Shown: positions 1 to 46,213 of the stretch, piece by piece | How positions within the stretch are numbered: position 1 is the stretch's first letter | Layout of the letters: each line of letters starts with the position of its first letter | Virus record (IMG/VR): IMGVR_UViG_3300037508_001314 | Coordinates: 1-46,213 of that record | DNA from: a virus | Strand: one strand, 5' to 3' | Length of the DNA: 46,213 nucleotides | Notes under the pieces: generated by a model | The model's database searches: none | What the model saw: the letters and a program-made list of their open reading frames with translations, nothing else | What the model was told of the DNA's origin: nothing | Made by a program: the position numbers and the translations under genes

Positions 1-127
1 CGCCGCATGGGTCAACGTCTTCTTCTGGAACGAGAACGGGAAGAAGATGAAGTTCACCGACAACTCGGCAGCCGAACGGCCCTGAGCCCCGTAGTGGTAC
101 ATCTTCTGCGCCTCATCCCACGCACGG
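1..127. repeat. Terminal overlap of a circular contig
   Basis: These 127 bases are identical to 46087-46213. The leftward giant gene reads through the join in frame only if one copy is removed, giving a circle of 46,086 bp. An exact 127-base overlap is the size expected from a de Bruijn assembler using k=127, so I read it as an assembly end rather than a packaged direct terminal repeat. Confidence 0.93.
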
Positions 128-3100
128 CCGGCATCCAAACCTTTCTCCCGCAGATGGTGGAACGTGGACGCCATCCAGTCGGTCGGAGAGAACCCGAGGA
201 TTCCGATCTCCTTGAACCACCGGTTGGTTGCTTCGATGTTGTCGAGGTCGTAGATGCCGCCAGAAGCGGCACGCATTTCCGCCACCCGGGCAGCGAACTG
301 GGTTTCGCCGATCGTCGCTTTCAACTTGCGGGGCGACGTGTTGAACGGCAACCCGATCCGTTTCCCGGAAGCGTCACGCATCGGACCCGCAATCTGGTTC
401 AACACCAACGCCTCCGTGTACCGGGACATGTCGAAGAACGGCGACAGAGTGAACCGCATCTTGTCCCGCAACGCCGCCAGGTTGTCGGCCAGATACCCGT
501 ACCGGGCCATGTTCGTGTAGTCCATCTTCGCTGCGACCCGGCCAGCGGCGGCGCCACCGATCGTGCCACCGAGCAAACCGCCCGCAGCGCCGGCAGCAGC
601 AAACTCCAACGTCCTCGCCAGTGACGGATCTTCCCCTTCGGGGGTTGTTGCTTCCGCACGGACCGCACCAAGCCCGGCACCAACGAAAGCACCCTTGGCG
701 CCGCCACTCGTCACGGCCCGCTTCAAAGCGGCCCCACCCGTCAACCGTTCGCCTTCCTTCGTCCCGGAGAACACCCGCAACGCCCCAAGCGCCTGGTTGT
801 TCTGCCGCAGTTTCGCTTCGATCGCATACAGACCCTGGTCGTGCCAGTCGGCGTACCGGCCGGCCTTCAGTCCCTGCCAGATCGCACCGGCATCACGATC
901 GCTATACCCGAGTTTCATCAACGTCTCAACAACAATCGACCGGTTCTTTCCCAACCCGAGATCCTGCAACGAACGGGGCAGGTCAGCGTTCCGGGCTGCG
1001 GTCGCACGCTTCGACAACCACGACATGTGAGCCAACTCGTCAGACAACTGGGCGTTGATCTGCAACTGGGGATCCAACACGAACTGGTACAGATCCTGCA
1101 TGATCTGGGCCGCCTCGGGGCCCTCAGCGTCGATCGCATCGACGCCACGAGCCTTCGCCAACTCTCGTACCACCGCAGCGGTACGGAACCGTTGAATCTT
1201 TGCAGCCAACTCGACCGGATGTTGCCGGGCAAAGAAGTTCCCCAACGTCATCGCATTCATGTGGCGGCGGTTCAGGTCAGCGAACTGGCCGGTCTGATGC
1301 AGCACCTCGTCCGGGGCCAGGAAGTCGGCGCCGTACACAACCCGGTAGCCCTGATCGTTTGCTGCTGCGGCAAGGTTCTTCAACTCGGCCGCCTCATCCA
1401 GGCGGCCGGCGTCAGTCAACTCCTTGATCAGACCGTCAAGGTCTGCTTCAGCGGCCCGATAGTTCGCTTCCTCCAACAGGGCCTGGCGGCGCAACTTCAA
1501 CGCATCCAAACCCTCGACAACCTGGCCGTCCTTGGTTCGCAACAGGACATCCATACCGAAGTCCTTCGCCCACCTTGGGGACGAGGCCTGCTCCTGGAAG
1601 AACGCCTTCAACGCCACATCGAACCCGTCGCTGACCGTCAACCCGTTCTGTTGGGCGATCCGGTTCAAGCGACGCAACGATGCCACATCGGCATGCTTCT
1701 GCAACCCCATCGCTTTGATCGCCTGGTTCAATTCGTGGGCCGACAACTGGCCGATCCGTCCGCCGAAAGCGTCCACTACCCGACTCACCATTGTCACATC
1801 ACCGGTCTGATCGACCGTGTCGACGGTCATCTTGGAGACCCGATGCCAGGCGTCAAACATGTCTTCAATGTCACGCAAACGGTCCGCCTCCGACAAGAAC
1901 GCCTGCTTGGTGAGGGTCGCCAATTTCTGCAACGTGAACCGGGACCGTGACGGTTCCACCTCGGACGCCAACGGCGAATAGTACGAGCCGGCCTTGCGGG
2001 CCTTCTCGCTGTCGTTTGCACGATCCAAGAAATAGGTGTCGTTCAACTTTTCGACCACCTCGTACGGGTCGTCGTTCGGACCCAGATCGTCCATGTGGTC
2101 CAGGAGACGCAACTTGCGGCGGGACGCCACCTTCACCTCGGACAGTCGGACCGAATCGAACAAGCCACGACCGATCTGGTCACGCAACGAAGTCGTCAAC
2201 GGCTGGTACACACCCCAGTTTCCAAACGAATCCAAAGCGTTCCCGACATACTCGACCAGTCCCGCCCGGAACTCTTCCGACGTGACCGGCATGTTCTCGC
2301 CCGACAGCAACTGGCGCATCGTCAGAGCGGCCTGCTCGTTGTGTTGCGAGATCGTTTCCGCCAACAGTTCCGGCGTCCACGGCACACCCGTCACGTTCCC
2401 AACATCGTCCACGTTCTCGATAGCGGACTGCATCTTCTGTTCGAACCGGCGACGCATGTTCCGCCTGGACCGGGACTCCTTCGTCACAATGTTCCACACC
2501 ACCTCTTCCTGGGTGGTGTTCTCATCGAACACTCGGATCTGGGCCACCAACTTGTTGCGGAACAGCCAGTAACGGCGACGCCAACCGTCCGGTCCGCCCG
2601 CCTGGGCCTGCAACGCTGCGGTGCGATCGATCGCCCCCATCAGCATCGTGTACCCCAAAGCGCCCGCAACGCTCGTTTCGTCCGTGCCGACATGCTCGGC
2701 GAACGCCGCCTTGAACGACCCGGTCTCGTTGATGCGGCGATCAAAGTTGGCGAACTCTTCTTCGTTCAACTTCGCTTTCATCGCATCGTACACAATTGAC
2801 GTGACCCGCTGATCGTCAGCCACCTGCTGGAACTCGGACAGTCGCATCAACTCGCCGGCCGGCCGAACCAGTTTCGACGCCAACTTCAACCCGGGAACGT
2901 TCTTCACCTTGTTCGCCCCGGCCACCACCACCCCACCGATCGTTGGCATCAACAGGCCGCCGGTAGCGCCGGCAGCAGCACCGAACGCCACATCAGTCGA
3001 GTCGTCACCCAACACGACACCCGCACCCGCACCAGCGATACCGCCCGCCACCGCACGCCCGTACGGGTTCCCCAAGAACCGGAACGCCCCACGGACAGCG

Positions 3101-4410
3101 TCACGGCCACCATTCACAAAGGTACCCGGACGGAAGATCGTGTACGGCGTCAACGCCCACTCGCCGACCAGCGACACTGCCGTGTTCGTGAACACCGAAT
3201 CGGCCGCTTCAGCGACCGACGACACGTCACCGAAACTCTTGCCCTCATACGACGGCAACAGACGGTTCTCGACCTGCGACACAAACCCGAGCCGCATCCC
3301 GGTCTGCACCATGCCACGGGCCGCAATCACCGGCGCCAACGCACGCCACTCCTCCATCGACCGGCCAACAGCAGAGGCGACACGGCCACCCTGCTGCAAC
3401 TTGTTCGCCAACAGTGACGCCTCACCCAACTGGGTGCCGGCGGCTCGCAACGCCGCCGTATCCATCACCGGCATCAACCGTTCCAACAGCCCACCTATAC
3501 CGGGCGCTTTGTACAGGCTTGACACTTTGCTGAACGCATTCACCGCCTCAACACCCCGAACGCCGAGGGCGCCCAGACGGGCAAAGTTCACGGCCGACCC
3601 GACACCCGACACCAGCAGGAACTGGTTGAGGGCGGGCACCACAATGTCATCCAACGGGCCCGTCATCGCATCGAACAGGTTCTTCGCAAAGTCGAACGGG
3701 TTCTTGGAATCGCCCACCTTCCGGAACTTGTCACCCCACGACGACCACTCTTTGCTGATCTGCCCGAAATCCCACCACAGGTCAAGATCGACAGCGGCAC
3801 GCATCAACCCGGACGGCGAAGTCCAATCGTTCAACGCTTTCAGAACGCCGTTCTCGCCACCGATCGGCACCGCACCCGTACGGTTCCCACGCAACCGGGC
3901 GTCATAGTCATCGAACATCATCTTGCGACGCAACGCCGACAGTTCCGTCGACCAAGACCCGTCAACCGTCCCGTTCTCCGGGGCGGCAAGGTAGCCACGT
4001 TCGATCGCCGACATCTTCCAACGCTCAACAGCGTTCACGTCGACCTGTTCACCGGTCCGCAACCCACGCAGCGACGTGACCAGATCGCCGGCCTGCTGCC
4101 ACCCGGTCCGTGCCAGCGGCCCGAAATTGTTCACTCCAGCGACCCGAAGTTGTACAGCAGGCTCGGGAGCGTCCTCAGGGTTCTCGTTGTGGTAGTCCCG
4201 ATCCATCCCGTGCAGGAACGCTGTCAACGCCCCAGGCGTGATCGCCGGGTTCGCAGCAAGATCCAACCGGACCTGATCGGGGATCGACGGCAACCGCCAC
4301 GTCGACTCGACCTGGCGGATCGCCCGCAAGTTCCCATCGATAGCGGAGGCCTTCAGGTTCGTGCCCGGCCCGAGCAACGATTCCTGCGAAAGCAGAGAAG
4401 TGTCAGTCAT
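1..4410 (-). CDS. Giant virion protein, N-terminal 1,470 codons (continues at 46086-45151)
   Basis: The ATG at 4410 opens a frame with no stop down to base 1. It continues across the circular join to a TGA at 45153-45151, for 1,781 residues in total. A G-run ribosome-binding variant (GGGGGG) precedes the start. The protein is mostly helical. It has two glycine/alanine-rich stretches typical of glycine-zipper membrane segments, near residues 450-490 and 1230-1290. I see no enzyme motif. It lies between the polyvalent protein and three other virion-type proteins in the late operon, so I infer an internal virion (ejection) protein that could help form the DNA channel through the host envelope. 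A tape measure is an alternative, but the long uninterrupted coiled coil expected of one is not evident. Confidence 0.85.
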   Translation of the reverse strand, partial: MTDTSLLSQESLLGPGTNLKASAIDGNLRAIRQVESTWRLPSIPDQVRLDLAANPAITPGALTAFLHGMDRDYHNENPEDAPEPAVQLRVAGVNNFGPLARTGWQQAGDLVTSLRGLRTGEQVDVNAVERWKMSAIERGYLAAPENGTVDGSWSTELSALRRKMMFDDYDARLRGNRTGAVPIGGENGVLKALNDWTSPSGLMRAAVDLDLWWDFGQISKEWSSWGDKFRKVGDSKNPFDFAKNLFDAMTGPLDDIVVPALNQFLLVSGVGSAVNFARLGALGVRGVEAVNAFSKVSSLYKAPGIGGLLERLMPVMDTAALRAAGTQLGEASLLANKLQQGGRVASAVGRSMEEWRALAPVIAARGMVQTGMRLGFVSQVENRLLPSYEGKSFGDVSSVAEAADSVFTNTAVSLVGEWALTPYTIFRPGTFVNGGRDAVRGAFRFLGNPYGRAVAGGIAGAGAGVVLGDDSTDVAFGAAAGATGGLLMPTIGGVVVAGANKVKNVPGLKLASKLVRPAGELMRLSEFQQVADDQRVTSIVYDAMKAKLNEEEFANFDRRINETGSFKAAFAEHVGTDETSVAGALGYTMLMGAIDRTAALQAQAGGPDGWRRRYWLFRNKLVAQIRVFDENTTQEEVVWNIVTKESRSRRNMRRRFEQKMQSAIENVDDVGNVTGVPWTPELLAETISQHNEQAALTMRQLLSGENMPVTSEEFRAGLVEYVGNALDSFGNWGVYQPLTTSLRDQIGRGLFDSVRLSEVKVASRRKLRLLDHMDDLGPNDDPYEVVEKLNDTYFLDRANDSEKARKAGSYYSPLASEVEPSRSRFTLQKLATLTKQAFLSEADRLRDIEDMFDAWHRVSKMTVDTVDQTGDVTMVSRVVDAFGGRIGQLSAHELNQAIKAMGLQKHADVASLRRLNRIAQQNGLTVSDGFDVALKAFFQEQASSPRWAKDFGMDVLLRTKDGQVVEGLDALKLRRQALLEEANYRAAEADLDGLIKELTDAGRLDEAAELKNLAAAANDQGYRVVYGADFLAPDEVLHQTGQFADLNRRHMNAMTLGNFFARQHPVELAAKIQRFRTAAVVRELAKARGVDAIDAEGPEAAQIMQDLYQFVLDPQLQINAQLSDELAHMSWLSKRATAARNADLPRSLQDLGLGKNRSIVVETLMKLGYSDRDAGAIWQGLKAGRYADWHDQGLYAIEAKLRQNNQALGALRVFSGTKEGERLTGGAALKRAVTSGGAKGAFVGAGLGAVRAEATTPEGEDPSLARTLEFAAAGAAGGLLGGTIGGAAAGRVAAKMDYTNMARYGYLADNLAALRDKMRFTLSPFFDMSRYTEALVLNQIAGPMRDASGKRIGLPFNTSPRKLKATIGETQFAARVAEMRAASGGIYDLDNIEATNRWFKEIGILGFSPTDWMASTFHHLREKGLDAGRAWDEAQKMYHYGAQGRSAAELSVNFIFFPFSFQKKTLTHAA

Positions 4411-4434
4411 CCTGACTGACACCCCCCGCAACAA

Positions 4435-4665
4435 CTACTTGTCGTAGTTCTTGAACACCTGCTGGATCAGCAACGGGTTTGCTTCGGTGTCCAATTCGAA
4501 CCGGATCCCGTTGTCGTCTGGTGCCAGGTTCCGGTGATCGAACCCGAGGTACAGGATCTCTTCCGGGATCCCGCCCGGGTACGCCTCGCAGGTCATTTCG
4601 CCCGGCAGATTCAACTCGTCTCCAAGACGCACACACACGTGACACATGATCGGTCTACGAATCAC
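4435..4665 (-). CDS. Small cysteine-containing phage protein of unknown function
   Basis: This 76-residue protein starts at GTG 4665, chosen because a perfect AAGGAGGT lies just upstream. It has a CHVC pair near the N-terminus, a later single cysteine in MTCEAYPGGIPEEIL, then DHR and DNGIRFE. This cysteine/PxGIPxEI/DHR/DNG pattern recurs in small phage proteins encoded beside head or virion genes, but I know no proven function. A small metal-binding fold is plausible. It sits between two giant genes, 16 bases after one and 24 bases before the other, so it is clearly part of the late transcript. Confidence 0.8.
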   Translation of the reverse strand: MIRRPIMCHVCVRLGDELNLPGEMTCEAYPGGIPEEILYLGFDHRNLAPDDNGIRFELDTEANPLLIQQVFKNYDK

Positions 4666-4681
4666 GTGACCTCCTTCTGAA

Positions 4682-7600
4682 TCATCCGGCCTCAAAGACG
4701 GGCCCAGAGCCGATCCGATTGTACTTGCGGTTCTCGGCAAACCTTCCGGTCACCGCTTCGAACACTTCTCGGGCAAACGGCCTTGGCGACGGCGAACCAA
4801 GCACCTCCGAGAACGCTTCGGCGACCATCTCCTCCACGTTCTCGGCCCCATACTGCGACAGGCGCTGAGCGAGACTTCTCTTGCCGCCGGCCCGTCGATA
4901 CATCTCTTTCAGTACAGACTTCTCCCACGCCTGATAGCCGGCCTCGCTGCCCGCCGTTCGGAACGACCGACGCAGCGCCTCGTGGGCAACGTGACCCAAC
5001 TCGTGCAACACCAGGCCAGTCACCGGATCATCTGTCTTGACGTAGAACCCTGAATCGACCATCGCCTGCGCCTCGGCCCGAGACTCGGCGTAGTTGTTCC
5101 AATGGTTTCCCGAGATCGCAATCTCCGACCCGCCCTCACCCCACGCCGCCCACAACCAAGCGTCCGATCCGAGATTCACCTGTTCGGGGGACACGCTCAC
5201 CCCGATCGTACGTAGATCGGCAACACGGAACATCTCGTACAGGGTCGGGTCGCCCATGAACCGGTCGACCGCATCATCGATGTGGGTTGCCATCACCGGG
5301 TCTAGATGCAACAACTTGTTGTTGACCCGATACCCGAGCCCGACCTGCAGCCCGTACTTGTCCAACAGTTCCGGCAACGGTGAAGCGATCCGCTGATGGG
5401 CCGGCATGTCGAAACTGTGGATCGTGGTTACCGTGCCACGCTTTGCTTTCGGCACAACCGTTGTTGCAGCAACCGGTTCGTCCCCGAGCCGCAACTCGAT
5501 CTTCTCCGCCGGCACACCGACACCCAGCAACGTGTCCCGCAACTGCACCGCAGTAGCGGCGTCAACCCACTGGTTGGCACGATCTGACGGGACGCCCGGC
5601 AACTTGTCTTTACCGGCCCGACCAGAAGCGGTCGCCTCAATCACGATCCGGCCGTCACGCTTCACGGCACGAACCAGACCGTCCCAGTTCTCTTGCAACG
5701 GTTGAACCGACAACACCGACGGAGGACCCGAACTGAACACGATCTGCTGACCGTCACGGACCGCTTCCATCATCGACGCCGGACGTTTCTTTCCGGCCCA
5801 CACCTCCGGAGGAACCGACACAATCACGTTCGGATCCTTGAACGTTGCCACACCCGATTCGTCCAACACGAACTGTTGGGCCCGTTCCACACGAGCGAAC
5901 GGATTACTGATTGGTAAATGCTTCGCCCGATCCTCGGGTACCCACGCATGCACCCCGTGCGGAGACACAAACTCAGGGTCCGCAGAGCGAGCCACTAACA
6001 GGTTCACGCCATCCGTGAACGAATGCTCACGGACCGTCTTGAAACCTTCCGGCGCCAACCCACGACCGTACACGGCATCTACCTGATAGCCCTGCTCACG
6101 CAGTTCCTTCACGACATCCATCACGCTCGCCTTGCCGGCCGGCTTCAAAGCCACCTTCCGGATACGGGTCTTGACACCCGTCTTGGACGGATCCACCATC
6201 ATTACAACGCTCGGCCCGGCTGGGCGCTGCTTTGTATCGTAGGCCGGGTTCCAACGAAACCGTTCTGTTTCCGTGAACCCCAGACGGGCGTAATAGTCGG
6301 GCAGATTGAACCCATCGGTGCGGGGAGCCATCCCGTCCAACGGGACATTCGATTCGAAATCCATCACCTGCGACGGAGCCAAACTGCCCGGAACGTAACC
6401 ATGCTCGTTCGGTTCGAACCCACGAACCGCCAGACCCGGCTCGGAACCGTTCACTCGCAACACTCGCACCGGGACGTGCGTCAACCCGGCATCGTTTGCT
6501 GCCGCCAAGCGGTGGTTTCCCTCCGTGAGACGAACCGTTCGTGACTCCGTGTAGTAGTTCAGAATCAACGGTTCCTTGAAACCGTCGTCCTGAATCGAAT
6601 CGGCCAGCGACGGAGTCTCCCCGCCCGGCGACACGGTCGGGTCATACCGCAAATTGTTGCCCGGCACACCCTCCAAAGCCGAGACGGGCATCATCTCCAC
6701 CGTATTCGACATCGTGTTGTTGCCGTACTTGGGACCCACATAGGGGACCGTGTTCGCAATCGACATGGTGGCCTGGTCGTAGGCGTCCAATTTCACGGCA
6801 CCCTCAGACATGGCGTACTTCACCATCTGCTCACCGAAACCTCGGGGAGCCTCAACGCCACGAAACACCTGCTGCAGGTCACCGTCCGGGGCAATAGCAA
6901 ACCCGGACGTACCCGTCTCGTCCACAAACAGGCGATGCCTCTTCAGATCGACACGAGGGTTGTCGGGGATCGGAGACGTACCGAACTCGTACAACGTGCC
7001 AGCGTCACGAGCGGCCTGCTCCCAGGCGTTCCGTGCAGCAACCCATTCGTCAACCGACACCTCATGCAACCCGCCAGGCGGATCCATCCGGACCGCACGT
7101 GCCGGCACCGTCCTCGCTCCCGGTACACCGTTGCCCGCCACCGTTTCAAAGTTCTTTGACCCGGCAGGCACCTGTTGACCGTCGGCCAACTCGACAACCA
7201 CCGTTTCCTGCGGGCTGAACCCCCAATGACCGTTCGGGAACGCAGCCAGCGGCCACTGCTCGGTTTCCACCCCCGGCACCTCGTCCCGCACTTGTGCGGC
7301 CAACGACTCAACGTCAGCGACCTGGCGGGGCGCCGACAATGCCCACTGATACGTCCCGTTGCCACGATCCAACGCTGGCGACAAATGGCGAACCTTTGCA
7401 GCGTTCTCTAACGAGGCGGGCCACACAAACCCGAGCGACCCGTCCGGCATGGCCTGCAGCCCCGACTTGGCGGCCTCCCCAAACACGAACGGCACCCGAC
7501 CATCGATCGCATTCAACGCTGCTTGCGGCCCGTCCGGGATCTCCCCCATCAACGCCTTGTAGATCGGATTCTCACCCTGGCCCGGAAGAACGATCCGGAA

Positions 7601-9622
7601 CGGGTTCCCGGCACTCCAGCGGCGCAAACCGTTCTGGGCGACCTGGGCGTCGTTCTTCAGGATCCGCCACACCTCCCAGACGACGCCTTGCACATCCGAT
7701 CCCGTCAACCCGAGATGCTGATAGTCGTCCACCAACTGGAACACGGTGTCCTGGATCAGGTCATACACGCTGTCCCCAAGGTCCTTGCCTTCAAGCACCT
7801 TGAAGTCCGACGAGGTCGCCAACCCGAAGAACGCATCGTGCTGGTGACGGTCAACCGTCACCACCGACGTGTCGCCCATCAAGTTCAGATAGAACGATTT
7901 CTGCTTGCGCCCCGACGTTGACCGGAACACGTCATCGGCGGACTCGTTGACCAACCGAAGAATCTTTGACAGATCCACCTTCGACAACTGGACGCCGGCG
8001 GGTCGGGACGCCGGCGTCGTCACACCGCCTTCCTCATCGACGCCCGGCCGATACTCGGGATACTGATCTTCGAACTTCGGGTAGCCCTTCGGAACTTTGC
8101 CGCCGTTGCTTTCGGCGGCCCGCAACTTGGCCGCCAGATAGGTGTCCTGCGCCGCCTTCTTGGCGTCTTCCCACTGCTTGATGGCGTTAGCGTTTGTCAA
8201 CTCTTCGTGGATCTGATCGAACACGTCGGCGGCGTTGACTTTCTTGCCGTCAACAACGACCATCAAGTTGGGACGTAGCGGTTTGGCATCGCCCTTAGGG
8301 GTAGCGAACTTGGCGAACTCGGGGCTCCTCAACCAGTCCTGGAAACCGGCGTCCTGAACGCCGACCCTGTTCGCCTCGGTCAGGGCCCGGACCGCCAAAG
8401 CAATGTTCCCTTCCCACTGCTCGGCCTCCGAAGAGAACGACACAGCGGCAGTCAACTTGCCCTTGTCGATCCACGGCATCTTCTCGGTCAGGCGGGCCAA
8501 CGCCTCATCGATCTGCTTGCCTGCCTTCGGATACCAGCCGGTACCGATGTCCAACGGTGCCGGCAACACACCCGGAAGGCCCTGGCTGCGAAGACGCTGA
8601 TCTTCCAGCCCGAGATCCAACAGGTACCGGAAACTCTCCAGGCCGTGGGAAGCGGCAACACGCACGTTGATCTGCTGCAACCGGGCCGACCGGACATCGG
8701 CACTGGTTAGTGCCGAACGACGATCCCACGAACGAGGCAACGTCACCCCCAACACAACACCGTCGGGAGTGAACTGCACCTCCTCGATCCGGGACACCAG
8801 ATCGAACGACAGGTCCGGTTCGGTCACGTCACGAGTCACGTCACCGAACTGGCGGACATAGTCCAACAGTTGCGCCTTCTTCTCGGCCGACATCTTCAAC
8901 GGGTCCGACATGAACTCGGACCACAACCGGTGGAAGTTCTTGGACCGTGACTGCACGATCAGGCCCGAGTTCACAGCGGTATCGATCTTGGCGAAATCCA
9001 ACTGGGCGGCAGGCGCACGGCCCTCCGGAGCGATGTCGGTCAACATGTCCGCATACGTGTCAAGAACAGCCGCAGCAGACGCAACCCGCTCGACCGACGC
9101 ACCAGGCATCAGCCAGTGGGCTGCTGCCTGCGTGTCCGGAGCCGTGATGATGTCGGCAGCACGACCCTTCAAACCGGGATGCTGGCGGCGCAACAACTGG
9201 CCCGCCGGCGAGAACGCATCAACACGTTCCGCCAACCCCAGATTCCGACCCCAATCAGACACCCGCATCGCAGGAGCGGCACCCACACCGCCCGCCATCT
9301 GACGTTCCCATGACCGGGCCGCAGCCAACTGGCGGGCACCCATCACGGCCCCGCCCACACCCAACGCCGTCATCCCACCCATGAACAACTTCTGCTGCCA
9401 CGAAGCCTCAGAGCCGAACATGTCATCCAACTGGCCGACAGCACCCACCGTCGAGTTCGACGCCAGGTCACCCAGCGACGACATCAAGTCACCGAACCCC
9501 CAGCCGGCGCCACGCTGCGACGTGTGGGGCGTCACAAAGTCAAACGCCGACTCCGCAAAGTTTCCGACCGACTTGGCCGCACCACCCAACGTGTCGCCAA
9601 GCGAATCCAACCAATCGGTCAC
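4682..9622 (-). CDS. Polyvalent virion protein with ParB-like, GNAT-like and zincin motifs
   Basis: The protein has about 1,646 residues. I chose GTG 9622 because it overlaps the previous stop as GTGA and follows an AGGGG site 8 bases upstream; an in-frame GTG at 9667 is the alternative. Features in order are: an N-terminal glycine-rich hydrophobic region (about 75-100); a KSFYLNL...VTVDRHQHDAFF segment (about 570-600) like one found in other phage polyvalent proteins; half of a GNAT-like fold (about 895-950, GFAIAPDGD...GFGEQMVKYAM); a ParB/sulfiredoxin-like domain (about 1000-1060, with EGNHRLAAA at 1034); the second GNAT half with YYARLGF (about 1108); and a zinc metallopeptidase motif HELGH at 1540-1544. 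The family logic is a virion-carried multi-enzyme protein injected with the DNA. The targets are unknown. Confidence 0.85.
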   Translation of the reverse strand: MTDWLDSLGDTLGGAAKSVGNFAESAFDFVTPHTSQRGAGWGFGDLMSSLGDLASNSTVGAVGQLDDMFGSEASWQQKLFMGGMTALGVGGAVMGARQLAAARSWERQMAGGVGAAPAMRVSDWGRNLGLAERVDAFSPAGQLLRRQHPGLKGRAADIITAPDTQAAAHWLMPGASVERVASAAAVLDTYADMLTDIAPEGRAPAAQLDFAKIDTAVNSGLIVQSRSKNFHRLWSEFMSDPLKMSAEKKAQLLDYVRQFGDVTRDVTEPDLSFDLVSRIEEVQFTPDGVVLGVTLPRSWDRRSALTSADVRSARLQQINVRVAASHGLESFRYLLDLGLEDQRLRSQGLPGVLPAPLDIGTGWYPKAGKQIDEALARLTEKMPWIDKGKLTAAVSFSSEAEQWEGNIALAVRALTEANRVGVQDAGFQDWLRSPEFAKFATPKGDAKPLRPNLMVVVDGKKVNAADVFDQIHEELTNANAIKQWEDAKKAAQDTYLAAKLRAAESNGGKVPKGYPKFEDQYPEYRPGVDEEGGVTTPASRPAGVQLSKVDLSKILRLVNESADDVFRSTSGRKQKSFYLNLMGDTSVVTVDRHQHDAFFGLATSSDFKVLEGKDLGDSVYDLIQDTVFQLVDDYQHLGLTGSDVQGVVWEVWRILKNDAQVAQNGLRRWSAGNPFRIVLPGQGENPIYKALMGEIPDGPQAALNAIDGRVPFVFGEAAKSGLQAMPDGSLGFVWPASLENAAKVRHLSPALDRGNGTYQWALSAPRQVADVESLAAQVRDEVPGVETEQWPLAAFPNGHWGFSPQETVVVELADGQQVPAGSKNFETVAGNGVPGARTVPARAVRMDPPGGLHEVSVDEWVAARNAWEQAARDAGTLYEFGTSPIPDNPRVDLKRHRLFVDETGTSGFAIAPDGDLQQVFRGVEAPRGFGEQMVKYAMSEGAVKLDAYDQATMSIANTVPYVGPKYGNNTMSNTVEMMPVSALEGVPGNNLRYDPTVSPGGETPSLADSIQDDGFKEPLILNYYTESRTVRLTEGNHRLAAANDAGLTHVPVRVLRVNGSEPGLAVRGFEPNEHGYVPGSLAPSQVMDFESNVPLDGMAPRTDGFNLPDYYARLGFTETERFRWNPAYDTKQRPAGPSVVMMVDPSKTGVKTRIRKVALKPAGKASVMDVVKELREQGYQVDAVYGRGLAPEGFKTVREHSFTDGVNLLVARSADPEFVSPHGVHAWVPEDRAKHLPISNPFARVERAQQFVLDESGVATFKDPNVIVSVPPEVWAGKKRPASMMEAVRDGQQIVFSSGPPSVLSVQPLQENWDGLVRAVKRDGRIVIEATASGRAGKDKLPGVPSDRANQWVDAATAVQLRDTLLGVGVPAEKIELRLGDEPVAATTVVPKAKRGTVTTIHSFDMPAHQRIASPLPELLDKYGLQVGLGYRVNNKLLHLDPVMATHIDDAVDRFMGDPTLYEMFRVADLRTIGVSVSPEQVNLGSDAWLWAAWGEGGSEIAISGNHWNNYAESRAEAQAMVDSGFYVKTDDPVTGLVLHELGHVAHEALRRSFRTAGSEAGYQAWEKSVLKEMYRRAGGKRSLAQRLSQYGAENVEEMVAEAFSEVLGSPSPRPFAREVFEAVTGRFAENRKYNRIGSGPVFEAG

Positions 9623-10056
9623 CGACGAGACCCCTGAATCAGGTTCTGCAGATTGATTCTTGCCCACTCACGGGTCGCTTCAGACACCGAAGGATCCGCA
9701 ACCAACGCATCCAGAATCGCCATGTTTCGCTGCCGGGCGGTACCCGCCGTCAACACAGGATTCGGTGGCGGACCCGACACCAACGGGGTCGACACCGGCA
9801 CATCCGGCCTGGCGGTCGGAGCCAACAGCGGGCCCGGAACACCCGGAGCCGGCGAAGTTGACACACCACCACCCGAAGGAGGGGTCGGCATCGGAGCCAT
9901 CCCGCCAGGACCCGACGGGACCGGGCTGTCGGCCTGAGGAAACGACTGAGCCAACCGGTCAAGGTTTGCCTGATCACCGTACGAACCGCTGGCCGGCTTG
10001 TTCACCCCACCACCAGGCATCGGCTGCTTCGTCACATCGAACTGGTCAAGTGCCAT
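9619..10056 (-). CDS. Proline/glycine-rich virion-region protein
   Basis: This 145-residue protein lies between portal and the polyvalent gene. It starts at ATG 10056 after a GGGGGG site. Residues about 40-100 are a low-complexity Pro/Gly/Ala/Ser linker. The last 40 residues form a short helical segment rich in Arg, Ala and Leu. I recognise no family. The portal C-terminus just upstream is also Pro/Gly-rich, so both may provide flexible links in the virion. Its stop overlaps the next start by 4 bases (GTGA), implying translational coupling. Confidence 0.75.
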   Translation of the reverse strand: MALDQFDVTKQPMPGGGVNKPASGSYGDQANLDRLAQSFPQADSPVPSGPGGMAPMPTPPSGGGVSTSPAPGVPGPLLAPTARPDVPVSTPLVSGPPPNPVLTAGTARQRNMAILDALVADPSVSEATREWARINLQNLIQGSRR

Positions 10057-10074
10057 ACGATGGCACCCCCCAGA

Positions 10075-11913
10075 TCAGCCCCTTGTCTGAGTGCCGATGA
10101 AGCCGCCACCGTCAGGCAACGGCGTCGACAGGCGCCCAATCATCTCGGTCTGCGGGCCACCGGTGGGAGGCCCACCCGGCCCCATCCCGCCACCACCCAA
10201 CGCAGCCAGCAACGCATCAGCGGGCGGTGCCGACGGCGGCGGCGGACCACCCATAGCGGCAGGATCCGGGCCCGGAGCCATCGGCGGGCCACCCAAACCG
10301 GACGGCAACATCTGATCCTGCTGCTCCTGCAACGGCTTCGAAATGTACTTCTCAAACAACACGAAGATGTCGGCACCGTTCGCTCGTTCCTTGGCGATGT
10401 CAACCAACGCCTGCGGCGGAATCGATTTCTCCTGCAACCCCTGCAAGATCTGAGCGAACGCCATGTCCTTCAACGACTCGACATCGATCCGTTGCCGCTC
10501 ACGAGCAACGTCAGTCAAACCCTCAAAGTTCTCCTGCACATACTCCTTGGAGAACATGCCGGTCTGCATCCCCTGGATACCCAACACCATCGTCTGGGCC
10601 GGATCACGACCCAACCCGATGCCGTAATCGACCTTCACCCGGGCCTTCGGATCGATGTCCGACTTCTTCCGATCCGTCAAGAACTGCTGGTTCCGCAGAA
10701 TCCCAGCAACGGTCCGTTCCGAACCAAGATCGGCATCCAACTTGAAAGCGACCCTGAGCGCCTGCTCCAACGCACGCTTCATCACCAGATGCATCGTGCG
10801 GATCACCGTGTTCATCATCCCGGCGGTCGCCTCAATGAACTTCGCTGACGCAATCGCCTGATCGATCTCACCCGGACGAGACTTCGGCCAACGACCACCC
10901 AGATGAACGTTGTTCACCAACGAATCCAGTTCCTGCATCACCGACATCGACGACACCGCCGGCGGCACACGACCGATCGCACCCTGAGGCCCCAACTGGA
11001 TGTAGGCGCCACCACCGAACGACATCTGGCCGACCAGATCCTTCACCCACACATCCGAATACACGGCCTGATCGGCATAGTCCAACACCATCCCCATCAA
11101 CCGGATGTGGGCCTGCATCACGTTCAACACCTGATCGAACTGGCCCCGAGGCTCACCATCCAACGTTGGGCGCTGCCCGATCACCACATGACACAGCCCG
11201 GTATCGAACGGGATCCGATCCAACAACACCGGCGACCATGTCACCGTCGCCGCCGTCTTCCGCACCGACGACGCATACATGCAAGCGAGCGTCACGCCCT
11301 CTTCCTCGTACACCTCAATCAACGTCACTTCACGATCCAAATAGATCGTTTCGTTCGTTGTCGCATCCTTACCGATGTGGGCCATCACCTTGCGCTGATA
11401 CTCGACCGGCAACTGGCGCAGATACACCTCACGAGCAAACATGCAGGTCCGCACCGAATCCAACGTGTGCCACCCATGCTCCGGATAGCACTGGCGAGGA
11501 TCCCGCCACCGGATCACCGGCGAACCCAACTCGTCATCGAACTCGACCACCCACGAGAAGAACCCGAACGCAGCCAAATCCAGCAGAGACTTGATCTCCA
11601 ACATCTCAATCTGCGAAATGTCCAGATACGAAATCGCCAACCGTTCCATCGCCGACGCACGACTCTTCGCCGTATCCGAACCGGCAGACGGAATCACCCG
11701 AACGGTCGGAACCAGCGACGCAGCCTCAGCCGTATCTTCCAAGGCAACCTGCACCAAGTTCGGTGACCGGTTCTCCAACTCCTCATCATCGGGCCCCAAC
11801 ACATCCCAATCGCCCGCAACAACCGAATCCACCAACTGCACACGACCGTCACGCTCCGCCCACCGATGCCGAAACGCCGTATACAACGACGGGATCTGAT
11901 CAACATCGATCAT
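10075..11913 (-). CDS. Portal protein
   Basis: The 612-residue product has the position and character of an actinophage portal: directly downstream of the terminase, an N-terminal HRWAERDGR region, a mixed alpha/beta core with a WRDPRQCYPE stretch, and long C-terminal helices. It would form the dodecameric ring at the capsid vertex through which DNA is packaged and released. The C-terminal 80 residues are a Pro/Gly/Ala-rich tail ending in GGGFIGTQTRG, longer than many portals carry. The ATG overlaps the preceding stop as ATGA with no separate SD, so translation is likely coupled. The assignment rests on context and overall pattern. Confidence 0.85.
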   Translation of the reverse strand: MIDVDQIPSLYTAFRHRWAERDGRVQLVDSVVAGDWDVLGPDDEELENRSPNLVQVALEDTAEAASLVPTVRVIPSAGSDTAKSRASAMERLAISYLDISQIEMLEIKSLLDLAAFGFFSWVVEFDDELGSPVIRWRDPRQCYPEHGWHTLDSVRTCMFAREVYLRQLPVEYQRKVMAHIGKDATTNETIYLDREVTLIEVYEEEGVTLACMYASSVRKTAATVTWSPVLLDRIPFDTGLCHVVIGQRPTLDGEPRGQFDQVLNVMQAHIRLMGMVLDYADQAVYSDVWVKDLVGQMSFGGGAYIQLGPQGAIGRVPPAVSSMSVMQELDSLVNNVHLGGRWPKSRPGEIDQAIASAKFIEATAGMMNTVIRTMHLVMKRALEQALRVAFKLDADLGSERTVAGILRNQQFLTDRKKSDIDPKARVKVDYGIGLGRDPAQTMVLGIQGMQTGMFSKEYVQENFEGLTDVARERQRIDVESLKDMAFAQILQGLQEKSIPPQALVDIAKERANGADIFVLFEKYISKPLQEQQDQMLPSGLGGPPMAPGPDPAAMGGPPPPSAPPADALLAALGGGGMGPGGPPTGGPQTEMIGRLSTPLPDGGGFIGTQTRG

Positions 11914-12149
11914 GCGGGCACACCACTCGACCGCAACAGTTCGGCCTGCTGCAACAACAACCGCTCATAGTCCGACATCTGCCGGCCCTCACGCACCGAG
12001 AACGCCACCTCACGCACATCTGCATCAGCGGTATCGGCAGCCAACAAGAAATAGGCGGGCGACCCATCCTTCAACAGGGTGCCACACACCATCTGGCCGA
12101 CAGCCTTTGCCTTCTCGGCCTCAGCGAAATCCAGGAACGTATCCATCAC
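11910..12149 (-). CDS. Small protein between terminase and portal
   Basis: This 79-residue acidic, alpha-helical protein starts at GTG 12149 (or ATG 12146) after GGGGGTG. Its C-terminal half (REGRQMSDYERLLLQQAELLR) is a predicted amphipathic helix. It overlaps the portal start by 4 bases and begins 20 bases after terL. The position suits a head-assembly or packaging accessory, but I recognise no family and no function can be claimed. Confidence 0.75.
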   Translation of the reverse strand: MMDTFLDFAEAEKAKAVGQMVCGTLLKDGSPAYFLLAADTADADVREVAFSVREGRQMSDYERLLLQQAELLRSSGVPA

Positions 12150-12169
12150 CAGACACCCCCGAACGCCGG

Positions 12170-14068
12170 CTAACTCGGCAACGTGATCGACCCCGACACG
12201 TTCACCAAACGCACCTCACGACCACCCTCAACACCCGGAAACATCGGACGCCCAAACGGGTCAGCAGCAACCTCAGGCGACAACACACGCCCCTCAGCGA
12301 AATCGATCACCCGACGATGCTTCCGAATCCGATGCGGCACACGGACACGGGGGTCGAACATCGGGACGATCGCCCGCTGGGCTATTTCCCGGATACCTAA
12401 CTCGGCGAACCAGAGCGCCATCACCAGGTCGCTGGTTCGTCCCATCGGGAACGTGACCAACTGGTCTTCTAGGGATCGGAGCCGGTTTCGTGATACGAGG
12501 TCGGCGGCCGGGAGCGAGATCTGCCGGTTGTAGAACAGGGGTGCCATCGATTCGACACCGAACTGGGGGTCCCATTTGTTGTGGCCGGTGGTGATGTGGG
12601 GTACGACCCGAACTCCTCGGCTGGTGAGGTAGCCGATGATTTCCTGGTTGTATTGGACGAGTTGTGATTGCAGCCCGTTCGATTCGACTCGGAGTTCACG
12701 GAGCGGGTACCGGTCGGCCCAGTCGAAGATCTGGTCACGTAACTGGGGTGCTTTCATCTGTTTGGCGTTCACCATGTCGACCAGGTAGCGGCGTTGTGTG
12801 GCCGGGTCAACGCCGAGCAGTACGAGTGCGGTGTAGCCGGCTTGCGAGTTGGCGCCGGCCGGGTCCAGGCCGGCTACCAGCATCCAGCGAGGATCATACG
12901 AGCCGAGGACACGTTCCGGGTCGTGGCAGGCCTCGACAATGTCGGGCGGGAAACTGGCTCCGAACCCGGGGGTGTCAACGTTCTGGTACACCAACTGCCA
13001 TTGTTCGGACGACATCGATTCTCGTTGCAGTTTCGCTGATTCATATCCGAAATGTTCGGGCCACAGGGTGTTCTGTGATTCTTCGTCGATGATGCACGGG
13101 TAGCGGATCACTTGGAACGATGGCAGGTTCTGCAGATGCGAGTAGATGTCGCCGGCAGACACTCGGGTTCCGATGAACACGAGTTTGCCGGACTTGCCGA
13201 CACGGGACGCCGCTTCTTGCGTTGCCCATTTCAACATCTCTTGGACTCGTTCAACGTTCCGCTGGTTCTCCAGGTCAGCGATGTCGTCGAACAGGATCCT
13301 GTCGGCACGAACACCGTAGATCTGGCCGCCCACACCGAGACAGGAAACCGACGGGTCTTTCTCGGCGCCTTGCCGGCCGGCAACGTAGATCTGTGACACG
13401 TTCCAGCCTTTGCCGCCGGGCTGTTGGAACGGGCCCCAGTCCTCAACCAGGTTGCGTTCAGCGTCCTGGTACATGTCCACGTCGGTCAGGTGTTTCACGA
13501 TCGAATACAGGAACCGTTCGGCGAGACGTTGACCTTTCGACACGATCAGGGTTCGGCTGTTCGGGTCACGGCACAGTTCGTACACGGTCGAATGGACGGT
13601 TCCGACGGTCGATTTCGCATGGTAGGGCGGCAGGTTCACAAGGAGCCGTTTCACGGCCGGGTCGGTGATGGCCGACATCATCTCGATGTGGAACCCGGGA
13701 AGTTCGTGGTGGATACCACAGTCGGGGCATTCCAGGTTCCCGAAGTACATGCGGGAGAACTCTTCGAACGGCGGTACCCGCCGTGTCTCACCGGTCACCA
13801 GCAGGGGCCGGTCGGGGGCCGGATCGGGGCTGGCTGCGATCCGTTCGGCCCGAGCCTGTTCGGATCGGGCCTGCTGTTCGTCCAACACTTTCTGCTGTTT
13901 CCGCAAGTTCTCGTTCAACCGGGAACGGGTCACACCGAGCATGCGTGCAGCGTCGGTTTGTGACATTCCGTCAACCAACACTTTGTCGATAGCGACCTTC
14001 ATCCGGGCCTGCACTCCAAGGTGCCGGTAGCGGGCGGCCATCTGCTCTGCGGCTTTCGTAGTTGCCAT
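12170..14068 (-). CDS. terL: Terminase large subunit with N-terminal HTH
   Basis: This 632-residue DNA-packaging motor shows a P-loop-like LPPYHAKST (146-154, K152), Walker B ILFDD (258-262), coupling motif VFIGTR (297-302), and RNase H-like nuclease residues D402 (GLDPAG), E462 (VESNG) and D547 (TSDLV). Ahead of the ATPase, residues 20-60 form a helix-turn-helix (MSQTDAARMLGVTRSRLNENL), a job usually done by a separate small terminase; no small-terminase gene is obvious nearby. The ATG follows GGGGGGTGG. It is the first gene of the leftward late operon. Strand composition flips near 12.45 kb, inside the codons for the last 90 residues. Confidence 0.95.
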   Translation of the reverse strand: MATTKAAEQMAARYRHLGVQARMKVAIDKVLVDGMSQTDAARMLGVTRSRLNENLRKQQKVLDEQQARSEQARAERIAASPDPAPDRPLLVTGETRRVPPFEEFSRMYFGNLECPDCGIHHELPGFHIEMMSAITDPAVKRLLVNLPPYHAKSTVGTVHSTVYELCRDPNSRTLIVSKGQRLAERFLYSIVKHLTDVDMYQDAERNLVEDWGPFQQPGGKGWNVSQIYVAGRQGAEKDPSVSCLGVGGQIYGVRADRILFDDIADLENQRNVERVQEMLKWATQEAASRVGKSGKLVFIGTRVSAGDIYSHLQNLPSFQVIRYPCIIDEESQNTLWPEHFGYESAKLQRESMSSEQWQLVYQNVDTPGFGASFPPDIVEACHDPERVLGSYDPRWMLVAGLDPAGANSQAGYTALVLLGVDPATQRRYLVDMVNAKQMKAPQLRDQIFDWADRYPLRELRVESNGLQSQLVQYNQEIIGYLTSRGVRVVPHITTGHNKWDPQFGVESMAPLFYNRQISLPAADLVSRNRLRSLEDQLVTFPMGRTSDLVMALWFAELGIREIAQRAIVPMFDPRVRVPHRIRKHRRVIDFAEGRVLSPEVAADPFGRPMFPGVEGGREVRLVNVSGSITLPS

Positions 14069-14121
14069 GCGCCCCCACCCCCCTCGTCAGTGAACCGGTC
14101 CGCCACTAGATCTAGATCAAG

Positions 14122-14153
14122 ACCGGCCGCTACAACACGCAGTAGCGGCCGGT
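14122..14153. other. Perfect 12-bp inverted repeat (hairpin 1)
   Basis: ACCGGCCGCTAC (14122-14133) pairs fully with GTAGCGGCCGGT (14142-14153) around an 8-base AACACGCA loop. No U-run follows on either strand, and it lies upstream of both flanking operons, so a simple terminator is unlikely. A cruciform, operator or structured leader is possible. Confidence 0.8.
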
Positions 14154-14184
14154 ACTAGTCAGCCTCGACAGAACCAGAAGAGAC

Positions 14185-14208
14185 GCCCAGCCCCTTCAAG
14201 GGCTGGGC
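14185..14208. other. Nine-bp hairpin 2
   Basis: GCCCAGCCC (14185-14193) pairs with GGGCTGGGC (14200-14208) across a CTTCAA loop. The same arms recur 56 bases later (14241-14263), so this is a duplicated element rather than chance. Confidence 0.8.
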
Positions 14209-14240
14209 CACCAGAACTAGTCCTTGTACTTGATCTAGTA

Positions 14241-14263
14241 GCCCAGCCCTTCAGGGGCTGGGC
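14241..14263. other. Nine-bp hairpin 3, near copy of hairpin 2
   Basis: GCCCAGCCC (14241-14249) pairs with GGGCTGGGC (14255-14263) across TTCAG. The arms are identical to hairpin 2 and only the loop differs, so selection or duplication has kept the stem. It directly precedes the CTAG iteron array. Confidence 0.8.
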
Positions 14264-14265
14264 AT

Positions 14266-14303
14266 CTAGTCACTAGCAACTAGTAACTAGTAACTAGATC
14301 TAG
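14266..14303. repeat. Seven-bp-periodic CTAG iteron array
   Basis: CTAG starts at 14266, 14273, 14280, 14287 and 14294, exactly 7 bases apart, and again at 14300. The unit is close to CTAGTAA. Five more CTAG sites lie at 14106, 14112, 14155, 14217 and 14235. CTAG is normally rare in bacterial and phage DNA, so eleven in 200 bases is striking. Short iterons like this are typical of replication-initiator, repressor or terminase binding sites; which applies here is not shown. Confidence 0.85.
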
Positions 14304-14315
14304 TACCAGGCCCAA

Positions 14316-14540
14316 ATCCTTGCAACCGGCACAAGACAAACCACAAGCAGGCCCCCAAACACCGGGAGCCCCAGACACCAACAACAAGATCTCGACCAGC
14401 CAGTCTACAACCACCCCCCAACCACAGGTACGGAACCACCCCAACCAGCACACGCCCAGCACACCAAGCACCCCAACAACCAGCAACAAACCCGAACACC
14501 ACAAACAAACCAACAAACCACCCAATAGCCGGCCCCCCTG
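14316..14540. other. Extremely AC-rich (GT-rich on the minus strand) non-coding tract
   Basis: About 220 bases contain almost only A and C on the plus strand, with very few G or T. Both strands are open, but the encoded peptides are low-complexity (Pro/Thr/Asn/Gln on plus; Val/Leu/Gly/Cys on minus), so I do not call a gene. If transcribed rightward it would be a C-rich, G-poor RNA like a Rho-loading site. If transcribed leftward, the GT-rich non-template strand could favour an R-loop. A melting region of an origin is another option. Confidence 0.6.
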
Positions 14541-14898
14541 TTCCTGTTCTTTCCGTCCATAAGGCCCCTTCTACGATCGATCAGAGGCGGCGTTTATGCA
14601 CCCCGGTTGCCGAGGGCGTCGGGGCACCCCCGGTCGGCGCATCGGCCCAGGCCAGGGCCCCTGTCGACCTGTTCAGGGGTCCAGGCCGGTCAGGGCCGGT
14701 GCGCTCGGCCTCCGGGCCCGGGCAGCACCACGTCGAGGGCTCGGCGACCTCGGCCGGTGGCCCGATCACAGGACACAGGCGACCGGTGTCGCCCGCCGAG
14801 GGGCGATCCGGGGGGCTCCGGGCCCAGGTCTGGTGCTGGCCCGGGTGACAGGTGTGTGGGTGGCTGGTTTGTCCCCTGGTTGGGGGACTTGGGGTCGA

Positions 14899-14916
14899 GT
14901 GTTACGATCGTGTTAC
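14899..14916. promoter_or_regulatory. Direct repeat GTGTTAC around GATC
   Basis: Two 7-base repeats separated by GATC(G) lie 17 bases before the first 16-bp early element, in the presumed early control region. This could be an activator or repressor site. No convincing -10/-35 pair is visible. Confidence 0.4.
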
Positions 14917-14932
14917 AGGGTGCGGGTTGATG

Positions 14933-14948
14933 CTGGACGGGTCCTGGA
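14933..14948 (+). promoter_or_regulatory. Early 16-bp element, copy 1
   Basis: CTGGACGGGTCCTGGA, partly palindromic (GGAC-GG-GTCC). Six copies share the consensus CTGGACKGGTSCWGGA. Each is in a non-coding early region and reads in the direction of local transcription. An operator or stoperator is the simplest reading; no conserved -10 box follows. Confidence 0.6.
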
Positions 14949-15286
14949 TCGGGTGTACCGTGTCCTGTGTCGGCCGGGTTCGCCTGGTCGGTGGTCGAGG
15001 TTGCCGGTCCCTGTGACGACCGGTCCGCTGTTTGGCAAGTGAAGCGCACTGGCTGCCCCACCTGGGCCGCTCGGCTTGGTCCCCGGTAAGAGGGGGGAGG
15101 GCTGGGCGGGTTGGGTGGTGCGGGTGGCTGGTGGGCGCAAGATGACGTGTTCTCTCTTCCCTTGCGGGATCGCCTGGCTTCGGTCGGGTGGTCCCCGGGA
15201 GCCTCTGGCCGGTGTGGTTGGGGGTTGCCGGGGGCTGGCGGTTGCCGGTCCCCCACCTGCGGGTGGTGACTGAAGGAGAGATTGAG

Positions 15287-15523
15287 ATGGCGACGATTGT
15301 TGATTCGATCGAGGTGCGTGTCGTGGTGGCCGAGGTGGCTGCTCTGGTGCACCAGTTGATTGGGCCGGTGCATCCGAAGTCGACGCAGACGGCTCGTGGC
15401 AAGACCGAGGCCCAGCACCACATCGTGGACGTGTTTGTCCGGGCGTTGTTGGAGACGTGGGCGACGAAGGACGGCCCGCAGTTGGCTGATGCGGTGCTGG
15501 TGGGTGCGCCCGCCGAGGGGTGA
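15287..15523 (+). CDS. Small early protein, unknown (cassette gene 1)
   Basis: A 78-residue protein, mostly helical, with SIEVRVVVAEVAALVHQL at the N-terminus and a histidine pair mid-protein (EAQHHIVDVFVRALLE). The ATG at 15287 follows AAGGAGAGATTGAG, a leader shared almost letter for letter with cassette genes 2, 3 and 6. No family is recognised. It is the first gene of the ribozyme-separated array and the only one whose upstream ribozyme appears truncated. Genes in this position in temperate phages often act on the host early in infection, but that is only context. Confidence 0.8.
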   Translation: MATIVDSIEVRVVVAEVAALVHQLIGPVHPKSTQTARGKTEAQHHIVDVFVRALLETWATKDGPQLADAVLVGAPAEG

Positions 15524-15526
15524 CAT

Positions 15527-15585
15527 GGTCGAAACCGGCCGGTGGCCGGTCCTGTGCGGGTGGTTCCCGCACGGCTGATGAGACA
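15527..15585 (+). ncRNA. Type II hammerhead ribozyme 1
   Basis: Stem II 3' strand GGTC (15527-15530), core GAAA (15531-15534), stem III CCGGCC/GGCCGG with a GGT loop, then GUC with cleavage after C15551. Stem I is nine pairs (15552-15560 with 15566-15574, one U-G pair) and a TGGTT loop. Core CTGATGA is at 15575-15581 and stem II 5' strand GACA at 15582-15585. All invariant hammerhead residues are present. Cleavage would separate gene 1 from gene 2. Stem II is weak here (three pairs plus a G-A mismatch). Confidence 0.88.
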
Positions 15586-15608
15586 AACCGACTGAAGGAG
15601 AGATTGAG

Positions 15609-15893
15609 ATGAGTGGAGCGTTGGAGTTGCTGGATGCCCAGTTGCGACAGGCCGTGTCGAACCGGGAATGGCACCGGGAGGCGCTGGAGGCCGCCCGGGC
15701 CCAGTTGGCCCGGTGCATCACGAGGGTCGCCGAGGCTGAGACTGCTGTGGCGGACTTGCAGCGGGAGGTGTTCCGGGCGTTGGGGCCGGTGCTGCAGGCG
15801 TCGTTGGGTTCGGTCGCCTCGGTCGAGGTGACGGTGCTGGACGACGCCGGTGAGGCGCTGTGGCGCCACTGGGGTGTGCTGGTCGAGGACTAG
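15609..15893 (+). CDS. Small early coiled-coil protein (cassette gene 2)
   Basis: A 94-residue protein. Residues 5-60 are a long heptad-rich helix (LELLDAQLRQAV...AETAVADLQREV) likely to form a coiled coil, followed by a short beta-rich end (SVEVTVLDDAGEALWRHWG). ATG 15609 follows AAGGAGAGATTGAG, 24 bases after ribozyme 1. The TAG stop (15891-15893) is built into stem II of ribozyme 2. No family is recognised. Confidence 0.8.
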   Translation: MSGALELLDAQLRQAVSNREWHREALEAARAQLARCITRVAEAETAVADLQREVFRALGPVLQASLGSVASVEVTVLDDAGEALWRHWGVLVED

Positions 15894-15955
15894 TCGAAAC
15901 CGGCCCCTGCGGGGGCCGGTCCATGCCGGGTGGTGCCCGGTGTGCTGATGAGACA
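15892..15955 (+). ncRNA. Type II hammerhead ribozyme 2
   Basis: GAAA is at 15896-15899. Stem III is CCGGCCCC/GGGGCCGG closed by a TGCG loop (UNCG type). The GUC site ends at C15921. Stem I pairs CATGCCGGG with CCCGGTGTG (two G-U pairs) around TGGTG. CTGATGA is at 15945-15951, then GACA. Relative to ribozyme 1, both stems I and III change on both strands yet stay paired. The gene 2 stop codon TAG overlaps the stem II strand TAGTC. Confidence 0.9.
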
Positions 15956-15978
15956 AACCGACACAAGGAGAGATTGAG

Positions 15979-16584
15979 ATGATTGAGACGACAGAGTTGA
16001 CGGGTTCGTTGCTGGGTGCCGAGGTGTGGCAGCGGTTGGCGGACGAGTACCTGTTGGGGGCCCGGTCGAATGTGCCGGGCGTCGAGGCGCTGGGCGACTA
16101 CGTCGACAGCCAGGTGGAACGCTGGGTGGTCGGTGGTGACGCCCCGCATGTCGAGTACTGGTGTTCGGGCACGTTCTGGGATCCCGTCCCCGGGCAGCCC
16201 TACGACGGGCTGGATGACCTGTCCGCCGACGTGTTGGCCGGTTCGGCCCTGGTGTCGACCGACTACTGCGACCATCCGGTGTGGTCGCAGGACACAAACG
16301 TCCGGTTCCGGATCTGGCACGACACGGCGCACGTCCGGCATGGCCTCGGGTTCGGGGTGGATGACGAGGTGCGACTGTGGGTGCATCAGGCCCGGGAGAT
16401 TGACCGGCTGTTGCCGGTGGGTGCGGGGGCCGGTCGGGTGATCGATGCGTTGTTCTGCGAGTCGATCTACCAGTTGGCAGCGTTCATCGCTGGGGGCGGC
16501 CGGTATCCGGACGAGCAGTACGTGGTGGCTGCGGGCCCGGTGGGTAAGCAGGTGCAGCACTTGCTGTTCGCTCTCGTGCGCTGA
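15979..16584 (+). CDS. Early protein with conserved His/Trp motif, unknown (cassette gene 3)
   Basis: A 201-residue protein. The most distinctive part is residues about 110-140: RFRIWHDTAHVRHGLGFGVDD...WVHQ, with closely spaced histidines that could bind metal, and upstream HPVW and YWCSGTFWDP stretches. The pattern resembles a family of uncharacterised phage proteins, but I cannot name an activity. ATG 15979 follows AAGGAGAGATTGAG. It is the largest gene of the ribozyme array and lies between ribozymes 2 and 3. Confidence 0.8.
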   Translation: MIETTELTGSLLGAEVWQRLADEYLLGARSNVPGVEALGDYVDSQVERWVVGGDAPHVEYWCSGTFWDPVPGQPYDGLDDLSADVLAGSALVSTDYCDHPVWSQDTNVRFRIWHDTAHVRHGLGFGVDDEVRLWVHQAREIDRLLPVGAGAGRVIDALFCESIYQLAAFIAGGGRYPDEQYVVAAGPVGKQVQHLLFALVR

Positions 16585-16586
16585 TG

Positions 16587-16602
16587 CTGGACTGGTGCAG
16601 GA
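16587..16602 (+). promoter_or_regulatory. Early 16-bp element, copy 2
   Basis: CTGGACTGGTGCAGGA, starting 3 bases after the gene 3 stop and running into the outer part of ribozyme 3 stem II. Same orientation as copy 1. Confidence 0.6.
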
Positions 16603-16665
16603 CGTGTCGAAACCGGCCGGTGGCCGGTCCGTCGGGGTGACCTCCCGGCGCTGATGAGACAGGTC
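16601..16665 (+). ncRNA. Type II hammerhead ribozyme 3
   Basis: Stem II pairs TGTC (16605-16608) with GACA (16658-16661) and is extended past a G-G mismatch by GAC/GTC. GAAA is at 16609-16612. Stem III is CCGGCC/GGCCGG with a GGT loop. Cleavage is after C16629 of GUC. Stem I is CGTCGGGG with TCCCGGCG around TGACC. CTGATGA is at 16651-16657. It separates genes 3 and 4. Confidence 0.9.
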
Positions 16666-16682
16666 GAGAAGGAGAAACAGAG

Positions 16683-16907
16683 ATGGATACCAACAAGGTT
16701 CAGGCCCGGGTGCGACAGGTTGCCGAGGCGTTGTTCGACAACGCTCACCGGTTCACGTGCAGTGAGGCCGAGGCGGTGTGTGACCTGTTTGCCGAGGTGG
16801 GCCTCGGCGGGCTGGTCGACGGGTTCCGGACCAGGCATGCCGAGGAAGACGAGGTCGGCGACCTTCACAAGGTGGTCGACGGTGTCGGGGTGTTCTGCGT
16901 GTTCTAG
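16683..16907 (+). CDS. Small early protein, unknown (cassette gene 4)
   Basis: A 74-residue helical protein. The segment ALFDNAHRFTCSEAEAVCDLFAEVG followed by an acidic HAEEDEVGDLH stretch is typical of small actinobacterial and phage proteins of unknown role. ATG 16683 follows AAGGAGAAACAGAG, 17 bases after ribozyme 3. The TAG stop (16905-16907) overlaps ribozyme 4 stem II, as in gene 2. Confidence 0.78.
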   Translation: MDTNKVQARVRQVAEALFDNAHRFTCSEAEAVCDLFAEVGLGGLVDGFRTRHAEEDEVGDLHKVVDGVGVFCVF

Positions 16908-16962
16908 TCGAAACGGCCTGCGGGCCGTCCGTCGGGGATGGTTTCCCGGCGCTGATGAGACA
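16906..16962 (+). ncRNA. Type II hammerhead ribozyme 4
   Basis: GAAA is at 16910-16913. Stem III CGGCC/GGCCG is capped by TGCG (UNCG loop). GUC ends at C16929. Stem I pairs CGTCGGGG with TCCCGGCG, extended by an A-T pair around TGGT. CTGATGA is at 16952-16958, then GACA. Stem III is one pair shorter than in the other copies. The preceding gene's TAG is part of the TAGTC stem II strand. Confidence 0.9.
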
Positions 16963-16985
16963 GACCAACTGAAGGAGGAATTGAG

Positions 16986-17276
16986 ATGAAGATCCGGTTC
17001 GTGGGTGTGGTCGGTGACGGCTACCTGTTGTGTCCGGACTGTTTCGACGCCGGGCAGGCCGCTGAGACGGTGCAGGTGTTGGAAGCGGAATGTGACCATT
17101 GGTGTGGGGCTGCGAACTGTCACCACGGTTCGCCGTCGAGGGCATTGGCGTTCGGTCGGACATCGTCCCGGGAAGGGGGCGATGTGGTGGCCCGTTTGCG
17201 TGACGAGTTCGGGCCGCTGTGGGAATGGGAAGCGGACGAGGACGACTACTGCGATCAGTGCCACACGGGGCTATAG
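16986..17276 (+). CDS. Small early zinc-finger-like protein (cassette gene 5)
   Basis: A 96-residue protein with a CPDC pair near residues 17-20, a CDHWC...CHH cluster mid-protein and CDQCH at the C-terminus, consistent with one or two zinc sites. An acidic WEWEADEDDY stretch precedes the last pair. ATG 16986 follows AAGGAGGAATTGAG. Zinc-ribbon proteins this small often bind nucleic acid or a host protein; the actual role is unknown. It lies between ribozymes 4 and 5. Confidence 0.8.
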   Translation: MKIRFVGVVGDGYLLCPDCFDAGQAAETVQVLEAECDHWCGAANCHHGSPSRALAFGRTSSREGGDVVARLRDEFGPLWEWEADEDDYCDQCHTGL

Positions 17277-17290
17277 ACTGATCCTGGACG

Positions 17291-17350
17291 TGTCGAAACC
17301 GGCCTCGTGGCCGGTCCTGTGCGGGTGGTTCCCGCACGGCTGATGAGACA
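17291..17350 (+). ncRNA. Type II hammerhead ribozyme 5
   Basis: TGTC (17291-17294) pairs with GACA (17347-17350). GAAA is at 17295-17298. Stem III is CCGGCC/GGCCGG with a TCGT loop. Cleavage is after C17316. Stem I is the same nine pairs and TGGTT loop as ribozyme 1. CTGATGA is at 17340-17346. It separates genes 5 and 6. Confidence 0.9.
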
Positions 17351-17373
17351 AACCAACACAAGGAGAGATTGAC

Positions 17374-17853
17374 ATGGAGATCAAGACGAACAGGTTGTCG
17401 CACGACGTGCTGTGGCAGGCCGAGAAGTGGTTGCGGCGGCACATTGCGCTGTGCGAGGTCGACAGGACCGGCTGGGATGACTACCAGTTGAGCGCCCACG
17501 ACGCCCGGCTCGATGACCACGGGCTGGAGGCCTGTGACGTGCTGCTGACGGTCCTGTCGGGCCTCGGCATTGTCGGCGACATCGGCTGTGGGGTCGAAGC
17601 CCCGGTGTTTGTGACGGTGTACGACGTGGTCGACGAGTACGGCGGACCCGAGGAGGGCGGCTGGTGGTTCAGGGCCGGACGTGTGACCGCTGTGCACACG
17701 TTCGACACGGCCGAGTTGGCTGACTGGTTCACGGGCCGTCTGCGGACCCAGTCGGGTGCGAAAGAGTTGCCTGCGACCGGTGTCGGGCTTCGCTACACGG
17801 TCGGTGACGAGCCGGGCCGGAACTTTCCGGAGTTCGCCCCGTCGTACGAGTGA
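17374..17853 (+). CDS. Early protein, unknown (cassette gene 6)
   Basis: A 159-residue acidic protein with an N-terminal helical region (HDVLWQAEKWLRRHIALCEV), a central glycine-containing stretch (GLGIVGDIGCGV), and a beta-rich centre (VFVTVYDVVDEYGG, WWFRAGRVTAVHTF). No catalytic motif or family is recognised. ATG 17374 follows AAGGAGAGATTGAC, 24 bases after ribozyme 5. It is followed by a 16-bp element and ribozyme 6. Confidence 0.8.
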   Translation: MEIKTNRLSHDVLWQAEKWLRRHIALCEVDRTGWDDYQLSAHDARLDDHGLEACDVLLTVLSGLGIVGDIGCGVEAPVFVTVYDVVDEYGGPEEGGWWFRAGRVTAVHTFDTAELADWFTGRLRTQSGAKELPATGVGLRYTVGDEPGRNFPEFAPSYE

Positions 17854-17860
17854 CCGGTTA

Positions 17861-17876
17861 CTGGACGGGTGCAGGA
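17861..17876 (+). promoter_or_regulatory. Early 16-bp element, copy 3
   Basis: CTGGACGGGTGCAGGA, 8 bases after the gene 6 stop and abutting the outer stem II of ribozyme 6. It differs from copy 2 at a single base. Confidence 0.6.
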
Positions 17877-17946
17877 CGTGTCGAAACGCCCCCCTGGTGG
17901 GGCGTCCGGTGGAGGTGGCTCCTCCACTGCTGATGAGACAAGCCGT
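17876..17946 (+). ncRNA. Type II hammerhead ribozyme 6
   Basis: TGTC/GACA (17879-17882, 17937-17940) is extended past an AGC bulge by ACG/CGT. GAAA is at 17883-17886. Stem III is CGCCCC/GGGGCG. Cleavage is after C17906 of GUC. Stem I pairs CGGTGGAGG with CCTCCACTG around TGGCT. CTGATGA is at 17930-17936. Nearly every helix position differs from ribozyme 1 yet pairing is kept, which is strong covariation evidence. Confidence 0.92.
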
Positions 17947-17961
17947 GAATGAAGGAGAAGC

Positions 17962-18228
17962 ATGGAAACCGTGAACGTGATCCTGCTCGGCCATCCGGCC
18001 GATGCGGGAGACAACCTGGTGCGTGTCGAGGCGTCCGTTCCCGACGTGGAACGGTTCGTGGCCGATGAGGCCGCCAGCGGCCGCTGGGCGCATGCCGTGG
18101 TCGACGAGGTGATCTCTGCGGGGCCGTACGGTCGCCGGTTGGCCGGTCTGATCCGGACCGGGCCCGACGGCGTGTGGTGGCACTACTACCGCACCGGTCC
18201 GGCCGTGGTGGTCGGGGAACTGTCGTGA
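17962..18228 (+). CDS. Small early protein, unknown (cassette gene 7)
   Basis: An 88-residue alpha/beta protein starting NVILLGHPADAGDNLVRV and ending RTGPDGVWWHYYRTGPAVVVGE. ATG 17962 follows AAGGAGAAGC. Its stop overlaps the next start as GTGA, so genes 7 and 8 share one ribozyme-bounded message. No family is recognised. Confidence 0.78.
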   Translation: METVNVILLGHPADAGDNLVRVEASVPDVERFVADEAASGRWAHAVVDEVISAGPYGRRLAGLIRTGPDGVWWHYYRTGPAVVVGELS

Positions 18229-18317
18229 CGGGCCCCTGGCCGGGTGTTGCCGGGCTGGTGTTCGTGGCGGCCGTGTTTGTGTGGGTGCTGGCTTTCCCGG
18301 GCCGGTACGGGGACTGA
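18225..18317 (+). CDS. Tiny single-span membrane protein (cassette gene 8)
   Basis: A 30-residue product starting at GTG 18225, overlapping the previous stop by 4 bases. VAGLVFVAAVFVWVLAF is an obvious transmembrane helix, followed by a short charged end. Phages often encode such peptides early, for example to modulate host membrane functions, but nothing specific is shown. Ribozyme 7 starts 5 bases after its stop. Confidence 0.6.
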   Translation: MTGPWPGVAGLVFVAAVFVWVLAFPGRYGD

Positions 18318-18321
18318 CCGA

Positions 18322-18393
18322 AGGCGAAACCAGACCAGGATGCTAGACGGATCCTGGTTTGGTCCACCGGTGGATGCCGGTGCTGACGAGCCT
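18322..18393 (+). ncRNA. Type II hammerhead ribozyme 7 (divergent, CUGACGA core)
   Basis: Stem II is AGGC/GCCT (18322-18325, 18390-18393), so both strands changed relative to ribozymes 1-6. GAAA is at 18326-18329. Stem III is 12 pairs with one G-U (18330-18341 with 18351-18362), loop GCTAGACGG. GUC is cleaved after C18364. Stem I CACCGG/CCGGTG closes TGGATG. CTGACGA is at 18383-18389; position 7 is the one variable core base. The stem III top carries a 16-bp element. Confidence 0.9.
18343..18358 (+). promoter_or_regulatory. Early 16-bp element, copy 4
   Basis: CTAGACGGATCCTGGT, the most divergent copy (three mismatches), embedded in the loop and 3' arm of ribozyme 7 stem III. Confidence 0.45.
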
Positions 18394-18417
18394 GTCAGGA
18401 CAACAAAGGAGGGATCC

Positions 18418-18600
18418 GTGAACAACGGATACACGCAGGAGAGGCCGGTGGTGGCTGGGCCATTGCCGGAACAGGTTCGGGACGAGATCGCTTCGATCGT
18501 CCGTTGCGGCGGTGAGGTGGTTTCAGTCGCCGAAACCGAGCATGGCACGGTGATCACGTACCGGCTCTGCCAGTCGCATGTGCTGGTGGTGTCGGAATGA
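18418..18600 (+). CDS. Small early protein, unknown (cassette gene 9)
   Basis: A 60-residue protein starting at GTG 18418 after AAAGGAGGGATCC. It begins NNGYTQERPVVAGPLPEQV and ends with a beta-rich stretch (ETEHGTVITYRLCQSHVLVVSE). It overlaps the next gene as ATGA. No family is recognised. Confidence 0.7.
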   Translation: MNNGYTQERPVVAGPLPEQVRDEIASIVRCGGEVVSVAETEHGTVITYRLCQSHVLVVSE

Positions 18601-18773
18601 AGATCACGGTGAACGTGGTGAACGGTGAACCGTTGTCGTTCTCGGCGGTGAAGCCGCCGTGGCAGTGGCGGGACTTCCTGGTGATCGATACGGTCGGGAA
18701 CGGTGTACTGACGTACGTGCCGTTGTCGATGGTCGAGTCGTTCACCGTTCCGGCGTTTGAGGCCGCCCGATGA
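18597..18773 (+). CDS. Small early protein, unknown (cassette gene 10)
   Basis: A 58-residue, probably beta-rich protein (MKITVNVVNGEPLSFSAVKPPW...VLTYVPLSMVESFTV), overlapping both neighbours by 4 bases (ATGA at each end). The tight overlaps imply a coupled three-gene unit after ribozyme 7. No family is recognised. Confidence 0.7.
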   Translation: MKITVNVVNGEPLSFSAVKPPWQWRDFLVIDTVGNGVLTYVPLSMVESFTVPAFEAAR

Positions 18774-18940
18774 GTTCGGTGCGGTCGAAGGCCGATCGGG
18801 AAGCGGTCTGGCTGATGGGACAGTTGAAGGTCGCCCAGGGCCGTGCCGAGGGGCTGGAGTTGCGCCTGAAGGCCGCTGAGGCCCGGGTCCGGTATCTGGA
18901 GGCCGAACTGGCCCATCTGTGCCCGGCCCCGGAGTTCTGA
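18770..18940 (+). CDS. Small coiled-coil protein (cassette gene 11)
   Basis: A 56-residue, highly helical protein. Residues 8-50 (WLMGQLKVAQGRAEGLELRL...RVRYLEAELAHL) have leucine heptads typical of a short coiled coil. It is the last gene of the array, 32 bases before the terminator. Function unknown. Confidence 0.7.
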   Translation: MSSVRSKADREAVWLMGQLKVAQGRAEGLELRLKAAEARVRYLEAELAHLCPAPEF

Positions 18941-18972
18941 ACGGGATCACGTCATCTTTCACATGTCAGGAA

Positions 18973-19008
18973 GCAATGAGGCCACCCCTCCTGGGGTGGC
19001 CTCATTGC
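18973..19008. terminator. Strong bidirectional hairpin terminator
   Basis: A perfect 16-bp stem (18973-18988 with 18993-19008) with a TCCT loop, followed by GTTTCC on the plus strand. It sits between convergent transcripts: the rightward cassette array ending at 18940 and the leftward lysin operon ending at 19054. Confidence 0.9.
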
Positions 19009-19053
19009 GTTTCCGGGGACGATTCTGCGGGGACGGTCTGGACGGTTCTTGAA

Positions 19054-19626
19054 CTAGGCCCGGGGTTGGGCCGCCAAGAACGCCTCGATGTCGAGAACCC
19101 GTTGCGGGATCTTGTCACCGGCGAAATAGCGGACATGCCACGGTTCGGACTGCAGTTCAAACGACCAGCCGAGCGACTCGGCGTTGCCGATCAACCAATT
19201 GGTGGTGGCCCGAGTTGTCGACTTGGCGGTGTCGGGGTGGGTGCCGTGTGCGAGGTCAATGGCGAGGCCCCAACCGTGGTTGGATCCGCCCGGTGTGGCG
19301 GCCATCGCAACACCCGGTTTCAGCCACCATGTCTGCCCGCCCCAGGTGCGGCTGGGGCGTGCCGGAAGCCGTGTGGTGGTGAACCGGGACAGGAACAGTC
19401 GTTCCTGCTGGTCGAGTGGCCTGTAGGTTCCGCCGTGGGTCCAGGTGAGGTTGATCCCTGCGGCTTTGGCGGCCACCCACAGCGCCACCCATGCTCTGGC
19501 TGCCTGGTGGTGCAGTCTGCCGCCATTGCCGATGTCGACAAGTAGCCGTGGTGCGAGTTCGCCGTTGCGTTGACCGGTGAGGTCTGCGGGTTGCGTGACC
19601 CGCCGGACCGGAAGTTTGGTGCCCAT
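19054..19626 (-). CDS. Endolysin: M15 (VanY-type) peptidase
   Basis: A 190-residue protein with the full zinc peptidase signature: SNHGWGLAIDLA (H117, D124) and EPWH (catalytic E161, H164), plus an upstream GGTYRP. M15 enzymes cleave D-Ala-containing peptide bonds of peptidoglycan; in phages they act as endolysins. There is no signal peptide and no cell-wall-binding domain. ATG 19626 follows GGGGGGTG. Unusually, it is not beside the holin: it is the last gene of a small leftward operon embedded in the early region and ends at the strong terminator. Confidence 0.9.
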   Translation of the reverse strand: MGTKLPVRRVTQPADLTGQRNGELAPRLLVDIGNGGRLHHQAARAWVALWVAAKAAGINLTWTHGGTYRPLDQQERLFLSRFTTTRLPARPSRTWGGQTWWLKPGVAMAATPGGSNHGWGLAIDLAHGTHPDTAKSTTRATTNWLIGNAESLGWSFELQSEPWHVRYFAGDKIPQRVLDIEAFLAAQPRA

Positions 19627-19647
19627 ACCGGCACCCCCCGGCGGCTG

Positions 19648-19953
19648 TTACGGGAGCGGGATGCCGTGCTGGTTGAGTGTTTGTTCCAGAAGCCGGACCC
19701 GTACCCGTGCGGTTACGAGCGCTTCCAGCATCGCTTCGACTTGGGCTTTGACTTGATCGGGGGCTTGGTGGGACTTCAGTGTGACGTTCCGTCGGGCCGC
19801 TTCGGTGTAGAACGTTTGTTTACTGATCTTGATCGGGAGCGATGCGATCAGTTCATCGATCGTGATGGACCCGTAGGCTTCGGGGTCCCATTCGTCGTAC
19901 ATTTGGGCGATTTGGGCCCAGGTTTCGTCAGATATCTTGCGTTTCGGTGGCAT
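19648..19953 (-). CDS. Small HTH-containing protein upstream of endolysin
   Basis: A 101-residue basic protein. Residues about 30-60 (TIDELIASLPIKISKQTFYTEAARRNVTLKS) look like a helix-turn-helix, followed by a long amphipathic helix (VKAQVEAMLEALVTARVRVRLLEQTLNQ) that may dimerise. It ends 22 bases before the lysin start. It could control the lysin operon or act as a Cro/excisionase-like factor; the sequence does not decide. The SD is weak. Confidence 0.75.
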   Translation of the reverse strand: MPPKRKISDETWAQIAQMYDEWDPEAYGSITIDELIASLPIKISKQTFYTEAARRNVTLKSHQAPDQVKAQVEAMLEALVTARVRVRLLEQTLNQHGIPLP

Positions 19954-20022
19954 GCCGGCATGATACGCCCCGATCTTGGACTGGGCAACGGGCCAAAGGT
20001 CCCGATACGGTTTCTTGACGGG

Positions 20023-20220
20023 TCAAGTGAGGTGGGTGGGGTCGCCGGTCGCCCAGAACGCTTCTATCTTCGGGCTGTTGGAGTGCTGCACACCGACTGG
20101 ACCCATGATCCGGACTCGGCCAAGTGCCTGTTTGTCGGCTTTGCCGCAGTTCGGGCAGAACACGGTCCGGTGCGGGTTGCAGTGGGGCACGCAGGGGGGT
20201 TGTTTCGAGGATGTGCTCAC
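20023..20220 (-). CDS. Small zinc-ribbon-like protein, first gene of the lysin operon
   Basis: A 65-residue protein with CVPHC and CPNC pairs (residues about 10-25) spaced like a zinc ribbon, then a KIEAFWATGDPTHLT end. GTG 20220 is chosen because GGGGGGTG precedes it. It is divergent from the HTH gene at 20286, leaving a 65-bp shared control region. Function unknown. Confidence 0.72.
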   Translation of the reverse strand: MSTSSKQPPCVPHCNPHRTVFCPNCGKADKQALGRVRIMGPVGVQHSNSPKIEAFWATGDPTHLT

Positions 20221-20253
20221 TGTGCCACACCCCCCGGCTATGATCCGATCCTG

Positions 20254-20269
20254 TCCAGGACCAGTCCAG
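20254..20269 (-). promoter_or_regulatory. Early 16-bp element, copy 5 (leftward)
   Basis: On the minus strand this reads CTGGACTGGTCCTGGA. It lies between divergent genes 20220 (leftward) and 20286 (rightward), immediately before a TATGAT (20271-20276) that could be the rightward -10. A protein bound here could control both directions. Confidence 0.6.
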
Positions 20270-20285
20270 ATATGATGAGGAACAT

Positions 20286-20762
20286 ATGAGCAACATTTCC
20301 GATGCAGAGCGGTGGGCTGGGAGCCCGTTGGTGACCGAAGCGGTCCGCAGGGCAGGTGAGGGCGCCGACACGGTCGACATCCTCACGGTGCTTGTCGACC
20401 TGATGAACGACCTGGAGGACCGCTGCCCTGGCGTGCCGTTCGGGGTGATCTTCGACAGCGTTACACTCAACTCTGACGAGCAGAACCAGCACGGCCGTGA
20501 ACAGACCGGCATGATGTTGCTCGACCAGTACGGCTGGCCGTTGGAAGACATCGACGACCTGTTCGGTGGCCGGGACCGGTGGACCAATCAGGCGATCCGG
20601 ACCGAACTGATGCGCCGCCGCCGTGGGCTGCGGGGCGAACATCCGGCACTGGCCCTGTATCGGGCCGGGATGTCACAGGCGGGGATCTGTCGGGAACTTG
20701 GCCTGTCCGATAGCCGGGTCAGTTTCGTGATCCGTCGAGCGATGTCGAAGGGGCTGCTGTGA
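20286..20762 (+). CDS. HTH DNA-binding protein, candidate early regulator
   Basis: A 158-residue protein. The C-terminal 45 residues contain a clear helix-turn-helix (YRAGMSQAGICRELGLSDSRVSFVIRRAMSKG). The N-terminal two-thirds is acidic and helical (VDILTVLVDLMNDLEDRCPGV). ATG 20286 has GAGG just upstream. Its place at a divergent promoter with a 16-bp palindromic element makes it a reasonable candidate for the phage repressor or an early activator, but no repressor family is recognised. Its stop overlaps the nuclease start as GTGA. Confidence 0.85.
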   Translation: MSNISDAERWAGSPLVTEAVRRAGEGADTVDILTVLVDLMNDLEDRCPGVPFGVIFDSVTLNSDEQNQHGREQTGMMLLDQYGWPLEDIDDLFGGRDRWTNQAIRTELMRRRRGLRGEHPALALYRAGMSQAGICRELGLSDSRVSFVIRRAMSKGLL

Positions 20763-21631
20763 AGATCACCCAGTCGATTCTCGGGCAGGCCGACAAGTGT
20801 CTGCTGTCGGCCCAGTACACGCTCGATCGGCCCGTGTGGGTTCGTCGCAAGGCGTCGGCCGCTGCGACGCTCGGCACCGGGTTCCATGCCGGGCTGGAAC
20901 ACTACTACGCCGAACGGATGCGTTACCCGGATCTGCAGGCCGATGACCCGCAGATGGTGGTCGACATGATCGAAACGGCGCACCTGGCGTTCGATGCGGG
21001 AACCCGGATCGACGCCTACAACGGCCAACCGGTTGAGCACTTCATGTGGGACGACAAGATCCCTGACCTTGCGACAGCCCATTCGTTGCTGGAAACGATG
21101 CTGACCGCCTACTGCGAGCAGGGCTGGTGGTGGCCGGTCGAGTTCCAAGTGGTCGGCGTCGAGTTCGACCGTGTGTTGACGATCGTGCATGGCGATGTCG
21201 AGTTCGAAGCGAAACTGGGTGCCGACCTCGTGTTGCAGGACGAGAACGGCTGGATCGTGCTGGTGGACCACAAGACGGCCGGCCGTGCGTGGGACGAATC
21301 GAAGCATCATCCTCGCCGCAACAATCAGGCTTCGATGTACACGGCGTTGGCCGAGACGGTGTGGCCTGACGCTGCCGGGCACCGGTTCGTGTTCGACATC
21401 GTGACGTTGCCCGGGAAACGGAAAGAGACAGCGTTCGAACGTCGGATCTCGGACCCGACCCCAGCCCATCGGGCCGCTGTGGTGAAGAAGGCTGCCGATC
21501 TGGCCCGGCTCTATCAGGTGGTGCACGTGGAGGCGGGCCAGGATCTGCCAGCGAACCCGGCCAGCACCCTGTGTAACCCGAAGTGGTGCGATTTCTGGGA
21601 CGGCTGCCCGCACGGCGCCGTCTTGGACTGA
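20759..21631 (+). CDS. Cas4/RecB-like PD-(D/E)XK exonuclease with Fe-S cysteines
   Basis: This 290-residue protein has the layout of the PDDEXK_1 (Cas4/AddB-like) family: C14 near the N-terminus, GTGFHAGLEHYY with the family histidine, LGADLVLQDENGWIVLVDHKT giving the catalytic Asp, Asp-x-Lys, and C272, C277 and C283 at the C-terminus. One N-terminal plus three C-terminal cysteines is the classic 4Fe-4S arrangement. It probably trims dsDNA ends for recombination or replication. GTG 20759 overlaps the previous stop. It precedes ribozyme 8 and the ssDNA-binding gene. No CRISPR array is present. Confidence 0.9.
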   Translation: MKITQSILGQADKCLLSAQYTLDRPVWVRRKASAAATLGTGFHAGLEHYYAERMRYPDLQADDPQMVVDMIETAHLAFDAGTRIDAYNGQPVEHFMWDDKIPDLATAHSLLETMLTAYCEQGWWWPVEFQVVGVEFDRVLTIVHGDVEFEAKLGADLVLQDENGWIVLVDHKTAGRAWDESKHHPRRNNQASMYTALAETVWPDAAGHRFVFDIVTLPGKRKETAFERRISDPTPAHRAAVVKKAADLARLYQVVHVEAGQDLPANPASTLCNPKWCDFWDGCPHGAVLD

Positions 21632-21634
21632 CTA

Positions 21635-21703
21635 GAACGAAACCCTGGTTACTGGACTTGTCCAGGACCGGGTCGGTCGCTGAGTGGCGGCCCTGACGAG
21701 TTC
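21635..21703 (+). ncRNA. Type II hammerhead ribozyme 8 (divergent, CUGACGA core)
   Basis: Stem II is GAAC/GTTC (21635-21638, 21700-21703), a third covarying version. GAAA is at 21639-21642. Stem III is long (CCC/GGG, bulged T, GGT/ACC, internal loop, CTGGAC/GTCCAG with a TT loop). GUC ends at C21674. Stem I GGTCGC/GCGGCC (one U-G) closes TGAGTG. CTGACGA is at 21693-21699. It separates the nuclease and ssDNA-binding genes, 3 kb from the main array. Confidence 0.9.
21652..21667 (+). promoter_or_regulatory. Early 16-bp element, copy 6
   Basis: CTGGACTTGTCCAGGA, containing a perfect CTGGAC-TT-GTCCAG palindrome. The palindrome is also the apex of ribozyme 8 stem III, so one sequence serves a possible operator in DNA and a helix in RNA. 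Confidence 0.6.
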
Positions 21704-21727
21704 GTCAGCACCTTGTGGAGGTATCCA

Positions 21728-22288
21728 ATGTCGTATGCAGATTCCGAGGGTTTGAAGGCCCTGCAGATCGCCGTGAACGTGGGCGTGAACGTGACGGCCG
21801 AGATGTCGGCTGCTGTGGCCGCCACCGGTGGCGACCCGTACATCTACTTCGTTGAACACCTGGACGGTGTCGTGAACCTGATCGTCGCCACCCACGCCGA
21901 GCAGAAGATTCAGTCCGCTTTCGGTGCTGTTTCTGTCGATCCGGCGACGGACCCGGCGTTGGTCGGTCGTGGCCTGGCGTTCGTGCCGCCCGTCCAGGCC
22001 GCTGCACCGGTGGTGCAGGCCCCTGTGGTGCAGGCCCCGGCCCCGATCCCGATGGCGACCGTGTCGGCCGTCGTGAACTCGGAGACGGAGCGCCGCTGGA
22101 CGTTGTTCTTCCAGAACCCGGACGCCTGGTGGAACAACATCAACAACAAGAAGAACCCGAAGCAGCCCGACTTCCGTCACAAGACCGAGAAGGGTGTCGA
22201 CGGCTACCCGATCGGCCTGTGGATCCAGGACAAGGGCAACCCGGCCTGGGTTGCCGAGGGGCTCCGCCAGATCGGTCTGGTCGCCTGA
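21728..22288 (+). CDS. Probable ssDNA-binding protein with OSB-like PDF motif
   Basis: A 186-residue protein starting at ATG 21728 (GGAGG upstream). An N-terminal alpha/beta region is followed by a VQAAAPVVQAPVVQAPAP linker (about 95-118) and a C-terminal WTLFFQNPDAWWNNINNKKNPKQPDFRHK motif. This matches the PDF motif of organellar single-stranded DNA-binding (OSB) proteins of plants: W..FF.NP..WW.N...K.NPK.PDF.HK. It is a plausible replication SSB, supported by neighbours (exonuclease upstream, helicase downstream). The OB-fold region is not recognisable by eye. Confidence 0.78.
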   Translation: MSYADSEGLKALQIAVNVGVNVTAEMSAAVAATGGDPYIYFVEHLDGVVNLIVATHAEQKIQSAFGAVSVDPATDPALVGRGLAFVPPVQAAAPVVQAPVVQAPAPIPMATVSAVVNSETERRWTLFFQNPDAWWNNINNKKNPKQPDFRHKTEKGVDGYPIGLWIQDKGNPAWVAEGLRQIGLVA

Positions 22289-22289
22289 C

Positions 22290-22490
22290 ATGTCGGCCGG
22301 CGAGAAGGTCCCGGTACCGATCTCGGAGGTTCGTGCATGGGCGACCAGGCACGGCATCCCGGTCGGTGTCCGGGGCCATGTCCCCGAAGCGGTGATCCGC
22401 AAGTTCAACGAACGCCACCACAAGAAGGTGGCAAAGACACAGAACCCGTGGACCGGGAAGAGAGGTGGCGGCGATGACCGTGTTGCGTGA
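22290..22490 (+). CDS. Lsr2-like DNA-binding domain protein
   Basis: A 66-residue protein starting at ATG 22290, one base after the previous stop. VPISEVRAWATRHGIPVGVRGHVPEAVIRKFNERHH matches the C-terminal DNA-binding domain of actinobacterial Lsr2: I(R)AWA...G..V..RG.(I/V)P..V...F/Y. Lsr2 silences AT-rich foreign DNA; only the DNA-binding half is present, so it could compete with host Lsr2 or act as a nucleoid protein. The tail is very basic (KKVAKTQNPWTGKR). It overlaps the helicase start by 17 bases. This is a host marker for Actinobacteria. Confidence 0.82.
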   Translation: MSAGEKVPVPISEVRAWATRHGIPVGVRGHVPEAVIRKFNERHHKKVAKTQNPWTGKRGGGDDRVA

Positions 22491-23424
22491 CGTGCGTGAC
22501 GGGTTCACCGACTATCAGACGTGGGCGTCGGACGCCCGGCCCCGTATCGGGTTCGGGCTGCCGTTCTTCGACGGCCCGACCCGGGGCGGGATCGCCAAAG
22601 CGGAATGCGCCATGATCTTGGCGTATTCGTCGGTCGGTAAGACCTCGATCGCCTTGAACGTGATCGTGAACAACCCGGCCACCCCGACCGTGTTCTTCTC
22701 GATCGAGATGTCGTGGCGTCTGGTCGTTGCTCGTCTCGCAGCGATCTACACGGGTACCCCAACGTGGGAGTTGGAGGCCTCGTTGAAGGCCGGCCGTTAC
22801 CCGGACCAGTTGTTGGACACTGCCGGCCAGTTCCCATTCCTGCTTGGGAACGACCAGTCCGAAATCTCCATCAAGGAGATGAAGACGTACGTGCAGGAAG
22901 CGGGCCGCAAGTTGGGGACCCCGATCCGGTTGATTGTGATCGACTACATGGAGTTGATCGGTGGTGCCGGGCTGCTCGGCAAGTCCGAACAGATCGATAA
23001 GGCGGCGACGAAGATTCGGGCGTTGGCGAAAGACACGGACGCTGCGGTGATCGTGTTGCATCAGGTTGGTAAGGGTGACGGGTCTGACGGTCACAAGGCG
23101 TTGTCGTTGGATTCGGGCCGGTTCGGTGGGCATCAACCGTTCGACTATGTGGTGGGTGCGTATGCGCCCAGGTTGAACCGGGAGTTGTCGGCCAGCGAAC
23201 TGCAACGGGTCGAGGACGAACTGTACTTGCAGTTGTTGAAGAACCGTTCCGGGAAGGCTGAGCCGGCCGGTGTGCGTCACCGGCTGGATGTGAAGACGAA
23301 CCGGTTGACACCGCATGGTGTGTTCACGCCTCCGACGAACCCGAGGGGGTATCCGGTGGAGTTGGGTCGGGATCACGGCATGGCCGTGTACGGGTTGGTG
23401 CCCGAGCCTGGAGGCCCGTCGTGA
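22474..23424 (+). CDS. DnaB-like replicative helicase (RecA-fold core)
   Basis: A 316-residue protein. ATG 22474 has GAGGTG 6 bases upstream (GTG 22465 is possible). It has Walker A AYSSVGKTS (about 50-58), FFSIEMS (about 74-80), Walker B RLIVIDY (about 152-158) and VIVLHQVGK with the sensor-type Gln (about 192-200). It lacks the DnaB N-terminal primase-interacting domain, as in many phage helicases. It would unwind DNA at the fork with the primase encoded at 25432. Its stop falls in the first junction repeat of the tiny-gene array. Confidence 0.9.
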   Translation: MTVLRDVRDGFTDYQTWASDARPRIGFGLPFFDGPTRGGIAKAECAMILAYSSVGKTSIALNVIVNNPATPTVFFSIEMSWRLVVARLAAIYTGTPTWELEASLKAGRYPDQLLDTAGQFPFLLGNDQSEISIKEMKTYVQEAGRKLGTPIRLIVIDYMELIGGAGLLGKSEQIDKAATKIRALAKDTDAAVIVLHQVGKGDGSDGHKALSLDSGRFGGHQPFDYVVGAYAPRLNRELSASELQRVEDELYLQLLKNRSGKAEPAGVRHRLDVKTNRLTPHGVFTPPTNPRGYPVELGRDHGMAVYGLVPEPGGPS

Positions 23425-23663
23425 GCGGTGACATTGTGGACCGGCTGCGGCGCATTCATGGCGGTTCGGCAGTCGTGGAGGTAACGCAAGAAGCCGCCGA
23501 CGAGATCGAACGGCTGCGTGCTCTGGCCGACCAGTTAGTGCACTTGCTGCCCCACTTCCACCTATCGCAGCGCTGCCAACCCCCGCAGGGAGTCGCACTG
23601 GAGGACTGGTGCACTGAGTGCCACGCCGTCGCCGCCTATAGGGAGGCTCGTCGTGAGCGATGA
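23421..23663 (+). CDS. Small SxDIVxRLR-family protein, copy 1
   Basis: An 80-residue protein starting at GTG 23421 in the junction repeat. It begins SGDIVDRLRRI, has AADEIERLRALADQLVHLL (short coiled coil), then cysteines (CQPP, CTECH), and ends EARRER. Paralogous starts recur at 23653 and 24718. This family is common in actinophages and of unknown function. Confidence 0.8.
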   Translation: MSGDIVDRLRRIHGGSAVVEVTQEAADEIERLRALADQLVHLLPHFHLSQRCQPPQGVALEDWCTECHAVAAYREARRER

Positions 23664-23886
23664 CATCGTGGAGCGACTGCGGGGCCATATCGACAGCATG
23701 TGCATGAACAACATCGTGTGTGGCGACGCCGCCGACCTGATCGACGCCATCGACGCACTGCACCAACCCAGGGTGATCGTGTACCGCCCAAACGATGACC
23801 ACGACATCATATGCAACGAATGCGACAAGCCGTGGCCGTGCTGGACGCACAGCCTGCTCCACCCCGAGGAGGCCAGCCGTGGCTAG
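23653..23886 (+). CDS. Small SxDIVxRLR-family protein, copy 2
   Basis: A 77-residue protein from GTG 23653, beginning SDDIVERLRGHID, with AADLIDAIDAL and a CNECDKPWPCW cysteine/tryptophan cluster that may bind zinc. It overlaps both neighbours through the junction repeat. Function unknown. Confidence 0.8.
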   Translation: MSDDIVERLRGHIDSMCMNNIVCGDAADLIDAIDALHQPRVIVYRPNDDHDIICNECDKPWPCWTHSLLHPEEASRG

Positions 23887-24244
23887 CACCATCGCCCGTG
23901 CGCTCATCGAGGGCGCAACCTGGGAGAGCATCCAGGCCCAACCATACGACGGCACCCGCTACCCGTGCGGCTGTCATCCGCACCCGAAAGAGCCGCATCT
24001 GTGGTTCCATCTGTGCGACTACCACGACGGGTTCGACTCTGGCGTCGATCAGGGGTGTCACAAACTGCAAACCGAGAACGAGCGGCTGTGGGCCGCCCTT
24101 GCCGCCGAGCGTGCCCTGGCCGACCAGATGGCTAGGGCGTTGGCGGCGGTGAAGGCCGACCGCCCGACAGCACACACACACGAAGTGTGGACGGCCGTTT
24201 GCGATGCACTGGACGACTACGGGAAGGCCCGTCGTGAGCAGTGA
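23879..24244 (+). CDS. Small early protein with His/Cys region, unknown
   Basis: A 121-residue protein from GTG 23879 (GAGGAGG upstream). The middle, YPCGCHPHPKEPHLWFHLCDYHDGF, is rich in Cys and His and could bind metal. The following 40 residues form a helix (LQTENERLWAALAAERALADQMARAL), and the end is KARREQ from the junction repeat. No family is recognised. Confidence 0.75.
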   Translation: MASTIARALIEGATWESIQAQPYDGTRYPCGCHPHPKEPHLWFHLCDYHDGFDSGVDQGCHKLQTENERLWAALAAERALADQMARALAAVKADRPTAHTHEVWTAVCDALDDYGKARREQ

Positions 24245-24452
24245 CTGGCGCACCCTCGCTGCCTGCCGTGGCAAGGACAGGTCACTGTTCTTCCCAGGAA
24301 CAGGCGAATCCAACAAGGTGCGTGCAGCGAAAGCGATCTGTGCCGCCTGTCCGGTCAAAGCCGAATGTCGTGCCTATGCGATCAGGGTGGAAGCCGTTGG
24401 TGTGTGGGGAGAAATGTTCTTCTCGCATCGGGTACAGGCAGGCCCGTCGTGA
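24234..24452 (+). CDS. whiB: WhiB-family iron-sulfur regulator
   Basis: A 72-residue protein from GTG 24234. It has C11, C36, C39 and C45 in the WhiB 4Fe-4S pattern (ACRGKD...AICAACPVKAEC) followed by the GVWGE turn that contacts the primary sigma factor. WhiB proteins occur only in Actinobacteria and their phages; phage WhiBs can reprogram sigma-factor use or block host WhiB function. The C-terminal DNA-binding tail is very short (FFSHRVQAGPS), so sigma interaction without strong DNA binding is likely. It lies between junction repeats 4 and 5. Confidence 0.92.
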   Translation: MSSDWRTLAACRGKDRSLFFPGTGESNKVRAAKAICAACPVKAECRAYAIRVEAVGVWGEMFFSHRVQAGPS

Positions 24453-24721
24453 GCGGTGAGCCGATGACTGACGACAAGTGCCCGCACTGTGGGCACGTCC
24501 CGCCCCCGCCGTCTCTTGGCTGGCACCCGACAGAACAGAGGCGCATTGTCGGGATCGAGGGTGAGGCCGAGATCATTGGCACCTTGCCCGTTGGCGGCTT
24601 GTTTCGCACCGAGGAACCTGTGTCCATGATTGCTCGCCGCCGATGGACAACCGAACGGTTGTGGGTTCGCAAGTGGGCCGAAGGTCGGTGGCTGCGTGAA
24701 GAACAAGGAGGCCCGACGTGA
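24449..24721 (+). CDS. Small zinc-ribbon-start protein, unknown
   Basis: A 90-residue protein from GTG 24449 (an internal ATG lies at codon 6). CPHCGH near the N-terminus is followed by a proline run (VPPPPSLGWHP), and the C-terminal half is rich in Trp and Arg (RRRWTTERLWVRKWAEGRWLREEQ). It has only one cysteine pair, so any zinc site needs another ligand or a dimer. Function unknown. Confidence 0.72.
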   Translation: MSGEPMTDDKCPHCGHVPPPPSLGWHPTEQRRIVGIEGEAEIIGTLPVGGLFRTEEPVSMIARRRWTTERLWVRKWAEGRWLREEQGGPT

Positions 24722-24984
24722 GCAGCGACATTGTGGAGCGGCTGCGGAACTGGGACGATGGCCGTGTCAGCACCCACTATGAGGGCTGCTGGGACTCTCA
24801 CCCCGTTTGCGCCATCCTGCTGGCCGCTGACGCCATTGAAGCCCGTGATGCCGAGATCGCACGGCTGCGGGCCGCAGGCGATGCGCTGGCTGGCAACTTT
24901 CGCCGCCATGTCATGGCATGTGGCGTGAACGATGGCCGAGAGTCTCTAAGCGCATGGGAGGAGGCCCGTCGTGGTGCTGACTGA
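24718..24984 (+). CDS. Small SxDIVxRLR-family protein, copy 3
   Basis: An 88-residue protein from GTG 24718. It begins SSDIVERLRNWDD, followed by AADAIEARDAEIARLRAAGDAL, a clear coiled coil. The start region closely resembles those at 23421 and 23653, whereas the C-terminal parts differ. This fits cassette duplication followed by divergence. Confidence 0.8.
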   Translation: MSSDIVERLRNWDDGRVSTHYEGCWDSHPVCAILLAADAIEARDAEIARLRAAGDALAGNFRRHVMACGVNDGRESLSAWEEARRGAD

Positions 24985-25066
24985 CTGGCAGGGAGGATTC
25001 ATCTGCGGGTGGCTGTCACTCGCCGTACTGGTTGCGATCGTGAAGGAGGCCCGTCGTGAGCGGTGA
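24971..25066 (+). CDS. Tiny membrane protein in junction-repeat array
   Basis: A 31-residue product from GTG 24971. FICGWLSLAVLVAIV forms one transmembrane helix, and the tail KEARRER is positively charged and supplied by the junction repeat. It is bounded by junction repeats 7 and 8 like its neighbours, which argues that it is a real gene despite its size. Confidence 0.6.
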   Translation: MVLTDWQGGFICGWLSLAVLVAIVKEARRER

Positions 25067-25169
25067 GCCGTGGTGCAACGACTGCAACGTCCGTCGTGGC
25101 CGGTTGGAGATTACGGGCCGAGTGTTGTGCTGGCTCTGCCGCTTGCAACGCAAGGGAGGCCTGTCGTGA
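25056..25169 (+). CDS. Tiny zinc-ribbon protein
   Basis: A 37-residue product from GTG 25056. CNDC and CWLC pairs 16 residues apart make a minimal zinc ribbon with basic residues (RRGRLE, RLQRK). It lies between junction repeats 8 and 9. Function unknown. Confidence 0.65.
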   Translation: MSGEPWCNDCNVRRGRLEITGRVLCWLCRLQRKGGLS

Positions 25170-25435
25170 TCGGTGAGCAGCGCATTGGTTCCGAGTTGAC
25201 GCCGCAACAGATCGAACGCCTGGCTGACTACTACCACGAACGTGAGTGCACACGCAACCACACGGACGGGTGTGGCTGGTTCTACGAGAAAGCAGCGTCA
25301 TACCCGCCTACGGCCAAGAAGTGGGAACACGACTCTTGGGCTAAGCGAGTGCCAGCCCTGCTCGCTCGGGACCGCCAGCAGTTGGACGTAATCAAGACCA
25401 TCCTCGGTGAGTGGGTGTTGGGAGACCCGTCGTGA
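25166..25435 (+). CDS. Small early protein, unknown
   Basis: An 89-residue protein from GTG 25166. It starts IGEQRIGSELTPQQIERLADYYHE, has a His/Cys segment (ECTRNHTDGCGWFYEKA), and ends with helix ARDRQQLDVIKTILGEWVLG. No family is recognised. Its stop is in the junction repeat that starts the primase. Confidence 0.72.
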   Translation: MIGEQRIGSELTPQQIERLADYYHERECTRNHTDGCGWFYEKAASYPPTAKKWEHDSWAKRVPALLARDRQQLDVIKTILGEWVLGDPS

Positions 25436-26376
25436 GCGGTGACATCGATTGGGAAGAGATGACGGTTGGCGACAAGATCGCCGCCATCAAAGCCACCATC
25501 TCGCCACGTGACCTTGTCGATCTACTCGACGACCTCGACGTGATCGGCGACAAGATCCGGTCCCCACACAACCCGGGGGAACGCACACCGTCCTGCCACC
25601 TGTACGACGACCACTGGTTCGACTACTCGACCGGCAAAGGTGGCGACGTGATCGACCTCGCAATCCTGTTGACCGGATCAACATGGAACGCTGCCGTTGG
25701 CCTTCTGGCAAGGGCAGCACAATCCGAAGATCTCGACATCGGCAGGATTGCCCGGCCGGCAGTTGCGGAGGAACTGCCCGACATGACCGACGACTACCAG
25801 ACCGTTGCCCGCCGCTACCTCTCCCTTGGGTTAGAACAGCAGGTCCTCGCCGACCGTATCCCGGGCGTGTTGCCGAACACGTGGCGTGCGCTGGTAAAGA
25901 ACAGATCAGTGACAGTTGAGGGCGAAACGATCCTTATCCCTCACATTCATGACGGTGTGGTGCGGGGCGTGAAGGTGCGTGGCGTGAACGGTCAGAAATC
26001 TGCTTGGCCGGGATCGAAGTTCACGTGCGGCCTGTACCGGTTCAACACCGGTGTCGAGTACTGGTCGCCGACAACTATGTGCGTGATCACCGAAGGCGAA
26101 ACAGACTGTTGGGCGCTCACCGGTCTGGTTGACGCCGACGTGTTCTCGCTTCCGTCCGGTGCCGGTCTATGGCGCAAAGAATGGCTTGACGAACTCGACC
26201 GGTACGACCGGATCTTTACCGCCTTCGACAACGACCACGCCGGCCAACAGGCCACCGAGAAAGTGCGTGCCTCGATCGGGTGGGGCAGGTGGCGGCAACT
26301 ACAGGTGCCGCCCTTCTACAACGATGTTCGGGAAGCAATCATTGTCGGCTGGAAGCCCCGCCTCCCACCGGCCTGA
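25432..26376 (+). CDS. DNA primase, TOPRIM type
   Basis: A 314-residue protein from GTG 25432. The N-terminal region (SPHNPGERTPSCHLYDDHWFDYSTGKGGDVIDL) follows the DnaG zinc-domain fold pattern but keeps at most one of the zinc cysteines. The C-terminal half is a TOPRIM domain: ITEGETDCWAL with the catalytic Glu, then FTAFDNDHAGQQA with the D-x-D acidic pair. It would make RNA primers with the upstream helicase. It is shorter than bacterial DnaG and lacks a helicase-binding domain. Confidence 0.88.
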   Translation: MSGDIDWEEMTVGDKIAAIKATISPRDLVDLLDDLDVIGDKIRSPHNPGERTPSCHLYDDHWFDYSTGKGGDVIDLAILLTGSTWNAAVGLLARAAQSEDLDIGRIARPAVAEELPDMTDDYQTVARRYLSLGLEQQVLADRIPGVLPNTWRALVKNRSVTVEGETILIPHIHDGVVRGVKVRGVNGQKSAWPGSKFTCGLYRFNTGVEYWSPTTMCVITEGETDCWALTGLVDADVFSLPSGAGLWRKEWLDELDRYDRIFTAFDNDHAGQQATEKVRASIGWGRWRQLQVPPFYNDVREAIIVGWKPRLPPA

Positions 26377-26412
26377 ACCCCTGAACGATAGTCGACTGAT
26401 ACAGTACCGGTC

Positions 26413-26766
26413 ATGTCGAAAGCACGTGCGAAGGGCACCGCTTGGGAGTCCGAACTGGTGCCGATTCTGTCGGCCGTGTTCGGACTCCGGGTGGAACGTG
26501 CCCCCCTGAAAGGGCAAGCCGATCACGGCGATTTCGTGAATGTCCCCTATCTGGTAGAAGCGAAGAAGACCAACCAGCCCCGGTTCCTGGAATGGGCTCG
26601 CATTGCGGCCCGTAAAGCGGCCGGTGCCGGTTGGGTGATCATCTGGGCCGGTGACCGTCGCAAGGGCGACGGACCGTACGTGATCATGCCGCTCGACCAG
26701 TGGGCCGGCATGCAGTCCGAGATCACGTCGCAACGGATCCGTGAAACCGGTGCGTGGCCGTCGTGA
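26413..26766 (+). CDS. Holliday-junction-resolvase-like PD-(D/E)XK nuclease
   Basis: A 117-residue protein. KGTAWESELVPIL (Glu), GQADHGDF (Asp) and YLVEAKK (Glu-x-Lys) reproduce the motif order and spacing of Hjc-like resolvases. It likely resolves recombination or replication branches before packaging. The preceding 36 bases form a small gap with no clear SD. Its stop overlaps the next start as GTGA. Confidence 0.82.
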   Translation: MSKARAKGTAWESELVPILSAVFGLRVERAPLKGQADHGDFVNVPYLVEAKKTNQPRFLEWARIAARKAAGAGWVIIWAGDRRKGDGPYVIMPLDQWAGMQSEITSQRIRETGAWPS

Positions 26767-26984
26767 AACACGTGATCCACGTTCACCAGCAGAAGATGAA
26801 AGCCGGTCAGGCAGCGATCATCGATCGCACCTATCGGGGCAGTCGGCATTCCCGCCGTCTGCGGCTTTCGTGTTTCTGTTGCGGGCAGACAGTTGGCGAG
26901 TTTGTGCAGACCGACGAGCCCGACCGGTGTGGGGCCCGTGTCACGTTCACCACCGTCGCCGCTGTGGAGGTGGTGGAGTCGTGA
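26763..26984 (+). CDS. Small cysteine-containing protein, unknown
   Basis: A 73-residue basic protein from GTG 26763. HVIHVHQQKMKAG, a CFCCG cluster and a later cysteine (DRCGA) suggest metal binding. It is translationally coupled on both sides between two nuclease-like genes. Function unknown. Confidence 0.7.
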   Translation: MKHVIHVHQQKMKAGQAAIIDRTYRGSRHSRRLRLSCFCCGQTVGEFVQTDEPDRCGARVTFTTVAAVEVVES

Positions 26985-27514
26985 AGTATCCCCGCACCGG
27001 CGCCCAACGAGCCGCTGACCGTGCCGAATCTCGTGCATCCGAAGAACAGGTTGGCGCCTGGTTGGGCGCCTACAAGATCGCCAACCTGGACGCCACCGAC
27101 CGGATGGATTACTGGCTGCCGGGCGTGTTCCTGGACGTGAAAGAGAAGAAGCAGCCGATCACCGACCGGTGGCCGATCCCGGCCGGCTGTGTCGAAACGG
27201 ATGCGTTCATTCTGGACGAGTTGTCGATCCGTCGAGCGATGGGGCATTTCCCGCACGCCTACTTCTTGATGCATGACCGGCCGTTGGACCGTTGGTTTCT
27301 GGCCCGCATCGATGAAGTCGTATGCGGCGACCGGGAACGTGTCAACCGTGAAGGTTCGACCGGCGTGCGGAAAGGGAAACACGTCATTGACCTGTCCCAG
27401 TTCCGTCACCTGACGGACCCGTCCACCCAACTGTTGCCGACCATCCTTGCCGACCAGATCACGGTCCCGTGGAAACAGTCGGCATGCCTGATCCCCGTGA
27501 GAGGTGAACAGTGA
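26981..27514 (+). CDS. Probable PD-(D/E)XK-fold nuclease
   Basis: A 177-residue protein from GTG 26981. An N-terminal basic helix (RTGAQRAADRAESRASEEQVGAWL) precedes MDYWLPGVFLDVKEKKQPIT, which carries an Asp...Asp-x-Lys arrangement like small endonucleases or VRR-type nucleases. The rest (ILDELSIRRAMGHFPHAYFLMHD) is alpha/beta. The assignment is from motif pattern only. Position next to the resolvase-like gene supports a DNA-processing role. Confidence 0.6.
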   Translation: MKYPRTGAQRAADRAESRASEEQVGAWLGAYKIANLDATDRMDYWLPGVFLDVKEKKQPITDRWPIPAGCVETDAFILDELSIRRAMGHFPHAYFLMHDRPLDRWFLARIDEVVCGDRERVNREGSTGVRKGKHVIDLSQFRHLTDPSTQLLPTILADQITVPWKQSACLIPVRGEQ

Positions 27515-27762
27515 ACATCCGTGCAGCCCTCATAGGCTATGACGACCTGGAGTTGAATGTGGCCGACCGGCAGGTGGTGCGTGCCATGTACCGTTCATTG
27601 TCGGAGACGCAAGGTAAAGAGGTTGCCCGCTGGGAAGCGACCCGGCTGGCGGTCCAACTGGACGCCATGCGGCTTCGCCTTGACGATCGGCACCGGTGGA
27701 TGCTTGAACGGTCGGCCTGGCTGGCCGCCGTTGAACAGGCCCGGCCGGGGGTGGCCCGGTGA
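27511..27762 (+). CDS. Small helical protein, unknown
   Basis: An 83-residue protein from GTG 27511, overlapping the upstream stop and the downstream start by 4 bases. It is strongly helical (RMQ-free arginine/leucine-rich segments such as LAVQLDAMRLRLDDRHRWMLERSAW is typical). No motif is recognised. The overlaps place it in the nucleotide-metabolism and recombination operon. Confidence 0.72.
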   Translation: MNIRAALIGYDDLELNVADRQVVRAMYRSLSETQGKEVARWEATRLAVQLDAMRLRLDDRHRWMLERSAWLAAVEQARPGVAR

Positions 27763-28289
27763 GGATCGGTGTCGACATCGACAACGTCGTCCTCGACTGG
27801 CAGAACGCCTGGGCCGACGAATACCAGAAATGGTTCGACAAGTACATCCCGGTCGACAAATTGGGGGTGTGGGATGCGGCCCTGTCCGCCACCCATTTCC
27901 CCGACTGGGACGAGTTCTGGCACTGGTTCCAAGCGGCACGGATCTGGGACAAGATGGACTATGTGCCGGGCGCTGCCGGCGGGCTCTACCAGTTGCAGCA
28001 CCTCGGGCACACGTTCATGTTTGTCACGGCCCGACCCGAACACGGTGAGCCGTCGGCACGCCAGTTGGCTACCGCCTGGAAGGTGCCGGTCGACTTCCTG
28101 AACGACACGTCGAAGCATCTCGCCAAAGTGAACGTGTGGGTTGACGACTCGCCCGCCGTGCTGCAGAACCTCGCCAACCACAACCGGAAAGCGATCAAAC
28201 TGTTGCGCCCCTGGAACCAGGACGCACCAGCAACCTGGGTGGCCGAGGACTGGCCGCAAGTAATCGAAATCCTGAAGGGGGAAATCTGA
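27759..28289 (+). CDS. 5'(3')-deoxyribonucleotidase, HAD family
   Basis: A 176-residue protein with HAD motif I GVDIDNVVLDW (nucleophile D6, acid D8), motif II VTAR, a lysine before the C-terminal motif, and motif IV WVDDSP. This layout matches NT5C-type deoxyribonucleotidases that dephosphorylate dNMPs. With the dNMP kinase directly downstream it probably adjusts the deoxynucleotide pool, for example by degrading unwanted nucleotides. GTG 27759 overlaps the previous stop; a one-base overlap joins it to the kinase. Confidence 0.85.
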   Translation: MRIGVDIDNVVLDWQNAWADEYQKWFDKYIPVDKLGVWDAALSATHFPDWDEFWHWFQAARIWDKMDYVPGAAGGLYQLQHLGHTFMFVTARPEHGEPSARQLATAWKVPVDFLNDTSKHLAKVNVWVDDSPAVLQNLANHNRKAIKLLRPWNQDAPATWVAEDWPQVIEILKGEI

Positions 28290-28954
28290 TGGTGGACGGA
28301 CCGCTCGTGATCGGCATCGGCCATGTTGCCCGAGTCGGCAAAGACACGGCCGCTGAAGCACTGTGTCGGGATCTCGGTTTCGTGCGTCGTGCGCTAGCCG
28401 ACCCGTTGAAAGAGTTGGCGATGCGGACCGACCCGCTCGTGACCTCGATGACCCGCACCCAGAACACGAACATCGGGCACGGCCGGCTCGCCTGGGTTGT
28501 GCAGGGCATGGGATGGGAAGGGGCGAAAGACTCCTACATCGAGGTGCGCCGGGTCCTGCAGAACTTGGGTGTTGCTGCACGGGACACGTTCGGGCCCACG
28601 TTCTGGGTGGATCAACTCATGTCGTGGATTGAGCGTTCGGGACACGAACGGATCGTGGTTCCTGATGTCCGATTCCCGAACGAGGCCGAAGCGATCCACC
28701 GGGCCGGCGGTCTGGTGGTGCGTATCGACCGGCCGGGCAGTCGTACCGACGGGCACGTGTCCGAGACAGCGTTGCGTGACTGGGACGGCTGGGATCACGT
28801 CATCGTGAACGACCGGTACCCGATCGATCTGCAGACCGACATCGTGAACTGGGCACGTGACGTGCTGCAGCAACGCACGGTCGGCAAGGCGAAGGCGAAG
28901 CGGATGAAGGCTGCTAGCGGAAGTGGCGACGATGCGCTGGTATCGGAGGGATGA
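28289..28954 (+). CDS. Deoxynucleoside monophosphate kinase
   Basis: A 221-residue protein. GIGHVARVGKDTAAEAL (9-25) is the variant P-loop of phage dNMP kinases (GHxxxGKDT), followed by a LADPLKELA lid-side motif, RVLQNLGVAARDTFGPTFWVDQL and VVPDVRFPNEAEAI, all characteristic of this family. It phosphorylates dNMPs to dNDPs for phage DNA synthesis. It overlaps the deoxyribonucleotidase upstream and the sigma-like gene downstream. Confidence 0.9.
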   Translation: MVDGPLVIGIGHVARVGKDTAAEALCRDLGFVRRALADPLKELAMRTDPLVTSMTRTQNTNIGHGRLAWVVQGMGWEGAKDSYIEVRRVLQNLGVAARDTFGPTFWVDQLMSWIERSGHERIVVPDVRFPNEAEAIHRAGGLVVRIDRPGSRTDGHVSETALRDWDGWDHVIVNDRYPIDLQTDIVNWARDVLQQRTVGKAKAKRMKAASGSGDDALVSEG

Positions 28955-29276
28955 CCTTGACGAGTTCGCCTCACCGGAAGCCCCGTTCAGGTCGGACCGG
29001 TTGCGGGAACTTGTCGACAAACTCCCCGGCGACCACCGGCACATCATCGAGCGGATGTTCTTCGGACAGGCAGACCTCTTGGAGACAGCCCGAGAACTTG
29101 GGATCAACGCCAAACGGGCCCGAGCGATCCGTGACCGAGCCCTCGACGAACTCCGTCGACAGGTGCTTGAAGATCACGAAATGGGGTCGCTGCAGCCAGG
29201 CGGCGACCCCGCTCGGGCTCTGTTCGGCTCACGAACAGTGGTCGATCCGGGGGAAGACCCCGGACCCCGGGTATGA
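28923..29276 (+). CDS. Sigma region 4-like HTH protein
   Basis: A 117-residue protein from GTG 28923 (ATG 28932 is also possible). Residues about 30-80, LRELVDKLPGDHRHIIERMFFGQADLLETARELGINAKRARAIRDRALDELRR, have the region 4 pattern of sigma-70 factors (L..LP...R.II...F....L.E.A..LG....RVR.I...AL..LR). Region 2 is absent. It may recruit polymerase to late promoters or act as an anti-sigma decoy; phage WhiB at 24234 also targets region 4. Confidence 0.78.
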   Translation: MATMRWYRRDDLDEFASPEAPFRSDRLRELVDKLPGDHRHIIERMFFGQADLLETARELGINAKRARAIRDRALDELRRQVLEDHEMGSLQPGGDPARALFGSRTVVDPGEDPGPRV

Positions 29277-29433
29277 ACGCAAGATCGTGTTGGGGTTGAT
29301 TCAGCCGACCTGGGACTACATGTCCGAGTCGGAAGCGCATGCCGTGTTGAACGGCCGGTACCGGGGCGATGGTCGCCGGATCGACCAGTACGTGATCGAT
29401 GATCCGCTCGGCATCGATCCTGACGGGATCTGA
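29131..29433 (+). CDS. Small cysteine/histidine protein, unknown
   Basis: About 100 residues if started at GTG 29131, overlapping the previous gene by about 146 bases; the exact start is uncertain. CLKITKWGRCSQAATPLGLCSAHEQW gives a C...C...C..H pattern seen in small phage proteins, then GLIQPTWDYMSESEAHAVLNGRYRGDGRRID. A small zinc domain is likely. Function unknown. Confidence 0.65.
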   Translation: MTEPSTNSVDRCLKITKWGRCSQAATPLGLCSAHEQWSIRGKTPDPGYERKIVLGLIQPTWDYMSESEAHAVLNGRYRGDGRRIDQYVIDDPLGIDPDGI

Positions 29434-29438
29434 TCGGG

Positions 29439-29699
29439 ATGAACTTTGATCAGCACGACATCCCCGTGGAACTGGTGGGGGGCCCGCTCTGTGGGCTCGT
29501 GTTGTGGTTCCCGTTTGAAGGCGATGAGATCTGTGCCCATGACTCGTGGGGGCGGCCGGCGCTACTGGCGGCTGGCCCGGTTCGGGCTTCGATCGATGGG
29601 GATCTGCTGTATCTGCTCTTGCCTGACGGCGAGGTCCGCTACGAACGTGACCCGGACACCGAAATGTTGTGGCGTTTCGTGCCGTTCTGTAGGCTGTGA
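29439..29699 (+). CDS. Small beta-rich protein, unknown
   Basis: An 86-residue protein starting MNFDQHDIPVELVGGPLCGLVLWFP and ending YERDPDTEMLWRFVPFCRL. The VELVGGPxxG start and YxRDxD...W end form a pattern found in small actinophage proteins of unknown function. It is the last gene before the integrase promoter. Confidence 0.7.
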   Translation: MNFDQHDIPVELVGGPLCGLVLWFPFEGDEICAHDSWGRPALLAAGPVRASIDGDLLYLLLPDGEVRYERDPDTEMLWRFVPFCRL

Positions 29700-29733
29700 A
29701 CTGCCTGTTCGTCTGAACTATTGTTCTGGCGGT

Positions 29734-29763
29734 TTGCACTTACGGATCCAAGACTGGTAAGGT
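29734..29763 (+). promoter_or_regulatory. Candidate integrase promoter giving a leaderless mRNA
   Basis: TTGCAC (29734-29739), an 18-base spacer and TAAGGT (29758-29763) fit a vegetative sigma promoter. The expected start is at about 29770-29771, exactly the integrase ATG, so the message would be leaderless, a common arrangement in Actinobacteria. No SD precedes the ATG, which agrees. Confidence 0.6.
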
Positions 29764-29770
29764 ATCGAAC

Positions 29771-30664
29771 ATGAACCTCTCTTCTGCCACCACAACCTTC
29801 ATCAACGACTCTGGCACGTGTCGCACAAGGGCTTCGGTAGACACCTACCGTGGGGAACTTGCCAGACTCGGCGCCATGTTTCCCAAACTGACATTGGACC
29901 AGTTCACGGTCGACGAACTCGCCCAGTTCTGTCTCGCCAACCATCCATCCGACGCTACCGTCCGGCGCCGCCGGGCGATCCTGCGAGGGTTCTTCGGTTG
30001 GTGCGCCTACAAGCATCTGTGCCCAACCAACCCGGCCAGCGACCTCACCTACGCACTCAAGCCCGGCCACGCAGAGGTGCGTACCCATTCCTGGCTTGAC
30101 GAGGAAGCGATCGGCCATGTGGTCCGGTCCTGCCCGTCGACCCTCATGGGGGAACGTGACCGGCTCGTGCTGCTCATCGGATTCATGCTCGGCCTTCGCC
30201 GGGCAGAGATCACCGGGCTTCGTTGGCCCGACTTCTCGCTCGACCTGTCCCGGGTCACCCTGGTCGGCAAGGGCCGCAAACTGGTCACGTTGGGTGTGCC
30301 GCCACAGTTGCGGGACGCTCTCAAAGCGTGGCGCCGGCACGCACCGGTGGGAACCGTCACGGTGCTGCCCACGTTCGACGGGGACCGGTTCGGTGCCCGA
30401 ACCGTCGTGAACTGGAACAAACCGCTCGGCTGGGACGGTGTCGGCCGTGTCGTTGTCACGGCTGGTGAACGTGCCGGGTTCCCACAGTTGCGACCGCACG
30501 ACATGCGGCGCTCGTTCGCTGGTGTTCTTGAAGGGAAAGGTGTGCCCGTTTCTGACATCTCCCGGCTGCTACGCCACGGAGATCTCGGCGTCACATCCCG
30601 CTACCTGGACAAGAACCCGGAACGAGTGTCCGCTCTGGCGGACACGTTCAACTTGGCGCTCTAA
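29771..30664 (+). CDS. int: Tyrosine recombinase / integrase
   Basis: A 297-residue protein. The N-terminal SAM-like core-binding domain (about 20-100) is followed by the catalytic domain with R143 (GLRRAE), K167 (VGKGRK), H243 and R246 (RPHDMRRS), H269 (LRHGD) and nucleophile Y278 (SRYLD). All six active-site positions are intact. It would integrate the phage at a host att site. No attP core is evident by eye. Its TAA is one base from the stop of the convergent late operon, with no terminator between. Confidence 0.96.
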   Translation: MNLSSATTTFINDSGTCRTRASVDTYRGELARLGAMFPKLTLDQFTVDELAQFCLANHPSDATVRRRRAILRGFFGWCAYKHLCPTNPASDLTYALKPGHAEVRTHSWLDEEAIGHVVRSCPSTLMGERDRLVLLIGFMLGLRRAEITGLRWPDFSLDLSRVTLVGKGRKLVTLGVPPQLRDALKAWRRHAPVGTVTVLPTFDGDRFGARTVVNWNKPLGWDGVGRVVVTAGERAGFPQLRPHDMRRSFAGVLEGKGVPVSDISRLLRHGDLGVTSRYLDKNPERVSALADTFNLAL

Positions 30665-30665
30665 C

Positions 30666-30788
30666 TCAGCACGGGTCCTTGCCGGCCGACTTGCGGCCGT
30701 TCGCCATCTTCTTCGGGGCACGCTTCAGATTGCCTTTGCCGCCCATCTGCTGAGCGACCGCCTGCTTTGTCTTCGACTTCTTCTTCAC
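30666..30788 (-). CDS. Tiny lysine-rich basic protein, last gene of late operon
   Basis: A 40-residue product from GTG 30788, preceded by GGGGGGTGG and overlapping the previous stop. It is about one-third Lys/Arg (KKKSKTKQAV, RAPKKMANGRK) with a glycine-rich centre. A DNA- or RNA-condensing peptide carried in the virion is one possibility. It ends one base from the integrase stop. Confidence 0.6.
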   Translation of the reverse strand: MKKKSKTKQAVAQQMGGKGNLKRAPKKMANGRKSAGKDPC

Positions 30789-31063
30789 GACTCCACCCCC
30801 CTGCCGTGGGCCTCCCGGTCCGACACGTGATCAACCAGCAGGTTCACCATGTGGCGCTGGTGGCCGTCGATCGAATCAAGCCGGCCAGCGAGCCGGGTTT
30901 CGCTGGCGAGCCGATCCTGTTGCGCCACGTTGTGTTCCTCGGTGTTCTTGCGGCGGGTCTTACGTTGCTGCAGCCACGACCCGGCCAAACTGATCGCCGC
31001 AACCGTGACCGATGCGACGGCCGCAACCAGGGCGCCGCCCTCAATTTCGGTGATCCCGATCAC
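30785..31063 (-). CDS. Single-span membrane protein, possible second holin or spanin-like
   Basis: A 92-residue protein from GTG 31063 (AAGGAG upstream). One hydrophobic helix near the N-terminus (GALVAAVASVTVAAISLAGSWL) is followed by a charged helical tail (RKTRRKNTEEHN...). Size and layout suit a class III-type holin or another lysis accessory. It overlaps the propeller protein stop. The main holin candidate is at 38162. Confidence 0.65.
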   Translation of the reverse strand: MIGITEIEGGALVAAVASVTVAAISLAGSWLQQRKTRRKNTEEHNVAQQDRLASETRLAGRLDSIDGHQRHMVNLLVDHVSDREAHGRGVES

Positions 31064-33303
31064 TTGAAACTCCTTCGCAATGTCAACACGGTCACCATCG
31101 ATTGGGCTTGCCGGTTCACGTTGTTGGCGTACACACCAACCGAACGTGTTTCGGCAGCGATGCAGTCGTACCATTGGGCCGAACCTGTGACCGCCCAGTC
31201 CACGTCCTGCACACGAACCCGGGTTTGCACCAACGATTCCAACTGGCGGGCCCTGGCGGACCCAGAACCGGGCCCCGAGCCGGGGATCTCACGACCGTTC
31301 AACCCTTTCACACGATCGGAACAGTCGACCGGCAGGACGAGAACCTGGTCGGCCAAACCGACCGGGTTGGCCCGAACTGTCAACGACCGGACCACCGGTG
31401 TGAACGTTGTGGCTGTGACACGGATCCGGAACGAGATCATTTCGGCTTCAACACCGAGCGTCCATTTCGACACCTTGGTGCCGGCTGTGCCGGCCGCTGG
31501 CAGATCAGTGAACGACAGGCCACCGTCACGAGACCAGGCGACAGTGACGGTCGCACCGACCGGCAACGTGTCGTACGCCAACACAACTTCGGACCACACC
31601 TTGCGAAGACTGGTGCCCAGATCAAACACTGAGGTTTCCAACGCACCCGAAGCGACCGTGCCGTCGTCACCGAGACCGTTGTCGACATCGGTGACAACGG
31701 CACCGATCTGGTCGACCGTGAAACAGGTACGGCCGGCCCACTGGACGATCGAACCGACGTTTCCGGTCCCTTCGCTGCCGGCCTGGTTGTACCTGACCCA
31801 GGTCGCCCATCCACCGGTGGACAGGTCGATCGCACCGATACCGGAACCGGTCCGGCCGGTCCCGATTGTTTGTTCGCCCATCGCCCGCCACGAGAAGTAC
31901 ACGTACCTGTCGTCACCGGAGAACTCGCCGACCGCTTGCGACAGGCCGTTCACGGTCGGGATGTCCAACACTCGGGTCGGTGTCAGTTTGCCACCTTCGG
32001 TAGCGCACCGGTAGATCGTGGCCCGGCCGGCACCGTCAACGGTGCGGACCATCACGTTGCCCTGATAGTGGCCGAGAGCGGTCACGGTGACACCGGCCGG
32101 CGCTTCCCATGCGGTCACGTAGGATGCGTCCGAACCGAGTTGGATAGCGAACACGGCGGCCCGGTCGACACGGTTCCCAGCAAACCAAACCCAACCGTCG
32201 CCCGATGTGACGGTTGAGATGGTGGTTTCGGGTCGCAACGTCCAGATGCGGGCACCACCGACCGGTGTGCCGCCGTCACCCATTTCGACCAGTTCGTTCG
32301 GGGTGCCAGATGCGGTGCCGGGACGGGCGATGAAGATCCGGTCCGTGCACCATTCGACAATGGCCGCATCCTGTGTCGACCACGCAGACCCCGGTGACGC
32401 TGGTGTCGTGTTTCGATAAATGTTGGATCCGTCCGAGTAATACCATTGGGATCCGTCGGAAGCGAACGATGCGGGTGCGCCCGCACCGGTGATCGTGAAC
32501 ACGGTCGGTGACACGGTGGCGGGAGTTGCATAGTAGGCGACCTGACCTGATGCGGTCAGCACGTACAGGCCGGCGCCGGCCGTCACTGCACGCACCGTCG
32601 AATAGGCGGTCGAATGTTTCACTGCACCGTTCGGTACCAGCCGGAACGAACCGGGGGTGGTGAACGGGTCAATGCCGTGCGACCGTCGGAACGCTGCACT
32701 GGTTGACGTTTCCCGGTCCGCTGCGGTCTGACCGGCACCAGATGACCAGTCCGCTGACGACGCCAACGTGTACCGTTCGATTGCCTGGGAGAACGGGGTT
32801 TCGCTGGTGGCGAACCGTGGCGGGTCGAGTGGGATCACTCGCCGTTCGTAGCGTTGTTCACCGGCCGGCCGGTCAGCCAACATGTAGCCGACACCGTTCA
32901 GCCCGACCTCGTAGACGCTGCCGACATCGGCGTTCACGTTCAGGTTCGGGTCTGTGCCGTCGAACAGGAACACGGCCGACGACGTGGCCTGATCGAACCC
33001 GTCGCTGCAGGTCACCACAGCCAGATACGACGACCCGGTCGACAGGGTGAACGGGACCGCCACACTGGTGGCGGCCGACGTGACGATCCCCGAGTCGTAC
33101 AGGGTAACCGATCCGTCAGGTGACTGGTAGCGGACCCGATAGGTGGCCTGGGTGCGGCCGGCCAGCGACGAATACGACCACGTCACGGTCTGTGTCGGGA
33201 CCGTGACCGTGCCCGTGGGGGCCGTCACGGTTACGGTTGGTGCTGCCAGCAGGAACGTGCCGGCCAGCGACCCGACACCAAGTGTTGCTGAAGCGAGAGA
33301 CAT
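31060..33303 (-). CDS. Tail or receptor-binding protein with Ig/FN3-like N-terminus
   Basis: A 747-residue protein. Residues about 20-120 look like an FN3/Ig-like domain (PTVTVTAPTG...TYRVRYQSPDGSV...SYLAVVTCSDGF). The central 400 residues are beta-rich repeats of the kind GLYVLTASGQVAYYA / WVWFAGNRVDRAAVFAI that suggest a beta-propeller. The C-terminal 100 residues contain GLNGREIPGSGPGSG and an RVQDVDWAVT segment. It most likely lies at the tail tip and binds the cell surface. It is among the last large late genes. Confidence 0.75.
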   Translation of the reverse strand: MSLASATLGVGSLAGTFLLAAPTVTVTAPTGTVTVPTQTVTWSYSSLAGRTQATYRVRYQSPDGSVTLYDSGIVTSAATSVAVPFTLSTGSSYLAVVTCSDGFDQATSSAVFLFDGTDPNLNVNADVGSVYEVGLNGVGYMLADRPAGEQRYERRVIPLDPPRFATSETPFSQAIERYTLASSADWSSGAGQTAADRETSTSAAFRRSHGIDPFTTPGSFRLVPNGAVKHSTAYSTVRAVTAGAGLYVLTASGQVAYYATPATVSPTVFTITGAGAPASFASDGSQWYYSDGSNIYRNTTPASPGSAWSTQDAAIVEWCTDRIFIARPGTASGTPNELVEMGDGGTPVGGARIWTLRPETTISTVTSGDGWVWFAGNRVDRAAVFAIQLGSDASYVTAWEAPAGVTVTALGHYQGNVMVRTVDGAGRATIYRCATEGGKLTPTRVLDIPTVNGLSQAVGEFSGDDRYVYFSWRAMGEQTIGTGRTGSGIGAIDLSTGGWATWVRYNQAGSEGTGNVGSIVQWAGRTCFTVDQIGAVVTDVDNGLGDDGTVASGALETSVFDLGTSLRKVWSEVVLAYDTLPVGATVTVAWSRDGGLSFTDLPAAGTAGTKVSKWTLGVEAEMISFRIRVTATTFTPVVRSLTVRANPVGLADQVLVLPVDCSDRVKGLNGREIPGSGPGSGSARARQLESLVQTRVRVQDVDWAVTGSAQWYDCIAAETRSVGVYANNVNRQAQSMVTVLTLRRSFK

Positions 33304-33309
33304 GACGGG

Positions 33310-33384
33310 TCAGCCGGTGATCCGGTCGATGTTGGTCACCCGAGCCGGTAGACCGGCGTCGAAGCGGGACAGGATGGTGGTCAC
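33310..33384 (-). CDS. Possible 24-residue peptide between tail genes
   Basis: GTG 33384 overlaps the upstream stop as GTGA, and the frame ends 6 bases before the next ATG. The product TTILSRFDAGLPARVTNIDRITG is short but fills the gap exactly. It may be a real coupling peptide or chance. Confidence 0.45.
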   Translation of the reverse strand: MTTILSRFDAGLPARVTNIDRITG

Positions 33385-33632
33385 TTCAACTCATCCAATC
33401 TTGCCAGCACCTCAGCCAACTGGGCTTGCAGGTCAGCGACCTGCTGTTCCAACGGTGCCACTGGCACGGGCAGTTCCTCTACAGGAATCGGCACCCACAC
33501 ACCGTCAATGTAACGGTGATGGAATGGGTTGCCTGGCGGGTCGGGCAGTGCTTGCCCGTCCCATACTTCGATACCGTAGGCGGTGCAGGAACCGTCAGGT
33601 TCGATGCGGTACAGGACGGTTTCAGTAGGCAA
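33381..33632 (-). CDS. Small virion protein with C-terminal coiled coil
   Basis: 83 residues from a TTG start at 33632, chosen because AAGGAGG lies 6 bases upstream. The N-terminal half (TVLYRIEPDGSCTAYGIEVWDGQALPDP) is beta-rich, and the C-terminal 28 residues (APLEQQVADLQAQLAEVLARLDEL) form a clear coiled coil. Such fold combinations occur in tail-fibre chaperones or fibre accessory proteins. It overlaps the YVTN gene by 11 bases. Confidence 0.7.
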   Translation of the reverse strand: MPTETVLYRIEPDGSCTAYGIEVWDGQALPDPPGNPFHHRYIDGVWVPIPVEELPVPVAPLEQQVADLQAQLAEVLARLDELK

Positions 33633-34599
33633 AGACAGCCTCCTTAACTGGATAAAGAACAGAAACATTGTTACTGCTTTGGTTGGCAACATAAATGCGA
33701 TCGGATGTTGGTGCATAACCAATTCCGTAGGGGGCACTGCCAACTGCAATGGTTGCTACAACCGTATTGGTTGACGGTTTGATAACAGAAACATTGTTAC
33801 TGCCTTGGTTGGCAACGTAGATGCGGTCAGATGTTACTGAATACGCAACGCCTCTAGGAGTAGTACCAACTGCAATGGTTGCTACAACCGTATTGGTTGA
33901 CGGGTTGATAACGGAAACATTGTTACTGCCAGAGTTGGTAACATAGATGCGATCAGATGTTGGTGCATAACCAACTCCGCTAGGGTTGACATCAACTGCA
34001 ATGGTTGCTACAACCGTGTTTGTTGACGGGTTGATAACAGACACATTGCTAATGCCGTTGTTGGCGACATATACACGATCAGATGTTGGTGCATAACCAA
34101 CACCTATGGGTGAGGTGTTCACTGCAATGGTTGTTACAACCGTATTGGTTGACGGGTTGATAACGGACACATTGTTGGCAAGGTAGTTGGCAACGTAAAG
34201 GCGATCAGACGTTGGTGCATGAACAAGTCCATAGGGGCCATTACCAACTGGAATGGATGTTACAACCGTATTAGTTGAAGGGTTGATAACAGAAACATTG
34301 TTACTACCTTGCACGCTGACATAGAGACGGTCAGATGTTGGTACATATGCAACCAATGTGGGTGTGCCACCAGTAGAGATCGTTGTTTGAACCGTGTTTG
34401 TTGACGGATTGATAACAGACACATTAGCGCTAGAAGCGTTGACAGCGTAAATACGGTCAGACGTTGGTGCATAACCAATTCCGAAGGGTTGAGTACCAAC
34501 CGGAACCGTTGTGACTATCGCATCTGCAACAGTACGGCAACTAGCGGCCGCCCCACTTCGTTGCCCTTGCGGCAAACCAAACGTGCCCTTATTCGACAC
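33622..34599 (-). CDS. YVTN-type seven-repeat beta-propeller, likely receptor-binding fibre protein
   Basis: 325 residues from GTG 34599. After about 30 residues, seven 42-residue repeats follow, each close to GYAPTSDRIYVANxxSNNVSVINPSTNTVVATI. This is the YVTN/NHL repeat; seven repeats make one closed propeller. Archaeal and bacterial surface proteins use this fold, and on a phage it suggests receptor binding. Codon use is much more AT-rich than in its neighbours, and the repeats are nearly identical in DNA, so the gene is probably acquired and recently amplified. Confidence 0.85.
   Translation of the reverse strand: MSNKGTFGLPQGQRSGAAASCRTVADAIVTTVPVGTQPFGIGYAPTSDRIYAVNASSANVSVINPSTNTVQTTISTGGTPTLVAYVPTSDRLYVSVQGSNNVSVINPSTNTVVTSIPVGNGPYGLVHAPTSDRLYVANYLANNVSVINPSTNTVVTTIAVNTSPIGVGYAPTSDRVYVANNGISNVSVINPSTNTVVATIAVDVNPSGVGYAPTSDRIYVTNSGSNNVSVINPSTNTVVATIAVGTTPRGVAYSVTSDRIYVANQGSNNVSVIKPSTNTVVATIAVGSAPYGIGYAPTSDRIYVANQSSNNVSVLYPVKEAVFAY
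33650..34530. repeat. Seven tandem 126-bp coding repeats, AT-rich
   Basis: Units of 126 bp repeat seven times with only scattered differences (for example AACATTGTTACTGCC and ACCGTATTGGTTGACGG in most units). The base composition is visibly poorer in G and C than the rest of the genome. Recombination between units could change blade number or shuffle surface loops. Confidence 0.88.
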
Positions 34600-34600
34600 G

Positions 34601-34999
34601 TTAGAAACTTCCGCCAAACGCAAACAGGTTGAATGTCTCTGCCTTCTCCGTAGATGCACGCAACGACCAACCGGTCGGCAACACCAGCAACGGCAGATCG
34701 GCACGAGTATCGTTACGAACCGACGCCGTAAACGCCGCTACCGTGCTAGACGGCGTAGCAGCCGTGACAGCCACCTCACGCCACAATCGAGTGTTCGTGC
34801 CGTCGTTCAGAAACAGGCGCACAAAGCCAGCCGTGGTGGTCACGGTCGCTTGGATCACGATCTCTTCGATGCGTGACCCGCTAGCCCCAGCAGTTGCCAC
34901 GGTAACAATGGTGCCGGTGCCGTCACGGTTCGTGTTTGCTGCGCTGATCTGTCCGTGACCGGCGAGTGGGGTGCCTGCGAAGTTCGGGTCGGTTGCCAT
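34601..34999 (-). CDS. Virion structural protein, beta-rich
   Basis: A 132-residue protein, ATG 34999 with AGGAG upstream. It has a beta-rich pattern (GTIVTVATAGASGSRIEEIVIQATVTTTAGFVRLFLNDG...WREVAV...LPTGWSLRAS) shared with small phage tail-fibre or adaptor proteins that cap a trimeric fibre. Likely structural; the exact position in the virion is unknown. Confidence 0.7.
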   Translation of the reverse strand: MATDPNFAGTPLAGHGQISAANTNRDGTGTIVTVATAGASGSRIEEIVIQATVTTTAGFVRLFLNDGTNTRLWREVAVTAATPSSTVAAFTASVRNDTRADLPLLVLPTGWSLRASTEKAETFNLFAFGGSF

Positions 35000-35008
35000 G
35001 TGATGCTC

Positions 35009-35596
35009 CTATCGGTATTGCTGTGCGAGAAAGATGCGGGTAGCGGGCGACTTGGCTGATGGCGTCGAGTTCACCCATCTCGATGTGGACGAGTTCCACG
35101 TCAACGTCTGACCGTTGGCGACGCCGGACACCGTCACGTCCGCCAAAGCGGACAAGTTCACCGAAGTCCAGGCGGGCACACCCGCCGCCACACCAAGCAA
35201 CTGGCCGGCCGTGCCGACCGGTAGCCGGGTGGCGGTGTTCGCCGCCGACCCGTACAACAGGTCACCGGTCGCTGTCATCTTCCGGAACGGCAACTCGTCC
35301 ATATCGGCCTGAGTGGCCGCCACATGCCACACAGTGCCCGCAGGATGCGCTCTGGCGGCCGTTGACTGCTGGGCCCGCACAACCGTCACCGACGTAGCCG
35401 AAACCGTGTGAGCGGTCACCTGAACCAGTTCGGGGGCACCGTTCAACCCGGCCGGGTCCAACACCATCCACATCCAGTCCGGGGCCGCAACAACCGGCAA
35501 CCCGGCAAACGCTGTCGAGTTGATCGTCACCGCACCCGACGACAACGGTGCGTCCGACACTGTCCCAGCAAGAAAGTTCCTATAGATCGACGGCAT
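35009..35596 (-). CDS. Tail fibre-like protein
   Basis: A 195-residue protein. The centre contains GDLLYGSAANTATRLPVGTAGQLLGVAAGVPAW, a well-known phage tail-fibre motif, followed by NLSALADVTVSGVANGQTLTWNSSTSRW, another fibre repeat. The N-terminal 90 residues may attach to the tail. It is 12 bases from the upstream tail-completion gene. Confidence 0.78.
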   Translation of the reverse strand: MPSIYRNFLAGTVSDAPLSSGAVTINSTAFAGLPVVAAPDWMWMVLDPAGLNGAPELVQVTAHTVSATSVTVVRAQQSTAARAHPAGTVWHVAATQADMDELPFRKMTATGDLLYGSAANTATRLPVGTAGQLLGVAAGVPAWTSVNLSALADVTVSGVANGQTLTWNSSTSRWVNSTPSAKSPATRIFLAQQYR

Positions 35597-35599
35597 CGG

Positions 35600-36520
35600 T
35601 CACCACACTCCCGCAAACTTCGGACGTTTCACATACGGACGATGCAACGGAGGCAGATTCAACCGGCGGGCCTCATCCAACGCCCGATAGAAGTTCTGCC
35701 ACAACGCCCTCGACAACGACAACGACACACCGCCACGCTGAGGTTCCGACCGGTTCCATTCCTCGGCACGATCAATCTCACCCCGACTGATCTCCCGGGC
35801 AGACACCAACCAGGCCGACGCATACAGGGCCGGCAAATCCTCGGCACCCTCCGGAACGCTCACCGTTGCCGCCTCCGTCGGAGCGGCAGGATACGACGAC
35901 CACCGGTACGGGACCCGATACACGACATGCAAACTGTCCGAGTTCTTCACCGACGCCGGCAACCGGACAATCTTCCCGGTCGGATACAAAGCGGTCGGCA
36001 AATCCTGAAACAGGTTCCAGTTATGCAACTCGCCGATCCGGCCCGTTGAAGACTCGACAACCGAGATCCGCAACACTTCCCGCACGTTCTCCGGGACCGA
36101 CACATACTGCATGTCGGTCGCCCTGGTGAACACGCCAGACACCAGCAACGGCAACCCGAGCGCCTCCATCCGAGGGAACGCCCGCTTCACCCCTTCGGCG
36201 ACACGGTGACGGGCCCAGGTCGGGTTCACCGCACCAACCGTCCCGGCCGGGTACGACACGTTCTGTGTCGTACCGTAATAGCCTCGCTGAGCGGTATAGA
36301 CGGGTGTCGCATCGTTCGTCTTGCCGGTCACCAGCAACAGTTCGGCACCGATCTCGACAATGTCGGAAACGTTCAACGTTCCGGACGTAACCTGGAACGT
36401 GATCGTGGTTGCGACCGTCACCGGTGTGATCGTGACCAGCAGCCCTTGTTCTGCTGGAGCCTGCAACTCCAACAGTGCACGGTCCACCAAAGACCCGAGC
36501 GTCGCCGACACGTAGTTCAT
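35600..36520 (-). CDS. Probable head-tail connector or tail-completion protein
   Basis: A 306-residue protein, ATG 36520 after GGGGGGTG. A mixed fold with HRVAEGVKRAFPRMEALGLPLLVSGVFTRATDMQYVSVPENVREVLRI and a C-terminal helical region (LYASAWLVSAREISRGEIDRAEEWNRSEPQRGGV) resembles connector or stopper proteins of short-tailed phages. The assignment is by pattern and position only. Confidence 0.6.
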   Translation of the reverse strand: MNYVSATLGSLVDRALLELQAPAEQGLLVTITPVTVATTITFQVTSGTLNVSDIVEIGAELLLVTGKTNDATPVYTAQRGYYGTTQNVSYPAGTVGAVNPTWARHRVAEGVKRAFPRMEALGLPLLVSGVFTRATDMQYVSVPENVREVLRISVVESSTGRIGELHNWNLFQDLPTALYPTGKIVRLPASVKNSDSLHVVYRVPYRWSSYPAAPTEAATVSVPEGAEDLPALYASAWLVSAREISRGEIDRAEEWNRSEPQRGGVSLSLSRALWQNFYRALDEARRLNLPPLHRPYVKRPKFAGVW

Positions 36521-36550
36521 CGCCTACACCCCCCTGATAACGGAAACGGG

Positions 36551-36754
36551 TCAGGCGTCGAGCGGTTCGGACAACCGCAACGCCGACCAGGCCGCCTCAA
36601 ACTCGGCGAGGTACGCCATGAGCGTGGCGTCAACCGTGGCGGACCGGGCCGTGATGAGTTGCTCAAACTGTTCGCCATCGAACGAGAACAAGGCCAGCAC
36701 GTACGACATTTCGTTGTCGTACGGGAACTCGCCGAGAACCGTGAAGGTCGCCAT
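36551..36754 (-). CDS. Small late protein, unknown
   Basis: A 67-residue acidic protein (MATFTVLGEFPYDNEMSYVLALFSFDGEQFEQLI...LAEFEAAWSALRL). ATG 36754 overlaps the upstream stop. It could be a small virion or assembly protein. No family is recognised. Confidence 0.68.
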   Translation of the reverse strand: MATFTVLGEFPYDNEMSYVLALFSFDGEQFEQLITARSATVDATLMAYLAEFEAAWSALRLSEPLDA

Positions 36755-38160
36755 CAGACGGTCCGAGAAAGGATGACCTTGACCTGACCTGCTGCCACAG
36801 CGGTCGTGTCACTGTCAGCGACGCCACCAGTGATCGCAATGCCCAAACCGAGAGCGAACCTGTAGCCCTGGAACGGGGTGTGCACGCTCGCCACTCCAGG
36901 GACACCGCCCACAGCGGCAGGCACAGGGATGATCATCAACGGCACATCGGTGCCGACCGTTGGAGCCGTCGCCTTGTTGTACAACTTGACGAAGGCCGCA
37001 GTGGCACCCGTGTTCGTTGCGTACACGCCCTGCAAACCACTGGTGCCCGTCAACACCAGCGCACCGTTCGTCGTGGCGAGCGAGTTCACCGAGTACGGGG
37101 TCGCAGGCACCGCAGGAGTCACCGTCGTTGATGTCATCGTCACCGCAGCCGAACCACCCGCCAGCGAGGCGGCAATACCCTGCCCGGCCACCGTCGAACC
37201 ACGACCAGCGGTAATCTCCGCCGTCAACTCGGCGTAGTCCTGAACATTCACGAACTGGAACTGGAGGCTGACAGCGGTCGGGGCTGCGGCCATCGCCGCA
37301 CGACCCGAACCAGCCACGTAGGTGCCACCGAACGTCGTGCCGACCAACTCGATCGTGTTCGCATCCACCACCGTGATCGCATAGTTCCCACGAACCTCGG
37401 CCCCACCGTTCGTCACGCCGGTCAGCGCCTCGACCCACACGGTGCCCGTGTAGGCGTGGGCATTGATCGTCAGACGAATCACACCGCCAGTGCCAGCGAC
37501 AGCGCCCGTGACATCCTTCCACGCACCATGATTCATCGAACGGAGACGCAACTTGTACTCGGCGTTCGGATCAGGGATCTGCTGGTGGCGGACGTAACTG
37601 TTCGCACGACCGGCAGTCGAGTCGATCGACCGAGAGTGGAAGTACGTCTCGTCAGCGAACGGCTCCAACTCCAGAATGGAGTAGGAGGCCGTCGTCACGA
37701 TCGTCGACGCAGCCGAAGCCAACGGCCGCAACCCACCGTTCTGCACGTAGTACAGCATCTGGGTGGCGGTCGCACTCGCTGCGCCACCGATGTCGATCTG
37801 GGCGCTGTGCCGGCCGTCAGGAACCCCCGTCACCGAATCGACCGACACCATCTCCACGATGTGATGGTTACTGGCGTTGCGGGTGTTCAGGACACCGAAC
37901 ATCGCACGGAACGGCAGCGTGAACGTCTCCTTCGACAGAAGTTCCACGAACCCGCCAGCGTTCGTGCCCGAAGCGATCGTGAGCACACCAGCCGAGATTG
38001 AGGCGGTCGAACCACCCGACTCCGTCACATCCCACAGATCGGTCAGCGGACGAGTGAACGAGTCCCGCCACTTCTTCTGCATGCTGTCGACCGTCATGGC
38101 GACACCCTCGGTGTCCTCCGACAACGCCAGGAACAACTTGTCCGACAGGTAGTTCGTCAT
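36754..38160 (-). CDS. Beta-rich tail or surface protein
   Basis: A 468-residue protein. After an N-terminal helix (MQKKWRDSFTRPLTDLWDV), the rest is beta-rich with Thr/Ser/Gly-rich segments. RLTINAHAYTGTVWVEALTGVTNGGAEVRGNYAITVVDANTIELVGTTFGGTYVAG is typical of phage adhesin-type domains. It starts one base after the holin stop, so holin and this protein share a message. Likely a tail spike or capsid-surface protein. Confidence 0.7.
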   Translation of the reverse strand: MTNYLSDKLFLALSEDTEGVAMTVDSMQKKWRDSFTRPLTDLWDVTESGGSTASISAGVLTIASGTNAGGFVELLSKETFTLPFRAMFGVLNTRNASNHHIVEMVSVDSVTGVPDGRHSAQIDIGGAASATATQMLYYVQNGGLRPLASAASTIVTTASYSILELEPFADETYFHSRSIDSTAGRANSYVRHQQIPDPNAEYKLRLRSMNHGAWKDVTGAVAGTGGVIRLTINAHAYTGTVWVEALTGVTNGGAEVRGNYAITVVDANTIELVGTTFGGTYVAGSGRAAMAAAPTAVSLQFQFVNVQDYAELTAEITAGRGSTVAGQGIAASLAGGSAAVTMTSTTVTPAVPATPYSVNSLATTNGALVLTGTSGLQGVYATNTGATAAFVKLYNKATAPTVGTDVPLMIIPVPAAVGGVPGVASVHTPFQGYRFALGLGIAITGGVADSDTTAVAAGQVKVILSRTV

Positions 38161-38161
38161 G

Positions 38162-38374
38162 TCAGACCCCGGCCGGAAGAGTGGCCGGATCGTACGGGTC
38201 GCCGATCCTGCGGGCGACCTGACCCTTCAGCCAGGACAGGCCGGCAGCGATCAGCGGTGCGTACACCGCCGGCACGTTGAACATCTCGACAGTGACCACG
38301 GCAAGACCGGCCTGCACGGCGGTCCACACGACACGTTCCCACAGTCGGATCCGAAACGAAGACTTGGCGCTCAT
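38162..38374 (-). CDS. Holin, r1t-like
   Basis: 70 residues from ATG 38374 (AGGGGGTGG upstream). WERVVWTAVQAGLAVVTVEMF and VYAPLIAAGLSWLKGQVARRIGDPYDPATLPAGV give two predicted membrane segments and the RxGDP tail seen in actinophage holins. It would make membrane holes that release the M15 endolysin. It sits within virion genes, about 19 kb from the lysin, just after a hairpin terminator that may lower its expression. Confidence 0.78.
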   Translation of the reverse strand: MSAKSSFRIRLWERVVWTAVQAGLAVVTVEMFNVPAVYAPLIAAGLSWLKGQVARRIGDPYDPATLPAGV

Positions 38375-38402
38375 CACATCCACCCCCTGGGCGTGAACCA
38401 GA

Positions 38403-38442
38403 AGAGGCCCGGTTCCGGCATAACCGGAACACGGGCCCCTCT
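38403..38442 (-). terminator. Hairpin between decoration gene and holin
   Basis: GTTCCGG (38412-38418) pairs with CCGGAAC (38424-38430) around CATAA. The stem continues through one bulge with GGCCC/GGGCC and, past a second bulge, AGA/TCT, about 16 pairs in all. A short U-rich stretch follows on the leftward transcript. It probably attenuates transcription from the capsid genes into holin and tail genes. Confidence 0.7.
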
Positions 38443-38463
38443 GGAACACACCTGCCTACAGGG

Positions 38464-38871
38464 TCAGGCCGTGACCGTGCGGGTACGACGGTCGTGCGGC
38501 TGGCGGGCCACAAGGGTCGAACCGGTGTACACGGGGCTGGTGCCGCCCAACGTGACCGCTGCACGAACGAACCGCTGCGACACGTACGCCGTGATCTGGC
38601 GGCTGATGTTCGACTGTGCGGCCGTGGTGCCGGTCAGGTTGATGGTGCCGTACGTGACCACGCCGGTAGCGAACGTCGAATCGTCGCTGCCCTGGATCAC
38701 GATCGTCGCCGTCGGCGACGTACCGGTCACCGTGCCGGTCGTCAGAACGAACGCAACTTCGTGCGGGCGATCCAACTGGACGGCGGTGCTGTTCGTGGTG
38801 CCGGCAGCGTTGAGAGTTGCACCGGCAAGATGGTTGGACGCATTGGCGTCCTGGACAAGTGAACCAGGCAT
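38464..38871 (-). CDS. Capsid decoration protein
   Basis: A 135-residue, beta-rich protein (VAFVLTTGTVTGTSPTATIVIQGSDDSTFATG, RFVRAAVTLGGTSPVYTGSTLVARQPHDRRT). ATG 38871 follows GGAGGATCCC. Its position directly after the major capsid gene and its pattern fit head-stabilising proteins. Function inferred. Confidence 0.7.
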   Translation of the reverse strand: MPGSLVQDANASNHLAGATLNAAGTTNSTAVQLDRPHEVAFVLTTGTVTGTSPTATIVIQGSDDSTFATGVVTYGTINLTGTTAAQSNISRQITAYVSQRFVRAAVTLGGTSPVYTGSTLVARQPHDRRTRTVTA

Positions 38872-38881
38872 GGGATCCTCC

Positions 38882-39832
38882 TCAGGAAGCGGTGACGCCG
38901 GTCAGACGGACAACGGAGTACTGGTTGAAGATGGCGAGGCCCGGATACCACTCCAGACGACCCATCCGCTGAGGGGCTGCCTGCAGTTCACCGAACCGCT
39001 TCACGTCGAACGAACCGCCCTTGCCGAGCAGGCCGGCGACATCGTCCTCACCGAACTTGACGAACCACAGCGACGTGCAGTCGGACGTGCCGTCGCCCGG
39101 GTCCTCGTTGAACGGGAGCGCAGCAACCGTGTTGCCCGAACCGTCACGGACATCGCCGAGGATGCGGAGCGGGATGTCGTTCCAGGTCGTGACCTGCCGG
39201 CCGAACACGTCGGTGCCGACATCGATCAGCGACACACCGGTCACCGAACTGCGGGCAGCCTTCGTGATCTGGCGGCGGGCGGTACGGTTCAGCAGGACCG
39301 CATCGGCGCTGCCCTGGTTGCGGAACTGGTCGTGCGCCTCATCCAACTTGTCGAGGTTGACCGTGGCACCGGTGGTCGAGTTCGCATACGTGATGCCGAA
39401 ACCCTCGGCCACCAGGTTCTTGAACCCCTTGAAGCCCTTGTTGGCGCCGGTGCCGTTGATCGCTTCGAAGTCGAAACGCATGGCGTTCGACTTGGCGAGA
39501 GCGTTGATCTGCTTCGCCTCCAGGTCCGCCTCAGTGCCGGTGACGTTCACCAGGTAGTTGTCGACCTTGTACTCGCCGCCCATGATGGCGACACCCCAGT
39601 AGTGTTCCGTCTCGGTGCCGTACGACGAACTGTACGCCTCGTTGACGTTACGGAACTGGACATCGGGAAGCGTGTCCTCATAGGACCGCTTCAGTGCGTT
39701 GCCGGCGATCGTCATCCACGGAAGCATCTCGATGATGGGCGATTCCTGGATGATCGTTTCGATCATGCCGGACTTGATCTGATCCTTGCCACTCTTGGTG
39801 GCTTCAAGCAGGGAAAGGTTACCTGCAGCCAT
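38882..39832 (-). CDS. Major capsid protein, HK97 fold
   Basis: A 316-residue protein. It has the order and motifs of HK97-fold capsids of short-tailed actinophages: N-terminal MAAGNLSLLEATKSGKDQIKSGMIETIIQESPIIEMLPWMTI, YEDTLPDVQFRNVNEAYSSSYGTETEHYWGVAIMGGEYKVDNYLVN, a helical spine (AKSNAMRFDFEAINGTGANKGFKGF), and a C-terminal A-domain with FGRQVTTWNDIPLRI and SDCTSLWFVKFGEDDVAGL. ATG 39832 follows AAGGAG. It is downstream of scaffold and upstream of decoration. Confidence 0.88.
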   Translation of the reverse strand: MAAGNLSLLEATKSGKDQIKSGMIETIIQESPIIEMLPWMTIAGNALKRSYEDTLPDVQFRNVNEAYSSSYGTETEHYWGVAIMGGEYKVDNYLVNVTGTEADLEAKQINALAKSNAMRFDFEAINGTGANKGFKGFKNLVAEGFGITYANSTTGATVNLDKLDEAHDQFRNQGSADAVLLNRTARRQITKAARSSVTGVSLIDVGTDVFGRQVTTWNDIPLRILGDVRDGSGNTVAALPFNEDPGDGTSDCTSLWFVKFGEDDVAGLLGKGGSFDVKRFGELQAAPQRMGRLEWYPGLAIFNQYSVVRLTGVTAS

Positions 39833-39862
39833 GTTGGGCTCCTTGCTGGCGAAGTGGGACTA

Positions 39863-40324
39863 TCAGGCCCCAAGAGCCGCACGGATCCGGCTTGCCCCGA
39901 ACAGGCCTTCCTGTTCAAGTTTGCCGGGTGTACGACCGGGTACCTGGGTTGCTGCCCGCAGACGGGCAGCGGCCTCAGTCGATTCGTCCCCGGAAGCAAC
40001 CTTGCCGACCAGGGCCTGCACGGCCTGAGCGAGATCGTCACCAGCGACACCTTGCTGTTCAAGCACTTCTTTCAGCACACTCTCCTTGAGAGCGGCCTTC
40101 GAAGACTCCAACTCGGCGCCTTTGGTTTCCAGATCTCCGAGTTTCACACCGGCAAGATCCTCGGGCTTGACATGTAGCCAGCCCTTCTCAACGATCAGAT
40201 CCTTCGCTTTGTAGCCCACCAATTCCTTGGCGAGGGAAGCGATCTCACTGTGTGCCGTTGAGAGTTTCTCCCGGAGAGAACTCCCGGACTCCCGCCCGTC
40301 GTCATCGAACTGGTGGTCGTCCAC
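39863..40324 (-). CDS. Scaffold protein
   Basis: 153 residues from GTG 40324 (AAGGAG upstream). It is acidic and helical (SLREKLSTAHSEIASLAKELVGYKAKDLIVEKG, LKLGDLETKGAELESSKAALKESVLKEVLEQQG) with a short basic end. Immediately upstream of the major capsid gene, this is the usual place and form of a scaffolding protein. Overlap with no other gene. Confidence 0.78.
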   Translation of the reverse strand: MDDHQFDDDGRESGSSLREKLSTAHSEIASLAKELVGYKAKDLIVEKGWLHVKPEDLAGVKLGDLETKGAELESSKAALKESVLKEVLEQQGVAGDDLAQAVQALVGKVASGDESTEAAARLRAATQVPGRTPGKLEQEGLFGASRIRAALGA

Positions 40325-40417
40325 TATGTCTCCTTCGCCCCTAACCTGCTACGCCCTCACGGCCAAGGGGGAACGGCCGATCGGGGATCTGTAACGCACC
40401 CCCCGACGGTGGCCCGA
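40325..40417. other. Short intergenic gap before the scaffold gene
   Basis: 93 bases without a gene. They hold an SD for scaffold and an orphan GGGGGGTGCG (about 40396-40405 on the minus strand) with no useful start after it. GATCGGG and CCCGATC form a weak 7-bp inverted repeat at both sides. A capsid promoter could lie here but none is clear. Confidence 0.5.
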
Positions 40418-41791
40418 TCATTGCGGTGAACGCATCATCCGCTGGGTCACACGACCGTTACGGTCCAACGAGAACCCGAACCCGCCGCCGCCTTCGCCGG
40501 CCGCTTTCTCACGTTCCATAGCCCGCATGAAATCGTTCGAAGCAACCGAATCACCCAGGAACGTTGCCGCCTCAAACTTCGACTGCGACATCCCCACACC
40601 GACACGTTGGCCGGCCGCTTCGTACACGCCACGAGACCTGCCAAAGTCGGAGTACACCTGGGCCGCACGGGCACGATCGATGCCCGCTGCACGGATCTCA
40701 CCGATCCGCTGCTTCGACGGCAAATCAAGGCCGGCGTTCAACGCTGCCGCACCCAACGCCGCATACTCGAAACTGGACACCAACTCTTGCAACGACAACG
40801 GGTTCGCTGAACCGGCGTTCGTGTTCAACACGTCAACGATCCTGGCCGCATAGTCGGGTTGGACACGCAACACTCGTTGCATCGCTTCGCTGCTGATGGC
40901 GCCAGCGTCCCGCAACTGCTGCAACGTGCCGGCGGCCCGTTCCAAACTGATTTCGGTGGCACGAGTGATGTACGTCGAATAGTCGCCAGGCGACCTGGCG
41001 ACCGTATCGTTGTACTGGCCGATCAGGCGACCCCGGGCGGTCGGATCCACGACCGCCGAGTACAGGTCGTCGTCGGTCAACTTGATGCCGGCGTACACGT
41101 AGAAAGCGTCCTTCACGGCCGAACCGGCCTGCTGCACGGACCGGTACGTGCCGAGACGGTCACGCAACTCGTTTGGGTCAACCTCGGCGTCAAAGAACGT
41201 GACAAGCGACTTGTTGTCCCGATAGTTGTCACCGAACCCGAACTGGGTGAGGACCTGCCGGAAATCGTTCTCACGGTCGAGGTACTCGGCTTCGTTCATG
41301 CGGATCGACCCGTCCTTGCGCCACAAGCCCCCGAAACGGGACTTGTACTGTGGCGCCTGGCGAACCTTCACAAGCATCTCGGCCGGTGACGCACTGTCGG
41401 CCACCAACTCTTGGAACCATTCGGGGGTGAACCCCACCTGGTTCAGCCACGGGAAACTGGCTTTCAGGTCGGCGATCAGGGCGCCCGGTTTGCTTCCGGT
41501 CAGTTCCCGATACGTGGACGACGGCTCCGTCGGCGGTGTCGAGGGCGGGGCGGTGCGCACTGGTGCCGGCCGGGGCGTTTCCGGCACCAGCGGGAACTGC
41601 GCCCCCGGACCCGTCGGTGCCGGCGGTGCAGTCGGTGCCGGCGGTGCAGTCGGTGCAGGGTTCTGTGCGCCCTTCAACGCCGCATCGATACCCTTCCAGT
41701 TGTACGGGTCCGCAGGATCGAACGGGCGGCCCTCTGACGCCGCCAACTGCTGCAGGCGAGCCAGTTCCTGTCGAGATAGTTTCGGCATCAC
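40418..41791 (-). CDS. Internal virion-type protein C
   Basis: 456-457 residues (GTG 41791 overlapping the previous stop, or ATG 41788). A Pro/Thr-rich linker (about 45-95) precedes a helical region with APQYKSRFGGLWRKDGSIRMNEAEYLDRENDFRQVLTQFGF and VDPNELRDRLGTYR, a motif shared by virion proteins of several uncultured actinophages. It is related in pattern to its two upstream neighbours. Likely inside the capsid or ejected. Glycine-rich end. Confidence 0.72.
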   Translation of the reverse strand: MMPKLSRQELARLQQLAASEGRPFDPADPYNWKGIDAALKGAQNPAPTAPPAPTAPPAPTGPGAQFPLVPETPRPAPVRTAPPSTPPTEPSSTYRELTGSKPGALIADLKASFPWLNQVGFTPEWFQELVADSASPAEMLVKVRQAPQYKSRFGGLWRKDGSIRMNEAEYLDRENDFRQVLTQFGFGDNYRDNKSLVTFFDAEVDPNELRDRLGTYRSVQQAGSAVKDAFYVYAGIKLTDDDLYSAVVDPTARGRLIGQYNDTVARSPGDYSTYITRATEISLERAAGTLQQLRDAGAISSEAMQRVLRVQPDYAARIVDVLNTNAGSANPLSLQELVSSFEYAALGAAALNAGLDLPSKQRIGEIRAAGIDRARAAQVYSDFGRSRGVYEAAGQRVGVGMSQSKFEAATFLGDSVASNDFMRAMEREKAAGEGGGGFGFSLDRNGRVTQRMMRSPQ

Positions 41792-43371
41792 TCAAATCCC
41801 ATCCGTCGACCCACTTCCGAAATGGCCGAGAACATGTCCTCACGGGCGTTGCGGGTTTCCAACCAGCCCGGCGACCGTTTCAGTTGACGTTCGAAATCCC
41901 ACACCGGGGCACCGGCAGTCAACGCAGCCTGAACCTGCGGTGTCGTCAACGACCCCTCACGTTCCATCACCCGCTTGTAGGTTTCCAGCCACGGCATCGC
42001 TGCCGTCATCGTTTCCATCTCACGGTCCTTCCACGGGTACAGCACCTGAGCCTGGTTCTTCAACATGTCCACCACGTCGGCTTCGGACATCTCGTTCGAA
42101 GCGATCTTGCCGGCAATGTCCTGATAGGTCGACGCAGACCAAGTCACACCCCACCGTTGCGACAGCAGCCGAACACGTTGAGCGGTGTTCTCGACATCGA
42201 CACCACGCTGCAACTGTTGTTCCTGCTCGTCACGAACCTTGCGGGACTCGGGCGACTCGGGGTTCTGCAACGCCTGGGTTCGCATCTGCAACTGCCAGGA
42301 CCCGTACCCCAACTTGCCGGAAGCGACCTGGTCAACGTAGTTCTGGATCCTGGGGTCGAACTGGTCGACACGGGAACCGAAGATGAGGAACATTTCCTCA
42401 ACCATTCTGGCCGCAGTATCGTCACGCCGTTTCTGACGTTCACCCTCGGCGAGATCGTTCCACTGCAGTTCGCCTTCGGTGCGTGACTGGTAGTAGGCGG
42501 TTGCCTGCAACTTGTTCCGAAACTCTGCTTCGGACATGTCCGGCCGGCCCGCAAACTCGGCCATAACCCGCAACACGCCCGCATCGGTGCGGGCCGGGTT
42601 GTTCTTCCCGAACGTTTCGTCCAGCATCCGGTCGAAGAACTGCTGGTATGAACTCCATGTCGAACCGAACGTGCGGAGTTCCTCAGCGTTACCGGCATCC
42701 AACACACCCATCTCCGCCCACTGTTGGGCGGAAACGAACGTCTGCTTGTTCGGATCGAACTTGACCGACCCATCATTCCAGTTCAGGTTGTAACCGATCC
42801 GAACACCGGCAGCGACTTCAAACACGGCAACGACCGTGTAACCGTTGTTGTACAACTTGGCGTCAGACGGCAAGTTGAACGGGCCCGCCTGACCGGTACC
42901 TGGATCGCTCATCGGTTGACCTCCCGGCCCGGACGGGCCACTCCCCCCAGCGGACCAGTCCGCACCCAACATCCCCCTGCTTGCGGCATTGTCCACTGCC
43001 TGCTTGGCGGCAGACACGTTCGTCTTCAAGAGCGGATCACCGCCAGCAACCCAACCGTTCGGGCCCATACCCCACGGGAAGTACCCGCCCTTGTCGAACA
43101 AGAACTTGGCGGCACGAACATTGGCGAGCGGGTTCAGCATGTCGGCCGGGGACCGCATGATCCCGGCCCGGGTGAGTGCTTCGAAGTTTCCGGCATTGAT
43201 CTGAAACAGACCGAAATCGCCGGTCTGGCCGCCCGGGTTGTCTGTGCGGCGGGCATCGGGCCGGTACCCGGATTCCCTGCCGGCAATCGCAACAAAGTTC
43301 ACCAGGTCGTTCCCTCGGAAACCGACCTGATACAACAGTTGGGCGACCTCTTCCCGAGACAAGGCGGCCAT
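41788..43371 (-). CDS. Virion protein with lytic transglycosylase domain
   Basis: 527 residues from ATG 43371 (one-base overlap with the previous stop). The N-terminal about 120 residues have the SLT/lysozyme fold: FVAIAGRESGYRPDARRTDNPGGQTGDFGLFQINAGNF, with the catalytic Glu in GRESG and the following GLFQIN. It likely digests a local hole in peptidoglycan during DNA entry. The C-terminal part contains MSEAEFRNKLQATAYYQSR, a motif similar to those in neighbouring virion proteins. Confidence 0.88.
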   Translation of the reverse strand: MAALSREEVAQLLYQVGFRGNDLVNFVAIAGRESGYRPDARRTDNPGGQTGDFGLFQINAGNFEALTRAGIMRSPADMLNPLANVRAAKFLFDKGGYFPWGMGPNGWVAGGDPLLKTNVSAAKQAVDNAASRGMLGADWSAGGSGPSGPGGQPMSDPGTGQAGPFNLPSDAKLYNNGYTVVAVFEVAAGVRIGYNLNWNDGSVKFDPNKQTFVSAQQWAEMGVLDAGNAEELRTFGSTWSSYQQFFDRMLDETFGKNNPARTDAGVLRVMAEFAGRPDMSEAEFRNKLQATAYYQSRTEGELQWNDLAEGERQKRRDDTAARMVEEMFLIFGSRVDQFDPRIQNYVDQVASGKLGYGSWQLQMRTQALQNPESPESRKVRDEQEQQLQRGVDVENTAQRVRLLSQRWGVTWSASTYQDIAGKIASNEMSEADVVDMLKNQAQVLYPWKDREMETMTAAMPWLETYKRVMEREGSLTTPQVQAALTAGAPVWDFERQLKRSPGWLETRNAREDMFSAISEVGRRMGFE

Positions 43372-45149
43372 CAGGTGTTCTCCGCAACAACACGGGCAGC
43401 GTTCGCCAACCGGCCCAGGAACGTCGAGTTGTTCCACGCCTGCTTCGAACCCGACACCGCACCGACAGTGGTCTGGTAGTCGCCGGTCCTCATACCCGAA
43501 CGGATAGCGTCCGGTGACGCCGACTCCTGACCCATCATGGTGGCCGCTGCGCCACGGAACTGGCCCTGATATTCCGCTTCGGACATGCCGGCCGGTTTGC
43601 GGCCGTACAGATCCTTGTACTCGGGACGACCCTCCAACGCCTGCCGGATCCTCGCATCGGCCGACACCTGCTCATTGTCGCCCGACCCTGCCGCAGCATT
43701 GTTGAACGCCGACACCAACGAGTTCAACGTGGCCTCGTCCGGATCCATAGCGAACAACGACCGATACATGTCTTTGGCGGCCTGTTTCACGGCAACCGGA
43801 TCGGGCATCTGCTTCCCGCCCGGATCGCCACCCGAATCCGAGTTTGCGGCCATGTCCCCAATCCCGGCCGCCCAACCGAAACCGAGTGATTCCAACGTTT
43901 CGGGTTTGAACCCCGACTTGGACAACAACGATCCCGCCAACTGGCGGTCAGCGAGCGACAGTTTCGATTCCTTCGTTGTAGCGACACGAGCCGCCAACGT
44001 CGGACTCATCGCATGCAGGAACGCAACCACGTTGTTCCCACCGTAGACCGCCAACCCTTCCTTGTACTTCAACAACTGGTTCCGAACCATCTGGCGTTCA
44101 CGAGCGTTCTTCTTCGCTGACGCCACGTTCGCATCGAACGCCGCTTTCGCTTCCGGGGTGCGGGGACCCGACGTGACTCCCGGCGTGCGGGCCGGGTCGT
44201 CACCCATGTCGAAATAGCCGTTCAACGCTGCGAACGCTGCAGCAACCTGCCAGCCCGGCTGGCGACCTAACGAAGACCCGATCAGGCCACCCAAGGCATC
44301 CTTGACGCCGGCGTCCTCCGCCATCTGGGCAAACACCTTCACATCTTTCGCAGAGAACCCGGGGCCGTACGCCGCCTGCAGGCTCTGCAGCACCTGTTCC
44401 GAAACACGAACCGAAACGGGCATGGCGGAAGGTGTCGACCGGGGGCCTCCCGGCCCCTCGCCGACCCACGGGGTCTTCGAAGTGCCCGGCCGAAGTTGGA
44501 ACTCCAACGTCTTCACTGGTTCCAAACCGGTCACCGCATAGGTGAGCGCCTCGGTGATACGAGGATCGGTCTGGTTCTGTTTCATCTTCTTCAACAGGTC
44601 CGGGAAACCGACCGCCCGATCGTCGGGGTTCAGTTCATTCCAGGCGCTCAACAGGTCGTTGCGTTGCCCCGGTGTCAGTTCACGGGGCCCGTACACCTGG
44701 GTGAACAGGTCCGGATACACCATGTCTTCCAGGGGGTCGCCGGCAGCAGAACCCGACGACGTTGAGGTGCCGGCAGTGGACGATGGGGCCTGACCGGACA
44801 CGACAGCGTCACGGTCGGCCTGCGTCATCTGTGTCGTTGCCGCTACAGATGTGCGGCGGTCACGTTCGGCAGTGATCTCAGAGGTGACGCCCGTCAGGGC
44901 CTGCATCTCTGGAACTCCGGTGTCGCTGCCAACGATTCCCGTCTCAGCGTTGACCGGCGGGACCGGCGAACCGGGCGTGTACGACCACTGCTTGCCAGCG
45001 GACCATTCTTCCAACATGGCGAACTGGGCGTCCGACAGCAGGCCCACGTTGGCCTTCAGCCATTTCTGGGCCTCTGTCGGTGACGCAGATTCGATCCAGC
45101 GAATGATCTGTTCAATGCCATCGCCTGGCTTCGGTTTCTTGTCGGCCAT
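43371..45149 (-). CDS. Internal virion-type protein A
   Basis: A 592-residue helical protein. ELTPGQRNDLLSAWNELNPDDRAVGFPDLLKKM near residue 160 and a C-terminal module GRPEYKDLYGRKPAGMSEAEYQGQFRGAA are visible. The module recurs in the next two genes. It is located between the giant protein and the transglycosylase protein. An internal capsid or ejection role is inferred from context; no enzymatic motif is recognised. Confidence 0.75.
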   Translation of the reverse strand: MADKKPKPGDGIEQIIRWIESASPTEAQKWLKANVGLLSDAQFAMLEEWSAGKQWSYTPGSPVPPVNAETGIVGSDTGVPEMQALTGVTSEITAERDRRTSVAATTQMTQADRDAVVSGQAPSSTAGTSTSSGSAAGDPLEDMVYPDLFTQVYGPRELTPGQRNDLLSAWNELNPDDRAVGFPDLLKKMKQNQTDPRITEALTYAVTGLEPVKTLEFQLRPGTSKTPWVGEGPGGPRSTPSAMPVSVRVSEQVLQSLQAAYGPGFSAKDVKVFAQMAEDAGVKDALGGLIGSSLGRQPGWQVAAAFAALNGYFDMGDDPARTPGVTSGPRTPEAKAAFDANVASAKKNARERQMVRNQLLKYKEGLAVYGGNNVVAFLHAMSPTLAARVATTKESKLSLADRQLAGSLLSKSGFKPETLESLGFGWAAGIGDMAANSDSGGDPGGKQMPDPVAVKQAAKDMYRSLFAMDPDEATLNSLVSAFNNAAAGSGDNEQVSADARIRQALEGRPEYKDLYGRKPAGMSEAEYQGQFRGAAATMMGQESASPDAIRSGMRTGDYQTTVGAVSGSKQAWNNSTFLGRLANAARVVAENT

Positions 45150-45150
45150 A

Positions 45151-46213
45151 TCAGATCACCGCCGACGTGATCGGACCGAACTCTCGGGCATAGAACTTGC
45201 CCCACAAACGCTCAATACCCGGATTGTTCGCAGCCATATCGATAGCCACCCCCCTCACCCTTGCCATCATGTCCGGCGGCCAGTCCTCGACAGCAGTGAT
45301 GCCACGCTGCCCCAACACCTCTTTGATCCTGGCGATCCGGGATTCCATCTCGTCCACGAACTGGTCACTCAAAGACGCCCGATCACCCAACAGTTGCACG
45401 TTCGCAATTCGGCCTTCCTTCTCCAACTCCAGTTCGGCCTGCCGTTGAATCGATCCCTGCTTCGCCTGCACCCACGCCGGATACAGGCGGGACAGTTCCA
45501 CCTTCTTCTGCTGATACTCGGCCAACAACGGAGCCAACCCCGGGTTGTTGTACATGTCGTACAACGAGGCGCCCGCCGACTTCAACCGTGCCTCCACACC
45601 CGACTTGTACTCCGACCAGGTATCAAACCCTCGACCCGCTTCGGTGGCCGTCGTCACATGCGACGGCGAGAACATGACATGGCCCTGCTCCTTCACGCTG
45701 TCCAGCATGTAGTGGATGTCGTTCACGGCCGGCACCATCTTCTTCGCCAACTTCTGCAACGTGTCCAACGTGACCCGACCCTTGTCGTCCTCAGGTCCGA
45801 TCGACACGGCAACACCACCGAACAGGTTGAACAGCAGTCCCTTTCGGGAAGGGTCCGACCCCATCGGGTCGGCGCCCACCACGGCATTCACGAACGGGGC
45901 GTTGATGCCACCGAACGTGCCCGGCGAGATCCCGTACGCAAACATGTTCAACCGGTTCAACTGCTCCAACACGGGCAGATGTTCTTCAGCGAACGCACCC
46001 AGATCGTACTTCTCGTCCAACACCTGGTAGCCGGCGTACATGTCGTGCAACAGCACCGACCGCATCATGTCGTCCGCCAAGAACTGCGCCGCATGGGTCA
46101 ACGTCTTCTTCTGGAACGAGAACGGGAAGAAGATGAAGTTCACCGACAACTCGGCAGCCGAACGGCCCTGAGCCCCGTAGTGGTACATCTTCTGCGCCTC
46201 ATCCCACGCACGG
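45151..46213 (-). CDS. Giant virion protein, C-terminal part (continues from 1-4410)
   Basis: The last 312 codons of the 1,781-residue protein that starts at 4410, read leftward from 46086. Bases 46087-46213 duplicate 1-127. The visible region begins around AELSVNFIFFPFSFQKKTLTHAAQFLADDMM and is helical, ending ARVRGVAIDMAANNPGIERLWGKFYAREFGPITSAVI. The stop at 45151 is followed after one base by the next start, consistent with a continuous late operon. Confidence 0.85.
   Translation of the reverse strand, partial: RAWDEAQKMYHYGAQGRSAAELSVNFIFFPFSFQKKTLTHAAQFLADDMMRSVLLHDMYAGYQVLDEKYDLGAFAEEHLPVLEQLNRLNMFAYGISPGTFGGINAPFVNAVVGADPMGSDPSRKGLLFNLFGGVAVSIGPEDDKGRVTLDTLQKLAKKMVPAVNDIHYMLDSVKEQGHVMFSPSHVTTATEAGRGFDTWSEYKSGVEARLKSAGASLYDMYNNPGLAPLLAEYQQKKVELSRLYPAWVQAKQGSIQRQAELELEKEGRIANVQLLGDRASLSDQFVDEMESRIARIKEVLGQRGITAVEDWPPDMMARVRGVAIDMAANNPGIERLWGKFYAREFGPITSAVI
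46087..46213. repeat. Right copy of the terminal overlap
   Basis: Identical to bases 1-127; see the left copy. Confidence 0.93.

Follow-up and report, generated by a model that had tools for sequence, protein, structure and literature searches.

Why should 11 of the 28 CTAG sites of a virus genome lie within 198 bp (14106-14303), right beside the large terminase gene? The window, i.e. the whole stretch of DNA analysed here, is a 46,213-base IMG/VR virus record whose ends share an identical repeat of 127 bp, in agreement with a closed assembly circle; the contig of locus L003 represents the same virus (one mismatch in 8,364 bases). Late genes run leftward from terL (14068), across the record start, to about 30.8 kb, and the early genes run rightward from about 15.2 kb in an operon that includes helicase, primase and exonuclease genes. 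The cluster is located in the gap between them (14069-15211), the only divergent gap of the window, 37 bp upstream of terL, and a previous sequence-only reading had thus placed it correctly between divergent operons next to the terminase. TerL relatives were found on contigs of two Acidimicrobiales MAGs, which suggests Acidimicrobiales as host, and none beyond these two turned up among 397 genomes searched in the order around G006; the uncultured virus is probably actinobacterial. A KorA-like match at the N-terminus of the window's TerL was rejected, being below the Pfam cutoff and absent from seven relatives scanned. The features referred to below are:

12170-14068, minus strand: terL, encoding the large terminase subunit, which has a helix-turn-helix at its N-terminus
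14105-14304, minus strand: the complete element, in which 11 CTAG surround the hairpins; proposed 5' leader RNA of the operon that begins with terL
14122-14153, minus strand: perfect 12-bp hairpin, CTAG on either side
14185-14208, minus strand: second hairpin, with identical 9-bp arms
14241-14263, minus strand: hairpin GCCCAGCCC-loop-GGGCTGGGC, CTAG on either side
14266-14303, minus strand: CTAG array of AT-rich heptads, six CTAG, five at 7-bp steps
14310-14540, minus strand: G/T-rich stretch (composition when read in the sense of terL: A 0.04, C 0.13, G 0.45, T 0.37)
14588-14612, minus strand: conserved motif ACCGGGGTGCATAAACGCCG, core 14592-14604; putative packaging signal

A cluster of CTAG sites bracketing hairpins

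CTAG starts at positions 14106, 14112, 14155, 14217, 14235, 14266, 14273, 14280, 14287, 14294 and 14300. Five of these sites (14266-14294) follow each other at exact 7-bp steps, with a sixth 6 bp further on, and this array occupies -236 to -199 relative to terL. Counts, scatter and resampling tests confirmed both the 11 sites and the periodicity that had been noted earlier, with all coordinates. The window as a whole shows no excess of CTAG (28 sites, shuffle mean 34.0), and the other approximately 46 kb hold 17. When 28 sites were scattered uniformly 20,000 times, no 200-bp stretch received more than five, and 11 were never reached; first-order resampling of the local 200 bp (n=5,000) gave a mean of 4.2 CTAG, with 11 or more in 0.22% of resamples, and the five-fold heptad was never obtained. 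The CTAG cluster is real and not a product of scatter. The view that CTAG is nearly the rarest tetramer holds in the terL coding sequences of relatives (97 seen vs 265 expected).

The CTAG sites bracket three perfect GC-rich hairpins (14122-14153, 14185-14208 and 14241-14263). Two of these, with identical 9-bp arms, and an exact 10-bp inverted repeat (14112-14121/14229-14238) had been recognised before; the 12-bp hairpin, a perfect 11-bp terminal inverted repeat (14105-14115/14294-14304) and the self-folding of the CTAG array into a 13-bp hairpin (14264-14299), which includes one G.U pair if the minus strand is RNA, had not. The element folds far better than its shuffled versions both as RNA (z -9.9) and as DNA (z -9.6), none of 200 shuffles equalling it in either case, and the fold alone thus does not separate RNA from DNA. 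In addition, palindromic words pair with themselves anywhere, so that the pairing of CTAG within the fold is partly automatic. No Rfam family reached the gathering threshold in 14069-14310, the record contains no second copy of the element, and 13900-14700 had no DNA match among 50,697 phage records. No description of a CTAG/CUAG leader or of hairpins in a late leader was found in the parts of the literature available to us.

To the right of the array, the 230 nt from 14310 to 14540 have an A+C content of only 17% when read in the sense of terL, and no other part of the window is as strongly biased in this way. This stretch is possibly an upstream part of the leader proposed below; the opposite strand is C-rich and G-poor, as Rho sites are.

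The corresponding position in related phages

In the CTAG test of the 500 nt upstream of terL at 128 loci with a TerL relative, the strongest loci after the window and two twin-contig loci were L204 (11/12), L044 (7/10), L025 (6/11), L065 (4/4) and L077 (3/4). L204, whose TerL is 48% identical to that of the window and has no close relative in viral_contigs, carries ten CTAGs at -185 to -82, which surround a GCCAGCC hairpin and are spaced first by 6 and then by 5 bp (leader fold z -3.7, matched by one of 200 shuffles). Successive hairpins of L044 and L025 are set apart by single CTAGs. Conservation, which had been proposed as a check of the element, is therefore mixed: L204 has a cluster too, and L044 and L025 have CTAG between their hairpins, yet neither is seen in the nearest relatives, as L155 (TerL 70%) has hairpins and no CTAG upstream of terL, and L156 (TerL 53%) has hairpins and no CTAG cluster. 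The helix-turn-helix of the L155 TerL is near-identical to that of the window, whereas that of L204 differs, yet CTAG arrays are present there; the presence of CTAG thus does not seem to track the sequence of this domain. What the relatives have in common at this site are the hairpins.

Across leaders in general, CTAG is about as frequent as composition predicts (108 vs 115.6 expected in 80 non-redundant leaders without the window and L204). A general enrichment of terL leaders in CTAG (151 vs 56.8 expected) was considered and dropped, because it disappeared under the leaders' own first-order model when the window and L204 were left out; the apparent enrichment reflects the avoidance of CTAG in coding sequence. 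The association of CTAG with hairpin flanks is a different matter. It is the strongest among the 24 ACGT words, even without the window and L204, and in 49 GC-rich leaders (again without these two) of 59 CTAGs that are not part of a hairpin, 18 are at most 8 nt away from one, compared with 159 of 1234 for the pooled words (p 2e-4). AGCT and TAGC rank next at hairpin flanks, and the relevant word may thus be wider, e.g. CTAGCT.

CTAG arrays with 7-bp steps were detected in 72 IMG/VR stretches, nine of which encode a TerL of this family. Most of the 72 are simple repeats of unrelated origin and were discounted. In the eight TerL-bearing stretches other than the window's twin the heptad array precedes terL by 0.18-3.7 kb, with about five lineages represented, while CTAG arrays with 6-bp steps are upstream of terL in five of eight cases and downstream in three. 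Heptad CTAGATC arrays occur 0.2-1.2 kb upstream of terL in L092, L139, L140 and L148, which are GC-poor phages unlike the window; in L139 and L148 the array directly precedes an apparent small terminase gene, as judged by eye.

Evidence for a proposed leader RNA

Ten leaders of Streptomyces phages (Beephvirinae-like) were fetched; Stella, which is without hairpin 2, was left out, leaving nine. In hairpin 2 of these nine phages, five of ten pairs are changed on both sides, while 95.6% of cells are paired; the unpaired cells come from FlowerPower, which is out of register in the alignment. The covariation score of 0.50, compared with at most 0.10 for slid partners, was reached in none of 500 shuffles. 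Compensatory changes were likewise observed in the hairpins of L044, L016, L027 and L064, whose TerLs are 83-93% identical, and a scan for the L016 group revealed no new leader, the L016 leader being without a DNA match in 50,697 phage records. Covariation is seen in the leaders of relatives and not in that of the window, which has no diverged alignable copy in the collections searched.

The position of the hairpins relative to promoter-like sequences points in the same direction. Of 63 GC-rich leaders, 23 have a TATA-like box, which in 18 cases is positioned between -187 and -290 relative to terL, and within 200 nt of such boxes 33 hairpins lie downstream and six upstream (p 1.4e-5). In L064, L027, L044, L016 and L025 the first hairpin starts 7-10 nt past the box. 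Hairpin density itself shows no peak at terL and stays similar up to 1 kb upstream of it. The edge of the window's array, at -236, falls inside the range of the TATA-like boxes of its relatives, but the 700 nt that precede terL in the window contain no such box, and no promoter of the sigma-70 type was detected in 13900-15400.

A further indication comes from wobble pairs. Single wobbles in leader stems, read on the terL-sense strand, are G.T in 43 and A.C in 14 cases, compared with 95 and 86 in the coding control; the excess has a composition-corrected p of 0.0023 and amounts to 26 to 7 when counted leader-wise. The test becomes weaker when a single member represents the L016 group (p 0.011) and within 300 nt (p 0.07-0.08), and no significant G.T excess was found 400-800 and 800-1300 nt upstream. 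Taken together, covariation, the order of TATA-like boxes and hairpins, and the wobble bias moderately favour RNA over DNA. As the window has no TATA box, promoter or diverged copy, the RNA interpretation of its own element draws on the relatives and on the one G.U pair in the array hairpin.

The leaders of FlowerPower, Manuel and other Beephvirinae, in which a terminal-repeat end, a promoter-like TATATA, covarying hairpins and terL follow each other, are among the closest parallels in layout. They are distant, with TerLs about 30% identical, and contain one to four CTAG in the leader and no array.

A putative packaging motif

CCGGGGTGCATAAAC, located some 290 bp further right and kept in relatives, makes a better candidate for packaging than the CTAG element. 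The window has one GGGGTGCATAAAC, and L155 and L156 carry it upstream of terL as well; the core GGGTGCATAAA is found in L180 and L204, and GGAGTGAGTCCC is kept in all ten Streptomyces phage leaders compared. The terminal repeats of FlowerPower and Manuel, 253 and 276 bp long, both end with ...GGAGTG|AGTCCCC, about 21 bases past GGGTTGTTAAAC or GGGTTGTTAAC, and the position of GGGGTGCATAAAC in the window matches the place of the motif near these ends. Based on this likeness of short motifs, ACCGGGGTGCATAAACGCCG is a probable packaging signal, and the packaging cut would perhaps be at about 14555-14580, which is 260-290 bp rightward from the CTAG element. The TAAAC within the motif may resemble a KorA half-site.

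A search with CCGGGGTGCATAAAC found 15 stretches, and a TerL neighbour was present only in the twin (L090), in L229 (from the contig of L156) and in L235 (from the contig of L155). The other 12 have no TerL match and look like chance occurrences. The region of the motif had no DNA match among 50,697 phage records.

Possible roles of the CTAG element

The hairpins, the clustering of CTAG, its position at hairpin flanks in several relatives and the covariation in the relatives named above are direct observations; whether the window's element is transcribed, where the transcript starts and what it does has to be deduced from them. The explanation we prefer, and to which we give an even chance, is that the CTAG region is the structured hairpin 5' leader RNA of the leftward late mRNA. 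The late mRNA would begin with terL, and the CTAG region would be the leader of an operon of about 30 kb, with four hairpins in series (the CTAG array, the two GCCCAGCC hairpins and the 12-bp hairpin). CUAG words at the flanks would extend or join the stems, and selection would preserve the pairing rather than the stem sequence. In FlowerPower and Manuel, the transcript would accordingly begin at the TATATATA box and contain the hairpins in its leader, and in the window packaging would cut about 290 bp further right, at the GGGGTGCATAAAC motif. The leader may influence the transcript emerging from the polymerase, most likely as an antitermination, terminator-block or stability element. In the accessible part of its description (PMC9378689), the put RNA of phage HK022 comprises about 70 nt with two stem-loops of shared sequence and follows the early promoters. 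Like put, the proposed leader would consist of hairpins that follow a promoter at the start of a phage message and act on the transcribing polymerase; it differs in that the window's element is about 200 nt long, has four hairpins, precedes the late operon and belongs to leaders whose stem sequence is free among relatives.

The AT-rich CTAG heptads might instead be sites for a late activator or repressor, or a stand-in for a TATA box, the hairpins being a separate matter. The array is located at -236 to -199 of terL, where relatives carry TATATA, and both the window and L204 are without a TATA-like box and have arrays at about that place. Steps that vary between 7, 6 and 5 bp, and the lone CTAGs that separate hairpins in L044 and L025, do not suit a phased array, and the array is self-complementary as a hairpin; we give such a promoter or operator array a low but appreciable probability. 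A little less probable still is a cosB- or pac-like region bound by the terminase as DNA, just inside the genome end. In phage lambda, cosB lies between cosN and the terminase genes, and the window's element, with its repeats, would similarly lie between the probable packaging end and terL, whose product has an N-terminal helix-turn-helix; the eight heptad arrays upstream of terL in IMG/VR also fit. The CTAG spacing, however, is not kept and is not tied to the helix-turn-helix of TerL, as L155 and L204 illustrate, the 6-bp arrays occur on both sides of terL, and the motif shared with terminal-repeat ends is 290 bp away. Of the earlier suggestion of a pac/cos-proximal site, the proximity to terL and to a probable packaging end thus stands, while the conserved end-like motif itself lies to the right of the element.

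Two further explanations are unlikely. Short direct repeats at fixed steps are reminiscent of iteron origins, and an origin with iterons or an R-loop start would fit the minimum of the cumulative GC skew, which was indeed found at 14-15 kb, and the G-rich non-template strand at 14310-14540 for leftward transcription. The skew also follows the divergent gene strands, though; moreover, the heptads hold a palindromic word, and repeat spacing is not kept in relatives (7 bp in the window, 6 and 5 bp in L204, no CTAG in L155 despite its nearly identical helix-turn-helix). Iterons or binding sites for the TerL helix-turn-helix, as suggested previously, are therefore unsupported, and an origin is very improbable. 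Hardly more probable is a mobile or neutral repeat, i.e. a MITE-like insertion or a slipped heptad repeat. The perfect 11-bp terminal inverted repeat would suit the former and the scatter of simple CTAG heptads over unrelated contigs the latter, but the element is present in a single copy in the record, no target duplication is visible by eye, and it recurs at the matching place in L204 with other spacing.

Additional features of the record

Six type II hammerhead ribozymes that reach the Rfam cutoff, which is striking for a single operon, are arranged in series on the plus strand (15527-15592, 15892-15962, 16605-16668, 16906-16969, 17291-17357 and 17879-17948), all with an intact CUGAUGA and GAAA core and lying in the gaps that separate consecutive small genes where the early operon begins; a weak seventh (18322-18397, plus strand) is below the cutoff. 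Clusters of hammerheads around prophage genes are known, according to the part of PMC3088659 available to us. The early operon also contains a perfect 16-bp hairpin with a 4-nt loop (18973-19008). Two giant late proteins are encoded by this 46-kb phage: an open frame of at least 1,478 codons (1-4434, minus strand, continuing past the record start) and, adjoining it, a 1,646-codon gene with a ParB-like stretch (4682-9622). A tandem repeat of diverged copies, with a period of about 126 bp, is found at 33658-34505. Genes for an NT5C 5'-nucleotidase and a deoxynucleotide monophosphate kinase are adjacent at 27759-28951 (plus strand), an arrangement also present in some phages with modified DNA bases.

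Implications for actinobacterial phages

To our knowledge, little is known about how actinobacterial phages switch on their long late operons and keep reading them. A hairpin leader that keeps its pairing but not its sequence, next to an otherwise rare word, would be relevant to this question, and the leaders of FlowerPower and Manuel share its layout; the likely packaging signal of this phage group would move to a specific short motif. More tentatively, such leaders could form a new class of leader RNA in a broad group of actinobacterial phages, in which tandem hairpins of free sequence, joined by CUAG as a recognised or stacking signal, may control the transcription or the survival of a 30-kb late message.

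Follow-up and report, generated by a model that had tools for sequence, protein, structure and literature searches.

What hammerhead ribozymes do in bacteria and phages is a question that has stood since 2011, and in a 2023 paper the reason why they are associated with genes was still described as unknown (PMC10085705). The question is raised again by a virus sequence of 46,213 nucleotides (IMG/VR record IMGVR_UViG_3300037508_001314, positions 1 to 46,213; this whole stretch is referred to as the window), which encodes an integrase and a terminase and carries eight hammerheads, several of which flank individual genes. The reading that we prefer, with a probability of roughly 0.7, is that type II hammerheads punctuate an operon here and would cut its RNA between genes.

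Eight type II hammerheads

An earlier note on this DNA had placed eight type II hammerheads here, and all are borne out at those positions by the Rfam model RF02276 (Hammerhead_II) together with an independent motif descriptor (in order, stem II, GAAA, hairpin III, UH, hairpin I, CUGANGA, stem II). Six matches on the + strand (copies 1–6) lie above the RF02276 gathering score of 37 bits, so that the covariance-model check suggested in the note succeeds for these copies but not for copies 7 and 8, which score lower (copy 8 with 16.8 bits when this record was scanned alone) because of a long stem III and a short loop I. The descriptor, run over both strands of the window, matched these eight elements only, against 0.015 matches per window expected by chance (200 dinucleotide shuffles), which rules out a chance origin of the array.

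Hammerhead 1, 15527..15592, + strand, predicted cleavage after C15551; Rfam 39.8 bits and descriptor; between the genes at 15287-15523 and 15609-15893
Hammerhead 2, 15892..15962, + strand, predicted cleavage after C15921; Rfam 44.0 bits and descriptor
Hammerhead 3, 16605..16668, + strand, predicted cleavage after C16629; Rfam 46.8 bits and descriptor
Hammerhead 4, 16906..16969, + strand, predicted cleavage after C16929; Rfam 61.4 bits and descriptor
Hammerhead 5, 17291..17357, + strand, predicted cleavage after C17316; Rfam 45.1 bits and descriptor
Hammerhead 6, 17879..17948, + strand, predicted cleavage after C17906; Rfam 41.8 bits and descriptor
Hammerhead 7, 18322..18400, + strand, predicted cleavage after C18364; Rfam 25.7 bits (below cut-off) and descriptor
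Hammerhead 8, 21635..21714, + strand, predicted cleavage after C21674; Rfam 16.8 bits and descriptor

The cleavage sites claimed previously (15551 to 21674) are identical in all eight cases to those predicted by the descriptor, the invariant core bases are intact in 8/8 copies as had been stated, and the quoted stem sequences were correct apart from one or two additional pairs. Stems I and III are closed by loops and stem II is open in every copy. The core, the order of the parts, the open stem II and a pseudoknot between loop I and the 3′ tail are as in RF02276, from which copies 7 and 8 differ in their long stem III, short loop I and scores below the cut-off. By sequence and fold, the identification of the eight elements as type II hammerheads is fully supported.

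The pseudoknot, which the earlier note had missed, is the one known from type II hammerheads and is found in copies 1–6, where the pairings include GGUU/AACC, GACCU/AGGUC, UGGUUU/AGACCA and GGCU/AGCC (UGGUU/AACCG in hammerhead 1, UGACCU/AGGUCG in hammerhead 3, the third of these in hammerhead 4 and the last in hammerhead 6). True partners pair better than swapped ones both in the window (p=0.024) and over 218 unique hammerheads (10.82 against 8.39 +/- 0.13), the pseudoknot having played no part in the selection of hammerheads. It is weak or absent in hammerhead 7, which has stem II GGC/GCC, a 12-bp stem III and the core CUGACGA, and likewise in hammerhead 8, with stem II GAAC/GUUC and an internal hairpin within stem III. 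Across 38 copies all three helices covary and are 98.9% paired compared to 67.7% after shuffling, with pairing having partly served as a selection criterion. As a precedent for activity, a hammerhead with a pseudoknot cleaves at 16 per min (PMC11300833). When longer context was folded without the pseudoknot, copies 1, 2, 4, and 8 favoured alternative pairings in some of the motif. Hairpin I and the 3′ flank of hammerhead 5 are near-identical to those of copy 1. No other known ribozyme or riboswitch in the window was convincing by Rfam, a match to mir-7143 amounting to just a pair of GC-rich hairpins.

Position of the ribozymes relative to the genes

The genes and other features of the two operons are as follows.

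Gene 1, 15287..15523, + strand, 78 aa; first gene of the operon
Gene 2, 15609..15893, + strand, 94 aa
Gene 3, 15979..16584, + strand, 201 aa; phrog_7806
Gene 4, 16683..16907, + strand, 74 aa; phrog_1178
Gene 5, 16986..17276, + strand, 96 aa
Gene 6, 17374..17853, + strand, 159 aa; phrog_24642
Genes 7 and 8, 17962..18317, + strand, 88 aa and a 30-aa ORF overlapping by 4 nt; junction without ribozyme
Genes 9-11, 18418..18940, + strand, 60, 58, and 56 aa; 4-nt overlaps, junctions without ribozyme
GC-rich hairpin with a T-containing tail, 18975..19012, + strand; possible operon end, read from the sequence
Second operon, 20286..22288, + strand; HTH protein at 20286, exonuclease at 20759, hammerhead 8, gene at 21728

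On the coding strand each gapped junction of the first operon holds one hammerhead, and the second operon holds one; the junctions without a ribozyme are 4-nt gene overlaps, and the exonuclease gene overlaps the HTH gene by 4 nt as well. Gene 1 has the AAGGAGAGATTGAG leader in common with genes 2 and 3, yet no hammerhead is located upstream of it. The spacing to the downstream gene is nearly fixed, as every hammerhead ends 21–24 nt upstream of a start codon that is served by a strong Shine-Dalgarno sequence, itself immediately preceded by the pseudoknot tail, and predicted cleavage leaves a leader of 53–57 nt that begins with hairpin I (8/8 copies). The distance from the upstream stop codon to stem II varies from -1 to 25 nt, and in hammerhead 2 one base of stem II lies inside the stop codon of gene 2. 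Among 258 unique type II hammerheads on phage contigs, 75% are followed by a Shine-Dalgarno sequence plus start (median 24 nt), compared with 14% of random positions. A promoter scan gave no signal above chance, and the terminator reading of 18975..19012 is weak because it is one of 6 terminator-like sites while shuffled sequences give 5.5.

In the mechanism that we propose, hairpin III and then hairpin I would fold behind an RNA polymerase that is leaving a junction, stem II would close along with the pseudoknot of loop I with the 3′ tail, and the RNA would cut itself after GUC. The stable hairpin III, carrying a 2′,3′-cyclic phosphate, would then form the end of the upstream message, and the downstream message would start with a 5′-OH on hairpin I, at the head of its 53–57 nt leader. 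A single transcript would in this way give rise to a series of short messages, each bounded by hairpins on either side; their stability and translation may be set gene by gene, and genes with 4-nt overlaps would stay on the same message. The earlier proposal that the operon RNA is cut into mainly single-gene messages gains only indirect support, from the fixed leader, from the lack of a ribozyme ahead of gene 1 and wherever genes overlap, and from the tRNA-like elements that replace hammerheads at orthologous junctions of Streptomyces phages (see below), the cleavage itself being a prediction from sequence. The "early" expression that was part of the same proposal is read from gene position only.

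Arrays and minihelices in other phages

Two relatives of this phage were found, a contig 99.99% identical to it and a distant relative that lacks hammerheads. The array is unchanged in the near-identical contig, which for that very reason is uninformative. The syntenic relative nearest to this phage, whose exonuclease shows 57% identity, carries neither hammerheads nor the minihelices described below, and the device is therefore dispensable in related phages. Zierdtviridae isolates matched by their helicase (ChewyVIII, HubbaBubba, MacGully, and NC1) contain no hammerheads, and the arrays of two other IMG/VR phages (L131 and L132), used as DNA queries against a phage collection, gave no match. 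Arrays of 6–13 hammerheads recur in several other phages, including the cultured Streptomyces phages R4 (9 copies), Daudau (9), and Celia/Urza (11).

Lika, Nanodon, Yosif, and phiHau3 are relatives of the R4, Daudau, and Celia phages but have no hammerheads; their junctions carry 7–10 copies of a tRNA-like acceptor/T-arm minihelix, in which a 5 bp acceptor stem is stacked on a 6 bp T stem with the loop TTCGANN, G+1, and A73. It has no Rfam match up to E=2 in the regions from Lika, Goby, Nanodon, and Yosif, and ARAGORN reports 0 tRNA genes in the minihelix phages (Lika group, Yosif, phiHau3). Plain energy folding does not distinguish the minihelix from shuffled sequences, and the case for it therefore rests on repetition and covariation (100% paired, 7/13 pairs compensated, two of tertiary type), by which it is a real RNA structure. 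A 5′ stem-loop often follows, with the start codon 36–50 nt downstream. By eye, promoter-like sequence appears upstream of some minihelix junctions, which may therefore not all share one transcript.

Within the Arquatrovirinae the elements occupy gaps of mostly 40–200 bp and are missing from nearly all tight or overlapping junctions, and hammerheads and minihelices never co-occur among the 12 records examined. Presence of an element upstream of orthologous genes agrees in 93/104 comparisons (p=0.007 at the level of gene families), and by a protein tree the two types have been exchanged at least 2 times. That two unrelated RNA devices occupy the same junctions argues that junction cutting is what is selected, and the layouts in the cultured Streptomyces relatives suggest that such phages punctuate long messages by intergenic cutting. 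The same job would be done by hammerheads in R4, Daudau, and the Celia group and by minihelices in the Lika group, Yosif, and phiHau3. We lean, if only somewhat, towards the view that related phages have swapped interchangeable RNA-cutting devices, one hammerhead or minihelix per gapped junction, with a 5′ stem-loop, a Shine-Dalgarno sequence and a start codon coming after either one, and so punctuate their operons systematically.

In mitochondria, tRNAs between genes mark the cutting sites in polycistronic RNA. The minihelices resemble this tRNA punctuation without being full tRNAs, and hammerheads differ from it in that they require no protein. In the swap reading the minihelix is a tRNA mimic that RNase P and/or RNase Z of the host would probably cleave. 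It has the acceptor and T stems, T-loop, G at +1 and purine 73 of an RNase P substrate. The 3′ end is not of the RCCA type but ACT in nearly all copies and ACC in a few from phiHau3; this 3′ ACU and the acceptor stem of 5 bp count against recognition by RNase P, for which the minihelix is a candidate.

Alternative explanations

It is conceivable that the ribozymes do cut, but that they serve gene-by-gene tuning or conditional control coupled to translation rather than simple punctuation. A ribosome terminating on the upstream gene would cover stem II and delay folding, and a pseudoknot just before the Shine-Dalgarno sequence would let cleavage and initiation respond to translation. The position of the stop codons (-1 to 25 nt ahead of stem II) fits this, as does the pseudoknot tail adjoining the Shine-Dalgarno sequence, and regulated cleavage was considered by Perreault et al. 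(PMC3088659). We nevertheless find it rather unlikely, as only the spacing to the downstream start is conserved and not that to the upstream stop, stem lengths and loops vary freely, and replacement by a tRNA-like element without such geometry argues for plain cutting.

Quite improbable, in our view, is that the repeats serve mainly as boundaries for recombination or cassettes, by which phages shuffle small genes, with ribozyme activity as a by-product or selfish trait, even though copies 1 and 5 have a near-identical stretch, leaders are common to several genes, the genes enclosed by repeats vary from phage to phage, and cluster K phages carry start-linked repeats for which no RNA function is known (PMC3203893). 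What is conserved is only the catalytic core and the pairing, with stems that compensate, which is the mark of RNA function; DNA cassettes need no catalytic bases, nor would a different RNA fold be expected to take their place at orthologous junctions. That the elements are inactive relics or chance look-alikes could be argued from copies 7 and 8 lying below the Rfam cut-off and from the competing folds of some copies, but with eight found where 0.015 were expected, intact cores, a junction position for every copy and recurrence of arrays in other phages it is very improbable. Punctuation thus remains the preferred reading.

Comparison with known systems

The earlier note regarded a processing array as new, but the same role was proposed in 2011 for clustered prophage hammerheads (Perreault et al., PMC3088659). 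In that paper, hammerheads of types I, II, and III flank single genes or short blocks in prophages and were proposed to divide long phage transcripts into mRNAs the length of an operon or a gene; cleavage was shown in vitro for three tandem arrangements and in E. coli for one, while 4/18 consensus hammerheads tested failed to cleave. The examples described in its text, and the arrangements tested, comprise up to three ribozymes. The present array differs from them in having eight of a single type, one per gapped junction and with a leader of 53–57 nt, and in the recurrence of 6–13 copies in other phages, cultured Streptomyces phages among them. A search of the open-access literature found no relevant report on hammerheads in Streptomyces phages, and in length, regularity and recurrence the arrays go beyond the published descriptions found.

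Regular arrays with fixed spacing in cultured R4, beside the minihelix-using phiHau3 with the same listed host (Streptomyces coelicolor), make the question of hammerhead function accessible by ordinary infection. If confirmed, punctuation would be a phage-wide route from one transcript to many messages without a protein nuclease, and would add an uncatalogued RNA motif, the minihelix.

The array is also reminiscent of the SAS/ESAS of cluster K mycobacteriophages, repeats that precede many small-gene starts in one part of the genome but for which no ribozyme core is described (PMC3203893). In the authors' own analysis RNA pairing had little support, and they put forward DNA-binding sites; this rules out that the present array is of the SAS/ESAS kind. 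Haloviruses HF1/HF2 carry a single variant hammerhead, as opposed to the array found here, located 13 nt before an early gene start, and a 5′ end mapped at most 3 nt from its cleavage site suggests cutting in vivo (PMC3088659).

Hammerhead Ribozymes at Gene Junctions

The window, a complete IMG/VR virus record of 46,213 bases, has terminase and portal genes on the minus strand and exonuclease, DnaB-like helicase, primase, and integrase genes on the plus strand. The eight type II hammerheads that an earlier note had described (copies 1–7 at 15527–18400, copy 8 at 21635–21714) were all recovered, and the note's account of them proved correct. The covariance-model check proposed there gave seven on the plus strand, six of them above the Rfam cut-off and one that fell short of it, and the eighth emerged when the window record alone was scanned. 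An independent descriptor found the same eight and no others (0.015 expected in shuffled sequence), and its predicted cleavage sites were identical to those listed earlier (after C15551, C15921, C16629, C16929, C17316, C17906, C18364, and C21674). Elsewhere in the window, a protein of 1,661 aa with a ParB-like segment (residues about 985–1073) is encoded at 4682–9667 (minus strand), an odd location among head genes, and two GC-rich hairpins lie back to back at 14181–14265, probably in the divergent region between two gene blocks; a mir-7143 identity for these hairpins was rejected as a chance match.

Each copy consists, in order, of a stem II strand, GAAA, hairpin III, GUC, hairpin I, CUGAUGA or CUGACGA, and the second stem II strand. 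In copies 1–6 the bases right after stem II pair with loop I, and the pairs covary from copy to copy; this is the pseudoknot found in most type II hammerheads (Perreault et al., PMC3088659). A cleavage rate of 16 per minute is given for a pseudoknot hammerhead in a crystal-structure paper (PMC11300833). In 8/8 copies the cleavage site lies 53–57 nt, and the ribozyme end 21–24 nt, from the next start codon. This spacing is fixed and that from the upstream stop is not (-1 to 25 nt); the ribozyme is therefore tied to the downstream gene. Genes downstream of ribozymes have a strong Shine-Dalgarno, which is missing at the ribozyme-free junctions (18225, 18597, 18770, and 20759), all of them 4-nt overlaps. 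No ribozyme precedes the operon's first gene, although its leader is the one seen in genes 2 and 3. Function searches assigned none of the array genes.

An operator-like repeat has 12 matches in the window against 2.25 expected, including:

14932, 16586, 17860, 18342, 20254 (minus strand), 21651: operator-like repeat GCTGGACNGGTSCWGGA

It lies upstream of operons, just 5' of hammerheads 3 and 6 and within stem III of hammerheads 7 and 8, and is perhaps a repressor or stoperator site.

In the phage database the array region matched only once at the DNA level, over a short segment found in Streptomyces phages Celia, Urza, Itza, and VieEnRose. A covariance model trained on array copies found 11 hammerheads each in Urza and VieEnRose and nine each in Daudau and R4 (Rfam confirmed those of Urza, Daudau, and R4), where they mark junctions of a leftward operon near the right genome end. 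Gaps with an element are mostly 40–150 bp and those without mostly -4 to 20 bp. Six of the nine R4 hammerheads overlap annotated CDS starts, and these starts are therefore probably annotated too far upstream.

A Second Element at the Same Junctions

Lika, Goby, Nanodon, and Yosif, of the same subfamily (Arquatrovirinae), gave no hammerheads with the covariance model and no Rfam match in the junction region. Their junctions instead carry 7–9 copies of a tRNA-like minihelix. Its acceptor-like stem of 5 bp is followed by an 11-nt linker, in which a GG is invariant, by a T-like stem of 6 bp capped with a TTCGANN loop, and by ACT. By chance 0.07–0.09 per region are expected from shuffles. phiHau3 (7), Ozzie (10), and Sujidade (7) also carry it and have no hammerheads, giving 7–10 copies per genome in the seven phages. 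All 13 proposed pairs are kept in 100% of copies, with compensatory change in seven, including one pair within the linker and one between linker and T-loop, as would be expected of a tRNA-elbow mimic. ARAGORN found no tRNA in these elements. A stem-loop of at least 6 bp follows in 16/26 (12% in shuffles), often with a start codon 36–50 nt past the minihelix, an arrangement that resembles the hairpin I and leader that hammerhead cleavage would leave. An AT-richer phage contig (IMGVR_UViG_3300032116_000692, L234) has a single minihelix between genes at about 3970–4016, retaining by eye both tertiary-type covarying pairs, as well as two hammerheads.

The two elements never occurred together in any Arquatrovirinae phage examined. 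Their presence 5' of orthologous genes agreed in 93/104 comparisons between hammerhead and minihelix phages; as these are not independent, the phages being related, the gene-family figure (5/1/2/12, p=0.007) is safer. In a tree of nine shared proteins Urza (hammerhead) pairs with Yosif (minihelix), and R4/Daudau (hammerhead) group with Lika/Nanodon (minihelix) at 97% support. Such mixing would need at least two switches of device, a picture that recombination could blur.

Possible Transcript Cutting

In related phages the same junctions bear one of two unrelated RNA folds, either a known self-cutter or a probable substrate of enzymes that process tRNA, and we infer that the simplest property common to both is cutting of the transcript at these sites. 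Several observations count against this: energy folding in long context does not favour the complete hammerhead for copies 1, 2, 4, and 8, promoter-like sequence is seen by eye 5' of some minihelix junctions, recognition of the minihelix by RNase P is putative, and neither element was found in the nearest syntenic relative of the window phage. A syntenic relative without hammerheads (IMGVR_UViG_3300038829_000190, L340; 1–6200) has a repeated hairpin element, GCCCTGCCAGA ... GGCCGGGAGCGC ... CACGAAAGG, at two or more junctions, with no Rfam match.

The earlier note took a serial gene-by-gene array as an operon-processing device to be new; the processing hypothesis itself and small clusters are already published (PMC3088659). 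Among open-access papers, none was found that describes the minihelix, gene-by-gene hammerhead arrays of 8–13, or any array in R4-type phages. The arrays in cultured phages make the old question testable there.

Occurrence in Other Phages and Bacteria

A pattern scan of IMG/VR gave at least 120 matches. Among the matches listed, 80 records were scanned whole and six had at least six Rfam matches, one being a near-identical copy of the window phage. The covariance model trained on array copies counted 13, 11, 10, 9, 8, 7, and 6 hammerheads in seven other IMG/VR records, some of which supplied training sequences; G081 (nine copies) and the Streptomyces isolates were outside the training set. Among 258 unique type II hammerheads in these phage contigs, 75% sit just 5' of a Shine-Dalgarno and start (median distance 24 nt); for random positions the figure is 14%. 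G035 (L135), a phage carrying a helicase segment that resembles Zierdtviridae, has an array of 11 at 1200–6800; its first gene is apparently preceded by a degenerate copy (core CCGATGA), and loop I there is without the usual pseudoknot. In bacterial genomes the same pattern was mostly present once or twice, and no stretch among the matches listed had more than three copies; many Gastranaerophilales genomes (L347, L348, L352, L363, L366, and others) carry a type II pair about 360 bp apart.
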